Source: Cordylochernes scorpioides (Eukaryota; Arthropoda; Arachnida; Pseudoscorpiones; Chernetidae). Taken from it: 64,000 nt of DNA. Under the pieces are notes generated by a model. That model was not told the origin of the DNA. It saw only the letters and a program-made list of their open reading frames with translations, and made no database searches. The DNA is taken from the NCBI GenBank assembly GCA_030710605.1, contig CP092863.1:143436623-143500622 (forward strand). The letters are read 5' to 3'. Each line of letters starts with the position of its first letter. Positions within the stretch are counted from its first letter, which is position 1. The position numbers and the translations under genes were made by a program. Below, piece after piece: positions 1 through 64,000 of this stretch.

Positions 1-115
1 CTGGAATAATTAAAAATCAACGAAAATAGTTGATATTTATTCTGATAGATGGCGCAAGCCATCAGCAGCTTTCAGTTGCACGATAAGGAGATGCCTTTTT
101 CTATGTATATGTTAT
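1..115 (+). repeat. Fragment of interspersed repeat family A
   Basis: This is one end of a repeat seen again at 21.1, 32.5, 32.8, 42.3 and 62.6 kb. It is recognised by the palindromic core GATGGCGCAAGCCATC and the flank AAGGAGATGCC. In the 21.2 and 32.6 kb copies the same repeat contains a hammerhead-like motif; this fragment lacks that part. Confidence 0.75.
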
Positions 116-478
116 GAATAATTTGTTTGTTGTTGTTAGATAAAAGGTTGATAAGACAAAGGATCGATAAGATAAAGGGTGAAGTCGTGATAAGAAAAAG
201 ATAATTATTTACCATCAAGTAGCTTTTATTTTCAATTACTTAAGGAAATATCACACATTAGTTATTTTCACATTATATAGAATTTATAAAGTTAATCCTA
301 TATTAGTGATTCAAAAAGATAGATATTTTAACTACGCATATTTAAAACAAAACGGAAAGTCATCCTAAAAAAATATGATCACCAAAAAGTAGAAATATCA
401 ATGAATAAAAATAAAAATATATATATTTTTTAATATAGAAATATTTGAGTTTTTAGATTATATAATATACATATGTGA
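116..478. other. AT-rich stretch, no gene seen
   Basis: The sequence is AT-rich with no coding pattern, RNA gene or named repeat that I can support. Confidence 0.5.
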
Positions 479-882
479 AAATATTCTAAAATATAGATGG
501 AGATTTTGCCGGGAGGAAATTGATCTAAAGAGACAAGGGTCGTCTCTCCCGTCAAAATAGACGTCTAAAACCAGACGCCATCTATTGACCGTCGCCGCAA
601 CTAGCGGCCTCGGGTCGGTAACAAAGCCACAACACCAGCTTTGGCAAACTGAAAAGCGTCCACCTAGAGACCATGGTTTCGGGCTAATGGCCCTCGTCAG
701 CCTAGGGCGGACTTTATTCCATGAGATCCACACGGGATCTAATGTAATCTTGACAATCTGCCAAAGAGGTGTTTAGCTGGCAAAGTGGCTGGACCATATC
801 TATGGCTAAAATATAGATGGCTATAATAGATGGCGTCTAGGTTTTGACGTCTATTTTGACGGGAGAGGCGACCCTTGTCTCA
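479..882 (-). repeat. Repeat family B unit with inverted end
   Basis: One unit of about 320 bp reads on the minus strand and is homologous to 21340-21655 and 31451-31900. Its right part (about 825-882) is an inverted copy of its left part (about 522-580), so the two ends can pair over more than 50 bp. The unit holds the hammerhead-like motif listed at 658-712. Open frames inside the unit are not conserved between copies and look non-coding. Confidence 0.8.
658..712 (-). ncRNA. Hammerhead ribozyme motif, family B, copy 1
   Basis: Read on the minus strand, the order is: stem I strand GTCCGCCCTAGG, core CTGACGA, stem II GGGC with loop CATTA and GCCC, core GAAA, stem III ACCATGGT containing the cleavage triplet GTC, then the stem I return strand TCTAGGTGGAC. 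Both core boxes fit the hammerhead consensus CUGANGA and GAAA. Stem I pairs over about 11 positions with one bulged C and wobbles. Stem III is a short palindrome, which suits a dimeric hammerhead as described for minimal hammerheads of Penelope-like elements. Predicted cleavage lies 3' of the GTC at 669-671. Activity is inferred from sequence only. Confidence 0.8.
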
Positions 883-904
883 TTATATTCTAAAATATAA
901 CCAT

Positions 905-1088
905 TTTTAATTATATTGTAACATAGAAAATTAGAAAAGATAAACTTCAGGATGACACAGCAATTTATTTAAGACAAGAACCAAATTAACTTTTATAAGA
1001 TACAAGTAATGAGAGAAGTTTTCAGAGTAACAAAATATAAATAATATAAATATTTAAAAAATAATAATCTGTACATAAAATATAATAT
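905..1088 (-). repeat. Fragment of the TRIM LTR, inverted
   Basis: The reverse complement matches the 3' part of the LTR at 1983-2128, including the AATAAATTGCTGT stretch and the terminal AATTTTCTA. It is a decayed copy lying head to head with the next element. Confidence 0.6.
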
Positions 1089-2128
1089 TGTTACAAAGTA
1101 TTTATTAATTTTTTATTAACAGAGTAACTCCGCCTTTGCCGGTCCCAAGCCCGGATGAAAAAGGAGGAGGGGGAGCAGTAACAATCTCGCTAAAAAACCT
1201 AGGTTTAGATGGCCCGGCTGATAGAACCCTGTAAGGGCTCCTAATCCAGGGATACAGGATGAGCAGCGTTTGTACTCCATGTTAGGAGCAGATGCACATG
1301 GTGTCTTTTCTTCATGTCAGAGGCGGCCATTTCTTTTGGAGTTAAGTCGGCCTGCCACTGAGTAGTGCTCCCAGTCTTAATGACAAAGGCAGATGCAATC
1401 TACTTCACCCAGTCATGATGGTTGTCAAACAGACACCACCATGGGTCACAATTTGATAGCCAGATATGATTGAGTAGAGATAAGAAAGAAGAAGAAGAAG
1501 ATTAACAGAGTGGTCATTTTTATGTTTATATTTTGCTACTCTGTAAATTTCCCTCGTGGCTTATCTTTTGTTTACCATTCATAGTTTGTCCTTGTCTGAA
1601 ATAAATTGTTGTATCCTCCTGAAGTTTTTGTCTTCCCTTATTTTCCACGTGGCATTTTGGTGGAGATACTGGGTAAGTTAGGGAAGACAAACTGAAGACC
1701 GCCGAGACCTTGAAGCCATGGGTACTGTGATCTACATTTTCGGAGCCTGGCTCCAGGATTCCACCGCCGTGCTAAAGCCAAGACTTCCCTCGAAGATGAC
1801 GATGTTCCTATAGACAATACGACGACAAAGCCGCACTTCACGCCGCAAGAAAAAGGACGCAAAGGTACTAGGGACAAAGTTCCAAGACTTCGATGGAATG
1901 CTTGGCAGATCCACGTCAGATCCATGTCAGTATCTACAATAATTGCTAGCTGTGGGTCACAGCTCCCATAGGGAAGAAGCTATGTAACAAAGTATTTATT
2001 AATTTTATTAACAGAGTGGTCATTTTATGTTTATATTTTGCTACTCTGTAAATTTCCTTCGTAGCTTATCTTTTGTTAACCATTGATAGTTTGTTCTTGC
2101 CTGAAATAAATTGTTGTCTCCTCCTGAA
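1089..2128 (+). mobile_element. TRIM-like non-autonomous LTR retrotransposon, copy 1
   Basis: Two direct repeats starting TGTWACAAAGTATTTATTA flank an internal region of only about 330 bp (1655-1982). LTR1 is 1089-1654, interrupted by the SINE-like insertion at 1126-1500. LTR2 starts at 1983 and loses its 3' end near 2128. LTR1 ends CCACGTGGCA and is followed after a few bases by TGGTGGAGATACTGGG, close to the primer-binding site of the gypsy element at 8.0-13.4 kb. A purine tract precedes LTR2. No conserved ORF is present, so it must depend on another element. A second copy is at 21801-22933. Confidence 0.75.
1126..1500 (+). mobile_element. SINE-like retroposon with (GAA)n tail, copy 1
   Basis: This 375-bp insertion lies in the TRIM LTR and is bounded by the 11-bp duplication ATTAACAGAGT at 1115-1125 and 1501-1511. 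It starts AACTCCGCCTTTGCCGGTCC and ends in AAGAAAGAAGAAGAAG. Copies at 5778 and 27379 start at the same 5' position, which argues for a discrete short element rather than random LINE truncation. Its tail is shared with a different sequence near 35.4 kb, as expected if a LINE supplies the machinery. No polymerase III promoter was identified. Confidence 0.7.
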
Positions 2129-2578
2129 GTTTTGTTCCCCTGGCTGTCCATGCACTTGTAACTGTATTATACCACTAATGTACCCTTCCAATTTATACTT
2201 TCATAACCTTTCCTTAACTAATATTAAGAACTGCGATAGAGCAAACAATACAAAATGACTTAACAAGAATAACCCAATCAAAGTTATATTTCCACTATAG
2301 AGACATATATACAACGTTTACCACCGAAGAATATTTATTAAGTGAACTCCCTTTTCCTGTCATCAGATTAATCGCGCAATTTAGAACCCTTTCAATTTTT
2401 TTCAGAGAAAAAACACCATCTGATTTTAATGAAGGGTGAGAAGGAGAGAGATGTCCTCTAACTGGAGAGTTGCTAATTAGTAAAAATGATTGGTTTAAAA
2501 CTGTCCTTTGTAGAGAGGTGACCTACTGCGGGAGTGTCATGGAGTATGTTCTACTTGTATGATGTTTTATGACTTTAT
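2129..2578. other. Unannotated stretch
   Basis: There is no coding sequence or repeat match inside the window that I can support. Confidence 0.4.
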
Positions 2579-2866
2579 TATACACCTATCCCCCGATTTA
2601 CACGGTAGATACGTTCCTGAGAAAAACGTGTAAATCGGGGGATAGGTGTACACAGAAATAAAAATAAAATACATTGACAGGTTAAAATATGTAGTCAGTA
2701 CATAAGCTCGGGAGATTCCTCGTGAGATGTGTACACAGCGCATGTGTTCAATCACAGTAGCATTTAGTATAGTGCGATAAAAACAAAAAAAAAACGTATT
2801 TGGAAAACCGTGTAAAAGCGAAAACGTGTTAAACAAGTACCGTGTAAATCGGGGGATAGGTGTATA
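2579..2866. mobile_element. MITE with TACACCTATCCCCC terminal repeats
   Basis: The ends are inverted copies of about 25 bp (2580-2605 and 2842-2866), and a third copy of the terminal repeat lies inside at 2628-2651 in the right-end orientation. TA dinucleotides flank the ends. No transposase is encoded; superfamily not assigned. Confidence 0.7.
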
Positions 2867-2871
2867 TGAAA

Positions 2872-3060
2872 AATAATAAAAAATAGTAAACGGGTCAGGT
2901 GTTTATATTAAAAACAAAAAATAGGCATTTTCTGAACACTAACATGAGCTTTTTTTAGATGTCATAGCGCCATCTAGTGGAACAGAAATCAACTAAACGT
3001 TGATTTATCTCGTCAGTCTAGGGCGGACTTTATTCCATGAGATCTATAAAGGATATAATG
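2872..3060 (+). repeat. Repeat family G joined to a family B fragment
   Basis: Positions 2872-3008 match the family at 15255-15415 and 30204-30382 (core GCGCCATCTAGTGGAA, then AACGTTGATTT). From about 3009 the sequence becomes the 5' half of the family B hammerhead on the minus strand (core CTGACGA present, stem II and GAAA box lost), so this is a chimeric junction. Confidence 0.7.
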
Positions 3061-4050
3061 GAATTCACACAATCTGTCAAAAGTTTACTTTGGTCAAAAT
3101 TTCATTTAAAAAGTCATTCATCATACACATTCGATATGTAACGCTAAACAATTAAATAATATTCGAATATAATAGAAAATTTTCAAATAAAGAACCTTTA
3201 TATCCATTCATTCAATTATATTTACATATATTTTAGTAATCTGATTACTTCTTTAAAAAAAAAAGACATTCTCTTTTTAAAGCATTTGTAAAGAAGAAAA
3301 TTATTAAGCGTATTTATTTATGTAAAAATTCTATTTTAAAGAAAAAAAAGATACCTTTGAATAATAAATATAGTCAAATCTAAATAAAAATCGAGAATTC
3401 ACAGAGAGAACAATGTTGCCAAAGCCAGTTTTACGCTCTACCAATCAGAAAATACTTCCCCTTTAAATCTTAAATCCAATGGGGTAGCTTGAAAGAATTC
3501 AACCAATCAGGGATATATATTCAAATTAGGGTGAGCCAATGAGAAATCAATAGTCGTACTCAGCGGAAATCAATAAAGTTACAAATACAATTGAATTTTG
3601 GTCTCACTGAACAATTACTCTGTGGTGGTCGTCTGATCATTATCATCGTCTGGAGATTTTCTATTCTGATTAAGCTTATTAATTATCGTCTGAACGACTT
3701 CCAATATGTTTATTACGTTGTTCATTAGTCAAATACTTCTTTCTTTTTTAAACATTTTACTTTATATAATGATTTTAATTATAGATTTATCTGGGAGATA
3801 TGTAAATAGGTATTTATTGGTCTCTCTTCTTGTTTTCTAATGTTGTTATGCAAATATAAAAAATTTTAAAAGTTATTATTGAATTTATGTTTGTTAATTT
3901 ATTGGATTTTAAAAGATGAAGATTTTATATTTTTAATTTTAAATATTCATAGTTTTTTTTTTTTATGTCGCGTAATTTTGTTAACCCCAGTCAATTTCGA
4001 ATTTAGGTAACTATATGGATTTTATTCACCAATTTGATATCTGTTGGTAA
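3061..4050. other. AT-rich stretch, no gene seen
   Basis: The sequence is AT-rich with homopolymer runs; no ORF with coding character and no repeat match inside the window. Confidence 0.5.
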
Positions 4051-4055
4051 TCATT

Positions 4056-4405
4056 TAGTGACAATCCAGACCTTGCAGCTCGTCTAGTGACTTTCTGGTA
4101 GCTTTCTTGTCCCCTTCTAGCTCATTGCAGGTCTTCCTCTCTTCCTTGGTGACTATATGGACAAATATTGACCAATTTGATCTGTTAGTGACCATCACTC
4201 GTAGCTCATCTTGTGACCTTCTGGTAGCTTTCTTGTCCCCTTCTAGCCAATTCATTGCAGGTCTTCCTCTCTTCCTTGGTGACTATATGGACAAATATTC
4301 TCCAATTTGATCTGTTAGTGACCATCACTCACATCTAGTGACCTTCCAGTAGCTTCATTGACCCCTTCTAGCTCATTACAGGTCTTCTTTTTCCATTCTT
4401 CCTTT
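4056..4405 (+). repeat. Short tandem duplication, unit 120-140 bp
   Basis: About 2.6 copies of a pyrimidine-rich unit start at 4056, 4196 and 4316, each beginning TAGTGACMATC and containing TTCTTGTCCCCTTCTAGC. Open frames on both strands result from the repeat having few stops; no domain is recognisable. Confidence 0.8.
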
Positions 4406-4540
4406 AATTTTTCCCAAAATCAACGTCTTTTCTAGTCCATTTTCTTTCATCATGAGTCCGAAATAGGTCGGTCTTTGTGATTCAGTCAACTGAAATATGG
4501 GTGAATTCTTTTTTTACCCACTATACGAGCCATTTTATAT

Positions 4541-4685
4541 TTAAAAATATAATTAAAAAGACATATATTGGATCAAAATATCATTTATTTTACCAATATT
4601 TCAGTTGGCTGAACGCCAACCTTTATCAAGGTGTTATAAAATATTTAATATGTGTCAACAACAAACTCAGCGCCACATAACGTCA
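4541..4685 (-). repeat. Penelope-type terminal repeat remnant, family P1
   Basis: On the minus strand the order is CTTGATAAAGG, an inverted pair GTTGGC/GCCAAC, then TGAAATATTGG. This is the layout of a degenerate hammerhead (core, stem II, GAAA) as found in the terminal repeats of Penelope-like elements. Related copies are at 24.3-24.5, 28.76 and 31.1-31.4 kb. The core is too diverged to claim activity. Confidence 0.5.
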
Positions 4686-4689
4686 ACAG

Positions 4690-5020
4690 AATTAAGTTTT
4701 AAAAATATTTTGTTATTATCAATGGGGAGAAAAAAAATTGATATATATATTTATATTATGGACAAAATAAATTTTGTAAAAATGCTCTATTTTCAAAATA
4801 TAAAAAATAGAATGTATAGAACTTATATATGGAATTTATAAGGCCAAGTATAGAAGTATTTTCAAAGTTCTTTATTTTATCTTTCTTAGAAAATATATTT
4901 TTTAATTGTGTAATTTTTAGTGTGTATATTTATTACATAGTTTTTTGGTGTCCATATTTTAGAATGTTTACTATCTATAATATGTCACTAGTATTTATAA
5001 TACAATATAATGCGGCTTAT
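4690..5020. other. AT-rich stretch, no gene seen
   Basis: No coding or repeat signal apart from a short segment at the right edge shared with 23480-23510 and 47838-47865 (ACAATATAATGCGGCTT). Confidence 0.4.
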
Positions 5021-5026
5021 GATTGT

Positions 5027-5162
5027 AGAACGACATTTAAAAATTATCCCGCATGTGTTTCTTTTGAACGAAAAATCGAAATTAAAAATTTCTCCTTAAA
5101 ATAAATTTCGATTTTTCGTTCAAAATAAACACATGCGGGATTATTTTCAAATGTAGTTCTAC
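5027..5162. repeat. Foldback element family F, copy 1
   Basis: This is an almost perfect palindrome with arms of about 60 bp (ACGACATTTRAAAATTATCC at the left, its reverse complement at the right) and a short centre. A copy at 23508-23812 has a larger nested palindrome in the middle and a copy at 47860-48012 is partial. Confidence 0.8.
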
Positions 5163-5234
5163 TAGTATTTATAATAAAGTTTTTTTGGAGTTATTAAATT
5201 GCATTTTAATGAATTTATAGTAGTGTTCATATAT

Positions 5235-5765
5235 ATATATATATATGTGATATGAGGTGTGCAGTCGTGGTCCCCGAAGTGTTGTAGCACTCAGGAGCAA
5301 AGAAGAGAAGGGCACACCCGAGGAGGGCAATATCGACCACAGGCGTCCAGCGACGGAGATACTGTGAGTTGGGAACGGCAGCCAAGGCGGGGATGCTCCA
5401 GCATGCGTCGAGCTGGGCGTGTGCATATGCATAGGAACGGAGTAGCTGTCCCGCGCAGCACCACGGCTTCTTCCAAGGACCTCTCCTGGTAATGGCTCCT
5501 AGCATTCTCGTTCAGCAGCCGCTGGCAGAAGGATCCAAGGGCAGCTGCGTCTTCGTGGACACTCGTCCTGATATTGAACGACGGATCAAGGAGCAAAGAA
5601 GAGAGAATTCAAAACTCCAAATTAAGACATTGCAGATAACAACGAAAGAACTGGTCATCCACTAACTACACACGGGAACTAACAATCAACTGATCTGTTT
5701 CTCAAGAAGGCGGCTATTTTTAAGATGGAAAGGGGCGTTGCCGTCGTCCTAGGAGATTAGAATTA
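5235..5765 (-). other. GC-rich segment, candidate solo LTR
   Basis: The segment is far richer in GC than its surroundings and has no conserved ORF. On the minus strand it ends ACCACGACTGC followed within about 20 bases by CA, a feature shared with GC-rich segments at 13390-13920 and 30437-30830. A long terminal repeat is the most likely explanation, but no partner LTR is in the window. Confidence 0.35.
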
Positions 5766-5777
5766 ATAGTAACCCTT

Positions 5778-6128
5778 AATTCCGCCTTTGCCGATCCCAA
5801 GCCCGGATGAAAAAGAAGGAGGGGGAACAGTAACAAGCTCACTAAAAAACCTGGGCTCAGCTGGCCCGGCTGATAGTACCCTGTAAGGGCTCTTAATCCA
5901 GGGATACAGGATGAGCAGCGTTTGTACTCCATGTTAGGAGCGGCTGCACATGGCGTTTGTTCCTCATGTCAGAGGCGGCCATTTCTTTTGGAGCTGAGTC
6001 GGCCTGCCACTGAGTAGTGCTTCCAGTCTTAATGACAAAGGCAGACGCATTCTACTTCACCCAGTCATGATGGTTGTCAAAGCTTGATACCGTAATATGA
6101 TTGAGTGGAGATAAGAAAGAAGAAGAAG
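5778..6128 (+). mobile_element. SINE-like retroposon with (GAA)n tail, copy 2
   Basis: It is homologous to 1126-1500 with the same 5' start and ends AAGAAAGAAGAAG. Flanks GTAACCCTT and GTGACCCTT are a probable target-site duplication with one mismatch. An internal deletion near 6080 removes about 20 bp relative to copy 1. Confidence 0.7.
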
Positions 6129-6222
6129 TGACCCTTTATTCTACTAGTTAATAATGACACCCACAGTTAAGCATATACACATGGACTAACTTAAGAAAGT
6201 TATACCTTACAGCATGCATATA

Positions 6223-6399
6223 CAGTTAAACCTGTCTATAGCTCCCCCTCTTGGAACTCACCAAAATAGGGTGCTATAGAGAGGGGATGCTATAGACAGG
6301 TCACTTTTAATGTAAATCGCGTCGCACTACGTATTTAAAATCGGGCGCTATAGAGAGGGAGGCGCTATTTAGAGAGGGCGCTATAGACAGGTTAAACTG
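6223..6399. mobile_element. pogo/Tigger-like MITE, copy 1
   Basis: A 177-bp element has inverted ends CAGTTAAACCTGTCTATAGC and a TA on each side, as for Tc1/mariner-pogo transposons. It contains internal repeats of GGCGCTAT. Copies are at 7286, 41791, 46320 and 62142. No transposase of this type is in the window. Confidence 0.8.
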
Positions 6400-6420
6400 T
6401 ATTTCAATTTTATTAGTATA

Positions 6421-6908
6421 CTAGCGGATGTGTACCCGGCTTCGCCCGGGTTTTATCCGAGTGAAAGTTTGCCTAACGAATATTATATATTATGAAGTAT
6501 AATAAACAATGTTAAAGATTAGTTTTAATTATTAATCAAGATTGTGTGTGAATATGTGAGAAAGATGTAATATCGTTGTTGTTTTCTTGGCCGACTGTTT
6601 AACATATGGTGTTATCTTAAAATTGCTTGTTTTGAATATTTTTTTAGATTGAGTTGAATGAATTGCTGAATTTTTTTTTTTTTTTTTTGTATTTATATAT
6701 AAATAAAATTAACTCTGTTGATTTTTTTTGTATTTAATCGATAACAGCGAAGTTACGCATGTTAAAGTTAGGAAAGATATTTTGATGTTAAGCAAAACCT
6801 GCTCCATCTCGTTTTACATAAATGTTGAAAATTTGGTCGAAATTGATGCATTGTAACGAAAGTTTTTAGCGAACACCACTTATGAAATTTGCATTTTATT
6901 AATATAGA
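6421..6908 (-). mobile_element. Non-autonomous Helitron, copy 1
   Basis: On the minus strand it begins TCTATATTAATA and ends with a GC hairpin (CCCGGGCGAAGCCGGG) about a dozen bases before the terminal CTAG. It is inserted between A and T, as Helitrons are. The ends resemble those of the coding Helitron at 51984-57312. No ORF is present. Confidence 0.75.
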
Positions 6909-7189
6909 TTTCATTATAGTTTTATTATTTTTAAAGGAGAACGTTCGAATTTACATATTTGGAAAATCAGCCATTATATAAGGAAATAAGAAGTGGTTTA
7001 TTTTTGAAATATGAAACTTTTTAAAGTTTTGACCATGAGTGTACATTCCCTTTTTTTTTTTTTTCCTCTTTGTCAATAACCATTTCTGTCATCTTTATTG
7101 GTATTCCATGTGTCACAGCTTTTTATATAGAGTTTTATATATCTTTATATTTCGTAATTTACGATTAATTTATACATTTTCAGACACAC
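6909..7189. other. AT-rich stretch, no gene seen
   Basis: No supported feature; poly-T tracts only. Confidence 0.4.
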
Positions 7190-7282
7190 ACTAAAAATAA
7201 AAAAGACATATCCTGACCAGGAGCACATGTGCTTTTCAGAAGGCAAAGCGCCATCTGGTGGAACAGAAATCAACAAATATAT
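7190..7282 (+). repeat. Repeat family G fragment
   Basis: It contains GGCGCTTTG-like and GCGCCATCTGGTGGAACAG motifs preceded by TATCCTGACCAGGAGCACAT, matching 30245-30300. Confidence 0.65.
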
Positions 7283-7285
7283 ATA

Positions 7286-7462
7286 CAGTTAAACCTGTCT
7301 ATAGCGCCCCCTCATGGAACTCACCAAAATAGAGTGCTATAGAGAGGGGATGCTATAGACAGGTCACTTTTAATGTAAATCGCATCGTACTAGGTATTCA
7401 AAATCGGGCGCTATAGAGAGGGAGGCGCTATTTAGAGGGGGCGCTATAGACAGGTTTAACTG
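7286..7462. mobile_element. pogo/Tigger-like MITE, copy 2
   Basis: It is homologous to the copy at 6223 throughout, with the same inverted ends and flanking TA. A TA microsatellite follows directly. Confidence 0.8.
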
Positions 7463-7658
7463 TATATATATATATATATATATAGGTTTTTATGATCATT
7501 TGTTGATTGAAAATTAGTTTGGAAAATATATGGCAACACATTAACCACAATTACATATCTACTTCCCATTGTTTCAATGACTCGCTTACACTTTCTTCAG
7601 TGGAATGATTATTTTGAATTCTATTTCCATACTTACATGCACGATTTTCTAAAAATAT

Positions 7659-7907
7659 TGTCACGGAGATGAATAAAGCAAGGTCAAATTTGGGAATAAA
7701 TAATCTATTATTAGGGGTATTTATAGGGAGAGAGAGAGTGTAAAACTTACCCCAAGTTAAAAGATAATCCTAAAAATGAACGGCGTCAGCCACCGTCCCG
7801 TTTTCCTTATTTACAGATCAGCTTCCGAGAACCCCTCACACCTGTGGTCCCCCCCCGGGGTCCAGAGATGATTGACAGGTGTCCCATCTGGATGGAGCTA
7901 CTTGAAA
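7659..7907 (-). mobile_element. Solo LTR of the gypsy family
   Basis: It matches the LTRs at 8030 and 13112 (on the plus strand it starts TGTCACGGAG and runs to GAGCTACTTGAAA) and is flanked by ATAT on both sides. No internal region accompanies it, so it is a solo LTR, clearly more diverged than the two LTRs of the full element just downstream. Confidence 0.85.
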
Positions 7908-8029
7908 ATATATTTCTGTTATGAGAATTCGAAACTATTATAGACGTGTATGATTCTTTTTAAAATTAAACAATTTTCTACTGTCTTTACTGCAATGAAA
8001 AATTAATGAGAGGGCCTGACTCATCATAT
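7908..8029. repeat. Repeat R fragment, target of the gypsy insertion
   Basis: It is homologous to 22990-23130 and 47085-47160 (core TTACTGCAATG followed by AAAAATTAATG). The match is cut at the left end of the gypsy element and does not obviously resume after 13372. Confidence 0.5.
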
Positions 8030-8294
8030 TGTCGCGGAGATAAATAAAGAAAGGGCAAGTTTGGGGATAATTAATTTATTATAAGGAGTATATGGAGTAT
8101 AAGGAGTATAGGGAGAGAGAGTTTTGTACAACTTACCCCCAGTTAAGGTTAATCCTGAATGAACGGCGTTAGCCACCGTCCCGTTTTCCTTATTTACAGA
8201 TCAGCTTTTTCAGAAGCCCCCACACCTGTGGTCCCCCCGGGGTCCAGGGATGATTGACAGTTGTCCCATCTGGATGGAGCTACTTGCAATTACA
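8030..8294 (-). repeat. 3' LTR of the gypsy element
   Basis: It matches 13112-13372 along its length. On the minus strand it is preceded by the purine tract AAAGAGGG, the expected polypurine tract. Its first bases (TGTAATTGCAAGTAGC) differ slightly from the other LTR (TGTCAAGTAGC), so the exact edge is uncertain by a few bases. Confidence 0.85.
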
Positions 8295-8324
8295 CCCTCT
8301 TTAGAAAAAGCAGCGACCCGCTGA

Positions 8325-11300
8325 TTAGCTTGTCTCAGCCCTTGTTCTGGAAGGAAATCTATCACGGCCTGTGTTCCCTAGCAGAATGGAATGTTGTTCT
8401 TCAGGGTCCAGGTAGGGCTTCATCCGAATGACATGAACGATATCCTTGGATTTCCGTGATCGGGGAGACGGGTCCACGGGCTCTACTTCATACGTAACTT
8501 CTGAAAGCTTCTTGGTCACCTTGTAGGGACCGAAGTATCTCTTCAGTAGCTTTTCTGAGAGCCCTACTTTTCGGATGGGAGTAAAAACCCACACGAGATC
8601 ATCCTTCTGGTAATAGACTGGAGTATGTTAATGGTCGTAAAGTCTACGGTCTTTCGCCTGTGATTGTAGAAGGCGTGATCGGGAGAGTTGACGCGCTTCC
8701 TCAGCTCTGGTCACAAGTTCTCCAACGTAGTCGTTAGAGATCTCATCTGGTAGGTAGGGTAGTACGGCATCGATGTAGGTCTCGGCCTCGCGGGCGTGGA
8801 CAAGAAAGAACGGAGTGTAGCCGGTCGCCTCCTGTTTAGCAGTGTTGTAAGCAAAAGTTACGTAGGGTAAAACTTGGTCCCAGTCCTTCTGCTCGACACC
8901 TGTGTACATGGACAACATGTCTCCCAGAGTTTTGTTGAACCTTTCAGTCAGGCCGTTGGTCTGGGGATGGTAGGCCGTTGTAAATCTGTGCACAATTCCG
9001 CACAGAGCATTGATCTCTTTTATTACTTGAGAAATGAAATTTCTTCCGCGATCTCTGTTATCATTTCTCTAGGAGCTCCATGCTTCAAGATAACATCTTC
9101 AACCAGGAACTTAGCTGTTTCGATTGCTCCTCCGTCTGGGATCGCTTTCGTTATGGCATACCTTGTCATATAATCGGTGCACACAATAATCCAACGGTTT
9201 CCATCTTTAGAAACTGGAAATCTTCCAAGGAGATCGACCCCGACCTTATGGAATGGCTTTTCTACAGGTGGTATGGATACAAGTTGTCCAGCCGGACGTC
9301 GAGGTAATTTCTTCCTTCGTTGACACTCCCGACAATGGCTTACATATTGGCGAACAGTTCTATAAAGGCCAGGCCAATAGAATCGTTTCTTCACTTTGTC
9401 ATACGTTCGGGCGAAACCCAAATGCCCAGCTGTAGGAGCGTCATGTAAATCTGCCATAACTTCCGATCTTAAGTGTTTAGGAATCATCATAAGCCAGGGT
9501 CTTCCAGTTGTGCTATAGTTTTTCTTGTATAAGATGCCGTCGATAATGCTGAATTCCTTTCTGGTGTAGCCTGAGTTTAAATTATCGATTATTTTAGCTA
9601 AATCCGGGTCTTTAGTCTGCTCTATATCGACGTTGGTTAGTGACATCACAGCACTTGGTTGATCGTTCTCAAGCGGGCTCCTTGACAGACAATCGGCATC
9701 CTTATGTTTGCGTCCGCTCTGGTAGATAACGGTCACGTCAAATTCTTGCAACTTCAGCGCCCATCTTGCCAAACGGCCAGAAGGATCTTTCTGTCCTACC
9801 AACCAACATAGAGAATGATGGTCAGTGACAACCGTGAATGGTCGACCAAACAAATATGGGCGGAATTTGCTAATAGACCAGACTACAGCAAGGCATTATT
9901 TTTCCGTTGTAGAATAGTTATTTTCAGCCTTTGTCAAGCTTCTAGATGCATAAGCTATAGGCCGCTCCTTTCCACCTTGTATTTGTAGAAGAACAGCTCC
10001 AATACCATGTCCGCTTGCATCCGTGTGTAGATGGGTATCAGCGGATTCATCAAAGTGTCCTAAGACAGGCTCTGAAATTAGAGCTGTTTTAAGGACTTCA
10101 AACGCTTTCTCTTGAGCTGCATCCCAATAAAATTGTTTTTCAGTCTTCAGTAGGTCATGCAAAGATCTAGCTTTGTCGGCAAAGTTCTCAATAAATCTTC
10201 GGTAATAGGAACATAATCCAAGAAAGCTCTTCAGTTCAGAGATATTCCTTGGCCTCGGAAATTTAGAGACGGCTTCAACTTTATCTGGATCTGGATGAAT
10301 TCCATTGGCGTCAACAAGGTGTCCCAAAATCTTTATCCTCCTTGATCCAAAAAGACACTTTTTGTGGTTCAAGCTTAGTCCAGCTTTCTGGATGCAGCTT
10401 AATACAAGTTGTAGACGACGTAGATGTTCTTCAAAGGTAGGTGCGTAAACTACGATGTCGTCCAGGTAGCAAAGGCACATGTTCCATTTAAGACTGCCCA
10501 GAACACTATCTATCATCCTTTCAAACGTTGCTGGAGCATTGCAAAGACCGAAAGGCATTACTTGGAATTCATACAGCCCATCTGGAGTGATGAAAGCAGT
10601 TTTCTCCCTGTCTTTTTCGTCCACTTCAATCTGCCAATACCCGGACCGAAGATCCATCGTGGAGAAGTAACTAGAGCAGGCTAAACTGTCCAAGGCATCG
10701 TCAATGCGTGGCAGCGGGTAAACATCTTTTTTTGTTATCTTATTTAATCGACGGTAATCTACGCAGAATCTCCAGGTCCCGTCTTTCTTTCGAACTAGAA
10801 TAACTGGAGATGACCAAGGACTTTCAGAGGGCTTCACGATGTGATTTTCAATCATCTTGTTCACTTCATCTTGAATTAGTCGTCGTTCACTTGGTGCTAC
10901 TCTATAGGGCCTCTGTTTGATAGGAGAGTGGTCTCCTGTGTTTATCTTGTGCTTCACAGTACTGGTGGGCTTAATAGGAGTACTCCCAAAGTCAAATATG
11001 TCGATAAACTCGTCAAGGCATGAAACAAGCTGTAACCTTTGAATTTCAGACAGCCCTGGATCTAGAGTAAGGTTTATCTTCTGTGACCATTCACGTGACT
11101 TTAGCTGCGTTTCTTGTAACTTATCGCTGGATTCAATAAGACTGCAGATATTCCCATTCCCATAACTTTCCATGGTGCACATATTCATTCCTGATGGAAT
11201 CAGTTGCGGCCAAGACGCTCCATTCGCCACCCAAATGCTACCTCGGCCGTGTCGAAATGTAACCAATGAGTTTGGTATAAGAACTTCCTTTCTTAATAAT

Positions 11301-11859
11301 AAGTCCTTAGAAGTTGAGATTAAAACATCTCTAACACCGCATACTTCTTCGTTTATCACACTGATCTTCTTTATTGATTTAGGCGGGATGACAAAGTCGT
11401 CGGAAGCAAACAATCTCTGGTTTTCCTCCTCTCGAGATTCCAGGACGGAGGTTTCCCCGAGGTGGAGTTCATTTCTGCCACAATCAATGACGGCTTCGGT
11501 GGCCTTGAAGAAGTCCCATCCGAATATGATGTCATGGCTGCATTCCACCATAACAACGAATTCAAAGGATATCTTCAGACCATTAACTTCTATGTTCAGG
11601 ACACATTTTCCTAGGGTCTCTATTAAATTTTTATTTGCGGCTTTAAGAATGGGACCTGGTTCTTTGAAGAGAGGTGTCTTTAGTTCGCGTCGAAATTTGT
11701 CTTAAATAACAGAAAAGTCGGCTCCTGAATCCACCAATGCTTTAATTTTGCGTCCATTTATTTCGACCATAACAAAATTTTCTTTTAATTTAGCGGCGAT
11801 ATACCCTCGAGGATTTTCCTCAATGGCGACCTCACCCCCGTTAGAAGCCGCTCCACTTA
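8325..11859 (-). pseudogene. pol: Gypsy pol (PR-RT-RH-IN), broken
   Basis: The aspartic protease site is visible just upstream of 11704 (VDSGADFSVI). Reverse transcriptase follows, with the catalytic YLDD near 10470. RNase H shows DASGHGIGAVLL near 10010 and TDHHS near 9815. Integrase has the HHCC zinc finger near 9310-9440, the DDE core from about 9260, and a GPY motif (YFGPYKV) near 8540. Lesions are a stop directly after the protease motif (11702-11704), a stop in RNase H (9896-9898), a 2-nt insertion in the integrase core near 9050-9056 and a stop before the GPY domain (8628-8630). The pol frame is -1 relative to gag. The rest of the sequence is well preserved, so the breaks are young. 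Confidence 0.93.
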
Positions 11860-13011
11860 GTTTTTCACATTCTGAGGCATGGGAGAACGGCTGAAACGAC
11901 GGGCTGGCGACTGGGATTGTCTTCGGGCTGGCGACCTTGCGCGGCTTGGATGTGGGGAAGAGCTCCGGTAGAAGTACGTCGAGGTTTGGGGCGTTACATA
12001 GTCGTCGTCGGCGTCATATCTCGGGGGTCGACTCGAAAATCCAACATTTCTTCCTTCTCCGCCATTCCTTGACCTGGCTTCAGCGAAGACCTGCCGTCGT
12101 TCCCTACAATAACGGACGACATGTCCGGGTCGTCCGCAGTGGAAGCAGATAGGTTTGTCGTCGTAGGTTCTCCAATGTTCTGTCTTCCTGGGTTGGGTTG
12201 GTCGGTCGATATTATAATAGGGCGTTCGTGGTTGTTGTTGTACCACGTTGACTTGTGGTCTGGTAGGTTGTAGAGCACGGCTGACCTCTTCCCTCACAGT
12301 CTGTTCCAGGGCGTTCACCTCTCGGAGAGGATTGACCACTTCAGGTGCTGAGAAAACCTTTTGTATCTCTTCTCTAACGATGCGGCGAATTAAGCCGGCC
12401 AAGTCGTCTGAGTCGTCAACACACGAAATGGGCATTACGTTTGACAACCTGGCGAATTTCGTACGGCCGATCCTGCGCTGCTTGACGGTTGTCAGATGAC
12501 GACAAAACTTCAGGATCTCATCTACTGTCTGTATGTCTTTCGCCACCAATACCTGGTATGTGTCTTCCGAAATTCCCTTTATAATGTGAGCAACTATCTC
12601 ACCTTCTTCCATGCGAGGGTTCACCTGGTGGCAGAGACTAAGAATCTCCTGGATGTATGACTCGCTGGATTCCTCGTCCTTCTGTGCTCTTGACTTCAGA
12701 ACTTCCTCGGCGCGTCGAGCAGAATCCTCCTGCAGTCCGAACACACCGCGGAATGCGTCTTCAAAGCTTCTCCGCGAGTTGAGTGATTCTTCGTTATTAT
12801 CAAACCACCTTCCAGCAGTTCCGTTCAAGTAAAATACGACGTTGGCAAGCTTCATGGTCTCGTCCCATCTGTTGTACTTCGACACTCTCTCGTACTCTTT
12901 CAACCATTGTCCAGGGTTTATATTTCCATCTCCAGAAAAGGTAGAAGGATCTCGTTGGCGCTGACAAGGGAGGTAGGATCCGCTAACAGTAGGTCTGTGG
13001 TCGTCTTCCAT
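11857..13011 (-). CDS. gag: Gypsy Gag with zinc knuckle
   Basis: The protein of 384 residues has a retrotransposon Gag domain (FSGDGNINPGQWLKEYE onwards) and a CCHC zinc knuckle CFHCGRPGHVVRYC encoded at about 12105-12152, followed by an Arg/Ser-rich tail. The reading frame is open upstream to 13140, but that part runs through the primer-binding site and LTR, so the Met at 13009-13011 (MEDDHRP) is the likely start. Gag binds and packages the element RNA in the cytoplasm. It ends at the TAA at 11857, overlapped by the pol frame. This is the only intact ORF of the element. Confidence 0.88.
   Translation of the reverse strand: MEDDHRPTVSGSYLPCQRQRDPSTFSGDGNINPGQWLKEYERVSKYNRWDETMKLANVVFYLNGTAGRWFDNNEESLNSRRSFEDAFRGVFGLQEDSARRAEEVLKSRAQKDEESSESYIQEILSLCHQVNPRMEEGEIVAHIIKGISEDTYQVLVAKDIQTVDEILKFCRHLTTVKQRRIGRTKFARLSNVMPISCVDDSDDLAGLIRRIVREEIQKVFSAPEVVNPLREVNALEQTVREEVSRALQPTRPQVNVVQQQPRTPYYNIDRPTQPRKTEHWRTYDDKPICFHCGRPGHVVRYCRERRQVFAEARSRNGGEGRNVGFSSRPPRYDADDDYVTPQTSTYFYRSSSPHPSRARSPARRQSQSPARRFSRSPMPQNVKN
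11860..11866 (-). promoter_or_regulatory. Candidate -1 frameshift site at the gag end
   Basis: On the minus strand GAAAAAC directly precedes the gag stop codon, and pol continues in the -1 frame through this point. The heptamer allows A-site slippage (AAC) but is not a perfect X XXY YYZ at the P site. I did not find a clear downstream stem-loop or pseudoknot. Confidence 0.4.
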
Positions 13012-13090
13012 TTCTATTCGTTGTGGCAAAGGTTGAAGAATTGGTTCACGTCCCTGTAGACGTCGACTTCTTCGAAGTTCCGTCACGCTA

Positions 13091-13106
13091 CCCAGCGTCT
13101 CCACCA
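13091..13106 (-). other. Primer-binding site of the gypsy element
   Basis: On the minus strand TGGTGGAGACGCTGGG begins five bases after the 5' LTR. It starts TGG as needed to pair with a tRNA 3' CCA; the tRNA was not identified. The TRIM elements at 1.7 and 22.4 kb have a nearly identical site. Confidence 0.7.
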
Positions 13107-13111
13107 AAATA

Positions 13112-13372
13112 TGTCGCGGAGATAAATAAAGCAAGGGCAAGTTTGGGGATAATTAATTTATTATAAGGAGTATATGGAGTATAAGGAGTATAGGGAGAGA
13201 GAGTTTTTTACAACTTACCCCCAGTTAAGGTTAATCCTGAATGAACGGCGTTAGCCACCGTCCCGTTTTCCTTATTTACAGATCAGCTTTTTCAGAAGCC
13301 CCCACACCTGTGGTCCCCCCCGGGGTCCAGGGATGATTGACAGTTGTCCCATCTGGATGGAGCTACTTGACA
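13112..13372 (-). repeat. 5' LTR of the gypsy element
   Basis: The LTR is 261 bp. On the plus strand it runs from TGTCGCGGAG to CTACTTGACA with ATAT next to it. It contains two near-copies of GGAGTATA and a GC-rich stretch (CCCCCCGGGGTCC). Confidence 0.88.
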
Positions 13373-13389
13373 ATATATAATATATATGT

Positions 13390-13920
13390 GGTGAGGTCTG
13401 GTAGCCTCTTGTCGACTAAAAATGTGATGAGGTATCCAGTCGACTTATTCTATGGTGTGAGTCCCTGTCAACTCTCGCTATACTGTGTTGACCGAGAGGA
13501 ACAGTCAGGATGGGGAGTTTTCCAGTACCTCTCTGCACCTTGGAAGACCTTTTACAGTTCTCACAAAGTACAGGCAGTCGTGGTCGAGGCAGAGTGGAAA
13601 GCTTGGGAATGTCCATATACAAAAAAAACGAAGACACAGTTGCACTAAGAAAGTTCCGTGAACAGATAAAAGTTGAGCTAGGAGCGAAAGATGGAGAGAT
13701 AGAAGAGTTCTTACTGACTACATGGTGAATGAGGTGGACCTGGGGTACAACCGACGAGGGCTCACGCAGATGGTGAACTGACTGTATTTTTGGCTAAAGA
13801 CGGGGGCTTTATATACCTTTTCTGAGAAAGGGAATATTTCACCAGATGTGAGAGGGGCGTGGATCGTCTGGTGAAATTCTATTGGCGCCGCGGCAGTTTC
13901 CATTTTTAGACCTTGTTGTG
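13390..13920 (-). other. GC-rich segment, candidate LTR
   Basis: It lies directly next to the gypsy element. On the minus strand there is a TATA-like box (GGTATATAAAGCCCCC, near 13805-13820) and, downstream, ACCACGACTGC shared with the segments at 5235 and 30437. No ORF shows conservation. LTR with U3/R/U5 layout is an inference. Confidence 0.35.
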
Positions 13921-15240
13921 GTAATTCTAAATCTATCTCGATTTAGACGTTATGACTTCTGTCTCTTGCTTCAGCTCAACTCTTAATCTATTACAGAGTT
14001 TTATTTATTTATCCTCAGTTTGTACAAAGTACATTACATATGGTGATGTAATGACACATGTCAATCATGCGTATAATCATTTACAGATGTGTTTCTATTA
14101 TACAACATGAAAATCTTGTTATAAGTTATATACAATATGGGGTTGTTGGTTTATATTACCATATATATATATATATTTTTTTTTTTTTAATATCAAGACC
14201 TACTGCTGGAATGCCCACTCTTCTTCACCGCTAGACAACAGACAATGTTGTAGATCAATTTGTAAATAGCAGAGAGAATTATCATAGATTTAACTATTTT
14301 TGTAAATATATTTATGATTATCTTTCAAACCTGGAAAGGTTCAGGTACCTAATATATATTGTTGTTTCTCTTTTTATTTTTTGATTACTTTTCTTGTATA
14401 ATATGCTTATAGCTGTTTCTGTTAAAAAAAATGTAAATCGACGCAATTATCCCTTGCCGGGCGTTTTGTGTGTTGAAATAAATAAATCATATATATATGT
14501 GAATATTTTATATCCATATCTATTTCACGTTTTAATTGGGGAATAAAGAATATTTTATGCATTTTTCTTCCCCATCTTTAGACATCTTTATTCCTGGCAT
14601 TTATAAATGATGCGCCCCGTTTTCAAAACTTTTCCACACGGTTTTTGTTTTATAAATATTTAATCCTAATATAGCAGCTCTCTTCATCCATCTCACACGT
14701 CATTATATATTAAATTTTATATTCCCTACTTACATATACATTCTTATATATATATATATATATATATTAAAAATAAAGAAAGCATATCTCCTGACCGTGG
14801 CGCTCTGCCGTCTAAAAAGCACCCACTTATTTTTTATTTTTCTATTGTTTTTCCATATACGTATATATATAATAGATATTTCATTAGATTTCATTATATT
14901 TCATAGATTAAACTATTCTGTTAAATCTACCCCCAGAAGTGTGAACCTATTGTTGTTGTTTCCCGTTGGCCGGCTCAAATCTTTTGTAATTATGTAAAAA
15001 GGTATTTTGCTTTCTTCATTCTATTCGCCTTAAGTCAGGCAGTACTTTATCAAATTATGTTTTTATATATTCCTTAATCTTAATTAAAGCTAATTCTGAT
15101 ATATATAAACTATTATTATAATTGCCATGACTGTCACATACTCATGGATTCCGGGATCAAGCAAATGATCAAAAATTCTCTATATCAATCAGCAGGTGAT
15201 AATTCTATAAATAATGTTCAAAAAACAGCAGAAAATCTCT
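13921..15240. other. AT-rich stretch with repeat fragments
   Basis: A family G fragment lies at about 14768-14815. Positions 14900-14975 resemble 36115-36200 (CTGTTAAATC followed by TGTTGTTTCCC and GGCCGG), an interspersed repeat cut there by the assembly gap. Nothing else is supported. Confidence 0.45.
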
Positions 15241-15254
15241 TTTTATACAATATA

Positions 15255-15415
15255 TATATGAAAAATAATAAAAATGGGTAAAAAGATCAGGTGTTGATAT
15301 TAAAAAGAAAAAATAGGCATATCCTGACCACTAATATGAGAGTTTTTTAGATGTCATAGCGCCATCTAGTGGAATAGAAATCAACTAAACGTTGATTTAA
15401 CCTGTTCCCTGAGTT
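15255..15415 (+). repeat. Repeat family G copy
   Basis: It is colinear with 2872-3005 (CAGGTGTTGATATTAAAAA, GCGCCATCTAGTGGAA, ACTAAACGTTGATTT). At the right it continues into TTGGCCAAATAT, which also follows the same motif in family A, so A and G are probably parts of one larger element. Confidence 0.7.
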
Positions 15416-16838
15416 GGCCAAATATCATTGGATATCCAAATAATTTAGATAGAACTGTGTAGGAATTCCGTTTGGAATAATTATAAATGGATTGATACAA
15501 ATGATTCATAATAATAGCTTTAATTGAACATATTGTTGAATTTTATTTGTTTAGTTGTGTTGTAATAAATATTGTTGTACTTTAACTTTTAAGTTGATTT
15601 TGGTTAATGTTCTTTTAGTTGATGAGAATGTGTCAAAAGAATGGATTGATTATTAGATCTTATGAGTTTGGCAATATAAACTTACAGTTTCACCATCTGG
15701 AAATGTCCTTTTTTAAACTATTCGCTACCAGCTTCCAATGATGGAAATTTTCCCATCATTTCGGAAATCTATAGAACCCCAATGTGTTTACGAGAGGATG
15801 AGAGAAGTGGCGTGATGTTTGATTAATTTATTGATTTAATTAATTAATTAAAAAAAGATTCTCTTTTTTAAAAATGTGTAAGAATAGATTTGAAAAACTT
15901 AATTCCCCCCCTTTTTAAAATGATTCAAATTTAGTTTTTTGGGGTCTTTTTAATTCGAAAAAGTTGGGAGCGTCTATTTTTTAGAATTGATTTTTAATAT
16001 AGGGCAATTTACAGAACTCTTTTTACTAATAAATTTTGATTCTTGGTGTAAAGATTTCTTTTATAAATATTTGTATGTTTGTTATACTTGTGGTTCTTAA
16101 TTGATTTAGCTAATGGTCTCTTTTATATATTTTCTAAATTTAATATTAATGAACACTCATGGTGTTGTTGTCGTGTCCAAAGAAGAGCCTCAGATGTCTC
16201 CATGCATCTCCATCACAGCAGCAGCAATATCCACTATCTTGGGTGTGTAAAGCTGCTGCTCTGGGTCTATGTCAATTTTCTGCAAGGCTGCAGCCATTGC
16301 TTGACATGAGAATATTTAGGTAGGTGTTAGTTCCACACCAGGACAGTTGTTGCATGTCCTATAGGTTCTTGTGCTATCTGGATGTATTGACATTCCTTTA
16401 TAGTATTTTGTTCTATGTTTTGTTATAGTTTTTGTCAGTTTTCTCTCAGAGTTTATTTCACATATTTGATCTTTTCTTATTTTTTGTTTAATTATTTTGT
16501 ATTTTGACAAAGCATCAGCGTCAATAATAATAAATAAACACTCATGAACTAAACTTAAGAAATGGCATTCAATCAGACTATAGACATAATCTTTGTTCAT
16601 CGCAGCAAGGACAGTAGAAGTTTGTTTTATGTTCAAAAGAAACATCCGAGCGCCCCTTAATGTTTGTATTTGCTATAAATAGATGGTGTGCTATTGTCTT
16701 ATATTAATTATAATAATAAAATAATAACTTAAAGTTTTAATTAAAGTGAATGTGGAGACACTATGAAAGCATACAATCTACAGAATTGACGGAAACTACT
16801 TTTAAAAAATGGAAAGAAATTCTATTAGGTAAAAGCTG
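15416..16838. other. Unannotated stretch
   Basis: AT-rich. A slightly GC-richer piece at about 16150-16310 contains CAGCAGCAG and an open frame without a recognisable domain; no gene is called. Confidence 0.4.
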
Positions 16839-17107
16839 TGTTTATGGACAAGTTTTAGCTCGACGGTGGCGCTCAAGTGGCAGAAGTTGGAACTAAAATT
16901 GGATACTTTTTTTATATATATATCAAATATTCAAAGTGAGAATACGTGAGTAGGATTAATATGATCTAAAAATAAATAAATAATTATAAACGTGTTTCTG
17001 TTTAAATTTCACTTCAAACGGGACTTTATTATTACAGAGCCAATTTTAGTTCCAACTATGGCCATTCGAGCGCCACCGTCGAGCTGATATGTGCTCCATA
17101 AAGCTAT
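16839..17107. mobile_element. MITE-like element with imperfect inverted ends
   Basis: Arms of about 65 bp (16839-16905 and 17039-17107) share AGCTCGACGGTGGCGCTC and GTTGGAACTAAAATTGG in inverted order. There is no coding capacity. Confidence 0.65.
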
Positions 17108-17111
17108 AACT

Positions 17112-17395
17112 TACGCTCATGGATAAAACTTGAGGAAGTTGTACCTTTTACCAAGTATATCGGGATTCAGACAATAACTCTGAAAGATATTACAGTGACC
17201 TTTATTGAAGACATTGAGATAACCAAGTGTGGACACAACTTAAGGAAGTTGTACCTTTTAGCATGTATATCGGGATTGAGACAATAACTCTGAAAGATAT
17301 TTGAAATACAGTGACCTTTATTGAAGACATACGAGATAACCAAGTGTGAACAAAATTGCCTCTGTCTCCTTAAAAAAAAAAGACGACCGGCCATA
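17112..17395 (+). repeat. Array S, copy 1 (2 units)
   Basis: Units of about 100-115 bp begin near GGAYAAAACTTRAGGAAGTTG and contain CAGACAATAACTCTGAAAGA and GTGACCTTTATTGAAGACAT. It ends in a block (TTGCCTCTGTCTCCTT) that also ends the arrays at 20.7, 25.9, 40.6 and 61.8 kb. Confidence 0.75.
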
Positions 17396-18890
17396 TCAAT
17401 TCAACAATAACAATCCAACAATGAATCCATTATTTGATAACACGCTCTCATCAATTAAAAAACATCAGCCAAATTCCAACAATGATAAAAATCAACTCTG
17501 ATAAGTTTAAAGTAGAGCAATGATTATTACAACACAACAAAACAAACCAAAATTAAACAATGAATCCATTTTTTACTAACACCTTCACATCAGTTAAAAG
17601 AGCATCAGCCAAAAGCCAACAATAATAAAAATCAACTCATAAGTTTAAAGTTCAACAATACAGCAACACAACACAGCAAAACAAACCAAAATTTAACAAT
17701 GAATCCATTTTTTACTAACACCTTCACATCAGTTAAAAGAGCATCAGCCAAATTCCAACAATGAAAGAAATCAACTCATAAGTTTAAAGTTCAACAATAC
17801 AGCAACACAACACAGCAAAACAAACCAAAATTTAACAATGAATCCATTTTTTACTAACACACCTTCACATCAGTTAAAAGAGCATCAACCAAAAGCGAAC
17901 AATGAAAAAAATCAACTCATAAGTTTAAGAACATCAATATAAATTAACAAACCAAAACAACACCATACAACAAAACAAACCGAAATCCAACAACGACAAT
18001 CCAACAATGAACCCATTCTTTGAAAGCACATTCTCATCAGTTAAAGGGGCATCATTCAAAATCAAACAATGATATAAAAAATTCATTCATAAGTTTAAAG
18101 GGCTTCAATAAAAATATACAAACCAAAACAACAAAACAAAATCCAACAATAGCAATCCAACAATTAATCCATTCTTTGATAATACGCTCTTATCAGTTAA
18201 AAGATCATCGGCCAAAATCCAACAATGATCAAAATCAGCTCATAAGTACAACAATTATTAATACAACACAACAAAACAAACCAAAATTCAACAATAAAAA
18301 TCCAACAATGAATCCATTCTTTTGACACGTTCTCATCAGCTAAAAGAACATCAACCAAAATCCAACATTAATAAAAATCAACTCATAAGTTAAAGTATAG
18401 CATTTTTTATTACAACACAACACAACAAAACAAAATTCACAAAAATAATAATCTAACAATGTAAAAAATCGACTTATAATTTAAAGTACAACGACTTTTA
18501 TTACAAAACAACACAACAAAACAAACCAAAATTCAACAAAAAAAATCCAACAAATGTTAAAATTAACTCACAATTTAAAGTACAACATTTTTTATTACAA
18601 CACAGCAAAACAAACCAAAATTCAACAATAAAAATCCAACAATGATAAAAATCAACTTATAATTTAAAGTACAACGACTTTTATTACAAAACAACACAAC
18701 AAAACAAACCAAAATTCAACAATAACAATCCAACAATGATAAAAATCAACTTATAATTTAAAATACAACGACTTTTATTACAAAACAACACAACGAAACA
18801 AACCAAAATTCAACAATAACAATCCAACAATGAATTCATTCTTTGATAACACGTTTTCATCAGTTAAAAAAACATCAACCAAATAAATTA
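17396..18890 (+). repeat. Degenerate CAA-rich tandem array
   Basis: About ten or more diverged copies of a unit of roughly 80-145 bp share ACAACAAAACAAACCAAAAT, CCAACAATGAATCCATT and CATCAGTTAAAAG. Unit length varies through internal gains and losses. Strong strand bias (A/C on the plus strand). No coding function is seen. Confidence 0.8.
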
Positions 18891-19420
18891 AGAAAACTCC
18901 TTTTAGTAAAAATACTAATTGAGATTGATTAGCATTTTTCTTGACATTTTTTAATAAATGGGACCCATGATGTATTTATTTATTTATTTCTTGCCTCTAG
19001 ATTGAGGTGGCAGTTTGTAATTAGATTAGTTGGGAGATAGATCGTCTTTTGGTAAAGAATCTTCCTATTGGCTGAATCTTTCATATATATATCTCCATCT
19101 TCTTCACTTAATGTAGTTATTAATATTTTTGTTAAATTAGTTTATTAAGGACTTTCTTTTTAAACTAAATATTTGAATATAACTGAAAAGTAGTTTGGAA
19201 TTTTTGTAAATATTAATTTTCACATCGTAGAAGTGTGTGTGCCAGGCAACCTCTATCTTAAACATAAACCTTTTTGAGAATTGATTGAGTCTTTTATATA
19301 TCTTGAATTAAACATCATTAAACCAAACAATTGTGGTATTTTCTATAGAAACAAGTAATTCTACTTTTTATAATGACCAAGGAAGTGGTTACAGAAAAGC
19401 TAACTTTGTTATCTTTACAG
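18891..19420. other. AT-rich stretch, no gene seen
   Basis: No supported feature. Confidence 0.4.
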
Positions 19421-20235
19421 GCCATGATAATCATGATGGAAAGTTAGCAGTTGCTTTTGCTATAGGTGTAAAAAGCAGTTTGACTTTTGTACTTACTTTT
19501 TTTACCTAACCCAAATATACATGGTACAGGCCATGATAATCATAATGGAAAATTAGCTTTTACTTTTACTATACGTGTAAAAAGCAGTTCTAGTTTGGCA
19601 CTTACTTTTTAACTTTACTCAAATACCCATAGTACAGGCCATGATAATCATGATTGAAAGTTAACCTTTACTTTTGCTATAGGTGTAAAAAGCAATTTTA
19701 CTTTGGCACTTACTTTTTAACTTTACTCAAATACCCATAGTACAGGCCATGATAATCATGATTGAAAGTTAACCTTTACTTTTGCTATAGGTGTAAAAAG
19801 CAATTTTACTTTGGCACTTACTTTTTAACTTTACTCAAATACCCATAGTACAGGCCATGATAATCATGATGAAAAGTTAACCTTTACTTTTGCTATATGT
19901 GTAAAAAGCAATTTTACTTTGGCACTTACTTTTTAACTTTACTCAAATACCCATAGTACAGGCCATGATAATCATGATTGAAAGTTAACCTTTACTTTTG
20001 CTATAGGTGTAAAAAGCAATTTTACTTTGGCACTTACTTTTTAACTTTACTCAAATACCCATAGTACAGGCCATGATAATCATGATTGAAAGTTAACCTT
20101 TACTTTTGCTATAGGTGTAAAAAGCAATTTTACTTTGGCACTTACTTTTTAACTTTACTCAAATACCCATAGTACAGGCCATGATAATCATGATTGAAAG
20201 TTAACCTTTACTTTTGCTATAGGTGTATAAAGTAG
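19421..20235 (+). repeat. 108-bp satellite array, 7.5 copies
   Basis: Units start at 19421, 19530, 19638, 19746, 19854, 19962, 20070 and 20178, each with GCCATGATAATCATGATKGA, itself a near-palindrome. The inner copies are almost identical and the first two more diverged, as expected for homogenisation by unequal exchange. There are no spacers. Confidence 0.92.
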
Positions 20236-20319
20236 TTGGAATTCTGCACTTACAAGTGTGCCATAGCCTCGGTTTGGTTACTTGCACTCACTGGTGGGGT
20301 TAAACATAATTGCAAAAAA

Positions 20320-20760
20320 TACTCATGGACAAAACTTAAAGAAGTTGTACCTTTTACCATGTATATCGGGATTGAGACAATAACTCTGAAAGATATTACA
20401 GTGACATTTATTGAAGACATACGAGATAACCAATATACACTCATGGACAAAACTTAAGGAAGTTGTACCTTTTACCATGTATATCGAGATTGAGACAATA
20501 ACTCTGAAAGATATTACAGTGACATTTATTGAAGACATACGAGATAACCAACATACACTCATGGACAAAACTTAAGGAAGTTGTACCTTTTAGCATGTAT
20601 GTCGGGATTCAGACAATAATTCTGAAAGATATTACAGTGACCTTTATTCAAGACACACGAGGTAACCAAGTGTGAACAAAATTGACTCTGTCTGCTTCAT
20701 TAAAACAGACGACTGGCAACATCAAAGACTATCCACTTCATTAAGTTTTGTCCATGAGAG
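20320..20760 (+). mobile_element. Array S, copy 2 (3 units) with inverted end
   Basis: Units of 118 bp start at 20320, 20438 and 20556 with ACTCATGGACAAAACTTAA. The right end, TTAAGTTTTGTCCATGAGAG near 20740, is the inverted form of the unit start. The block therefore looks like a TIR transposon whose left part, TIR included, has been tandemly amplified. Confidence 0.75.
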
Positions 20761-20792
20761 TATACTTTAAACATTTTTTTTCAAATAAAAAA

Positions 20793-20870
20793 AGGTGGTC
20801 CAATGCGGGATTCGAACCCGGGTCGTGTCTATCAAAACCCGACAGTTTATACCATTCATCCACCAGCCCC
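20793..20870 (-). tRNA. tRNA-like relic
   Basis: On the minus strand the segment has a perfect B box (GGTTCGAATCC), a T-arm with one mismatch, an A-box-like GTGGATGAATGGTATAAAC and a possible anticodon loop containing TTTTGA. The acceptor strands do not pair and the anticodon arm has too many bases, so it is a tRNA pseudogene or tRNA-derived repeat, perhaps glutamine-like, not a working gene. Confidence 0.4.
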
Positions 20871-21100
20871 CATTTAGAAGTTGGCGTGAAAGACATTAAA
20901 AGTGATGGGTTCTCAAGAAATAGGACGCCGATAAATAACGTTGAGAGCTAATGGCAGATTTCCAACGGGGGGTCTACATGTTCCAAGCCCCGTCAATAAC
21001 TGGCCAAATCTCTTATTGTTTTACTGCCTTATCATTTTTGTTGTTTATGGCACTAAAGTTAAATGGAAAAATTGCTATATATATATAACATAAAGTAAGA
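20871..21100. other. No feature seen
   Basis: Non-coding, nothing supported. Confidence 0.4.
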
Positions 21101-21104
21101 AAAA

Positions 21105-21300
21105 TAAAGGGTATCTTGCGCCATCTAAAGGAATAAATATCAACTATTCATTGATTTTTTAATTATTCCAGAATTGCCCAAATACCCATTCTTGATTAAT
21201 CAAGTAAAGTTAACCACGTACGCATTTCGGGCTGTTGGCCCTCATCAGCGTGGTGCAAGCTGTACATCAACGGTTTTACGGTTTAATAACCAAAATGTAT
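21105..21300 (-). repeat. Repeat family A copy with hammerhead
   Basis: It is colinear with 32500-32660: GCGCCATCT, AACTATTCATTGATTTTTTA, CCAGAATTG, GATTAATCAAG, then the hammerhead region and GGTGCAAG. Confidence 0.8.
21213..21254 (-). ncRNA. Hammerhead ribozyme motif, family A, copy 1
   Basis: Minus strand order: stem I ACCACG, core CTGATGA, stem II GGGC with loop CAACA and GCCC, core GAAA, short stem III ATGCGT with triplet GTA, then CGTGGT, which is fully complementary to stem I (6 bp). All core positions match the consensus. GUA is an allowed though less usual cleavage triplet. Activity not shown. Confidence 0.78.
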
Positions 21301-21339
21301 GATTTTTTGAGGAGTAAATATATGATTCTTTCAATTATT

Positions 21340-21657
21340 CCAGAATATAGATGGAGAATTTGCCAAAATTCTAGCCAAAGATTTGGCCCAGCTACCTTTC
21401 CAGCAAAACACCTCTTTGGTAGATTGTGAAGATTCCATTAGATCCCGTGTGGATCTCATGGAATAAAGTCTGCCCTAGACTGACGAGGGCCATTAGCCCG
21501 ACACCATGGTCTCTAGGTGGACGCTTATCAGTTTGCCAAAGCTGGTGTTGTGGCTTTGTCACAGACCTGAGGCCGCTAGTTTGTGGCGACGGTCAATAGA
21601 TGGCGTCAGATTTTGACGTTTATTTTGACGGGAGAAGCGCCTTTTGCTTCTATGGAT
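21340..21657 (+). repeat. Repeat family B unit, plus strand
   Basis: A full unit homologous to the minus-strand units at 479 and 31451. It lies just downstream of the oppositely oriented family A copy. Confidence 0.8.
21468..21522 (+). ncRNA. Hammerhead motif, family B, copy 2 (core mutated)
   Basis: Same arrangement as 658-712: stem I GTCTGCCCTAGA, core CTGACGA, stem II GGGC/GCCC, triplet GTC and return strand TCTAGGTGGAC. The second core box is GACA instead of GAAA, which should abolish cleavage. Confidence 0.7.
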
Positions 21658-21800
21658 ATTCCAGAATTGACCATATTTTTCACATACAACAAAAAGTTGC
21701 GGAAGGATGATATTCATACACCAAAAGAGGCACATCTACCGTTTTTGATTCATTTAGAACAAGGCATTATATTTATATGTGTATTACAGCTTAAACATAT

Positions 21801-22933
21801 TGTAACAAAGTATTTATTATTTTATTAGCAGAGTAATATTATTTATGTTTATATTTGACTATAAAGGTCAAAGACTCTTCCAGTAAGATATGTCAAGTAA
21901 GAAGTTTCAGAAGATGAGTTTCTTTTAATTGTAAAACATTACAAGCTTTCGGGCAATGCCCTTCTACAGGTAAAATAAAAATAAAAATAAAATTAAAGGT
22001 AAATTAAGGCAACTAAGCAACTGAGTATTAAACAATGTAAATATATATCAGCTAACCATAGAAAACAAAAACAAAAATAAGATATATATACACACTCGCG
22101 TGAGACTACTCGCGCGTCTGGATTTGAATGAATTAAAATTGTGTTAATATTTGAAAAATTAGAGAGTTAGAAAAATTATTATAATGATATTACATAACTA
22201 AATATATCTAAGTAACTATTACGGGTAAATTTGTGTGGTTAATGACTATGCTATGGACTGCCATCTATGAATTGGTATTTAATGATTAGTGAGAGAAAAA
22301 CCGTTTATACTCTGTACACTTCCCTCTTTTGCTTATCTTTTGTTTATCACTGATTGTTTGTTCTTGCTTGAAATAAATTGCTGTCTCATCCCGAAGTTGG
22401 TCTTTCCTAAATTTCCACGTGGCATTTTGAGGGAGATGCTGGGTAAGTTAGGGAAGACAAACTGAAGACCGCCGAGAAGACCTTGAAGCCATGGGTGCTG
22501 TGATATACATTTTCCGAGACTGGCTCCAGGATTCCACCGCCGTGCTAAAGTCAAGACTTCCCCCGAAGATGACGATGTCCCTATAGACGATACGACGACA
22601 AAGCCGCTCTTTACGCCGCAAGAAAAAGGACACAAAGGTACTAGGGACAAAGTTCCAAGACTTCGATGGAATCCTTGGCAGAAGCACGTCAGATCCTTGT
22701 CATTAACTACAATAATTGCTACCTGTGGGTCACAGCTCCCATAGGGAAGAAGCTATGTAACAAAGTATTTATTATTTTATTATCAGAGTATTATTTTTAT
22801 GTTTATATTTTTCTATACTCTGTACACTTCCCTCTTTTGCTTATCTTTTGTTTTATCACTCATAGTTTGTTCTTGCCTGAAATAAATTGTTGTCTCATCC
22901 CGAAGTTAGTCTTTCCTAAATTTCCACGTGGCA
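21801..22933 (+). mobile_element. TRIM-like LTR retrotransposon, copy 2
   Basis: LTR1 is 21801-22424 (interrupted by unrelated DNA at about 21860-22305), the internal region 22425-22755 and LTR2 22756-22933. LTR2 is intact at 178 bp, from TGTAACAAAG to CCACGTGGCA. The internal region is homologous to 1655-1982 and contains no gene; open frames in it are not conserved in phase between copies. Confidence 0.78.
21936..21976 (-). repeat. Hammerhead-like motif P3
   Basis: On the minus strand CTGTAGA, then AGGGC, ATT, GCCC, then GAAAGCTTG. It differs from the hammerhead core at one position of the first box (A6 to U). The same motif occurs in both arms of the palindrome at 36921-37151. Confidence 0.5.
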
Positions 22934-22989
22934 ATTATTTGGTAAATTCGGTAAAATTTATTTGATAAAGAAATATATAGGATAAACAG

Positions 22990-23285
22990 TTTATTTTTCC
23001 TATAGAGTTGTGTATGAAAATTTGAAACTATTTTAGACGCGTAAGATTCTTTTTGCAATTAAACAATTTCTACTGACCTTACTGCAATGGAAAAATTAAT
23101 GGGAGTGCCTGGCTCATCAGTGGTAAACTCTCCCAGCGGTTTCGCCAGTTTAATCTACCAAACCGTTGTTATATTGCATTTTTCGATCTTCTTTTTATAG
23201 TGATACTGATGCTAGACTCTTGGAATGGGTATTTTAGATGAACTATGGACATAAGCTTTGAGGACAGCAGAATTACATACATTTA
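22990..23285. repeat. Interspersed repeat R
   Basis: It is homologous to 47060-47330 (TTTCGCCAGTTTAATCTACC-like block, then GACATAAGCTTT and GACAGNAGAATTACAT) and in part to 7920-8029. Type unknown. Confidence 0.65.
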
Positions 23286-23364
23286 TATATATATATGAGT
23301 TGTGTATGTTTGTAACCAAATATAAAATATCTTTAGAATTTTATTTGTTTAATGTTAATGAGAA

Positions 23365-23420
23365 CTTTAGTGATGTTTCTCATGTGAGAGGTCAGGATAT
23401 GCCTTTTTTATTTTTTTTCT
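23365..23420 (-). repeat. Repeat family G fragment
   Basis: GGTCAGGATATGCCTTTTTT matches 30350-30372. Confidence 0.55.
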
Positions 23421-23479
23421 CATTTTGTGTGTCAAATATATTCTCCCTATTAATTTAAAAAACGATAATTAAACTCATT

Positions 23480-23815
23480 AAATTTATAATACAATATAAA
23501 GCGGCTTATGATTATAGAACGACATTTGAAAATTATCCCGCATGTGTTTCTTTTGAACGAAAAATCTAAATTTATTTTACGGAGAAATAACGATTATTTC
23601 TACCTTAGGGATGAAGTATGAAAGGATGAATTGTGAAGAGTAATGATAAATGGAAAATAAAAGTATTCAGGGATTCCCATCCTATTCATCCTTTCATACT
23701 TCATTCCTAAGGTTAGAAATGATCGTTATTTCTCCTTGAAATAAAATTTCGATTTTTCTCGTTCAAAAGAAACACATGCGGGATTATTTTTCAAATGTCG
23801 TTCTAAAACCCATTA
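23480..23815. repeat. Foldback element family F, copy 2 (nested palindrome)
   Basis: The outer arms match 5027-5162. A second palindrome lies between them (ATGAAGTATGAAAGGATGAA and its reverse complement), giving a hairpin of about 300 bp. Confidence 0.78.
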
Positions 23816-23819
23816 AATA

Positions 23820-24775
23820 TTTATAGTTAATATGTAAATAAAATTCAAACCCATCAACAAATTAATTGTGATACAAAACAATATTTTATACAGAATGCAT
23901 TGGCACGCCATCTGTTATTTAAAATGTAAACTATTTATAACGCTTGTGTTACTTTACAAATAAAACATTCTTACTACTGCCCTTACTGCAATCATTACAG
24001 GTCTTCCTATTATTTTTATTGCAGTAAAAGGCAGTATAAATTTATTTTATATGAAGTAGAAACATACGGGTAGGCTATAAGTAGCTTACATTAACTAACT
24101 TTGCCGTAGTGGGGGGGCCCGAGTCCGACTTCCAAGTCGTTCCGCCAAGAGATCAACACCACAGAGGTCCGTACGTCTCTTGACCTCACGGACAATACAG
24201 CAGCTACAATTTTTGTCTCCTCTCTAATTGTAAATACGCTGCTGTATCACCTCATAAGCATAAATAATTAACTAACTAAGCAAAAATGTAGGAAATATAT
24301 ATGTATATTTGATTAAAAAGACATATATTGGATCAAAATATCATTTATTTTACCAATATTCCAGTTGGCTGAACGCTAACCTTTATCAAGGTGTTATAAC
24401 ATATTAATGTGTGTCACAAACTCAGCGCAACATTGTTGTTGACTAAAATTAATATGTTATAACACCTTGATAAAGGTTGGCGTTCAGCCAACTGAAATAT
24501 TGGTAAAATAAATGATATTTTGATCCAATATATGCCTTTTTAATTACTAGACCTATATATTTCCTACATTTTTGTTTAGTTATTGTAAGCTACTTATCGA
24601 ACACCCTTATGTTTATACTTTAAATAAAATAAATGTATACTGCCGTTTACTGCAATAAAAATAATAGGAAGGCCTGTAATGATTGCAGTAAGGGCAGTAG
24701 TAAAAGTTTTTTATTTAGTATAACAATTAATTTGTTGATGTGTTTGAATTTTATTTACATATTGGTAATCTTAGA
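23820..24775. repeat. Large palindrome with P1 core
   Basis: The inner arms 24318-24420 and 24440-24543 are inverted copies of the P1 Penelope-type remnant. Homology continues outward (TGCAATCATTACAGGTCTTC on the left, inverted on the right near 24680, then AACAAATTAATTGT). The left arm contains an extra GC-rich stretch at about 24097-24280 that the right arm lacks. Confidence 0.75.
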
Positions 24776-25686
24776 AATATTGGTAAAATAAATGATATTT
24801 TGATCCAATAAATGTCTTTTTAATTAAATATTTATTTATGGATTGCTCTATTTTCAAAAAATATAGGTCTAGTGTACATTTACAAACAAAAAACGACTAA
24901 ATTGTGTCCCTAAGTTGAACTATAAACTAGAAAGGAAAACAAGGAAGAGACAGAATGTCGACAGTACGGACCCAATTCTAACTTCTTCCCGTCTTCTTGG
25001 AAACGAAGCCAATTTTGGAACTTTTCCCTTGAGAACGCTTTTAGGTGATTTAGCATTAGAAATTGTTGGCCTTAATTTATGGTTATTTCACCAGTCGTTT
25101 GTTTCTATTTCTCGTTGCCAATGATTATGAGGGTGTTTAGAAGAGTATTCTTAGTGAGACGCCATCTTTGTTTTCTGTTTTCTTCATATGAAACACTTGA
25201 ACTGCCGCTGTTCTATATGGACTTTGTTACTGAGGACTTTTTTGGGGTTTTTTCGATTTGTTACATGCTTCTTTTAGTCCTTTTTTCATTATATGCTCGT
25301 TTTCTGTACTTTATTTTTCACTTTTAGTCCTTTTTGTACTTTCGTTAGATTTGTTTTTATTGTTCTTCTCGTTTTCACGTTATACCTGTTTATATATCAC
25401 TTTTATGCTACGTTTTGTTATATATATTTATGCTTAATTTTGTTAAATTCGTGTGTTTTGTATTTTATATAAATTGCCTATTCGTTTTTCCTTTGTTGTT
25501 TTCGCTTCTAAATATCTATTTATGGCTTTTTTTATACTTCTCTTTTATATTCTTACGTCTTTTTAAGCTATTTCTTTATATACTTTACGTCTTTTATAAT
25601 GCACCTTTATTTAAAAAATTAGTATAAAATAATTAATTCTTTTTTGTTTATCTTTATATACTTTACACCTTTTTGTGTGACCTCTA
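24776..25686 (+). other. T-rich stretch
   Basis: From about 25130 the plus strand becomes strongly T-rich with recurring TTTATATACTTTACG-like words. Short open frames rich in Phe and Leu reflect this composition. No gene called. Confidence 0.5.
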
Positions 25687-26015
25687 TATACACTCATAGA
25701 CAAAACTTAAGGAAGTTGTACCTTTTAGCATGTATATCGGGATTTAGACAATAACTCTGAAATATAGTACAGTGACCTTTATTGAAGACATAAGAGATAG
25801 CCAAGGGTGTATACACTCATAGAAAAAATTCAAGGAAGTTGTACCTTTTATCATGTATATCGGAATTCAGACAATAACTCTGAAATATATTACAGTGACC
25901 TTTATTGAAGACACATGAGATAGCCAAGTGTAAACAAAATTGCCTTTGTCTCCTTAAAAAAAAACAGACGACCAGTGACATCAAAATATGAAACTTTCTT
26001 TTGTCAATGAGTATA
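25687..26015 (+). mobile_element. Array S, copy 3 (2 units)
   Basis: Units start ACTCATAGACAAAACTTAAG near 25692 and near 25815; the end block and an inverted terminus (CTTTTGTCAATGAGTATA) are present as at 20760. Confidence 0.72.
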
Positions 26016-26425
26016 CTTTAAGTCTTTTATGAATCCCTTCATATACATTACACTCTTTTAGATTCTCCTTTATATATTAACGCCTTTTATTGTGCTTTTC
26101 CATAATTTTATTCCACTTTTTTGTCTTTCTTTATAATAAAACTTTACAATTTTGCGTTTCTCTTTATAAACTTTGAGTCAATATTTTGTTTCTCTTCATT
26201 ATTTTCCAAGCTATTATACCGCTTTGATTTATAAACTTTCCCATTATTTCGCTTCTTCTTATAGATCTTAAATATTTGTTGTGTTTTTCCTTTATATATA
26301 ATTTTACGCCATTTTTGTATTTATATTCTTCACGTCTTTTTATGATTTCCTTTATGCATTTATACTTTATATTATTATACTTTTAAATTATATTGTAGCA
26401 AAGAGTATATTTATTATATTGTGGC
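26016..26425 (+). other. T-rich stretch, continued
   Basis: Degenerate repeats of CTTTATATATTNACGCCTTTT-like words; no gene. Confidence 0.45.
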
Positions 26426-26429
26426 ATGC

Positions 26430-26704
26430 ATGGCGTTAGAAAATAGTTCTAAAAGTGGCCAATAGGTGGCGCCATGGATTTATGCGGCGTTTCTCTGCTC
26501 TGACTCTGTTGTTGGTCCTGTTCCTTCGTCATCCCCTGTAATAAATGGTTCTGTGCATGATTCCTCCTCCGGCCTCATCCTGCCCCCTGTATTATGTAAA
26601 GTACTTGTTATATGATATTGCGACCATTTATAATGTAGATAAAGTGTTTCAATAAACTCTCTTGTTCTTCAGCGTTGTGCGGTCGTGACTCTCCTTCCGA
26701 CAAC
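26430..26704 (+). other. Candidate LTR
   Basis: The segment starts TGTGGCATGC, contains AATAAA signals (CAATAAACTCTCTTG) and ends CCGACAACA, followed by a GC-rich stretch to about 26880. This is the shape of an LTR plus leader. No second LTR or coding region is present. Confidence 0.4.
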
Positions 26705-26894
26705 ACATCGCTGCGCCTCTGGTCAGTCCTGACTGTCCCCCCACCCGTGGTAAGGCTGACGGATACTGCCAGAGGTTAGGGGAGTTTCACGTGGTGGCGT
26801 GGCTCCCAGGTGGTAGTGTAGGGAAGGCCAAAGGGTCAGCCACAGTAAGGAAGCGTTAAGAAAGGTAGAGCACGCAACAATATTTTATATACAA

Positions 26895-27055
26895 ATTAGT
26901 ATTTTTTATATTTATATTATTTATATTTTGTTATATATATACTCTGGAAACTTCCCTCATTACTTAACTTATATCATATAAATTTTGATTTTGTTCTTGC
27001 CTTAAATAAATTGCTGTGTCATCCTGAAGTTTGTCTTCACTAATTTTCTACGTTA
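26895..27055 (+). repeat. TRIM LTR fragment
   Basis: ATAAATTGCTGTGTCATCCT and the terminal AATTTTCTACGT match the TRIM LTR 3' part. Confidence 0.6.
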
Positions 27056-27119
27056 TAATATACTTTATATTCTTACGCCTTTTGATGTTTCATTTCATTA
27101 CAAATAATTCTTATTTGTT

Positions 27120-27378
27120 CCTTCTAGCACGGACCCACGTTGAAGTCACAGCACGAAAAAGAGGGCGTATAACCCAGTAATACGAACATTACACGACCCT
27201 CCACGTGGAAGCCAGCCCGGGATAAAACTAACGGCATCCTCCAGCTATGATGGATGACTCTGACTAAAGCGATCCATCAACCAGCCCCTTGTCGAGGCGC
27301 CTGTTGCCATAAACCGCTGATCTTTGCCTTCTCATTACCATGTCGCCTCTAACTAGACACTTCCAGTACCTCATTTCC
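27120..27378. other. GC-rich unidentified segment
   Basis: No ORF or match within the window; probably the remnant of a retroelement. Confidence 0.3.
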
Positions 27379-27734
27379 TTCTTCTTCTTCTTTCTTATCT
27401 CCACTTAATCATATTAGAGTATCAAGCTTGTAGAGCTTGAGATCATGACTGGGTGAAGTAGAATGCGTGTACCTTTGTCATTAAGACTGGGAGTAATACT
27501 CGGTGGTAGGCCGACTTTGCTCCAAAAGAAATGGTCACCTCTGACATGAGGAACAGACGCCATGTGCAGCTGCTCCTAACATGGAGTACAAACGTTGCTC
27601 ATTCTGTATCCTTGGATTAGGAGCCTTACAGGGTACTATCAGCCGGGCCAGCTGAGCCCAGGTTTTTGAGTGAGCTTGTTACTGCTCCCCCTCATTCTTT
27701 TTCTTCCGGGCTTGGGACCGGCAAATGCGGAGTT
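27379..27734 (-). mobile_element. SINE-like retroposon, copy 3
   Basis: It is homologous to 1126-1500 on the opposite strand, with the (GAA)n tail at the left and the same 5' start at the right. CCTCATTTCC at 27369-27378 and 27735-27744 is a clean target duplication. Confidence 0.78.
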
Positions 27735-27969
27735 CCTCATTTCCTAAATTTACATATTTCCTAGCACAACCTTGATCTGGTTTCGCAATAACTTCATTCA
27801 ACTATTGGCTTATGCACTTTAAATTTATTCAAATTGAAACAAATCGGCATTTTATATATTGCATAAAATTCAGTAATAAATCTATGATACAATTTCAAGA
27901 GAAAAGGGTATCGTAAAATCCTTATTGTACTATCTTTTACAATTAAGTACAACCTCAATCTTACACTAA

Positions 27970-28704
27970 TCTATATATATAATTGCCTTATTCTGTCTGA
28001 AGCTCACGGATAGAATGCGCGCCCATTGGCTGCCGGCGAACACGTGTCCTCCCTGCCCCCCTCTAGACAACCCTGTTATCAGCTGTGTGATACATACACC
28101 TGTCTATAGCGGCCATTCTAGACAACCCTGTTATCAGCAGTGTGTTACATCCACCTGTCTATACAGACCACCCTGTCTATAGCGACCACTGACCACCCTG
28201 CCTATAGCGACCACTCTAGACAACCCTGTTATCAGCTGTGTGATACATCCACCTGTCTTTACAGACCACCCTGTATATAGCGGCCATTCTAGATAACCCT
28301 GTTATCAGCTGTGTGATACATACACCTGTCTATAGCGGCCACTCTAGACAACCCTGTTATAAGCTGTGTGATACATCCACCTGTCCATACAGGCCACCCT
28401 GTCTATAGCGGTCACTTTAGGCAACCCTGTTATCATCAGTGTGTTACATTCACCTGTCTATACAGACCACCCTGTCTATAGCGGTCACTTTAGGCAACCC
28501 TGTTATCAGCAGTGTGATACATACACCTGTCTATACAGACCACCCTGTCTATAGCGGCCACTCTAGACAACCCTGTTATCAGCTGTGTGATACATACACC
28601 TGTCTATACAGACCACCCTTTCTATAGCGACCACCCAAGACAACGTTTTTAAAATATATTCGCACTCGGGTAAAACCCGGGCGTTGCCCGGGCCATTCGT
28701 CTAG
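27970..28704 (+). mobile_element. Non-autonomous Helitron with a minisatellite
   Basis: It starts TCTATATATATAATTGCC, ends with hairpin CCCGGGCGTTGCCCGGG followed by CTAG, and sits between A and T. Most of the body is the tandem repeat listed next. Confidence 0.78.
28060..28640 (+). repeat. 73/55-bp minisatellite inside the Helitron
   Basis: Marker CAACCCTGTTATCA (or one variant) recurs at 28068, 28123, 28221, 28294, 28349, 28422, 28495 and 28568, giving spacings of 55, 98, 73, 55, 73, 73 and 73. The unit carries CCTGTCTATAGCGGCCACTC, close to the terminal repeat of the pogo-like MITE. A short open frame through it is not a gene. Confidence 0.85.
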
Positions 28705-28754
28705 TATATAATAAGTATTTAATTGGATTCCACAAATTACGAGATATATATATT

Positions 28755-28818
28755 TTTTAATTAAAAAGGCATATATTGGTAAAATAAATTATATTTTTGA
28801 TCCAATATATGCCTTTTA
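28755..28818. repeat. Short palindrome of P1 ends
   Basis: AAAAAGGCATATATTGG and its inverse face each other; these are the outer ends of the P1 remnant. Confidence 0.6.
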
Positions 28819-28854
28819 ATTAAAGATTTATTTATGGATTGCTCTATTTTCAAA

Positions 28855-30127
28855 AGTACCGCGACTTTTGTGTTTTTCAAAAATTATTTATTTATTCATG
28901 AATACCTATTTTGTCCCCTTCAAAGTAATCCCCATGAGATATTATACACTTGTGCCAACGGTTTTTCCAATCTTCGAAGCACTTCAAAAAATCATTTTTT
29001 TAAATCTTTTTCAGCTCCTCCTTCGATGCCGTCTTTATCTCGTCAAGCGTAGCGTAACGTCGTCCTTTCATGGGCCTCTTCAGTTTAGGGAACAAGAAAA
29101 AGTCACAGGGGGGCAGATCTGGGGAATACGGTGGCTGCGGCATCATTAGTGTGTGGGTTTTGGCCAAAAATTCGCGCACAAGCAACGATGTGTTATCGTG
29201 GTGCAAAGGCCAATTTTTGTTCTTCCACAAATCCGGGCGTTTCTGGCGGATTGCGCATAACTTGCAGGTAATATTCCTTATTGACCTTTCTACCCTGTGG
29301 CAAGAACCCATGATGCACCACGCCCCTGCAATCGAAGAAAACTGTCAGCAAAACTTTCACATTTGACCAAACTTGGCGCGCTTTTTTCGGTCTTGGTTCA
29401 TGCGGCAGCTTCCATTGAGATTATTGAGCTTTGGTTTCCACGTCATAACCATAAACCCACGCTTCGTCACCAGTTATGACCCTTTGGAGCAAATTTGGGT
29501 CGTCGCGGACAGAGTCCAACATCTCATTAGCAATGTTCATGCGATGCTGTTTTTGGTCGCAATTGAGCAATTTTGGTACGAATTTCGCGGGGACCCGTCT
29601 CATGCCCAAATCATTGATAAAATTTGAATGGCACGAGCCAATCGATATGTTTAGGTACTCAGCAACTTCTCTAACGGTGATTCGACGATTGGCCAATATC
29701 ATTTTCTCCACTTCATTAATTTTTTCGTCTGTTGTTGAAGTGCTTGGGCGTCCGGCACGCTCTTCGTCGTTCACATCTTCTCGGCCTTCTGAGAACATTT
29801 TGTACCACCGATAAACGTTGCTTCGTCCAAGGTAGTTTCTCCGTATGCCACAGTCAACATTCGGAATGCATCCGCGCACTTAATTTCGTTTTTCACACAA
29901 AATTTGATACAGGTTCTTTGATCCATTTTTTTAATAGGTAAAAATCGAAGACGATCCAAAACACCTGCAAGCAAAGCAGCTGTCAAAAAATAAGTGAACA
30001 TTCAAAATGGCCGAGCTTGTCAGCATAAGTGAGAGACATGAGTACCAACATAAAGCCACAAAAAGATCGAAATTCGAATATACGTAACCCGCGAAAATTC
30101 AAAATTCGCGATACTTTTTGAACACAC
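28855..30127 (-). mobile_element. mariner transposon, copy 1, inactive
   Basis: The 5' end (right) has the terminal sequence GTGTTCAAAAAGTATCGCGA. The left end retains only part of the inverted repeat (GTACCGCGAC). The interior encodes a broken DD34D transposase. The same family is at 48630. Confidence 0.88.
29000..29924 (-). pseudogene. mariner transposase (DD34D), broken
   Basis: The start is MDQRTCIKF at about 29924. The N-terminal helix-turn-helix region is followed by a 1-nt deletion near 29828, then DEERAGRPSTSTTDEKINEVE and the first catalytic Asp in VITGDEAWVYGYD near 29450. The frame then stops at 29421. The last part has HHDN with a deletion immediately after it (the usual APAH is missing) and YSPDLPPCDFFLF with the third Asp. 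At least three lesions exclude an active enzyme. An intact protein would cut and paste the element at TA sites. Confidence 0.9.
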
Positions 30128-30203
30128 CTCTATATATATGTGAAATATAATATATCTGTATAATATATCTGTATATGTGAAAATAATAGAAAAAAAAATA
30201 AAT

Positions 30204-30384
30204 AAAAAGGTCAGGTGTTGATATTAAAAATAAAAAAGGCATATCCTGACCAGGAGCACAAGTTCTTTTCAGATGGCAGAGCGAAATCAATGTTTAGTTG
30301 ATTTCTGTTCCACTAGATGGCGCTCTGCCATCTGAAAAGCACATGTGCTCCTGGTCAGGATATGCCTTTTTTATTTTTAATATA
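30204..30384. repeat. Repeat family G inverted dimer
   Basis: Arms of about 75 bp (AAAGGCATATCCTGACCAGG at the left, inverted at the right) face each other round GAAATCAATGTTTAGTTGATT. Confidence 0.78.
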
Positions 30385-30436
30385 TATACATATAGAAGCA
30401 TAGGGCGCCTCTCCCATCAAAATACTTATATATATA

Positions 30437-30830
30437 TGTAGTAATCCCGATGTGGAATGTATTGGGCAGTCGTGGTAGTGGATTCGTGATGGGATTCCCG
30501 CACTGGGACAGCAAGAGACAGAGGCAGGTCTAGATGGTAACTCCAAGAGGTAGAGGTTGACCACGGACGAAGACAGCGGACCACGGGCGCCGCGGATAGG
30601 AGGAGGGTGAGAGATCCGACTGACCGTATAACGGCGTCACTCTGAAAACAACTAATTTTGTCCCATTTCTGAGCTCTTTTATATTGGACGCCCGCATATG
30701 GCGGAGAGTCCTGATTGGTTCCTATAATCACGCCACCTGTCAGGCACCGGGTTGTTTATCACGTCTGGCCACCTGTTGACGGGGTGATTGAACTCATTAT
30801 CATAAACACCTGTTCGTCTGGGTTATGGCG
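30437..30830 (-). other. GC-rich candidate LTR with TATA box
   Basis: On the minus strand CCAATATAAAAGAGCTC near 30680 looks like a promoter; about 200 bases downstream comes ACCACGACTGCC and then GGGATTACTACA. The shared ACCACGACTGC links it to 5235 and 13390. No internal region is present. Confidence 0.4.
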
Positions 30831-30961
30831 TCGTCTGGTCTACCTTTACCTCTTTGTTTTATTTGTCATTTCCATTGTTATACAAGGTCGATACATATTT
30901 TATATAGATATGGGGTTATGATAAATATTATAAGAAGGTTGTGATCTATCTAACTCAAAAT

Positions 30962-30963
30962 AT

Positions 30964-30999
<36 letters not shown>

Positions 31000-31060
31000 T
31001 ATTTTGACGGGAGAGGCGCCCTATGCTTCTATGGAATAATTTCCTCCCGGCAAATTTTTC
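30962..31060 (+). repeat. TA microsatellite and family B end fragment
   Basis: A (TA)n run is followed by TTATTTTGACGGGAGAGGCG, the end of family B. Confidence 0.65.
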
Positions 31061-31085
31061 ATATATATACAGTATATTAGATAAT

Positions 31086-31410
31086 AAAAAGACATATATT
31101 GGATTGAGAGAATAAAAGATTTATTTTGCCAATATTTCTGCTGTCTGAACGCCAACCTTTATCAAGGCATTACATTTTTGTATACACAAACTGTTATAAT
31201 ATCACAGTTGAAATAATTTGTAAAATTTAAAATCACCTCCTATGTATTTTTAAAATTATATCAACTGGGATATTATAACATTATATGTGGCGCTGAGTTT
31301 GTTTATACAAAAATGTAATATCTTGACAAAGGTTGGCGTTCAGCCAACCGAAATATTGGCAAATAAATATTTTATTCAATCCAATATATGTCCTTTTATT
31401 ATCTAATGGT
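31086..31410. repeat. P1 inverted dimer
   Basis: Left (31086-31175) and right (31305-31405) are inverted copies; each has GCCAACCTTTATCAAGG or its complement and the CCAATATT end. In the right copy the second box reads CGAAATATTGG. Confidence 0.75.
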
Positions 31411-31450
31411 TTAAATATGAATTGATATATTTTCAAATATATATATTTAT

Positions 31451-31900
31451 TTAGATGGAAATCTTGCCGGGAGGATATTGATTTAAAGAGACAAAGGTCA
31501 CCTCTCCCGTCAAAATAGACGTCAAAACTAGACGCCATCTATTGACCGTCACCGCAAACTAGCGGTCTCGGGTCGGTGACAAAGCCACAACACCAGCTTT
31601 GGTAAACTGAGAAGCGTCCACCTAGAGACCATGGTTTCGGGCTAATGGCCCTCGTCAGTCTAGAGCGGACTTTATTCCATGAGATCCACACGGGATCTAA
31701 TGGAATCTTGACAATCTGCCAAATAGGTGTTTAGCTGGAAAAGTGGCTGGGCCAAATCTATGGCTAAAATATAGATGGAAATTTTCCCGGGAGGATATTG
31801 ATCTAAAGAGACAAAGTCGCCTCTCCCGTCAAAATAGACGTCAAAACTAGACGCCATCTATTGACCGTCACCGCAAACTAGCGGTCTCGGGTCGGTGACA
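31451..31900 (-). repeat. Family B tandem dimer (320-bp monomer)
   Basis: The start motif TAGATGGAAATYTT occurs at 31451 and 31771 and the two units are colinear; the second is cut after about 130 bp. A direct tandem of hammerhead-containing monomers is the organisation of retrozymes. Confidence 0.8.
31616..31670 (-). ncRNA. Hammerhead ribozyme motif, family B, copy 3
   Basis: Stem I GTCCGCTCTAGA, core CTGACGA, stem II GGGC-CATTA-GCCC, core GAAA, ACCATGGT with GTC, return strand TCTAGGTGGAC. All core bases are consensus and stem I pairs with a bulge and G-U wobbles. Confidence 0.8.
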
Positions 31901-32062
31901 AAAACCATGGTCTCTAGGTGGACGCTTTTCAGTTTGCCAAAGCTGGTGTTGTGGCTTTGTCACCGACCCGAGACCGCTAGTTTGCGGTGACGGTAAATAG
32001 ATGGCGTCTAGTTTTGACGTCTATTTTGACGGGAGAGGCGACATTTGTCTCTTTAAATATAT
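31895..32062 (+). repeat. Inverted partial family B copy
   Basis: It begins at the hammerhead GAAA/stem III region (AACCATGGTCTCTAGGTGGA) and runs to the unit end, in opposite orientation to the neighbouring dimer, forming a long hairpin with it. Confidence 0.78.
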
Positions 32063-32200
32063 TTATTTATTTATTTATAACTACCAGGGAGCACAGAACA
32101 CCAACTACCCGGGGAGTCTACTAAACCAACTAAACGTTGATTTAGCTTGTTTCAAAGATATTTGGCTAACCTAATTTATTGATAAATTAAGAAAAGACAA

Positions 32201-32240
32201 CCACGTACGCGTGTCGGACTATTGGCCCTCGTCAACGTGG
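32201..32240 (-). ncRNA. Degenerate hammerhead, family A, copy 2
   Basis: Stem I CCACG/CGTGG is kept, but the first box reads TTGACGA and the second GACA; probably inactive. Confidence 0.6.
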
Positions 32241-32599
32241 TGCAGACTGTACTTTTACGACCAAAAATTTGGTCCCAGACGTTTCCTGAGAAATTAAGAA
32301 ATACTTCTCATATATTCAAATCTTTTTGTAGATTTTATATGTAATTTTTCTATCTATTATTAATCTCTTATAATAACTTCTTAAATGAAAATATATAACA
32401 AAGATGAAAGAAAAAAATAGTACAAATGTGATATTGTACTGGGATAAGGTTCATAAATTATTAAAAAGGCATCTCCTTATCGTGCAACTGGAAGTTGTTG
32501 ATGGCTTGCGCCATCTATCGGAATCAACTATTCTCGTTGATTTATAATTATTCCAGAATTGGCCAATTACCCATTATTGATTAATCAAGAAAAGCTAAT

Positions 32600-32637
32600 C
32601 ACGTACGCGTTTCGGGCTGTTGGCCCTCATCAGCGTG
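32600..32637 (-). ncRNA. Hammerhead ribozyme motif, family A, copy 3
   Basis: CACG, CTGATGA, GGGC-CAACA-GCCC, GAAA, palindromic ACGCGT with GTA, then CGTG. The consensus core is complete; stem I is only 4 bp here. Confidence 0.75.
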
Positions 32638-32865
32638 GTGCAAGAACGACCAAAAAACTGGTCATTAAGGCATCCTGAAAAATCATGAAACGGGTAGTTA
32701 AGACCAGAATTGCGTGAGACCGCGACACAATGTGAAAAAAATAGTACAAATATGATATTGTACTGGGATAAGGTACATAAATTATGAAAAAGGCATAGAT
32801 GGCGCAAGCCATCAGTAACTTTCAGTTGTACGATAAGGAGATGCCTTTTTCATATAAGATGAAAG

Positions 32866-32972
32866 AGCTTATAAAGTCATAAAGTATGTTGAATATGTGT
32901 ATATAAAAAAATTTACCAAAAAATTTTAAAAGTTTGTAAATTCTATTTTTATATGGTTGTGCAATATATAAT
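32866..32972. other. Target site region of the LINE insertion
   Basis: AT-rich, no gene. Confidence 0.4.
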
Positions 32973-32986
32973 TGAATTTCTACTCA

Positions 32987-35032
32987 ACAACAACAAAACA
33001 ACTTTATTAGGGCGTCTTGCCCTGTACAGATTCGCCTTGGAAATACAGACAGTATTAAACACAGGAGAAAAGGGAGAGATATAGTATTTACAATTGAGGT
33101 ATGGTTAACAGGGTGACTTTAAACATATATTACACATATATGTTACACATATATCATTAATGAGGAAGAAAAATAAAATGAATGATAAATACAAAAGTAT
33201 AACATGAGAATATGAAGAACATTGAAAACAATATGAAAATTACATTAGCCAAGTATAAGTGGAAAACATTTGATGATTATAAGAAAAATAAAAGGCATTT
33301 GTGAAAAGCAATAAACAGTAGGCAAAAAGTAATATGTACAAAAGGGAATATATGTAAATAAGAATGAACATGTAAATATTTTTTAAAAAGTAATGGTAGG
33401 AATAAAGAATGGTCATTTTGAAGAAAAAGAAACAAGGTGGACAAAAACAAAAGTTAAAATTTACATATGTTGGTAATGAAAAATTTACATAGTTAGGTAC
33501 GCTTTTAGATATAATTACATATGAAAAAGGTAAAGTGCGTAAAAATGCAAAAATCCTAAAAACAAAAACATTATGAAATCAGATTAAATAAGAAAAGATC
33601 AAAATACTAAAAGTTTGGGAATTTAAAATATAAAATTGAAATGTGAAGCTATAGGGTATTGTGGTTATTAACGAAAAAATATATATATATAGTGGAAATA
33701 TGATTTTAAAAAAAAAATGTTAAATAGAGTTCAATAAAGTATCTGATATATTTTTCGTAGCCTTTGGGTTTTTAAATTTAAAAGTTTTAGCCGTGAGTGT
33801 TTTATCATAAAGTGGCTGTACGGTCACTATATTAGAAATCTGATTATCAATCTGGAAAGTCCTATTACATTCAGTGTTATGTTCTGTTTTTGCTATATCT
33901 TATTTCCATTATTATTGACAACTTGGCCATTTACAGCTTCATAGACTACACAGTTTACAATAAGTTTATTATCTCTCAACTTTGTTCGAGTGCCTTTTTC
34001 AAAAAGTTCTTTCCTTTTTGCAATAAGAATAAGCCGTTGGTCTCTAATCTTTTTACTATAATCTTTGTTTATGTAAATTTTGCTATCTCTAAGTTTAGTC
34101 GTATTTTTGAATAATTTAATTCTATCCTCATATTCAGGCAATGAAATCAAAATAGGCGATTTATTAGCCTTTCCAAGTCTATGACATTTAGTTATATTTA
34201 TATTTTCTAGAATCCGCATTTTTTCTTTTAAAATAGATTTAACTTTTTGAAGACTTTCAGCTGGTCCTTCATTCGCTTCTCCCTCAACTCCGTAGAAAAC
34301 GAGATTTGGTTCCCGCAGCTTCATCTCCAGAAAGTCGGTCCTGGCTTCAATTTCCCTTAACTTAGTTACATTCTCAGAGACTATCTCGTTCGTAGCAGCC
34401 AAGGTTTCCACACAAGTTGTTACCTTCATTTCAACTCCAAGAAATCTCTGGTCCCACTCTATCATTCTTTTCTCGATGTTTGACAATCTCGTATCTATTC
34501 TCTCGCCGAGATTTCTGATCTCTGATGACATTTGGACGATCATTGTCTTCAACTCAGTATCAGCCGATTCCTTCACTGTGGGAGTTGGCTCTGTAAACAA
34601 AGTTGTCTGCTTTTTGGGGCCAGGGTTAGGCTCAATACCGCTGATCATTAGGAGTAAACAAATGACCTGGATACAATAGCCACTGGATATGTTCAGTAGT
34701 AGTATAGGAATGCCATAATATCCAAATCCAGCGTTTAATTTACGATGCATTCTCAGTTTACGTTTAACAAACTCTTGTATTAGGCATTCTGGCCGTTTGA
34801 TACAAATTATGATATGGAGAACTAGCAACAAGTATGCAAATTTCGGAATTTTCATCTCGTCCTTACAACAGTTTTATTTTTATTATCTTATAAATAAGTT
34901 ATAACTTAGCTTTTCCCCTTTTTTTTCAGTACTTATCCGCTTTAACTAAGAAAAAATATAAATTACTTACACATTATTCGGGAGCGTTTTTCAATGCGGC
35001 CGCTTGCCTTGGCCTCCTGGCGGCGAATCCCC
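32987..35032 (-). mobile_element. ORF1-only LINE-derived insertion with TSDs
   Basis: TGAATTTCTACTCA at 32973-32986 and 35033-35046 is a 14-bp target duplication, so this 2046-bp block inserted as a unit by target-primed reverse transcription. On the minus strand it has a GC-rich 5' region, one ORF (33893-34855), about 770 bp of T-rich non-coding DNA and the 3' end AATAAAGTTGTTTTGTTGTT. There is no endonuclease or reverse transcriptase ORF, so it is a non-autonomous LINE comparable in layout to mammalian HAL1. Confidence 0.82.
33893..34855 (-). CDS. LINE ORF1 protein with 2A-like motif
   Basis: The 320-residue protein is uninterrupted. A hydrophobic N-terminus (residues about 6-20 and 48-71) runs into SGIEPNPGP (72-80), which resembles the 2A ribosome-skipping signal (consensus DxExNPGP) with Gly in place of Asp. 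Residues about 95-180 have heptad-like spacing of a coiled coil. Residues 180-315 (PNLVFYGVEG, CHRLGK, a basic C-terminus) resemble the RRM-like and C-terminal domains of L1-type ORF1 RNA-binding proteins. Such proteins bind the element RNA as trimers. The start at 34855 is the first Met; the clade (CR1/L2 or L1-like) is not fixed because ORF2 is missing. Confidence 0.75.
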   Translation of the reverse strand: MKIPKFAYLLLVLHIIICIKRPECLIQEFVKRKLRMHRKLNAGFGYYGIPILLLNISSGYCIQVICLLLMISGIEPNPGPKKQTTLFTEPTPTVKESADTELKTMIVQMSSEIRNLGERIDTRLSNIEKRMIEWDQRFLGVEMKVTTCVETLAATNEIVSENVTKLREIEARTDFLEMKLREPNLVFYGVEGEANEGPAESLQKVKSILKEKMRILENINITKCHRLGKANKSPILISLPEYEDRIKLFKNTTKLRDSKIYINKDYSKKIRDQRLILIAKRKELFEKGTRTKLRDNKLIVNCVVYEAVNGQVVNNNGNKI

Positions 35033-35046
35033 TGAATTTCTACTCA

Positions 35047-36110
35047 TTGTAACGAAAACATTTTTCCCAGGGTTTTCCCACTATGTACTAAGTGCAATTT
35101 GTTGTTTTTTGATGATTGACAAACTTCTCCTTTAAATGTATTATTTATTACACATACATTACAATAAGAAAACACAATAAATACAAAAGATAATAGTGGC
35201 TATATATATTTTCAATCAAGTTTTTGTTCGTCACTTTTTAACAACAACAACTTTTTATTAGGTTATCATCATATCCAATCTCACAGAATATATATATATT
35301 ATAAAATTAAATATTCCAACACAATTCTCAGCCTGCAACCCCAAGACATATTATTGACTGTATTGACTCATCCCATTGATGAGCTCTACTCTTCCCCGGC
35401 AGACACCATCAAAAATCTCAAGCTTTACAAGCTTGATACCTTAGTGTGATTGAGTAGAGATAAGAAAGAAGAAGACGAAAACATCAAATCATTTCATCGA
35501 ATATAAAAAAAAAATTGTAAATATTTATTTCTAAAATTAGACTAAATAAATTAAGCAGACGAACCGCTATACAATCGTTTGATATTTTATTAGCTCATTA
35601 CAAGTGTTATGCTCCTTTTATTCAAACGGAGCTCAGTATCCCAGATGATTTCGAACCTTTTTATTCATTTACATATTCATGCGGTTTTTTTTTACTTCAT
35701 GTTTATCACAAATAGATTTTCTAAATTTTAAAATATTCTTGTGTAATAACATGAATTTTGAATTCTTTATAAATGTAAATTTAAAATAAATATTTAGTTT
35801 CAAATGTCATATTCATAGATAGAATTATATCTAATATATCCTTATTGGCGTTAATATTTTTCTTTAAGATTTATTTATCTAATTTAAAATATTTTTCTAT
35901 ATTTCATTTTAACCCTAAAAGAGTAAAATATATTTATTTATTCAAAAATACCTTTCACGTCAAGATATCAATTTTAATAAGAACTTTTCAAAAGTCTTGA
36001 AATAATTTGGGTTTTTTGGAGAAAGTGCGTTATATGAAGCCTTTTCAACGCCAAAATAAATCAAATTTATATATATATGTTATATAAAAATTGTATTTTA
36101 TTTTAAAATT
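35047..36110. other. AT-rich stretch with a LINE/SINE tail
   Basis: Positions 35395-35478 end in GATAAGAAAGAAGAAGA, the same tail as the SINE-like retroposon but with unrelated sequence upstream. CAACAACAAC at 35243 may be another LINE 3' end. No gene. Confidence 0.45.
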
Positions 36111-36200
36111 ATAATTCATAGATTAAAATACTCTGTTAAATCGACCGCCAAAGGTCACGCTTCCCCTATAAAAACTCATTGTTGTTTCCCGATGGCCGGC

Positions 36201-36300
36201 NNNNNNNNNNNNNNNNNNNNNNNNNNNNNNNNNNNNNNNNNNNNNNNNNNNNNNNNNNNNNNNNNNNNNNNNNNNNNNNNNNNNNNNNNNNNNNNNNNNN
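36201..36300. other. Assembly gap
   Basis: One hundred N; true size unknown. Reading frames that cross it are meaningless. Confidence 0.99.
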
Positions 36301-36906
36301 CAATTGACATTCCTCCAAATTTCCGATGATGGAAATAGTGTCATTTGGTAAATCTATCTGTTTATCTTCTTGATGTTTTTGAAGATCAAAATCCTGTGAA
36401 AGAGAGTTTATTTCTACGTCATCAACTTCTTGAGTTTCACTCTCAGGTTCTGACAGCTTTTCCGAAGGAATTATAACAGGTTCCACGGGGTCTACAACCT
36501 CTACATCAGGTTCCCCGGGGAGAAAGGTATCATACATTTGTAGGGATAGTATTCAGGAGGGTTACGCTCCTCGTACATAATCTGTATGTACTTCTCATCA
36601 CTTATTATTTGGACTTTTCAACTGGAGGAGATATTGTGATGGTCTCTGGTGTCCTCCATGGATGCTTGCCTTCATTCCGTCATCCATACAATATCTTCTT
36701 CTACGTCTTTCCTCGCACCTCTTTCTTAATGGCGATGGCGACTTCTTTGCAGACATATTCTCTTTCGCCCGGTATGACCTCGAAGTAAACGTTTCTCAAC
36801 AAGATCGTCCTTCCAATGGACTCTCTTTTTCCCAGAAGTGTCCATGGGAATGTCTGGAGTTGGATCTGTAGTCGGTTTCTGGATCTTTGGGCTTTCCCTC
36901 TGACCT
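36301..36906 (-). pseudogene. PNUTS-like gene fragment A
   Basis: It is colinear with 38166-38770 of the neighbouring gene: PP1-docking region, SLQ and Pro/Glu-rich segment. Both ends are lost: the 3' side to the gap, the 5' side at the edge of the palindrome at 36907. It has frameshifts and differs from the neighbour by small indels, so it is a dead copy. Confidence 0.85.
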
Positions 36907-37160
36907 CTGTGAAATCTTTAGGACAAAATAATAAAGCCTCCGAGGTTGCGTTTCTTTCTTTAAAACGTTTAATAATGCTCAAGCTTTCGGGTATGGTGGC
37001 CCTTCTACAGGAGCAACGCAAATGGTGGTGAATCGTCAGGTTCACTACCATTTGCGTTGCTCCTGTAGAAGGGCCACCATACCCGAAAGCTTGAGCATTA
37101 TTAAACGTTTTAAAGAAAGAAACGCAACCTCGGAGGCTTTATTATTTTGTACTTAAGAAT
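36907..37160. repeat. Near-perfect palindrome with P3 motifs
   Basis: Arms 36921-37031 and 37040-37151 are inverted copies over about 110 bp with one or two differences. Each arm holds CTGTAGAAGGGCC, CCC and GAAAGCTTG, a hammerhead-like order. One arm only is found again at 58368-58444. Confidence 0.88.
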
Positions 37161-37221
37161 ATATCCAAATATATAAGTGTATTGCCTCATTTTGCTTCTG
37201 CTGCTGTGTGCTTCAAAAAAA

Positions 37222-37266
37222 CCCTCGTAAAAGATGGATGTGGTCCATCGAAATATTGGATTGATA
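37222..37266 (+). repeat. Hammerhead-like motif P2, copy 1
   Basis: CTCGTAAAAGATGGA, TCCATC, GAAATATTGG: core-like box, stem II pair, GAAA. The same motif is downstream of the other PNUTS-like genes (42605, 62948) and inverted at 40837. Confidence 0.5.
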
Positions 37267-37627
37267 AAAACATTCATTTAATCTAAAATGAACCTTATTA
37301 TTGAAATAAAATGTTAATAAATGTGTAATATATAACTGAAATGTTAGTTTAATAATATTTTAGAATGGAGAATTGAGCGAGACAAAATTAGAGAAGAGAT
37401 AAAATTTTATTTGTAAAAAAAAAAGTAAAACATTAATATATCAAAATGATATATATGTCCAGAAATCACATGTTACATAATTGCATAGTATTTACCTATT
37501 TACATAGTGTTATGTATTTACATATTTCCCTGTGTTAGGTCGATTCTTTTTGAAGGTACGTTTTTATATTAGTACTGATATTTTTGTGTGTTTGAATATT
37601 TTCAAAGGATCTTTTGCCAACTTCATG

Positions 37628-39430
37628 TCATATATCTATATAGGAAGTAAATGTTCTATTGAGGATGAAGGAAGTTACAGGCGTCACCCAATCTACAATA
37701 TCCTCTGGCGAAATGTCGACACAGAACTCTTGGTATGAACTTTCGGTTGGTAGGTCTTGGAGATATTTGTGGTTGTTGGACCCATTGTTGTGGTTGTTGG
37801 AAAAATTTTGTGGTTGTTGAAACCTTTGTTGTGGTTGTTGGAAGTTGTTCTGTAACATTTGGTGGTTGTATGGATCATTATGTATTATTGGGCCACCATT
37901 ATAGGTATATGTCTGCTGTGACGGTATATAACTCTGTTGCATATTGGCATAGCTACCATGTTGGAATGTTGCGCCTACACTTCTATCTCCATAAATATAG
38001 TTTGGTTGAGTGCTATACGGAACAGAATATGGGGTTTCTACAGGTGAGTTATTGTATTCTGGGGCCATAGGTGGAGATACTATGGGTACAGTGTCACAAT
38101 AATTGTTGGGAATGTCCAATTGTGGAGAGGTATTAACTATCTGGACCGCCTGTTTAATTTGGTCCCAATTGACATTCTCCAAGTTTCCAAAGATGGAAAT
38201 AGGGTCATTTGGTAAAAATATCTGTTTATATTCTTGATTTTTTTGAAGATCAATATCCTGTGAAGGAGAGTTCATTTCTACGTCACCAACTTCTTGGGTT
38301 TCACTCTCAGGTTCTGTCAGCTTTTCCAAAGGAATTATAACAGGTTCCACGGGGTCTACAACCTCTACATCAGGTTCCCCCGGGGAGAAAGGTATCATAC
38401 ATTTGTAGGGATAGTATTCAGGAGGGTTACGCTCCTCGTACATTATCTGTATGTACTTCTCATCACTTATTATTTGGACTTTTTCAACTGGAGGAGATAT
38501 TGTGATGGTCTCTGGTGTCCTCCATGGTATGCTTGCCTTCATTCCGTCATCCATACAATATCTTCTTCTACGTCTTTCTCGCACCTCTTTCTTAATGGCG
38601 ATGGCGACTTCTTTGCAGACGTATTCTCTCTCGCCCGGTATGACCTCGAAGTAACGTTTCTCAACAAGATCGTCCTTCCAATGGACTCTCCTTTTCCCAG
38701 AAGTGTCCATGGGAATGTCTGGAGTTGGATCTGTAGTCGGTTTCTGGATCTTTGGGCTTTCCCTCTGACCTCCAAGAACACTCATTTGGTCTAAAATCTC
38801 ATCTAAAATGGATACACTAGTAGTTCCAACATTTATATTTAGACATTCCTTGGTAGCTTCGTCTACCTTTTGTATTTTATTTGGAGATTGGTTTTCACAG
38901 AAATCCATCTTTCTTTTCAATGTCTTAGCAGCACCATGCTCTGAAACTTCTACATTATCGTCTTTAAGATCAGATTTACTCTTAGATTTCTTGTCTTTTC
39001 TTCTTTTAACACAATCTACATAGATCACTTTCTTCCATTTAGTGACAATATCTACAGCTAATGTACTAATGTCTTTATCGTCGTATTTACTAAATTTCTT
39101 AACAATTTTAGGGATTTTGTTATCCCCCAATAATCCAAGTGTCACTGGAAGTTCTTTGAGAAGTTTTAATAATTCCCAAATGTATTTTTCTTTCTTTCTT
39201 TTGGGAAGATCAGAAATCCAGTCATTCAACATTGCCCACAATCCATTCTCAATTATCATCTTGAGAATGTGTTCATCCGTGGCTTGGAGTATTTGACAGA
39301 AGGTTGTACGGTTTTTAAAACTATTGGAATGTTGTTTAAGTAAATTAACTAAACTCTCAAAGTTTACTTCACTTTGACAACCTTCAGTTAGATTTACACT
39401 TTTCTTCAATGTCTTATATAAAGATTCCAT
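37628..39430 (-). CDS. PPP1R10-like: PNUTS-like protein B, C-terminus frameshifted
   Basis: The frame gives 600 residues from the Met at 39428-39430 (MESLYKTLKK). Residues about 20-130 resemble the TFIIS N-terminal (LW) domain. A basic stretch lies near 145-185. RRVHWKDDLVEKRYFEV near residue 260 matches the RVxF-type PP1-binding region of PNUTS, followed by the conserved IPWRTPE and EKYIQIMYEERNPPEYYPY. The tail is Gln/Asn-rich. The CCCH finger (CRHFARGYCRLGDACNFLH) is encoded intact but in another frame ending at 37656. Compared with the copy at 58973, the A-run at 37801-37805 is one base short, which explains the shift. PNUTS targets PP1 to chromatin and RNA polymerase II. No introns; function here is inferred. 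Confidence 0.85.
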   Translation of the reverse strand: MESLYKTLKKSVNLTEGCQSEVNFESLVNLLKQHSNSFKNRTTFCQILQATDEHILKMIIENGLWAMLNDWISDLPKRKKEKYIWELLKLLKELPVTLGLLGDNKIPKIVKKFSKYDDKDISTLAVDIVTKWKKVIYVDCVKRRKDKKSKSKSDLKDDNVEVSEHGAAKTLKRKMDFCENQSPNKIQKVDEATKECLNINVGTTSVSILDEILDQMSVLGGQRESPKIQKPTTDPTPDIPMDTSGKRRVHWKDDLVEKRYFEVIPGEREYVCKEVAIAIKKEVRERRRRRYCMDDGMKASIPWRTPETITISPPVEKVQIISDEKYIQIMYEERNPPEYYPYKCMIPFSPGEPDVEVVDPVEPVIIPLEKLTEPESETQEVGDVEMNSPSQDIDLQKNQEYKQIFLPNDPISIFGNLENVNWDQIKQAVQIVNTSPQLDIPNNYCDTVPIVSPPMAPEYNNSPVETPYSVPYSTQPNYIYGDRSVGATFQHGSYANMQQSYIPSQQTYTYNGGPIIHNDPYNHQMLQNNFQQPQQRFQQPQNFSNNHNNGSNNHKYLQDLPTESSYQEFCVDISPEDIVDWVTPVTSFILNRTFTSYIDI

Positions 39431-40138
39431 CGTATGTTTTATAAAAGTTATATATAAATATATCTGATATAACAAGTGATTTTTTTTTTGTTTTTTTATT
39501 GGAATAATTAATATATTTATAATTTCTCTAACTCTCGTAATAGAGGTAATAATGTATGATGATTAAATAATGAATAAAATTAAATAATGAATAGAATAAA
39601 TTTGTTTTTTCACAGAGTAATAAACTTTCTTGAAAACAGATTTTCTGGTAATTACTTGAAATTATTCTGCTTTGGTGAATGTTCTAAAATTTGTTTAAAA
39701 TAGAAATTTTTGAGATCAATATAAAGTTGTCCCAAAAGTTTGTATTTTTCTTATTACTTGGCGAATAATATTATTACGGCAAATATATAATAATACATAA
39801 TACAATTACTTTATACATAATACAAAGACATTATATATAACGGTGAATAATATTATGATGAATAATAATGAAATTTCAATTTTTTGTAAGTGTTTATGAA
39901 CCTTTGGGACAACCTTGTAAAGAACATCACAATTCAGAAAATTGTATTTTATTTTAAATTGAGGTAATAATATAAAACATACATTTTTATATTTTATTTT
40001 AAACTTAAGGACGGGCGATGATTGCAGACTCGTTCATTAAAAAGGCCACTGACCTATATTTTACAAGTTTTAATTGTTTTAAACTAAATTAAATTTCGTG
40101 TCATTTTTTGAAATTTGATTCTTTATTTTTTTTACGTG
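39431..40138. other. AT-rich flank, duplicated
   Basis: Upstream region of gene B; conserved with 60609-61318 as part of the segmental duplication. No further gene. Confidence 0.5.
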
Positions 40139-40702
40139 AGTTAAGGAATTTGTACCTTTTAGCATGTATATCGGGATATTCAGACAATATATCTGAAAGA
40201 TATTACAGTGACCTTTATTGAAGACATACGAGATAACCAAGTGTGAATACACTCATGGACAAAACTTAAGGAAGTTGTACCTTTTACCATGTATATCGGG
40301 ATTGAGATAATAACTCTGAAAGATATTACAGTACTTTTATTGAAGACATACGAGATAACCAAGTATGTATACACTCATTGACAAAAATAAAGGACGTTGT
40401 ACCTTTTACCATGTGTATCGGGATTCAGACAATAACTCTGAAAGATATTACAGTGACCTTAATTGAAGTTACACCAGATAACCAAGTGTGTATAAACTCA
40501 TGGGCAAAACTTAAGGAAGTTGTACCTTTGAGCATGTACATATATCGGGATTCAGACAATAACTCTGAAAGATATTACAGTGACCTTTATTGACGATATA
40601 CGAGATAACCAAGTGTGAACAAAATTGCTTCTGTCTCCTTTAAAAAATAATAGAACTCCTGCGACATTAAATATGAAACTTGCTCAAGTTTTGTCTATGA
40701 TT
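40139..40702 (+). mobile_element. Array S, copy 4 (about 4 units)
   Basis: Units of about 122 bp start near 40250, 40372 and 40495, preceded by a partial unit; the inverted end CTCAAGTTTTGTCTATGA is at the right. Confidence 0.75.
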
Positions 40703-40794
40703 GTAGCTTAAGATAAAATTTCAATAACACTTAGAGAATTATTCTGAATATAGAGCAATCCATAATACATTTATATTTTAAAAATAAGGCTTAT

Positions 40795-40880
40795 TTTGGA
40801 TTTAAATATGATTATTTATTTACCGATATTTCGATGGATCAATCTTCCATCTTTTACGAGGTGTTTTGCAGTGAAGCACG
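40795..40880 (-). repeat. P2 motif, inverted copy
   Basis: On the minus strand CTCGTAAAAGATGGAAGATT, then ATCCATCGAAATATCGG. Confidence 0.5.
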
Positions 40881-41226
40881 CAGCAGGTCGCGCGCCCCAG
40901 GTGAGCCACTAGACGTCTTCTAAGCTTATTGGGCGATGAACCATCTAATATATACAATCTAAACAGAGTAAATATAATCAAAATAAAAGTGATATATGTA
41001 AATGACTATTGAAATTAAGAGATATCAAATTAATTAAAGAAAAAGTGATATATGTAAATGACTAAGTGATATATGTAAATGACTAATGAAAATTAAGAGA
41101 TATCGAATTAATTAAACAAATAAAATATCATGAAAATTGAAATAACTGTGTAACAAATATACAAATAGTAGTAATAGATATCCGATTAAAAATGGAATAA
41201 AATAACCATGTAAATAGCATAATCAT

Positions 41227-41676
41227 CTAAGAGGTTCTAAATTGGGTATATATATCTGGCAAGTCAATCTTTCTATTGATACTATTTTTATTCTCTAATG
41301 AGCTCCAGCTTTCTAAAAATAAACGGCAATGTTTTTCTTTGATGTTTTGATGAATTATAGATGTGTGATCGAAGTCTGGAGTGTGACTATTGTTGAATGC
41401 ATGATCTACTAGTAGAGATGTCGGGTTATGGCGCTTTAGTGCGGATTTGTGTTGGTTAATTCTTTCAGATAAAGGTTTGCTGGTTTCTCCTATGTATATT
41501 GCCTGGCAGGATTTGCATGGTATTTTATAAACCACATTCGCTCTATCTTCTGGCTTGTAGATTTGTTTTGTATCAGGGTGACGGAATACCCTTGGTATAC
41601 CAGGCCAATGTTCTAGTAATTCTGTAATTGGAGTTGTACTAGATTTCTCTATAAGATGTAGAAACTCACTGGCTTA
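41227..41676 (-). pseudogene. Penelope-like element, GIY-YIG fragment
   Basis: The open stretch of 150 residues (about 100 of them from VVYKIPCKSCQ) has VYKIPCKSCQAIYIGETSKP followed by LSERINQHKSALKRH, the GIY-YIG endonuclease signature with the CxxC found in Penelope-like retroelements. It is the C-terminal end of the polyprotein; the reverse transcriptase part is absent and a stop precedes the fragment. Penelope elements are known carriers of hammerhead motifs. Block 2 retains only the upstream 80 bp (61941-62045). Confidence 0.82.
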
Positions 41677-41790
41677 ACTGTCACCGAGATGGTACATGGA
41701 GCTCAAGACAGAGATGGCTGGCGTCGTGTTTGGGATGTAATATGTACAGTACAACGTTTGATCGCGAATAAAATTATTTATAAAAAAATA

Positions 41791-41935
41791 CAGTTAAACC
41801 TCTCTATAGCGCCCCCTTTTGGGACTCACCAAATTGGGTGCTAAAGACAGGTCACTTTTAATGTAAAATGTTTAAATCGGGCGCTATAGAGAGGAAGGCG
41901 TTATTTAGAGGGGGCTCTATAGACAGGTTTAACTG
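41791..41935. mobile_element. pogo/Tigger-like MITE, copy 3
   Basis: Inverted ends CAGTTAAACCTCTCTATAGC and TA flanks; shorter than copy 1 by an internal deletion. Its counterpart in block 2 is 62142-62285. Confidence 0.8.
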
Positions 41936-42235
41936 TATATGCGTGTAGAATAGTAGTTGAAAATGATGCAATAAGTTTAATATGTAAATATGTTAAAACA
42001 GCTTATTAAAAAATCTTGTGAAATTTAAACTGTACATACATAAGCGTAGAAATCATTAATATTTGTCAAAAAAAGGATAAACAGTACTGTAAATTGAAAG
42101 AAGCAAGACGATGAAGCTATATCAAAACTTAAATAACTCCAATGGAAGTGTTACCTAAAAATTAATAAATATATATTTTTTGTGTATTTTTTTTCTTTTT
42201 ATATATTTAAAGTTATGATTTGAAATAGAATGATA
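41936..42235. other. AT-rich, no gene
   Basis: Part of the duplication; nothing else seen. Confidence 0.4.
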
Positions 42236-42237
42236 AA

Positions 42238-42480
42238 GAAAAAAGGCATCTCCTTTTGATGCAACTATAAGTTGCTGATGGCTTGCGCCATTTATCAAAA
42301 TAAACATAAACTATTCTCGTTGAATTTTAATTTTATTCCAGAATTGGTCAAATAGATAGTTGATATTTATTTCGATAGATGGCGCAACCCATCAGTAACT
42401 TTCAGTTGTATGATAAAGAAATTACTTTTCAATAATTTATGCAACTTATCTCAGTACAATATCACAATTGTACACTTGTA
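42238..42480. repeat. Family A inverted pair
   Basis: GGCTTGCGCCATTTATC and, inverted, GATAGATGGCGCAACCCATC face each other; no hammerhead part is kept. Confidence 0.7.
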
Positions 42481-42602
42481 CTATTTTTTACAGAACGATA
42501 AATGTTATTTTTTTTTGTATTTTATGTAATGAAGTAAAAAAAGGTTAAATTAATTATAAAGAGTGTGTTAGCAATATAAACATCTATTGAGGTTCAGGAT
42601 AA

Positions 42603-42650
42603 CCTCGTAAAAGATGGACGATTGGTCCATAGAAATATTGGATGAATAAA
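42603..42650 (+). repeat. Hammerhead-like motif P2, copy 2
   Basis: CTCGTAAAAGATGGACGATT, GGTCCATAGAAATATTGG. It lies downstream of gene C as copy 1 lies downstream of gene B. Confidence 0.5.
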
Positions 42651-43060
42651 AACTTTCATCAAATTTAAAATGAACCTTATTTAAACAATAAAATGTTAAT
42701 AAATATGTAATGTATAACTGAAATGTGTTTTCAATAATATATTAGAGTGGAAAATTGAGCGAGACAAAATTAAAATAAAGAAAAAATTTTAATAAATAAA
42801 AATCAATAATAAATACAATATCAAAATGATATATATGTCCAAAAAAAAAAAAAACATGTTTCATAATTACATAGTCTAGGTGAATAGCTTCCTTGTGTTA
42901 GGTCGATTCTTTTGAAAGGTTATTTTCTTTTTTTTTGTGCTATTAGTACCGAATATTTTCGTGTTTTTGAAATACTTCTGATATTCCATATTACCAAAGG
43001 ATCATTAGCCAACTTGATGTCATATATATATATATATATATGTAGGAAGTAAATGTTGTT

Positions 43061-45757
43061 CTATTGAGGATGAAGGAAGTTACAGGCGTCACCCAATCTA
43101 CAATATCCTCTGGCGAAATGTCGGCACGGAACTCTTGGTATAAACTTTCTGTTGGGATCTGTTCTGTTGGCAGGGAGGGTATTGGTAGATTTCTGTGGAT
43201 ATTTATTAAATTGTTGTGGAATGTATGAACTATTTTGTGGCACATTCTGGAAGTGATTTGGTAATTGTTGGATCCCTGATTGTTGGTGTTGGTTTCCTAT
43301 TTGTTGGTGTTGGAATCCTGATTGTTGGTGTTGGAATCCTGATTGTTGATCTTGGAATCCACATTGTGGCTGTTGGAATCCATTTTGTTGGTGTTGAATT
43401 CCTGATTGTTGGAATCCTGAATGTTGGAATCCGAATTGTGGATTTTGAAACAATGATTGTGGTTGTTTAGACCCTGTTTCGGAATGTTGAGATCCTGTTT
43501 TAGACAGCTGAGACCATTTTTGTGAATATTGAGACCCTGTTTGTGACTGTTGTACGTCTTGTTGTGGTATTTGGTATTTATAAAGTTGGGATTGCATTAC
43601 TGGACCACCATCATTTAAACATGTCTGCTCTATCGTCGAAATAGGACTCTCCTGTATATTGTTTGTATTTTTAGCTTCTTTATTTCTTGCGGCGACACAA
43701 TTTAAATTGTGAAAATTGCTAGGATGACTTATGAAAGCTCTAGCCAATGAGTCTGGAATGTTTGCGCCCGGAGTCATGGTAAAAGTGACGTACTCAGTTT
43801 CCAGGGCCTTAGATTTTGATGAGGTGAGAACAGGACTCAAATGGTTCTTGGCTGGCGGTGTTGGATTGTCAATAATGGGAAGAGAATTTGACATACCCAC
43901 TGAATTGATCGCCTTCTTAAGATGTTCCCAATTTAGATTTTCCAAGTTGGGAATAACGTCTTTACCATTTGAAGATACTTCGGTAGATGCAACGTTCTTA
44001 TTTATAGATACCATGGAGGTATCTCCATTTTCTATCTTTTGCTTCTTAATTGGTGATGGCTTATCAAGGAATTCCATTTTTCTTTTCGTTGCTTTATTTG
44101 TACTTTGGACAGGACTCAAATGTTTCATGGCTGGCGGTGTTGGATTGTCAATAATTGGAAGGGAATTTGTCATACCCACTGAATTGATTGCGTTTTTAAG
44201 ATGTTCCCAATTTACATTTTCCAAGTTGGGGATAATTGGAATGGGATCATTCAACAAATCTATTTGTTTGCTATCAGATTCCTGATGTATTTGAAGTGAT
44301 ATCTGTAATGGAGAATTTATTTCTATGTCTTCACTTTTTATTACAATCTTTTCAAGAGGAGGTGAAATTGTAATAGGCTCGGGTGTCCTACATGGTAAAC
44401 TTGTCTTCATATGGTTTTCCTGTTTTTCCTTATAATATCCAAGTGCTCGCCTTTTTATATTCTTTTTCTTAATATCAAGGGCGATATTTTTACAGACATC
44501 TCTTTCTCCGAGAATTACCTCGAAATATCGTTCTTCTACAAGATCATCCTTCCAATGAACTTTCTTTTTTACGATAGACTTCGTGTAAATGTTGAGGATT
44601 GGTTTTAGAGTCGAATTCTTTATCTCAGAATCTTGTATATTGTTTTCAAGAACTTTCATTTTTTGCTCTTCGTCTTTATCATTTGAAGATACGTCGGTAG
44701 ATGCAACGTTCTTATTTATAGATACCATGGAGGTATCTACATTTTCTATCTTTTGCTTCTTAATTGGTGATGGATTTTCTGAGAATTCCAATTTTCTTTT
44801 TAATGCTTGATTTGTACTTTGGGCTAGCAAATCGGAATTTTCGCTAATGTTCGAATTTGAATTTTCACCATCGTCTTTCAAATTTTTTGACAATTCTATT
44901 TGCGAATCTGGTGAAGATAATTCAGCAGAAATTTCACAAATGTTTTTATTCCGGATCTCAGAATCATGTTTACTATTTACAAGAACTTCCATTTGTTCTT
45001 CTTCTTTATCATTTACAGAAACTTTGGTTGATTCAATATTCTTTATTTCCATATGGGTATTTTCTTTTTCAATCTTCTGCTTTTTAATAGCTGATGGATT
45101 ATCAGGGGATTCCAATTTTCTTTTTAAATATTTGGTTGTACTTGATCCTGAGGAAGAGGAATGTTCGCCAAAAATCGAATTTAGATCTTCAGCTTCTTTT
45201 TTTGTATTCTCTTTCAATTCAATTTGCGTATCTAAAGAATCTGAAAGAAGGATTTCTTGATTTGAATTAATCTCAGACGAATTGGCTTCAATTAGTATTT
45301 TTTTATTCTTCTTTTGAATCGGCTTAGATATTTTTATTTTTTTATTTGCAGAGAAAGTTTTTTTGTTTACCTTTGTCCATTTGTTGACAATGTCTTCGGC
45401 TAAATCTTTTATTTCTTTACAATCTTTTTTAATATAAGATTCAACTTTTTTAGGAATTGGACTTTGTTTCAAAAGTTCAAGAGTGATAGGAATTATTTTA
45501 TAAACTTTTAAAATTTCCACGATGTAATTTTCAACATTTCTCTTTGGTGGATTTGATATCCAGTATTTTAGCGTTTCCCATAATCCATTTTCGATCAACA
45601 TTTCAAGTACATTTTCATCTGTAACTTGAAGCATTTGGCAATAGCTCAATCGGTTTTTAAAACTCTTCGAATTTCTTTTAATTAAATTTGCCAAATTTTT
45701 GTCATTTTTGAAACCTCCATTTGTAGATAAACCTTGAGTCAAAATTCTACTTTCCAT
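43061..45757 (-). CDS. PPP1R10-like: PNUTS-like protein C, intact
   Basis: The protein has 898 residues in one exon. Residues about 20-130 form a TFIIS-N-like helical domain (IENGLWETLKYWI). Three basic nuclear-localisation-like motifs of the type KRKLE...PIKKQKIE lie at 211-229, 319-338 and 557-575. KKVHWKDDLVEERYFEV (398-414) is the RVxF-type PP1-docking region, followed by RTPEPITISPPLEK. Residues 507-550 are repeated at 601-643 (IPNLENxNWEHLKxAINSVG). The tail from about 700 is Gln-rich, and CRHFARGYCRLGDACNFLH near the end is a CCCH zinc finger (spacing 7-5-3). Order and motifs match PNUTS. It should tether PP1 in the nucleus; the lack of introns suggests a retrogene origin. Best candidate functional gene of the window. 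Confidence 0.88.
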   Translation of the reverse strand: MESRILTQGLSTNGGFKNDKNLANLIKRNSKSFKNRLSYCQMLQVTDENVLEMLIENGLWETLKYWISNPPKRNVENYIVEILKVYKIIPITLELLKQSPIPKKVESYIKKDCKEIKDLAEDIVNKWTKVNKKTFSANKKIKISKPIQKKNKKILIEANSSEINSNQEILLSDSLDTQIELKENTKKEAEDLNSIFGEHSSSSGSSTTKYLKRKLESPDNPSAIKKQKIEKENTHMEIKNIESTKVSVNDKEEEQMEVLVNSKHDSEIRNKNICEISAELSSPDSQIELSKNLKDDGENSNSNISENSDLLAQSTNQALKRKLEFSENPSPIKKQKIENVDTSMVSINKNVASTDVSSNDKDEEQKMKVLENNIQDSEIKNSTLKPILNIYTKSIVKKKVHWKDDLVEERYFEVILGERDVCKNIALDIKKKNIKRRALGYYKEKQENHMKTSLPCRTPEPITISPPLEKIVIKSEDIEINSPLQISLQIHQESDSKQIDLLNDPIPIIPNLENVNWEHLKNAINSVGMTNSLPIIDNPTPPAMKHLSPVQSTNKATKRKMEFLDKPSPIKKQKIENGDTSMVSINKNVASTEVSSNGKDVIPNLENLNWEHLKKAINSVGMSNSLPIIDNPTPPAKNHLSPVLTSSKSKALETEYVTFTMTPGANIPDSLARAFISHPSNFHNLNCVAARNKEAKNTNNIQESPISTIEQTCLNDGGPVMQSQLYKYQIPQQDVQQSQTGSQYSQKWSQLSKTGSQHSETGSKQPQSLFQNPQFGFQHSGFQQSGIQHQQNGFQQPQCGFQDQQSGFQHQQSGFQHQQIGNQHQQSGIQQLPNHFQNVPQNSSYIPQQFNKYPQKSTNTLPANRTDPNRKFIPRVPCRHFARGYCRLGDACNFLHPQ

Positions 45758-46318
45758 TGTTTCGTTTAGAGAATAATTTATTTATAAACGTTGATAAATA
45801 TACTTTATATTAATACCTATATGCAAATATATTCTATATATGCAATATACTGGATTCAAATTGATTTTTTATAAGATATATATATATATTACCAATTATA
45901 ATATATATAAGATATAAACGGAATACAAGTTTGATGAAACGATTAATTTAGTTAATTCAGGTTATCTGAAATTATACGAAATATTTTTATATCGTTATAT
46001 ATTTTTTTTACAGAAGAGATAACATGAAAGACAAGCATAAAACATTGGGTGTAGGACAATATATAAATAATGAATTCAAAATAATGATAAAAATATTAAA
46101 TCTGTTACAAAATAATTTTAAAATTTTATAAAATTTAATATATTTTGTTTATTATTTATATAATTAATTTAGACTTCTCTGAAGCCACGTACAGAAGTCA
46201 CCCGGGCTGATATCTTCTTGGTTTGATTTACTATATCAGTGGAAGTCTATTTCATGTTATATAAAATATTAAAATTAGAAATACATTCTAAGAGCTATTT
46301 TTTAATTTAAATATATAT
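45758..46318. other. AT-rich upstream flank of gene C
   Basis: No TATA box or other promoter element could be singled out in this AT-rich DNA. Confidence 0.4.
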
Positions 46319-46319
46319 A

Positions 46320-46475
46320 CAGTTAAACCAGTCTATAGCGCCCCCTATAAATAGCGCCTTCCTCTCTATAGCGCCCGATTTTAAATACATAGTACGATGC
46401 GATTTACATTAAAAGTGATCTGTCTATAGCACCCTATTTTGGTGAGTCTCAAGAGGGGGCGCTTTAGAAAACTTG
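46320..46475. mobile_element. pogo/Tigger-like MITE, copy 4
   Basis: Inverted orientation relative to copy 1; the right end is degenerate. Confidence 0.7.
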
Positions 46476-46729
46476 AATAGCGGCTCGTTCAATGAACGGG
46501 TCTGGAATAATTAGAATAACGGCTCGTTCAACGGAAGACAGTAGAAGTTTGATATATGTGTGAAAAAAAAAAAAAAACATTCGCGTCTCAATGTTTTCAT
46601 TTGTTATATATAGTTGGTGCGTTATTGTTTTGTATTAAATATCAATTCACCTTGACAATAATGTATTCAGTAGAGAGTGGATGTAAGTTCCATGAGTATT
46701 GTTTAACCAATGTTCATTAGACAAACTTT

Positions 46730-46776
46730 CACTCAGGTGAACAAACCGGGCGAAGCCGGGCACACATATTCGCTAG
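46730..46776 (+). mobile_element. Helitron 3' end
   Basis: Hairpin CCGGGCGAAGCCGG and terminal CTAG followed by T, as in the other short Helitrons. The 5' end was not located. Confidence 0.6.
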
Positions 46777-47059
46777 TATTTATAAATATAGAGGATATAT
46801 ATAAAGAATGTAAATATATATTTTGAAGGTTCAAATTCGGATATGATGATTTTGGCACATGATTAATCTATAAATTCAGTAAAAAAACGTTTATTTTTTA
46901 AAGACTCAGTGATTTGACGCTGTTCTGGAATGTTAACAGACAAGCTTCTACTGGAACATTACAAAGGGAATAAGATCGCAGGGGTTCTGAGTTATAAATT
47001 GTTAATATTATAGTTAACATAAGGAGATTACCTGCCATCTATACATAAGAATTGTAAGC
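46777..47059. other. No feature seen
   Basis: AT-rich, nothing supported. Confidence 0.4.
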
Positions 47060-47335
47060 ATTATAAAACACAAATGTTTATTTTTTCAAACACAAAACAA
47101 ACTATTCTACTGTCCGTACTGCGATGAAAAAATATATTGGGAGAGCTTAGCTCATCAATGGTGAACCCTTCCAACGGTTTTGCCAATTTAATCTACCAGA
47201 CCGCTTCTCTTAGAGCTCCAATACTGTATTGCTGCTTATATAGGCTGTAATGAAGTGTGGAATCATAGAATGGTATTTAAGCAAACTATAGACATAAGCT
47301 TTTAGGACAGTAGAATTACATATAAATATTTGTAT
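47060..47335. repeat. Interspersed repeat R, copy 2
   Basis: Homologous to 22990-23285 over its length. Confidence 0.65.
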
Positions 47336-47382
47336 CGAGCAATGCTCTTTCTTATAATAGTTAATAATAGTAATAAACGTCA

Positions 47383-47470
47383 AAACTTGACGCCATCTAA
47401 TGACCGTCGCCGCAATCTAGCGGCTTTAGGTCGGTGACAATTCCATGACACCAGATTTGGCTTTAACGAG
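47383..47470 (-). repeat. Family B fragment
   Basis: GACGCCATCTAATGACCGTC and AGGTCGGTGACAA match the left part of the family B unit; no hammerhead. Confidence 0.65.
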
Positions 47471-47837
47471 TGAAGTTATCTTTATTTCTATAGATTATTT
47501 GTTTTACTTATTCTTTTAATGTCCTAATAAGGTTTTCTTGTATACAAATTAAATCATAAAATTAAATGTGTGATTAGATTTTTCTTCCTTTGCAGAGACT
47601 CCGTGGTAAATCCATGTATAAGAAATTTCTCTTCCTCCAATTTACCCAGAAATCTTATTCAAAATTTCCTGTATATAAATTTCATATTACCATTGAATGT
47701 AATTAGCTTCAAAAATAATAATACCATTTCTTATTACTGGTACTATTACTTTTACTCTTGCATGTACACTACATTTCTGTGTTTGAAGAACCGGTATAAG
47801 ATTAAAAGGTCTTTATAAAGCTTTTTATAGTTGTTTT
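47471..47837. other. AT-rich, no gene
   Basis: A short open frame at 47570-47818 has no recognisable domain. Confidence 0.4.
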
Positions 47838-48012
47838 TAATACAATATAATGCGGCTTTTGATTGTAGAACGACATTTGAAAACCCTTCACAATTCATCC
47901 TTTCATACTTCATCCATAAGGTTAGAAATAATCGTTATTTCTCCTTAAAATGAATTTAGATTTTTCGTTTAAAAGAAACACATGCGGGATAATTTTCAAA
48001 TGTCGTTTTATG
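47838..48012. repeat. Foldback family F, copy 3 (partial)
   Basis: Left arm shortened, right arm complete (CACATGCGGGATAATTTTCA). Confidence 0.7.
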
Positions 48013-48625
48013 GTTGTTTTTATTGTAAAAATAATCTTAAAATGTAATACGGACTAATGAACTAGTAATATATTTATATAATATTAATAAATTAACATTT
48101 GTTAAATCAATTTATAGATTGGGTAAACATCCACTCGAGCAGAACTTATGGAAATTTAGATCATTCAGCTAGTGGGTTTGTGTATAGAAGACGTTCCCAT
48201 TATATTATAATATATTTATAGGTTTCTCAACATATGAAGTTTCAGATTAGATTCAACATAGTCAAACCATAATATAAATATTTCCTATGTTATAGTTCAA
48301 ACCACATCTGAATAGGCCGAGTATATCTTGAGTTATTTGTAAATATCTCACGTATAGATGCACGTACATTACTCAATATATACCTAATAGATAGATGAAA
48401 TCGCCGAATGTCGTGGTCCATTTGGATGAAGAAAGTTAAGACTAGAACGCGGCTGATTCCACACTCGTCTTTTCAGTGATACGCTAACCTATGTACGGTG
48501 TGGCCACTGGACATGTGTCGGACCTGGAGGCTGTTGTTGGGTTCTGTGCTACCTGGAGTATAGGAGCTCTATCTATGCTTCCTTCTTGTAGTGAAACTGT
48601 ATAAGACCGGTGGTCTTGATAAATG
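48013..48625. other. Unannotated stretch
   Basis: GACATGTGTCGGACCTGGAGG near 48518 recurs at 49878 on the other side of the mariner, so the transposon seems to sit between two copies of a host repeat. Confidence 0.45.
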
Positions 48626-49855
48626 GAAAATATGGTTCACTTATGCCGACAAGCTCGGCCATTTTCAATGTTCACTTAATTGTTGACAGCTTCTTTGCTT
48701 GCAGGTGTTTTGGATCGTCTTCAATTTTTTACCCATTAAAAAAAATGGATCAAATAACCTGTATCAATTTTGTGTGAAAAAACGAAATTAAGTGAGCGGA
48801 TGCATTCCGAATGTTGACTGTGGCATACGGAGAAGCTACCTTGGACCGAAGCAACGTTTATCGGTGGTACAAAATGTTCTCAGAAGGCCCAGAAGATGTG
48901 AACGACGAAGAGCCTGCCGGACGCCCGAGCACTTCAACAACAGACGAAATAATTAATGAAGTGGAGAAAATAATATTGGCCAATCGTCGAATCACCGGTA
49001 GAGAAGTTGCTGAGGACCTAAACATATCGATTGGCTCGTACCATTCGATTTTTATCAATGATTTGGGCATGAGACGGGTCGCCGCGAAATTCGTACCAAA
49101 TTTGCTCAATTGCGACCAAAAACAGCATCGCATGAACATTGCTAATGAGATGTTGGACTCTGTCCGCGGCGACCCAAATTTGCTCCAGAGGGTCATAACT
49201 GGTGACGAAGCGTGGGTTTATGGTTATGACGTGGAAACCAAAGCTCAATCATCTCATTGGAAGCTGCCGCACAAACAAGGCCGAAAAAAGCGCGCCAAGT
49301 TCGGTCGAATGTGAAGGTTTTGCTGACAGTTTTCTTCGATTGCAGGGGCGTGGTGCATCGTGAGTTCTTGCTACAGGGTAGAAACGGTTAATAAGGAATA
49401 TTACCTGCAAGTTATGTGCAATTTGCGCGAAGCAATCCGCCAGAAACGCCCGGATTTGTGGAAGAACAAAAATTGGCTTTTGCACCACGATAACGCCCCT
49501 GCTCACACATCGTTGTTTGTGCGCGACCTTTTGGCCAAAAACAACACACTAATGATGCCGCAGACACCGTATTCCCCAGATCTGGCCCCCTGTGACTTTT
49601 TCTTGTTCCATAAACTGAAGAGGCCCATGAAAGGACGACGTTACGCTACGCTTGACGAGATAAAGACGGCATCGAAGGAGGAGTTGAAAAATATTTTTAA
49701 AAATGATTTTTTGAATGCTTCGAAGATTGGAAAAACCGTTGGCACAAGTGTATAATATCTCATGGGGATTACTTTGAAGGGGACAAAATAGGTATTCATG
49801 AATAAATAAATAATTTTTGAAAAAACACAAAGGTCGCGATACTTTTTGAACACAA
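48626..49855 (+). mobile_element. mariner transposon, copy 2, inactive
   Basis: Same family as 28855-30127, plus strand. The 3' terminal repeat (TCGCGATACTTTTTGAACAC) is present; the 5' end is truncated before the terminal repeat. Confidence 0.88.
48746..49755 (+). pseudogene. mariner transposase (DD34D), broken
   Basis: Start MDQITCIN at 48746, with a frameshift near 48775 and a stop at 48796. The long open part (48811-49314) has the DNA-binding domain and VITGDEAWVYGYD. A 1-nt deletion near 49271 and an insertion near 49383 separate it from the catalytic HHDNAPAHTS and YSPDLAPCDFFLF, with 34 residues between the second and third Asp. The C-terminus is complete to 49755. It is less damaged than copy 1. 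Confidence 0.9.
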
Positions 49856-50103
49856 CTCGTATGTATGGTGTGGTCACTGGACATGTGTCAGACCTGGAGG
49901 ATGTTGTTGGTTTCTATGTTGCTTGGATTATAGGAGCTCATGCTTTGGTGCAAATAAATATACTGGCAATATGTCTCTTTACAATAATATCATTAAATAT
50001 TATCTCTACAAGTATACAGAGATGATATTGGATGATAATATTTAAAGAAACACTTTGCCAGTAAATTTATTTGTACAATATTTTAACTTTTAATTATTTA
50101 AAA

Positions 50104-50463
50104 CTAGCGAACCCGGCCAAGCGTTACTGTGGCTAAGTTGTAATATGTTAAATTAATATTATACTAAACTATTCAGTACAGTAAAGTTAATATTCACTTA
50201 TAAAGATAAAAATGTTTTAGCCGATCTAAAGCCCTACGGGATTGAGAATGGAACGTTTCTGTATTACAAACACAGAATTTAAAAATATGTCTTAAAATTT
50301 GCTATAATTATTGTTATAAATATTATTTTAAAATAATTCGCCAGAAATCGTCCCGGTAGTATACAAAAAAAACTTCCCAAAGTTTCATCACGATCGGTTT
50401 GAGCGATGTAGAAGATTATCACTTACGAACGGACCAACAAACATTCATTTTTATATATATAGA
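50104..50463 (-). mobile_element. Non-autonomous Helitron, copy 2
   Basis: On the minus strand it starts TCTATATATATAAAAATGAA and ends GGGTTCGCTAG between A and T. No ORF. Confidence 0.72.
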
Positions 50464-50544
50464 TTCAAAGATTAAAAGTATACAATAAATAAATCATTCT
50501 TTTTTTCTATTTTTGAGAGTTAAGAAATTATACTAATTATTATA

Positions 50545-51964
50545 CACTGCGTGACATTGAAAATGGAACACCAAGAAATAGTGGCCAGAAAATTATGCAA
50601 ATTTCAGGGTAGACGCGCCTAACCGAGTTATGCAAATGATGTAAAATGCGCAGCTCTCGTGCGCACATGGAGTAAGATATAAGGGAAGGAACTTGTAGAA
50701 AGGACAGTATTCGTGTCGTTATTTCTTCAAGGAAAATCATTGTAGAAATTTTGTTCTTGTGTCAAAAGACACGTGTAATAACAGAGAATGCCAGGTCACC
50801 GTAAACGGAGGCAGTTCAAGCAGACAGACGCTTTTACGAGGGGCATGGTGATCGGACTGAAAAGGGCAGGTTGGTCCATACGTCAAATCGCAGCTGATAC
50901 ACACCTTGGTGCGTCCACGGTGCACCGACTGTGGAGAAGATGGTTGGAACAAGGAAATGTGGCAATTTATAGGAATGTCGGTGCAACCAGAGTGACGTCA
51001 GCACGTGTGGATCGGCGTATCCTTCGACAAGCAGTGGCGGCCCCACAAGCCACTTGTACCGCCATCCTGCAACATGTGCAAGACACCCTAGATCATTCCA
51101 TCTCGACCAGAACCATTTCCCGTCGATTGGTTGCTAATGGCTTGCACTCATGCCGTCCCCTAAGAAGACTGCCATTGACCCCCACCGAATAGGCGCCAAC
51201 GTTTGGAATGGTGCCGGGCTATATCGACGTGGATGACGGAATGCAACAGGGTCGTGTTCTCAGATGAGTCGCGTTTTTGCTTGTCCAGTGATAGTCGCCG
51301 TGTACGCGTGTGGCGTCGACGTGGAGAAAGGTCCAATCCGGCAGCAATTGTGGAACGCCCCACCGTGCGACAACGTGGAATTATGGTTTGGGGCGCAATC
51401 GCGTATGATTCCAGGTCACCTTTACTTCGTATTCGGGGCACTATGACGGCCCAACGATACGTTGATGATGTGCTGCGACCGGTGACACTCCCCTACCTTC
51501 AGGGGGTACCCAATGCCCTTTATCAGCAGGATAACGCCCGACCGCACACTGCTCGCATTAGTCAACAAGCTCTGCAAGATGTACAGATGCTTCCCTGGCC
51601 ACCGTACTCTCCTGATCTCTCACCAATCGAGCACGTCTGGGACATCATTGGACGCCGTTTGCATGCCTTGCCACAGCCGCGTTCAGAAGACGAACTGTGG
51701 CAAATGGTTGAGAGGGAATGGAGAGCCATCCCTCAGAACGCCATCCGTACTCTGATTGACTCTCTACCTAGACGTGTTGCTGCGTGCATCGCCGTCCGCG
51801 GTGGTCCTACTTGTTACTAAGCCGACGCCGTTCTCGCTCTGTATTATGACTATCATTTTGAAATAAAGATCACTTATTGTTCGTCCCTGTCTCTCTCTGT
51901 CTGCCGAGTTTCATCACTTTCTGGCCACTATTTCTTGGTGTTCCATTTTCAATGTCACGCAGTG
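50545..51964 (+). mobile_element. Tc1-like transposon with perfect 47-bp TIRs
   Basis: The element is 1420 bp, bounded by TA on both sides. Inverted ends begin CACTGCGTGACATTGAAAAT and are identical for 47 bp. The single gene is intact except for one small insertion, so this is a young copy. Confidence 0.93.
50788..51820 (+). pseudogene. Tc1 transposase, one frameshift
   Basis: The first frame (50788-51192) holds the paired-type helix-turn-helix domain (MPGHRKRRQFKQTDAFTRGM, GASTVHRLWRRW). A 2-nt insertion near 51189 creates a stop; the second frame (to 51820) has the catalytic domain with VVFSDESRF, YQQDNARPHTAR and PDLSPIEHVWD. By my count 32 residues lie between the second Asp and the Glu, two fewer than the usual Tc1 DD34E. 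An intact protein would bind the TIRs and cut and paste at TA. Confidence 0.9.
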
Positions 51965-52118
51965 TATACAGACTCTGAAAGACCTAGCTTCGCGCGTCGC
52001 TGCGATCTCTGGGTTATAATTAGACTATTTTGCTGTGATTTCAGAAAAAAAGTGAATAAAAACAAACTCTTCCATGGTACTACACAATTTACACTTTATT
52101 TATACTTGAACTATAATT

Positions 52119-55100
52119 CTAATCTAATGCTTTTAAATATACAACATTTTTTGTTTTACCTGTTTTATCAGGTGTATGTACATATAAGTTTGAAGGGTTT
52201 CCTACACGTGAGCTAGCTACATAGAGCTGCCCATGTGAGAAATTTGGAACTTCCAAATTAAGTCTTTCAAGGATTGTCCTTGCGCTTTGTTGATAGTCAT
52301 TGAAAAAGTAGTTCGCACAGGAAACTGTAATCGCTTAAATTCAAATGGCAGATCAGGTGGGAAAAGGGGAATACGGGGCAACAGTACATCTTGCCCTTTG
52401 AATTTCCTATTTAATATGGTTTTTCGATGATATTATTCATCATAGTTTTTACGGAAAGTCGAGTACCGTTACAGAGTTTGGGCGGGTTGATGTTCCGTAG
52501 TAAAATGATTGGCACTCCAGTTTTCAATTGTAGAACATGCGGTGGAAATCCTGGCAAGTCTAGGCAGTTCAGAAATTCAGTCGGATAGTTCACCGCTTCA
52601 TCTTCATTTAACACCGTATCAATTGATGTATACGTTCTCTCTTCACCCGGAACCCAATTTTGTACACAGAAGTTTATATCATTGACATCGATGTTTTTTG
52701 CAGCAAGTATCGCTCGTTCACTAAGCCACTGAAGATTTCGGTAATTTTGGGCTATATTTTGGAAAACTTTCTGAATCAGTTCTTCTTTGCTTGATGTTAG
52801 TGTGCAAAAGCTTGTGGGCAATGTAATGCATTGCGAGGTTGGGTCGATTGTCATTTTCCCATTTCCAATATTTAGTAGTTGCTTAGCGAAACGCTCTGCG
52901 GATGCATCATTTTGCAGATGAACACGCATATTGGTTTTCAACATCAACTTCTTTACCTGAGGCCATAAAACAAATGACTTGAGACATGCATTCAATTCAT
53001 CTGCTGGCGTTGAGCGAGGTATAACAGGTAAAGTTTGACGAAAATCACCAGACAGTAGAATGAGAGCGCCACCAAAGGAATTCCCATTTGCCCTCAAATC
53101 TTTAAGCGTATGATCGAGGGCTTCCAATCCTTTTTTTGTGAGCCATTGTACATTCGTCCCATATTATTAGTTTGCACGTTTGAAGAACCTTGCCCATTCC
53201 GGAATTTTTCGAGATATTGCATGTTGGCGTTTCAATTGTGTGCAAATTCAGCGGCAATTTTAGTGCTGAATGCGCTGTTCGGCCACCATCCAAAAGTGTT
53301 GCAGCAATTCCAGATGAAGCGATTGCCACTGCGATTTCATTCCGTGATCGAATGGTTGCCAAGATGAGATTTATGAGAAAGGTTTTGCCTGTGCCTCCGG
53401 GCGCATCTAAAAAGTACAATCCGCCCCTTTGATCGGAGATTGCTTGCATCAATGTGTCATATGCAATTCGCTGTTCTGGAACCAGTTTCGATAAATCCTT
53501 TCAACAAACACACTCAAATCATCGACATCAAAGTGGGGTTTCACGTTGCAAATCACGATCATAGGAGTCATTCGCAGATCTATTCGGTGCACATAATCCC
53601 ATCTGTCTCAATCTCTTATTAGCGATTGCCAAGCAAATATCTTCGATCAAAACCAACGCCCTATTATATATCTCTGGTGTGAATTGAAGGTCCAGATTTG
53701 CTGCTCGTAAATGATGTAGGATATCTTCACTCATGGAATCTCTGTATTTTTCCCAAAGATCCATTGGCTTGGATGGGGAAACATGTTGTCAATAGTATTG
53801 CAAATAACATGCGAATTTGATGTGGTTGAGCAGTACTTGATGCATCCGCAAGTGTTGTGTCCCAATGTGCATCGTTTTCAAGAAGGTATAATTCTTGGCA
53901 AGCTTCTCGATAGGTGGAACATACTTTGCCATTTACTGTTCTTAGTTCTTGGAAGGATTCTGGTCCACATACGTTAACTAACAGTAATCTTAAGTAAAAG
54001 CATTCTTGATTGCTTGGATGAACTGTATACAGACGACCTAAAGCGTCGGACGAATATATATTCGGATGTCCTTCAACTGGTTTGCCTTGTTTACGTCGTT
54101 GAAACTTTTTTTCTGATGCATTCCAGGTGTAGAATTTCGGAACATCTGAGTAACGTAGAGTTTTTGCGAACAAATCACCTCTGCACAATGAGAAGAACGC
54201 AGTTAGCGTTGTTTGCGGTGGCGATGTTGCTCTTTCACGTACATTTTCCGCTGTAAAATACACTCGCTGCCCATTTTCGAGATGTACTGCCAAATGAACA
54301 ACTGTAGGATAACGTTCATGAATTGAAAATGATAGAATACGCCAAACTGCCTCATTGCTACAGATGTAGCGTCCCAATTGATAGCGTTGTACCTCATCGA
54401 TTGGTGCAGATGCATTTTTAACTCCAAAAACTGCCATATCGCTTCCTTTGTTGACATATTTGCAAATGTATTTGATTGACTTAACTGAATTGCAATATTC
54501 AACATTGATGTGTGCTTTGAAAGTCCTAGAGAGTAATGGTGAATAAGGCACAATCCAATGATTATCAACTTCGATAGCAATGTTGTGAACTTTTATAGTG
54601 ATGCATTTACCGCCATCTTGAGTTGAGCGCCGACGATATTGTGGATATCCATCAACTCCAGTGATAGTTTTCGGCGTGTAAATCTCTTGGATAGCGCTTA
54701 GTACATTTTCCATCCTTCATGCACGGAGAATTGTTGTTTATCGCGCCACACGGACCGTGAATCATGTTTTTGGCTACAACTTCGAATAAATCTGGATCAA
54801 TGGCGATGTCTGGGATTTCTGCTGAGATGACCTGGTCAATTTGGTCTGGTGTGATCTTGTCGATCAGCCAAATCAAAATATGTGCATGTGGTAAGCCTCT
54901 CTTCTGCCATTCAATAGAATACATCCAGCATTGTGACGCTCCAAAAACACGATATTTGACAATGAAATGCATAAGAGCTCTCAATTTATGGTTGAACACA
55001 CGGGCGATGATATCAGGCCGATCCGAAGGTGATTGTCCAGGCAACAAAAGTTCTCTATTTTTCTTCCCACCTAGGATTGCATGTAAATGTTATGAATAAA

Positions 55101-57106
55101 TCTGGACGGCCGTATACACGAACATATGTCATTGCATCTCGTGCGTATTCATGCATGTGCCGTGGACTTCCTGCGAATGTAGCTGGCAGTATGATCATTT
55201 TCCCCAGATCATTGGGATTCTCATCAGTAGCAATTGCATCTCGTAGATGAATATAATTTTCAGAGCGGAGTTTGGTTTGGTTCAATCGAATGAAAAGTAG
55301 TCGTTCGGTCTCGATTTTTACATACATATCGACAATGTATTGCTGGAACAATGTTCGACATTTCAAAATGTGATTGTCTCTGTTGGCACGACTCATCAAC
55401 CGATATGAATAGAAATTCATTGCACTGATTTTTTTTATCGATCTCGGCACCTTTTTGGATCTCTCATCTTAATATTGAAGTGATATCCATCTTCTCCTTG
55501 CCAGAACAAAATGGGATATTGTAAGGCATCATATGAGCGATGAGTTTCAGATACTCGTTGAAGGTTATCATCTCTGCGATGAATTACTATATCGCGGGAA
55601 TTCTTCGCCAACTATGAGGATTGCCACTTCATCTATTGTTGGTGCATTGAATCGCCTTTCGTGTTGACCTGCTGGTGTTTTGTCAGCTCTAATGACAACT
55701 ACGTAATCATCAGTAGGCATTCGCTCGATGGCTGTCTTGAACAGTCGAACTAATTCGTTGTGTTGATCTAACAAATTTTGTAATGAAGACACAATTTCTT
55801 GATTTGTGCTGCTATTGAATCTACAGCGTTGATTAACTTGGTCATCGGTGTTTCCCATGAAATAAATTTGCAGAAATTTGTGATCTGAATCCGGCAGAGG
55901 TAGAAGAGATCCAACACGATGGCAAATTTGCCCTTGCACTTTAAACGTTGGCATGTAATTGTCCCGAATGATTTCTGTTGCACTGAACGATGTCATTTGA
56001 AAGCATGAATTGTACTTTCGAATGTTTCTCAAGAAATGCTTTGATTGGCTTGTTTCACCTGATATCAACGTTGATAAAGGTTCAGGAGGTAAATGCAATT
56101 CGGGCAATTTCACTTTACCACCTGCGCAGCACATTCCTGGAGTCTCATTCTTGAATTTAAACGCATCACAAAATTTGCATAACTTGTCCATTTTATCAAT
56201 AACAACACTTGGATGCAGACTGTAATCATATTCAGCATCATAATGGAACGCGGCCCGGTTCAAGTCAGCATGTAGTGTTCGTCTGGAGCGAACATTGCGT
56301 TCTCGATTGGTTCCCAACCGTGTTTCCCGCTGGGCAATTGATTCATTTGAGCGACCCTGAGCAGTTTGTATTCGATTATCTTCCAACCTTGCTTTTCGTT
56401 GTTGAACTGTCTCATTCGAGCGACCCTGAGCAGTTTGTATTCGATTATCTTCCAACCTTGCTTTTCGTTGTTGAACTGTCTCATTCGAGCGACCCTGAGC
56501 AGTTTGTATTCGATTATCTTCCAACCTTGCTTTTCGTTGTTGAACTGTCTCATTCGAGCGACCCTGAGCAGTTTGTATTCGATTATCTTCCAACCTTGCT
56601 TTTCGTTGTTGAACTGTCTCATTCAAGCGACCCTGAGCAGTTTGTATTCGATTATCTTCCAACCTTGCTTTTCGTTGTTGAACTGTCTCATTCGAGCGAC
56701 CCTGAGCAGTTTGTATTCGATTATCTTCCAACCTTGCTTTTCGTTGTTGAACTGTCTCATTCGAGCGACCCTGAGCAGTTTGTATTCGATTATCTTCCAA
56801 CCTTGCTTTTCGTTTTTGAACTGTCTCATTCGAGCGACCCTGAGCAGTTTGTATTCGATTATCTTCCAACCTTGCTTTTCGTTGTTGAACTGTCTCATTC
56901 GAGCGACCCTGAGCAGTTTGTATTCGATTATCTTCCAACCTTGCATTTCGTTGTTGAACTGTCTCATTCGAGCGAGCTTGAGCAGTTTGTATTCGAACGG
57001 CTTCCAACCTTGCATCTCGTTGTTGAACTGATTCTGAAGCTCGTGATATCTTTTTCGATCGTCCTTGAGAGGTAGATCGACCAATCGATTTACGCTTGGG
57101 AGGCAT
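52119..57106 (-). pseudogene. Helitron Rep-helicase, multiply frameshifted
   Basis: Start MPPKRKSIGR at 57106. The N-terminus has eleven 23-residue repeats, then the Helitron-like N domain (HYDAEYDYSLHPSVVIDKMD). Rep shows the HUH motif in GLPHAHILIW (about 54865-54894) and the tyrosine motif YICKYVNKG (about 54450-54470). The helicase has GGTGKT (about 53380), IIWDECTM and GDFRQTLPV, and ends near 52119 after ASSRVGNPSNLYVH. Frameshifts occur near 55600, 55060, 54660, 53760, 53500, 53130 and 52260, with some internal stops. Rep would nick and join single strands in rolling-circle transposition. Confidence 0.88.
56335..57040 (-). repeat. 69-bp in-frame repeat in Helitron Rep
   Basis: Nine near-identical units plus two diverged edge units encode NETVQQRKARLEDNRIQTAQ and GRS. 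Because 69 is a multiple of three and the unit lacks stops in several frames, other frames and the plus strand are also open; these are not genes. Confidence 0.92.
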
Positions 57107-57312
57107 AACTACCGATGATTCTTTTTGTAAATAAAAAAAATTAACCGTGGTGTGCAAACTTTATCGATTAGATAAAATAAAAATATTTTATTTTCAAGCT
57201 TCAGATAAAAAACTATAAAATATATCAAAAGTAATTTTCAAAACTAAAGAGGTGACTTGACATATTTCTGAAAACACACACACACAGACAGATTCATTTA
57301 TATATATATAGA

Positions 57313-57552
57313 TTAACAGTAATTAAACGTAACAGTAAGAAAATGTTGATTTTAAAATATTTTAATTTTAAAATATTTTAATTTTTTCATATTTTAATAT
57401 ATGTAAATAGATTCTCTTAAGAAAGACCACCTAAAAACATGACTCAACTTGTTTCTCCTGTTGGTGGTCTCTCATTGAAGATTCTAATTGCTATTAAATA
57501 ATCTCTAATAGACCTTTAATAAGAGACTGCCTCTTGGAGAGACGGGTTTAAG
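57313..57552. other. No feature seen
   Basis: AT-rich, nothing supported. Confidence 0.4.
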
Positions 57553-58059
57553 CTACGAAATGGATGTACCCGGCTTCGCCCGGGTTTTACCCGAGTAAAG
57601 GTTTGTCTTACGAACATTTGTTAAAACAATTCTCTATAAACTTATATATAAAAAAGATATATTTTGATAATTTGAAACTCGTAAATTTGAATCTCTAGAT
57701 AAGTGAACATTTTTTCCCGGTCCCTTGAAAAATACTCGATAAGTTGAATAAAATCAATATTAATTGGTTCCCATCGGTAATTAGAAGTTAAAGGAATAGT
57801 ATCTTGCCTTGGAATTGTATCATTATTCTTGTCTCAAATAAATTGCCGTGTCATCCTGAATTTTGTCTTCCCTAATTTTCTACATAACAAAATCATCGTA
57901 TCATCATGATAATATTTAGAGCAGATTGTTGAATTATAACAGATAAATTAGAATATTTCCCGAAGTTTCAGGGCGTTCCAATGAGTGGTTTGGTCAGGCC
58001 ATAAAGGACAAACAGACCACACACACACACACACATACATTCATTTTTATATATATAGA
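57553..58059 (-). mobile_element. Non-autonomous Helitron, copy 3
   Basis: Minus-strand 5' end TCTATATATATAAAAATGAA, 3' hairpin CCCGGGCGAAGCCGGG; terminal CTAG mutated to GTAG. A TRIM LTR fragment (57790-57895) is embedded in it. Confidence 0.7.
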
Positions 58060-58367
58060 TAGGAATCGTAGGACAGCATTGTTGAAAAAAACCAAAGGTA
58101 AGGTAGACGCGACTTGTTTCTTTATTTAGATGTCTGCAAGCTTTCGGACACATATCTACATCATTTCATCTCTATTTTATTATATTTGCATAATAGACTA
58201 TTAAAGAACGTCATTGTCCGGAAGCTCGCAGACTTTTAAATAAAGAAAGACGTCTATCTTTGGTATCGTCTAACTAGTTTATATATATGAGATACACCAT
58301 TTTTTTGTCTATATCTACACAAAATAAGATTTTCATAAACTTAAGAATATTCCAATATTATAACCTC
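58060..58367. other. Hammerhead-like remnant and AT-rich DNA
   Basis: On the minus strand GATGTAGATATGTGTCCGAA followed by AGCTTGCAGAC is P3-like; an inverted partner TCCGGAAGCTCGCAGAC lies near 58218-58234. No gene. Confidence 0.4.
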
Positions 58368-58444
58368 TGTGAAATCTTTAGGACAAAATAATAAAGCCTC
58401 CGAGGTTGCGTTTCTTTCTTTAAAACGTTTAATAATGCTCAAGC
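58368..58444 (+). repeat. Single arm of the 36.9-kb palindrome
   Basis: Matches 36902-36976 almost exactly and then joins segmental duplication block 2. Confidence 0.8.
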
Positions 58445-58826
58445 AATTAAATCTAAAATGAACCTTATTTTGAAAATAAAATGTTAATAAATGTGTAATA
58501 TATAACTGAAATGTTAGTTTAATAATATTTTAGAATGGAGAATTGAGCGAGACAAAATTAGAGAAGAGATAAAATTTATTTGTAAAAAAAAAGTAAAAAA
58601 TTATTAATATATCAAAATGATATATATGTCCAGAAATCACATGTTACATAATTGCATAGTATTTTCCTATTTACATAGTGTTAGGTATTTACATATTTCC
58701 CTGTGTTAGGTCGATTCTTTTTGAAGGTACGTTTTTATATTAGTACTGATATTTTTGTGTGTTTGAATATTTTCAAAGGATCTTTTGCCAACTTCATGTC
58801 ATATATCTATATAGGAAGTAAATGTT

Positions 58827-60608
58827 CTATTGAGGATGAAGGAAGTTACAGGCGTCACCCAATCTACAATATCCTCTGGCGAAATGTCCGACACAGAACT
58901 CTTGGTATGAACTTTCGGTTGGTAGGTCTTGGAGATATTTGTGGTTGTTGGACCCATTGTTGTGGTTGTTGGAAAAAATTTTGTGGTTGTTGATAGCTTT
59001 TTTTGTGGTTGTTGGAAGTTGTTCTGTAACATTTGGTGGTTGTATGGATCATTATGTATTATTGGGCCACCATTATAGGTATATGTCTGCTGTGACGGTA
59101 TATAACTCTGTTGCATATTGGCATAGCTACCATGTTGAATGTTGCGCCTACACTTCAATCTCCATAAATATAGTTTGGTTTGAGTGCTATACGGAACAGA
59201 ATATGGGGTATCTACAGGTGAGTTATTGTATTCTGGGGCCATAGGTGGAGATACTATGGGTACAGTGTCACAATAATTGTTGGGAATGTCCAATTGTGGA
59301 GAGGTATTAACTATCTGGACCGCCTGTTTAATTTGTTCCCAATTGACATTCTCCAAGTTTCCAAAGATGGAAATAGGGTCATTTGGTAAATATATCTGTT
59401 TATCCTCTTGATTTTTTTGAAGATCAATATCCTGTGAAGGAGAGTTCATTTCTACGTCACCAACTTCTTGGGTTTCACTCTCAGGTTCTGTCAGCTTTTC
59501 CAAAGGAATTATAACAGGTTCCACGGGGTCTACAACCTCTACATCAGGTTCCCCCGGGGAGAAAGGTATCATACATTTGTAGGGATAGTATTCAGGAGGG
59601 TTACGCTCCTCGTACATAATCTGTATGTACTTCTCATCACTTATTATTTGGACTTTTTCACTGGAGGAGATATTGTGATGGTCTCTGGTGTCCTCCATGG
59701 TATGCTTGCCTTCATACCGTCATCCTTACAATATCTTCTTCTACGTCTTTCTCGCACCTCTTTCTTAATGGCGATGGCGACTTCTTTGCAGACGTATTCT
59801 CTCTCGCCCGATATGACCTCGAAGTAACGTTTCTCAACAAGATCGTCCTTCCCAATGGACTCTCTTTTTCCAGAAGTGTCCATGGGAATGTCTGGAGTGG
59901 ATCTGTAGTCGGTTTCTGGATCTTTGGGCTTTCCCTCTGACCTCCAAGAACACTCATTTGGTATAAAATCTCATCTAAAATGGATACGCTAGTAGTTCCA
60001 ACATTTATATTTAGACATTCCTTGGTAGCTTCGTCTACCTTTTGTCTTTTATTTGGAGATTGGTTTTCACAGAAATCCATCTTTCTTTTCAATGTCTTAG
60101 CAGCATCATGCTCTGAAGCTTCTACAACCACATTATCGTCTTGAAGATCAGATTTACTCTTAGATTTCTTGTCTTTTCTTCTTTTAACACAATCTACTTG
60201 GATCACTTTCTTCCATTAGTGACAATATCTACAGCTAATATACTAATGTCTTTATCGTCGTTTTTACGAAAATTCTTAACAATTTTAGGGATTTTGTTAT
60301 AACTCAATAATCCAAGTGTCACTGGAAGTTCTTTGAGAAGTTTTAATAATTCCCAAATGTATTTTTCTTTCTTTCTTTTGGGAAGATCAGAAATCCAGTC
60401 ATTCAACATTGCCCACAATCCATTCTCAATTAACATCTTGAGAATGTGTTCATCCGTGGCTTGGAGTATTTGACAGAAGGTTGTACGGTTTTTAAAACTA
60501 TTGGAATGTTGTTTAAGTAAATTAACTAAACTCTCAAAGTTTACTTCACTTTGGACAACCTTCAGTTAGATTTAAACTTTTCTTCAATGTCTTATATAAA
60601 GTTTCCAT
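58827..60608 (-). pseudogene. PNUTS-like gene D, multiply frameshifted
   Basis: Counterpart of gene B. The same domains are readable in pieces: TFIIS-N-like part (60203-60500), basic region, docking region and Gln-rich tail. Single-base indels occur near 60560, 60217, 59900, 59852, 59660 and 59160, and an extra C at 58888-58890 breaks the CCCH finger after its first Cys. Not translatable as one protein. Confidence 0.88.
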
Positions 60609-61318
60609 CGTATGTTTTATAAAAGTTATATATAAATATATCTGATATAACAAGTGATTTTTTTAGTTTTTTTATTGGAATAATTAATATATTTATAATT
60701 TCTCTAACTCTCGTAATAGAGGTAATAATGTTATGATGATTAAATAATGAATAAAATTAAATAATGAATGAAATAAATCTGTTTTTTTTTCACAAAGTAA
60801 TAAACTTTCTTGAAAACAGATTTTCTGGAAATTACTTGAAAATATTCCGGTTTGGTGAATGTTCTAATATTTGTTTAAAATAGAAATTTTTGAGATTAAT
60901 ATAAAGTTGTCCCAAAAGTTTGTGTTTTTCTTATTAATTGGCGAATAATATTATTACGGCAAATATATAATAATACATAATACAATTACTTTATACATAA
61001 TACAAAGACATCATACATAACGGTGAATAATATTATGATGAATAATAATGAAATTTCAATTTTTTTGTAAGTGTTTATGAACCTATGGGACAACCTTGTA
61101 AATGAACATCACAATTCAGAAAATTGTACTTTATTTTAAATTGAGGTAATAATATAAAAAATACATTTTTATATTTGATTTTAAACTTAAGGACGGGCGA
61201 TGATTGTAGACTCGTTCTTTAAATGGGCCACTGACCTATATTTTACAAGTTTTAATTGTTTTAAACTAAATTAAATTTCGTATCATTCTTTGAATTTGTA
61301 TTATTTCATTTTTTTACG

Positions 61319-61890
61319 TGATATTTGGAATTTGTACCTTTCAGCACGTATATCAGGATTCAGACAATAACTCTGTAATATATTACAGTGACCTTTATTG
61401 AAGACACACGAGATATCCAAGTGTGTATACACTCATTGACAAAACTTAAGGAAGTTGTACCTTTTAGCATGTAATATTGGGATATTCAGACAATATATCT
61501 GAAAGATATTACAGTACTTTTATTGAAGACATACGAGATAACCAAGTATGTATACACTCATTGACAAAAATAAAGGACGTTGTACCTTTTAACATGTATA
61601 TCAGGATTCGGACAATAACTCTGAAGATATAACAGTGATCTTTATTGAAGACATACGATATAACCAAGTGTGTATACACTCATGGACAAAACTTAAGGAA
61701 GTTGTACCTTTGAGCATTGTATATCGGGATTCAGACAATAACTCTGAAAGATATTACAGTGACCTTTATTGAAGACATACAAGATAACCAATTTGGACCA
61801 AAATTGCTTCTGTCTCCTTAAAAAAATGAGAGAACTCCTGCGACATTAAATATGAAACTTGCTCAAGTTTTGTCTATGATTGTAGCTTAA
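61319..61890 (+). mobile_element. Array S, copy 5
   Basis: Block 2 counterpart of 40139-40702, with about 4-5 units. Confidence 0.75.
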
Positions 61891-61940
61891 GATAAAATTT
61901 CAATAAGACTTAGAGAATTGGCTGTGGTTCTAGAGCCGTT

Positions 61941-62045
61941 GGTATAACAGGCCAATGTTCTAGTAATTCTATAATTGGAGTTGGACTAGATTTCTCTATA
62001 AGATGTAGAAACTCACTGGCTTAACTGTCGCCGAGATGGTACAAT
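61941..62045 (-). pseudogene. Penelope fragment, truncated
   Basis: Counterpart of 41601-41705; the GIY-YIG part is missing. Confidence 0.65.
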
Positions 62046-62141
62046 CGAGCTCAAGACAGAGATGGCTGGCGTCGTGTTTGGATTTAATATGTACAGTAGG
62101 CTACAACGTTTGATCGGGAATAAAATTATTTATAAAAAATA

Positions 62142-62285
62142 CAGTTAAACCTCTCTATAACGCCCCCTTTGGGACTCACCAAATAGGGTGCTATAGACAG
62201 GTCACTTTTAATGTAAAATGTTTGAAATCGGGCGCTATAGAGAGAAGGCGCTATTTAGAGGGGGCGCTATAGACAGGTTTAACTG
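62142..62285. mobile_element. pogo/Tigger-like MITE, copy 5
   Basis: Block 2 counterpart of 41791-41935. Confidence 0.8.
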
Positions 62286-62577
62286 TATATGCGTGTAAAA
62301 TAGTAGTTGAAAATGATGCAATAAGTTTAATATGTAAATATGTTAAAACAGCTTGTAAAAAATTCTTGTAGAATTTAGACTGTACATAGATAAACGTATC
62401 AATCATTAATATTTGTCAAAAAAAAAGGATAAACAGTACTGTTAAATTGTAAGAAGCAAGACGATGAAGCTATATAAAAACTTAAATAACTCCTATTGAA
62501 GTGTTACCTACAAATTAATAAAAATATTTTTTTGTGTAATTTCTTTTTATATATTTAAAGTGATGATTTGAAATAGA

Positions 62578-62830
62578 ATGATAAAGAAAAAATGCATCTC
62601 CTTTTGATGCAACTATAAATTGCTGATGGCTTGCGCCATTTATCAAAATAAACATAAACTATTCTCGTTGATTTTAATTTTTATTCCAGAATTGGTCAAA
62701 TAGATAGTTGATATTTATTTGGATAGATGGCGCAAGCCATCAGTAACTTTCAGTTGCATGATAAAGAAATTACCTTTCAATAATTTATGCAACTTATCTC
62801 AGTACAATATCACAATTGTACACTTGTTCT
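62578..62830. repeat. Family A inverted pair, copy 2
   Basis: Block 2 counterpart of 42238-42480. Confidence 0.7.
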
Positions 62831-62942
62831 ATTTTTTACAGAATGATAAATGTTTTTTTTTTTGTATTTTATGTAATGAAGTAAAAAAAAGGTTTAAATT
62901 AGTTATAAAGAGTGTGTTAGCTATATAAACATCTATTGAGGT

Positions 62943-62992
62943 TCAGGATAACCTCGTAAAAGATGGACGATTGGTCCATAGAAATATTGGAT
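62943..62992 (+). repeat. Hammerhead-like motif P2, copy 3
   Basis: Block 2 counterpart of 42603-42650. Confidence 0.5.
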
Positions 62993-63403
62993 GAATAAAA
63001 ACTTTCATCAAATTTAAAATGAACCTTATTTTAAAAATAAAATGTTAATAAATGTGTAATATATAACTGAAATGTGTGTTTTAATAATATTTTAGAGTGG
63101 AGAATTGAGCGAGACAAAATTAGAACATGGATAAAATTTTAATGAATAAAGGTCAAATAAAATTATTAACATATCAACATGATATGTATGTCCACATGTT
63201 ACATAATTACATAGTCTAGGTGAATAGCTTCCTTGTGTTAGGTCGGTTATTTTTAAATCTACTTTTGTTTTTCTTTTTTTCTATTAGAAACGAATAATTT
63301 TTGAAATTTGCGTTAGAAATTCTTCCTATTTTTTTTTTCATTATTTCCAAATGATCATTAGCCAACTTCATGTCATATATATATATAGGAAGCAAATGTT
63401 GTT

Positions 63404-64000
63404 CTATTGAGGATGAAGGAAGTTACAGGCGTCACCCAATCTACAATATCCTCTGGCGAAATGTCGGCACGGAATTCTTGGTATAAACTTTCTGTTGGGA
63501 TCCGTTCTTTTGGCAGGGAAGGTATTGGTAGATTTCTGAGGATATTTATTAATTTGTTGTGGAATGTATGAACTATTTTGTGGCACATTCTGGAAGTGAT
63601 TTGGTAATTGTTGGATCACTGATTGTTGGTGTTGGTTTCCTATTTGTTGGTGTTGGAATCCTGATTGTTGGTGTTGGAATCCTGATTGTTGATCTTGGAA
63701 TCCACATTGTGGCTGTTGGAATCCATTTTGGTTGGTGTTGAATTCCTGATTGTTGGAATCCTGAATGTTGGAATCCGAATTGTTGCTGTTGGAATCCTGA
63801 TTGTGGATTTTGAAACAATGATTGTGGTTGTTTAGACCCTGTTTCGGAATGTTGAGATCCTGTTTTAGACAGTTGAGACCATTTTTGTGAATATTGAGAC
63901 CCTGTTTGTGACTGTTGTACGTCTTGTTGTGGTATTTGGTATTTATAAAGTTGGGATTGCATTACTGGACTACCATTATTTAAACATGTCTGCTCTATCG
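63404..64000 (-). pseudogene. PNUTS-like gene E, 3' part, runs off the window
   Basis: Counterpart of the 3' end of gene C. The CCCH finger and Gln-rich region are present, but an extra G near 63731 puts the upstream Gln-rich part in another frame. The 5' two thirds lie beyond the window. Confidence 0.82.

Follow-up and report, generated by a model that had tools for sequence, protein, structure and literature searches.

Non-LTR retrozymes of metazoans have previously been described from coral, mussel, axolotl and a tick. Their characteristic features are a type I hammerhead ribozyme, a repeat of 150-450 bp, a GC content <50%, long target-site duplications (TSDs) and a highly folded RNA that is made as circRNA (Cervera and de la Pena 2020, PMC7229834; this and all other papers except PMC11167929 are cited here from excerpts). 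According to a review, metazoan retrozymes contain no conserved motif that would reveal the retrotransposon mobilising them (PMC7761336; likewise PMC7229834), and Penelope-like elements (PLEs) have been named as candidate carriers, mainly on the grounds of shared hammerheads and other features and of co-occurrence (PMC7761336, PMC7229834). A guide to the curation of transposable elements counts inverted pseudo-LTRs (pLTRs) and short 3' extensions among the peculiarities of PLEs, and mentions that retrozymes may depend on them (PMC8969392). The PLE Pen2a of Adineta is composed of direct pLTRs and an inverted pLTR within a 9-bp TSD, with a 31-bp tail that is optional on one inverted pLTR; its head-to-head inversions have palindromes at the junctions, for which self-priming is the favoured explanation (PMC3846280). 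In the PLE PAc of Anolis, for which a hammerhead is reported, both DNA strands are cut and extended, reverse transcription (RT) begins within the RNA, the tail is situated between two RT start sites, and AT-rich DNA is preferred (PMC11167929).

The window analysed here, the whole 64-kb stretch of Cordylochernes scorpioides DNA, contains in seven places (three insertions and four fragments; Table 1) a repeat, termed family B. The reading preferred for it is that of a new metazoan non-LTR retrozyme family. The evidence is drawn from one window, seven places and DNA sequence only. Retrozymes are already known from arachnids, namely from the tick Argas monolakensis (PMC4918200); what is new here is the family and its PLE-type footprint, and not the kind of element. 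It is considered probable that family B is a non-autonomous retroelement of this kind that is inserted by the reverse transcriptase and endonuclease of a PLE.

Table 1. Features of the window, with positions counted from its first nucleotide and strand where given.
Feature	Position	Strand	Remarks
Unit 1, full family B unit	31454-31773	-	320 bp, GC 0.472
Partial second unit, without hammerhead	31774-31902	-	129 bp
Inverted piece, from hammerhead AAACC to tail-less end GTCTCTTT	31903-32054	+	152 bp
Left TSD, AAATATATATATTTATTTA	31435-31453	.	19 bp, 1 mismatch vs 32055-32073
Right TSD	32055-32073	.	pairs with 31435-31453
Optional 3' tail, ends CCATC	31454-31484	-	length measured, 31 nt
Type I hammerhead	31616-31670	-	coordinates and descriptor match; predicted cut between 31627 and 31626
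Hammerhead CTGACGA box	31652-31658	-	unit 1
Hammerhead GAAA box	31635-31638	-	unit 1
Helix III palindrome, ACCATGGT	31628-31635	-	two pairs closed by a CAUG tetraloop, or an 8-bp pairing of two copies
Short frame start, ATGGCGTC	31531-31538	-	runs without a stop past both end sites; 18 aa, or 28 aa if the tail is counted
Second family B insertion	481-899	-	TSD 481-495 / 885-899, 15 bp, perfect
Second insertion, unit with hammerhead core at 677-700	496-820	-	one unit and 5 nt
Second insertion, inverted piece, ends at tail-less site	821-884	+	64 nt
Third family B insertion	21336-21667	+	TSD 21336-21346 / 21657-21667, 11 bp, perfect
Third insertion, inverted tail piece between TSD and unit	21347-21364	-	18 nt
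Third insertion, direct copy without tail, GACA hammerhead	21365-21656	+	repeat comparison
Subfamily 2 fragment of the family B 3' end, tail present	30997-31068	+	3' end within 31062-31068, made uncertain by AT repeats
Subfamily 2 fragment of the family B 3' end, tail absent	30392-30424	-	repeat comparison
Internal family B fragment, unit positions 172-260	47372-47460	-	3' end at neither site
Family B fragment, unit positions 51-123	3009-3081	-	3' end at neither site; ends right after CTGACGAG
PLE-type GIY-YIG endonuclease fragment	41227-41535	-	Pfam PF01541, 6.1e-05
Second hammerhead family, minimal	21225-21248	-	descriptor match at 21248
Second hammerhead family, minimal	32610-32633	-	fails type I descriptor
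Second hammerhead family, degenerate	~32211-32235	-	side observation
ORF with TFIIS-N/Med26 domain	37628-39475	-	domain match
ORF with TFIIS-N/Med26 domain and CCCH zinc finger	43061-45757	-	domain match
Helitron remains: Helitron_like_N, PIF1 helicase pieces, ORF with STPR repeats	52411-57157	-	domain matches
Tc1/mariner-type transposase pieces (HTH_Tnp_Tc3_2, DDE_3)	50788-51820	+	domain matches

The original prediction placed the element at 31451-32062; a real insertion does lie in that interval, with boundaries that are corrected here to 31454-32054, and is composed of unit 1, the partial second unit and the inverted piece. The predicted direct tandem with a 320-bp period, one copy full and one partial, is confirmed by two repeat blocks spaced 319 and 320 bp apart and by unit lengths of 320 and 129 bp. 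An inverted partial copy starting at the hammerhead was also expected and is found as a 152-bp piece whose first bases are the AAACC that follows hammerhead helix II; at the junction (GTGACAAAAACCATGGTC) the A's are common to both sides, and over 157 bp the complementarity of the inverted arms, 31481-31637 and 31902-32058, is 97%. The sense strand of the element is the minus strand at 31454-31902, and the only hammerhead of the locus is that of unit 1, as the second unit ends before reaching it. No ORF of at least 100 aa is present in 31454-32054, and ATG-started frames reach at most 53 aa. The 19-bp TSD encloses all of this, and when equally sized intervals were placed at random in the window 400 times, 2 scored as high; the composite is therefore most readily explained as a single insertion. 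Its recognition as such goes beyond the original prediction, as does the finding that the inverted piece, the optional 31-nt tail and the positions of the ends point to Penelope-like machinery. A satellite-like repeat, a rearrangement after insertion or an assembly error is a very improbable explanation: duplication or misassembly likewise gives tandem and inverted copies, but here the TSD encloses the whole composite, and the same plan is found at two other loci, each with its own TSD.

At these other loci the TSD scores were equalled by 3 of 400 random placements (481-899) and by 15 of 400 (21336-21667, weak by itself), and the TSDs of two of the three insertions are clearly AT-rich. The copy at 496-820 carries, in addition to one unit, 5 nt (CCATC) at its 5' end, which are either the trace of a longer template or a product of chance. 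The inverted tail piece at 21347-21364 matches the 496 copy at 17 of 18 positions, first TSD bases included, and unit 1 at 15 of 18, a level of agreement that, in either control, none among 2000 random 18-mers attained. Three bases common to units 1 and 2 and the inverted piece (within the part that all of them cover) are missing from the 496 and 21347 copies, and these three segments diverge from one another by 1-3.3% (tail and gaps not counted), compared with 5-15% between the trio and the 496 and 21347 loci. On account of the shared bases and the lower divergence inside the trio, the three segments appear from their sequences to have been copied from one template. Three positions that vary among them are consistent with private changes, and units 1 and 2 differ by ~4% when tail and gaps are counted. 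The fragment at 3009-3081 breaks off at helix II, at its other foot, where it is joined to a repeat that is also found near 15378, 30280 and 32123, possibly by a template switch at the hammerhead.

The classification as a candidate retrozyme, proposed originally, is supported by size, low GC, type I hammerhead, tandem arrangement, long TSD and stable RNA fold; the part that holds less generally is the tandem, which is clear at one of the three near-full-length loci in the window (31454), the others having about one unit or less. Compared with the published metazoan features (PMC7229834), family B is 320 bp long with a GC of 0.472, is non-coding, has a type I core and a self-paired RNA, and is flanked by TSDs of 19, 15 and 11 bp (>4 bp), while the tandem with a hammerhead per copy amounts at the 31454 locus to 1.4 units with one hammerhead. 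Retrozymes of this kind have many genomic copies, for which the count here is the seven family B places in 64 kb. The two-pair helix III with tetraloop is that of axolotl HHR_Amex2 and of invertebrates (PMC7229834). Unlike the published elements, for which circRNA, the intermediate by which the class is defined, is documented, family B is known here from DNA, and its inverted pieces and 31-nt optional tail find no mention for metazoan retrozymes in the excerpts of that paper. The putative retrozyme of Argas monolakensis, compared by description only, likewise combines an arachnid host, a type I hammerhead and a compact RNA (PMC4918200). Plant LTR retrozymes are also non-autonomous, with hammerheads in a dimer layout, but differ from family B by their type III hammerhead, LTR, PBS, PPT and 4-bp TSD (PMC4918200).

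On the sense strand the hammerhead reads GTCC-GCT-CTAGA, CTGACGA, GGGC-CATTA-GCCC, GAAA, ACCATGGT, C, predicted cut, TCTAG-GT-GGAC, the core motif and the cut site being assigned by the hammerhead consensus. In helix I an internal loop separates two paired parts, and helix II has 4 pairs. A type I descriptor, composed after these copies had been seen and with loop-loop contacts not part of its score, finds three matches in the window (31658, 700 and 21248, all minus) vs none when the whole window was dinucleotide-shuffled 100 times. The core is intact in unit 1 and in the 496-820 copy; in the 21347-21656 copy GAAA is changed to GACA. Single-strand folds form helices I and II, with helix III absent, and two copies co-fold as a double hammerhead at -54.4 kcal/mol vs 2 x -23.6 kcal/mol separately. 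Cutting alone and cutting as a dimer are both possible, because helix III is like that of axolotl HHR_Amex2, which its authors liken to the invertebrate form; for axolotl hammerheads cleavage is better in the dimer, and those of invertebrates cut well singly (PMC7229834). Folded as a circle, the 320-bp unit has a predicted energy of -110.5 kcal/mol (z -5.2; none of 200 shuffles equally stable), and as linear RNA it gives z -4.9 (none of 100 shuffles equally stable). A claim of covariation for this fold was rejected: across 197 cells of base-pair comparison 177 are unchanged, 10 are changed on one side, 7 are broken and 3 are changed on both sides, and all three of the last are the pair 208/223 (A-U at the 31454 locus, G-C in 3 other loci), probably one event, so that a single pair is too little where most pairs are invariant.

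Searches with Rfam gave no match at gathering score in the whole window, 7 matches in 3 kb (every one a microRNA model under cut-off) and 2 matches with the 91-bp hammerhead stretch alone, no hammerhead among them. We suppose that the Rfam hammerhead models miss family B since its two-pair helix III is too short, and this null result is not counted as evidence that the hammerhead is absent. Exact hammerhead patterns had no match in viral contigs or in genome contigs, two sets that do not represent animal genomes. A second, minimal hammerhead family in the window has a helix II like that of family B, CCACG/CGUGG as its helix I and, in helix III, a single pair closed by a tetraloop, and so is similar to the minimal PLE hammerheads that the review describes (PMC7761336); two of its copies lie <600 bp from the family B insertion at 31454-32054.

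Ten ends of family B copies were examined in the window, seven direct 3' ends and three outer ends of inverted pieces (placement tolerance ~3 nt, and up to 6 nt for 31062-31068), and eight of them cluster at two sites separated by 31 nt. The 3' sequence of family B reads CTCCCGGCAAAATTTCCATC. At the CCATC site lie 31454, 496, 31062-31068 and the inverted end 21347 (3 nt on); at the tail-less site 31 nt upstream (GTCTCTTT, in subfamily form GCTTCTAT(GGA)) lie 21656 (direct end of the 21347-21656 copy), 30392 (30392-30424 fragment) and the inverted outer ends 32054 and 884, all four without the 31-nt tail. The two sites were recognised only after inspection of the data, and the chance of the tail-less ends, ~1e-5, is a rough estimate made after the fact with the two off-site ends left out. 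These off-site ends (47372 at unit position 260, 3009 at position 123) belong to fragments, the TSD comparison covering the three insertions. Since none of the ten ends is at the hammerhead cut, and the two end sites are 142 and 173 nt from the predicted cut, family B insertions do not begin at the ribozyme cut. In all three TSD-flanked insertions the direct and inverted sides end at opposite sites: at 31454 and 496 the direct side has the tail and the inverted side lacks it, and at 21347 the arrangement is reversed. The inverted piece at 21347-21364 and the two off-site fragment ends pull in opposite directions on the PLE reading; taken together they make it very slightly more probable and a LINE carrier very slightly less so. 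Two other ideas about the inversions were discarded, a terminal-inverted-repeat DNA element (the pieces are unequal, 152, 64 and 18 nt, and present at one end only) and a rule that inversions start at the hammerhead (seen at 1 of 3 loci).

Twin priming by a LINE yields TSDs of this length and 5' inversions. That a LINE and not a PLE moves family B, the inverted pieces being ordinary twin priming, would be compatible with the TSDs of 11-19 bp and the 5' inversions, but it is improbable: random internal priming predicts scattered outer ends, whereas those of the inverted pieces are recurrent element 3' ends in 3 of 3 cases, and the family B 3' ends in the window have no poly(A). Nematostella repeats with 15-bp TSDs have been compared to LINEs (PMC4918200), which also speaks for such a carrier.

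PLE mobilisation accommodates these features: partial tandem, inverted unit, optional 31-nt tail and TSD, all present in family B insertions, are also features of PLEs such as Adineta Pen2a and Anolis PAc, and in these PLEs, as would be the case in family B, the ends are set by internal RT starts. PLE-type proteins of C. scorpioides likewise speak for this reading. Multimeric or circular hammerhead RNA would be produced, its hammerheads cutting singly or paired through the ACCAUGGU palindrome; a PLE enzyme would make a staggered DNA cut of 11-19 bp, and both DNA ends would prime RT inside the same RNA at the two fixed sites. At the 31454 locus one end would start at CCATC with the tail and copy 449 nt unbroken (1.4 units), while the other would start at GTCTCTTT without the tail and copy 152 nt as far as the foot of helix II; the two cDNAs would then be joined at the shared A's, giving the inverted piece. 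Because the first stretch spans an intact cut site and exceeds one unit, its template would have been a circle or an uncut multimer; the latter may apply, since insertion of PAc in vitro needed no cleavage (PMC11167929). The second stretch extends ~10 nt beyond the cut site, so the hammerhead it copied was apparently uncut. An RT stop at folded helix II is plausible and is based on one locus, the inverted pieces stopping elsewhere at the other two; self-primed cDNA is another way to the inversion.

PLEs carry an RT/EN ORF and a minimal hammerhead type, and family B has neither, its insertion at 31454-32054 being devoid of any ORF of at least 100 aa that could encode RT and GIY-YIG. The main rival takes family B as the pLTR of an autonomous PLE and the locus as an ORF-less pLTR-pLTR insertion, and not as an independent retrozyme. 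PLE pLTRs do bear hammerheads (PMC7761336), and those of Adineta hold the first ORF codons, 12 aa or 22 aa with the tail (PMC3846280). Comparably, an ATGGCG frame in unit 1 is open through both end sites, and the same holds, as far as the sequence goes, for the copy at 21347-21656 and for the fragments of subfamily 2; its 15 differences are distributed 6/5/4 over third, second and first codon positions, with 6 of 12 changed codons synonymous. However, unit 2 and the 496-820 copy carry frameshifts in this frame, and no protein with the 28-aa N-terminus was found among proteins of 311-990 aa (a weak query with few words). The family B hammerhead moreover has a second helix I segment that the minimal PLE type lacks (excerpts of PMC7761336). 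A further point against the rival, and one that weighs against the PLE-mobilised reading as well, comes from the only PLE fragment in the window (41227-41535), which has no family B sequence beside it. Over 50 aa the product of this fragment matches a C. scorpioides protein at 100% identity, and that protein bears RVT_1 and PF26215; proteins of this species combine these two domains, one (P0125) also with GIY-YIG, and they are read as PLEs. Overall the pLTR explanation is considered unlikely, although less so than the other alternatives, and a retrozyme mobilised by a PLE is kept as the best reading.

In the open-access PMC literature no report of PLE-type ends on retrozymes was found among the matches listed, as far as excerpts of these go. 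The positions at which single insertions end, together with their inverted pieces, give a direct footprint of the mobilising enzyme; if the pattern is true genome-wide, the mobiliser question is answered, and natural insertions become available for studying PLE integration. A wider proposition is offered tentatively, with somewhat less than even confidence: animal retrozymes would be parasites of PLEs, their insertions would preserve a record of how the enzyme works, each of the two target strands would prime on the RNA at its own one of two fixed internal sites, which are 31 nt apart, the folded hammerhead may stop the second cDNA (so that the head-to-head piece begins at the ribozyme), and a PLE pLTR whose ORF start was kept may be the origin of family B.

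The window also contains other repeats. The best matches of a gypsy RT ORF (9896-11551) are in C. scorpioides, one with 96% identity covering 72% of the query and one with 98% covering 54%, further copies in that species being more distant. Together with the match of the PLE endonuclease fragment, the other protein compared, this fits an origin of the window from that pseudoscorpion or a very close relative. Similar 21-bp repeats near 58938 and 63609 suggest additional copies of the TFIIS-N/Med26 ORFs. A stretch of ~0.9 kb is present twice (41589-42479 and 61936-62827, 92-96% identical), and both copies end in a fold-back repeat that is also found near 32407-32569, 32734-32854 and 1-100.
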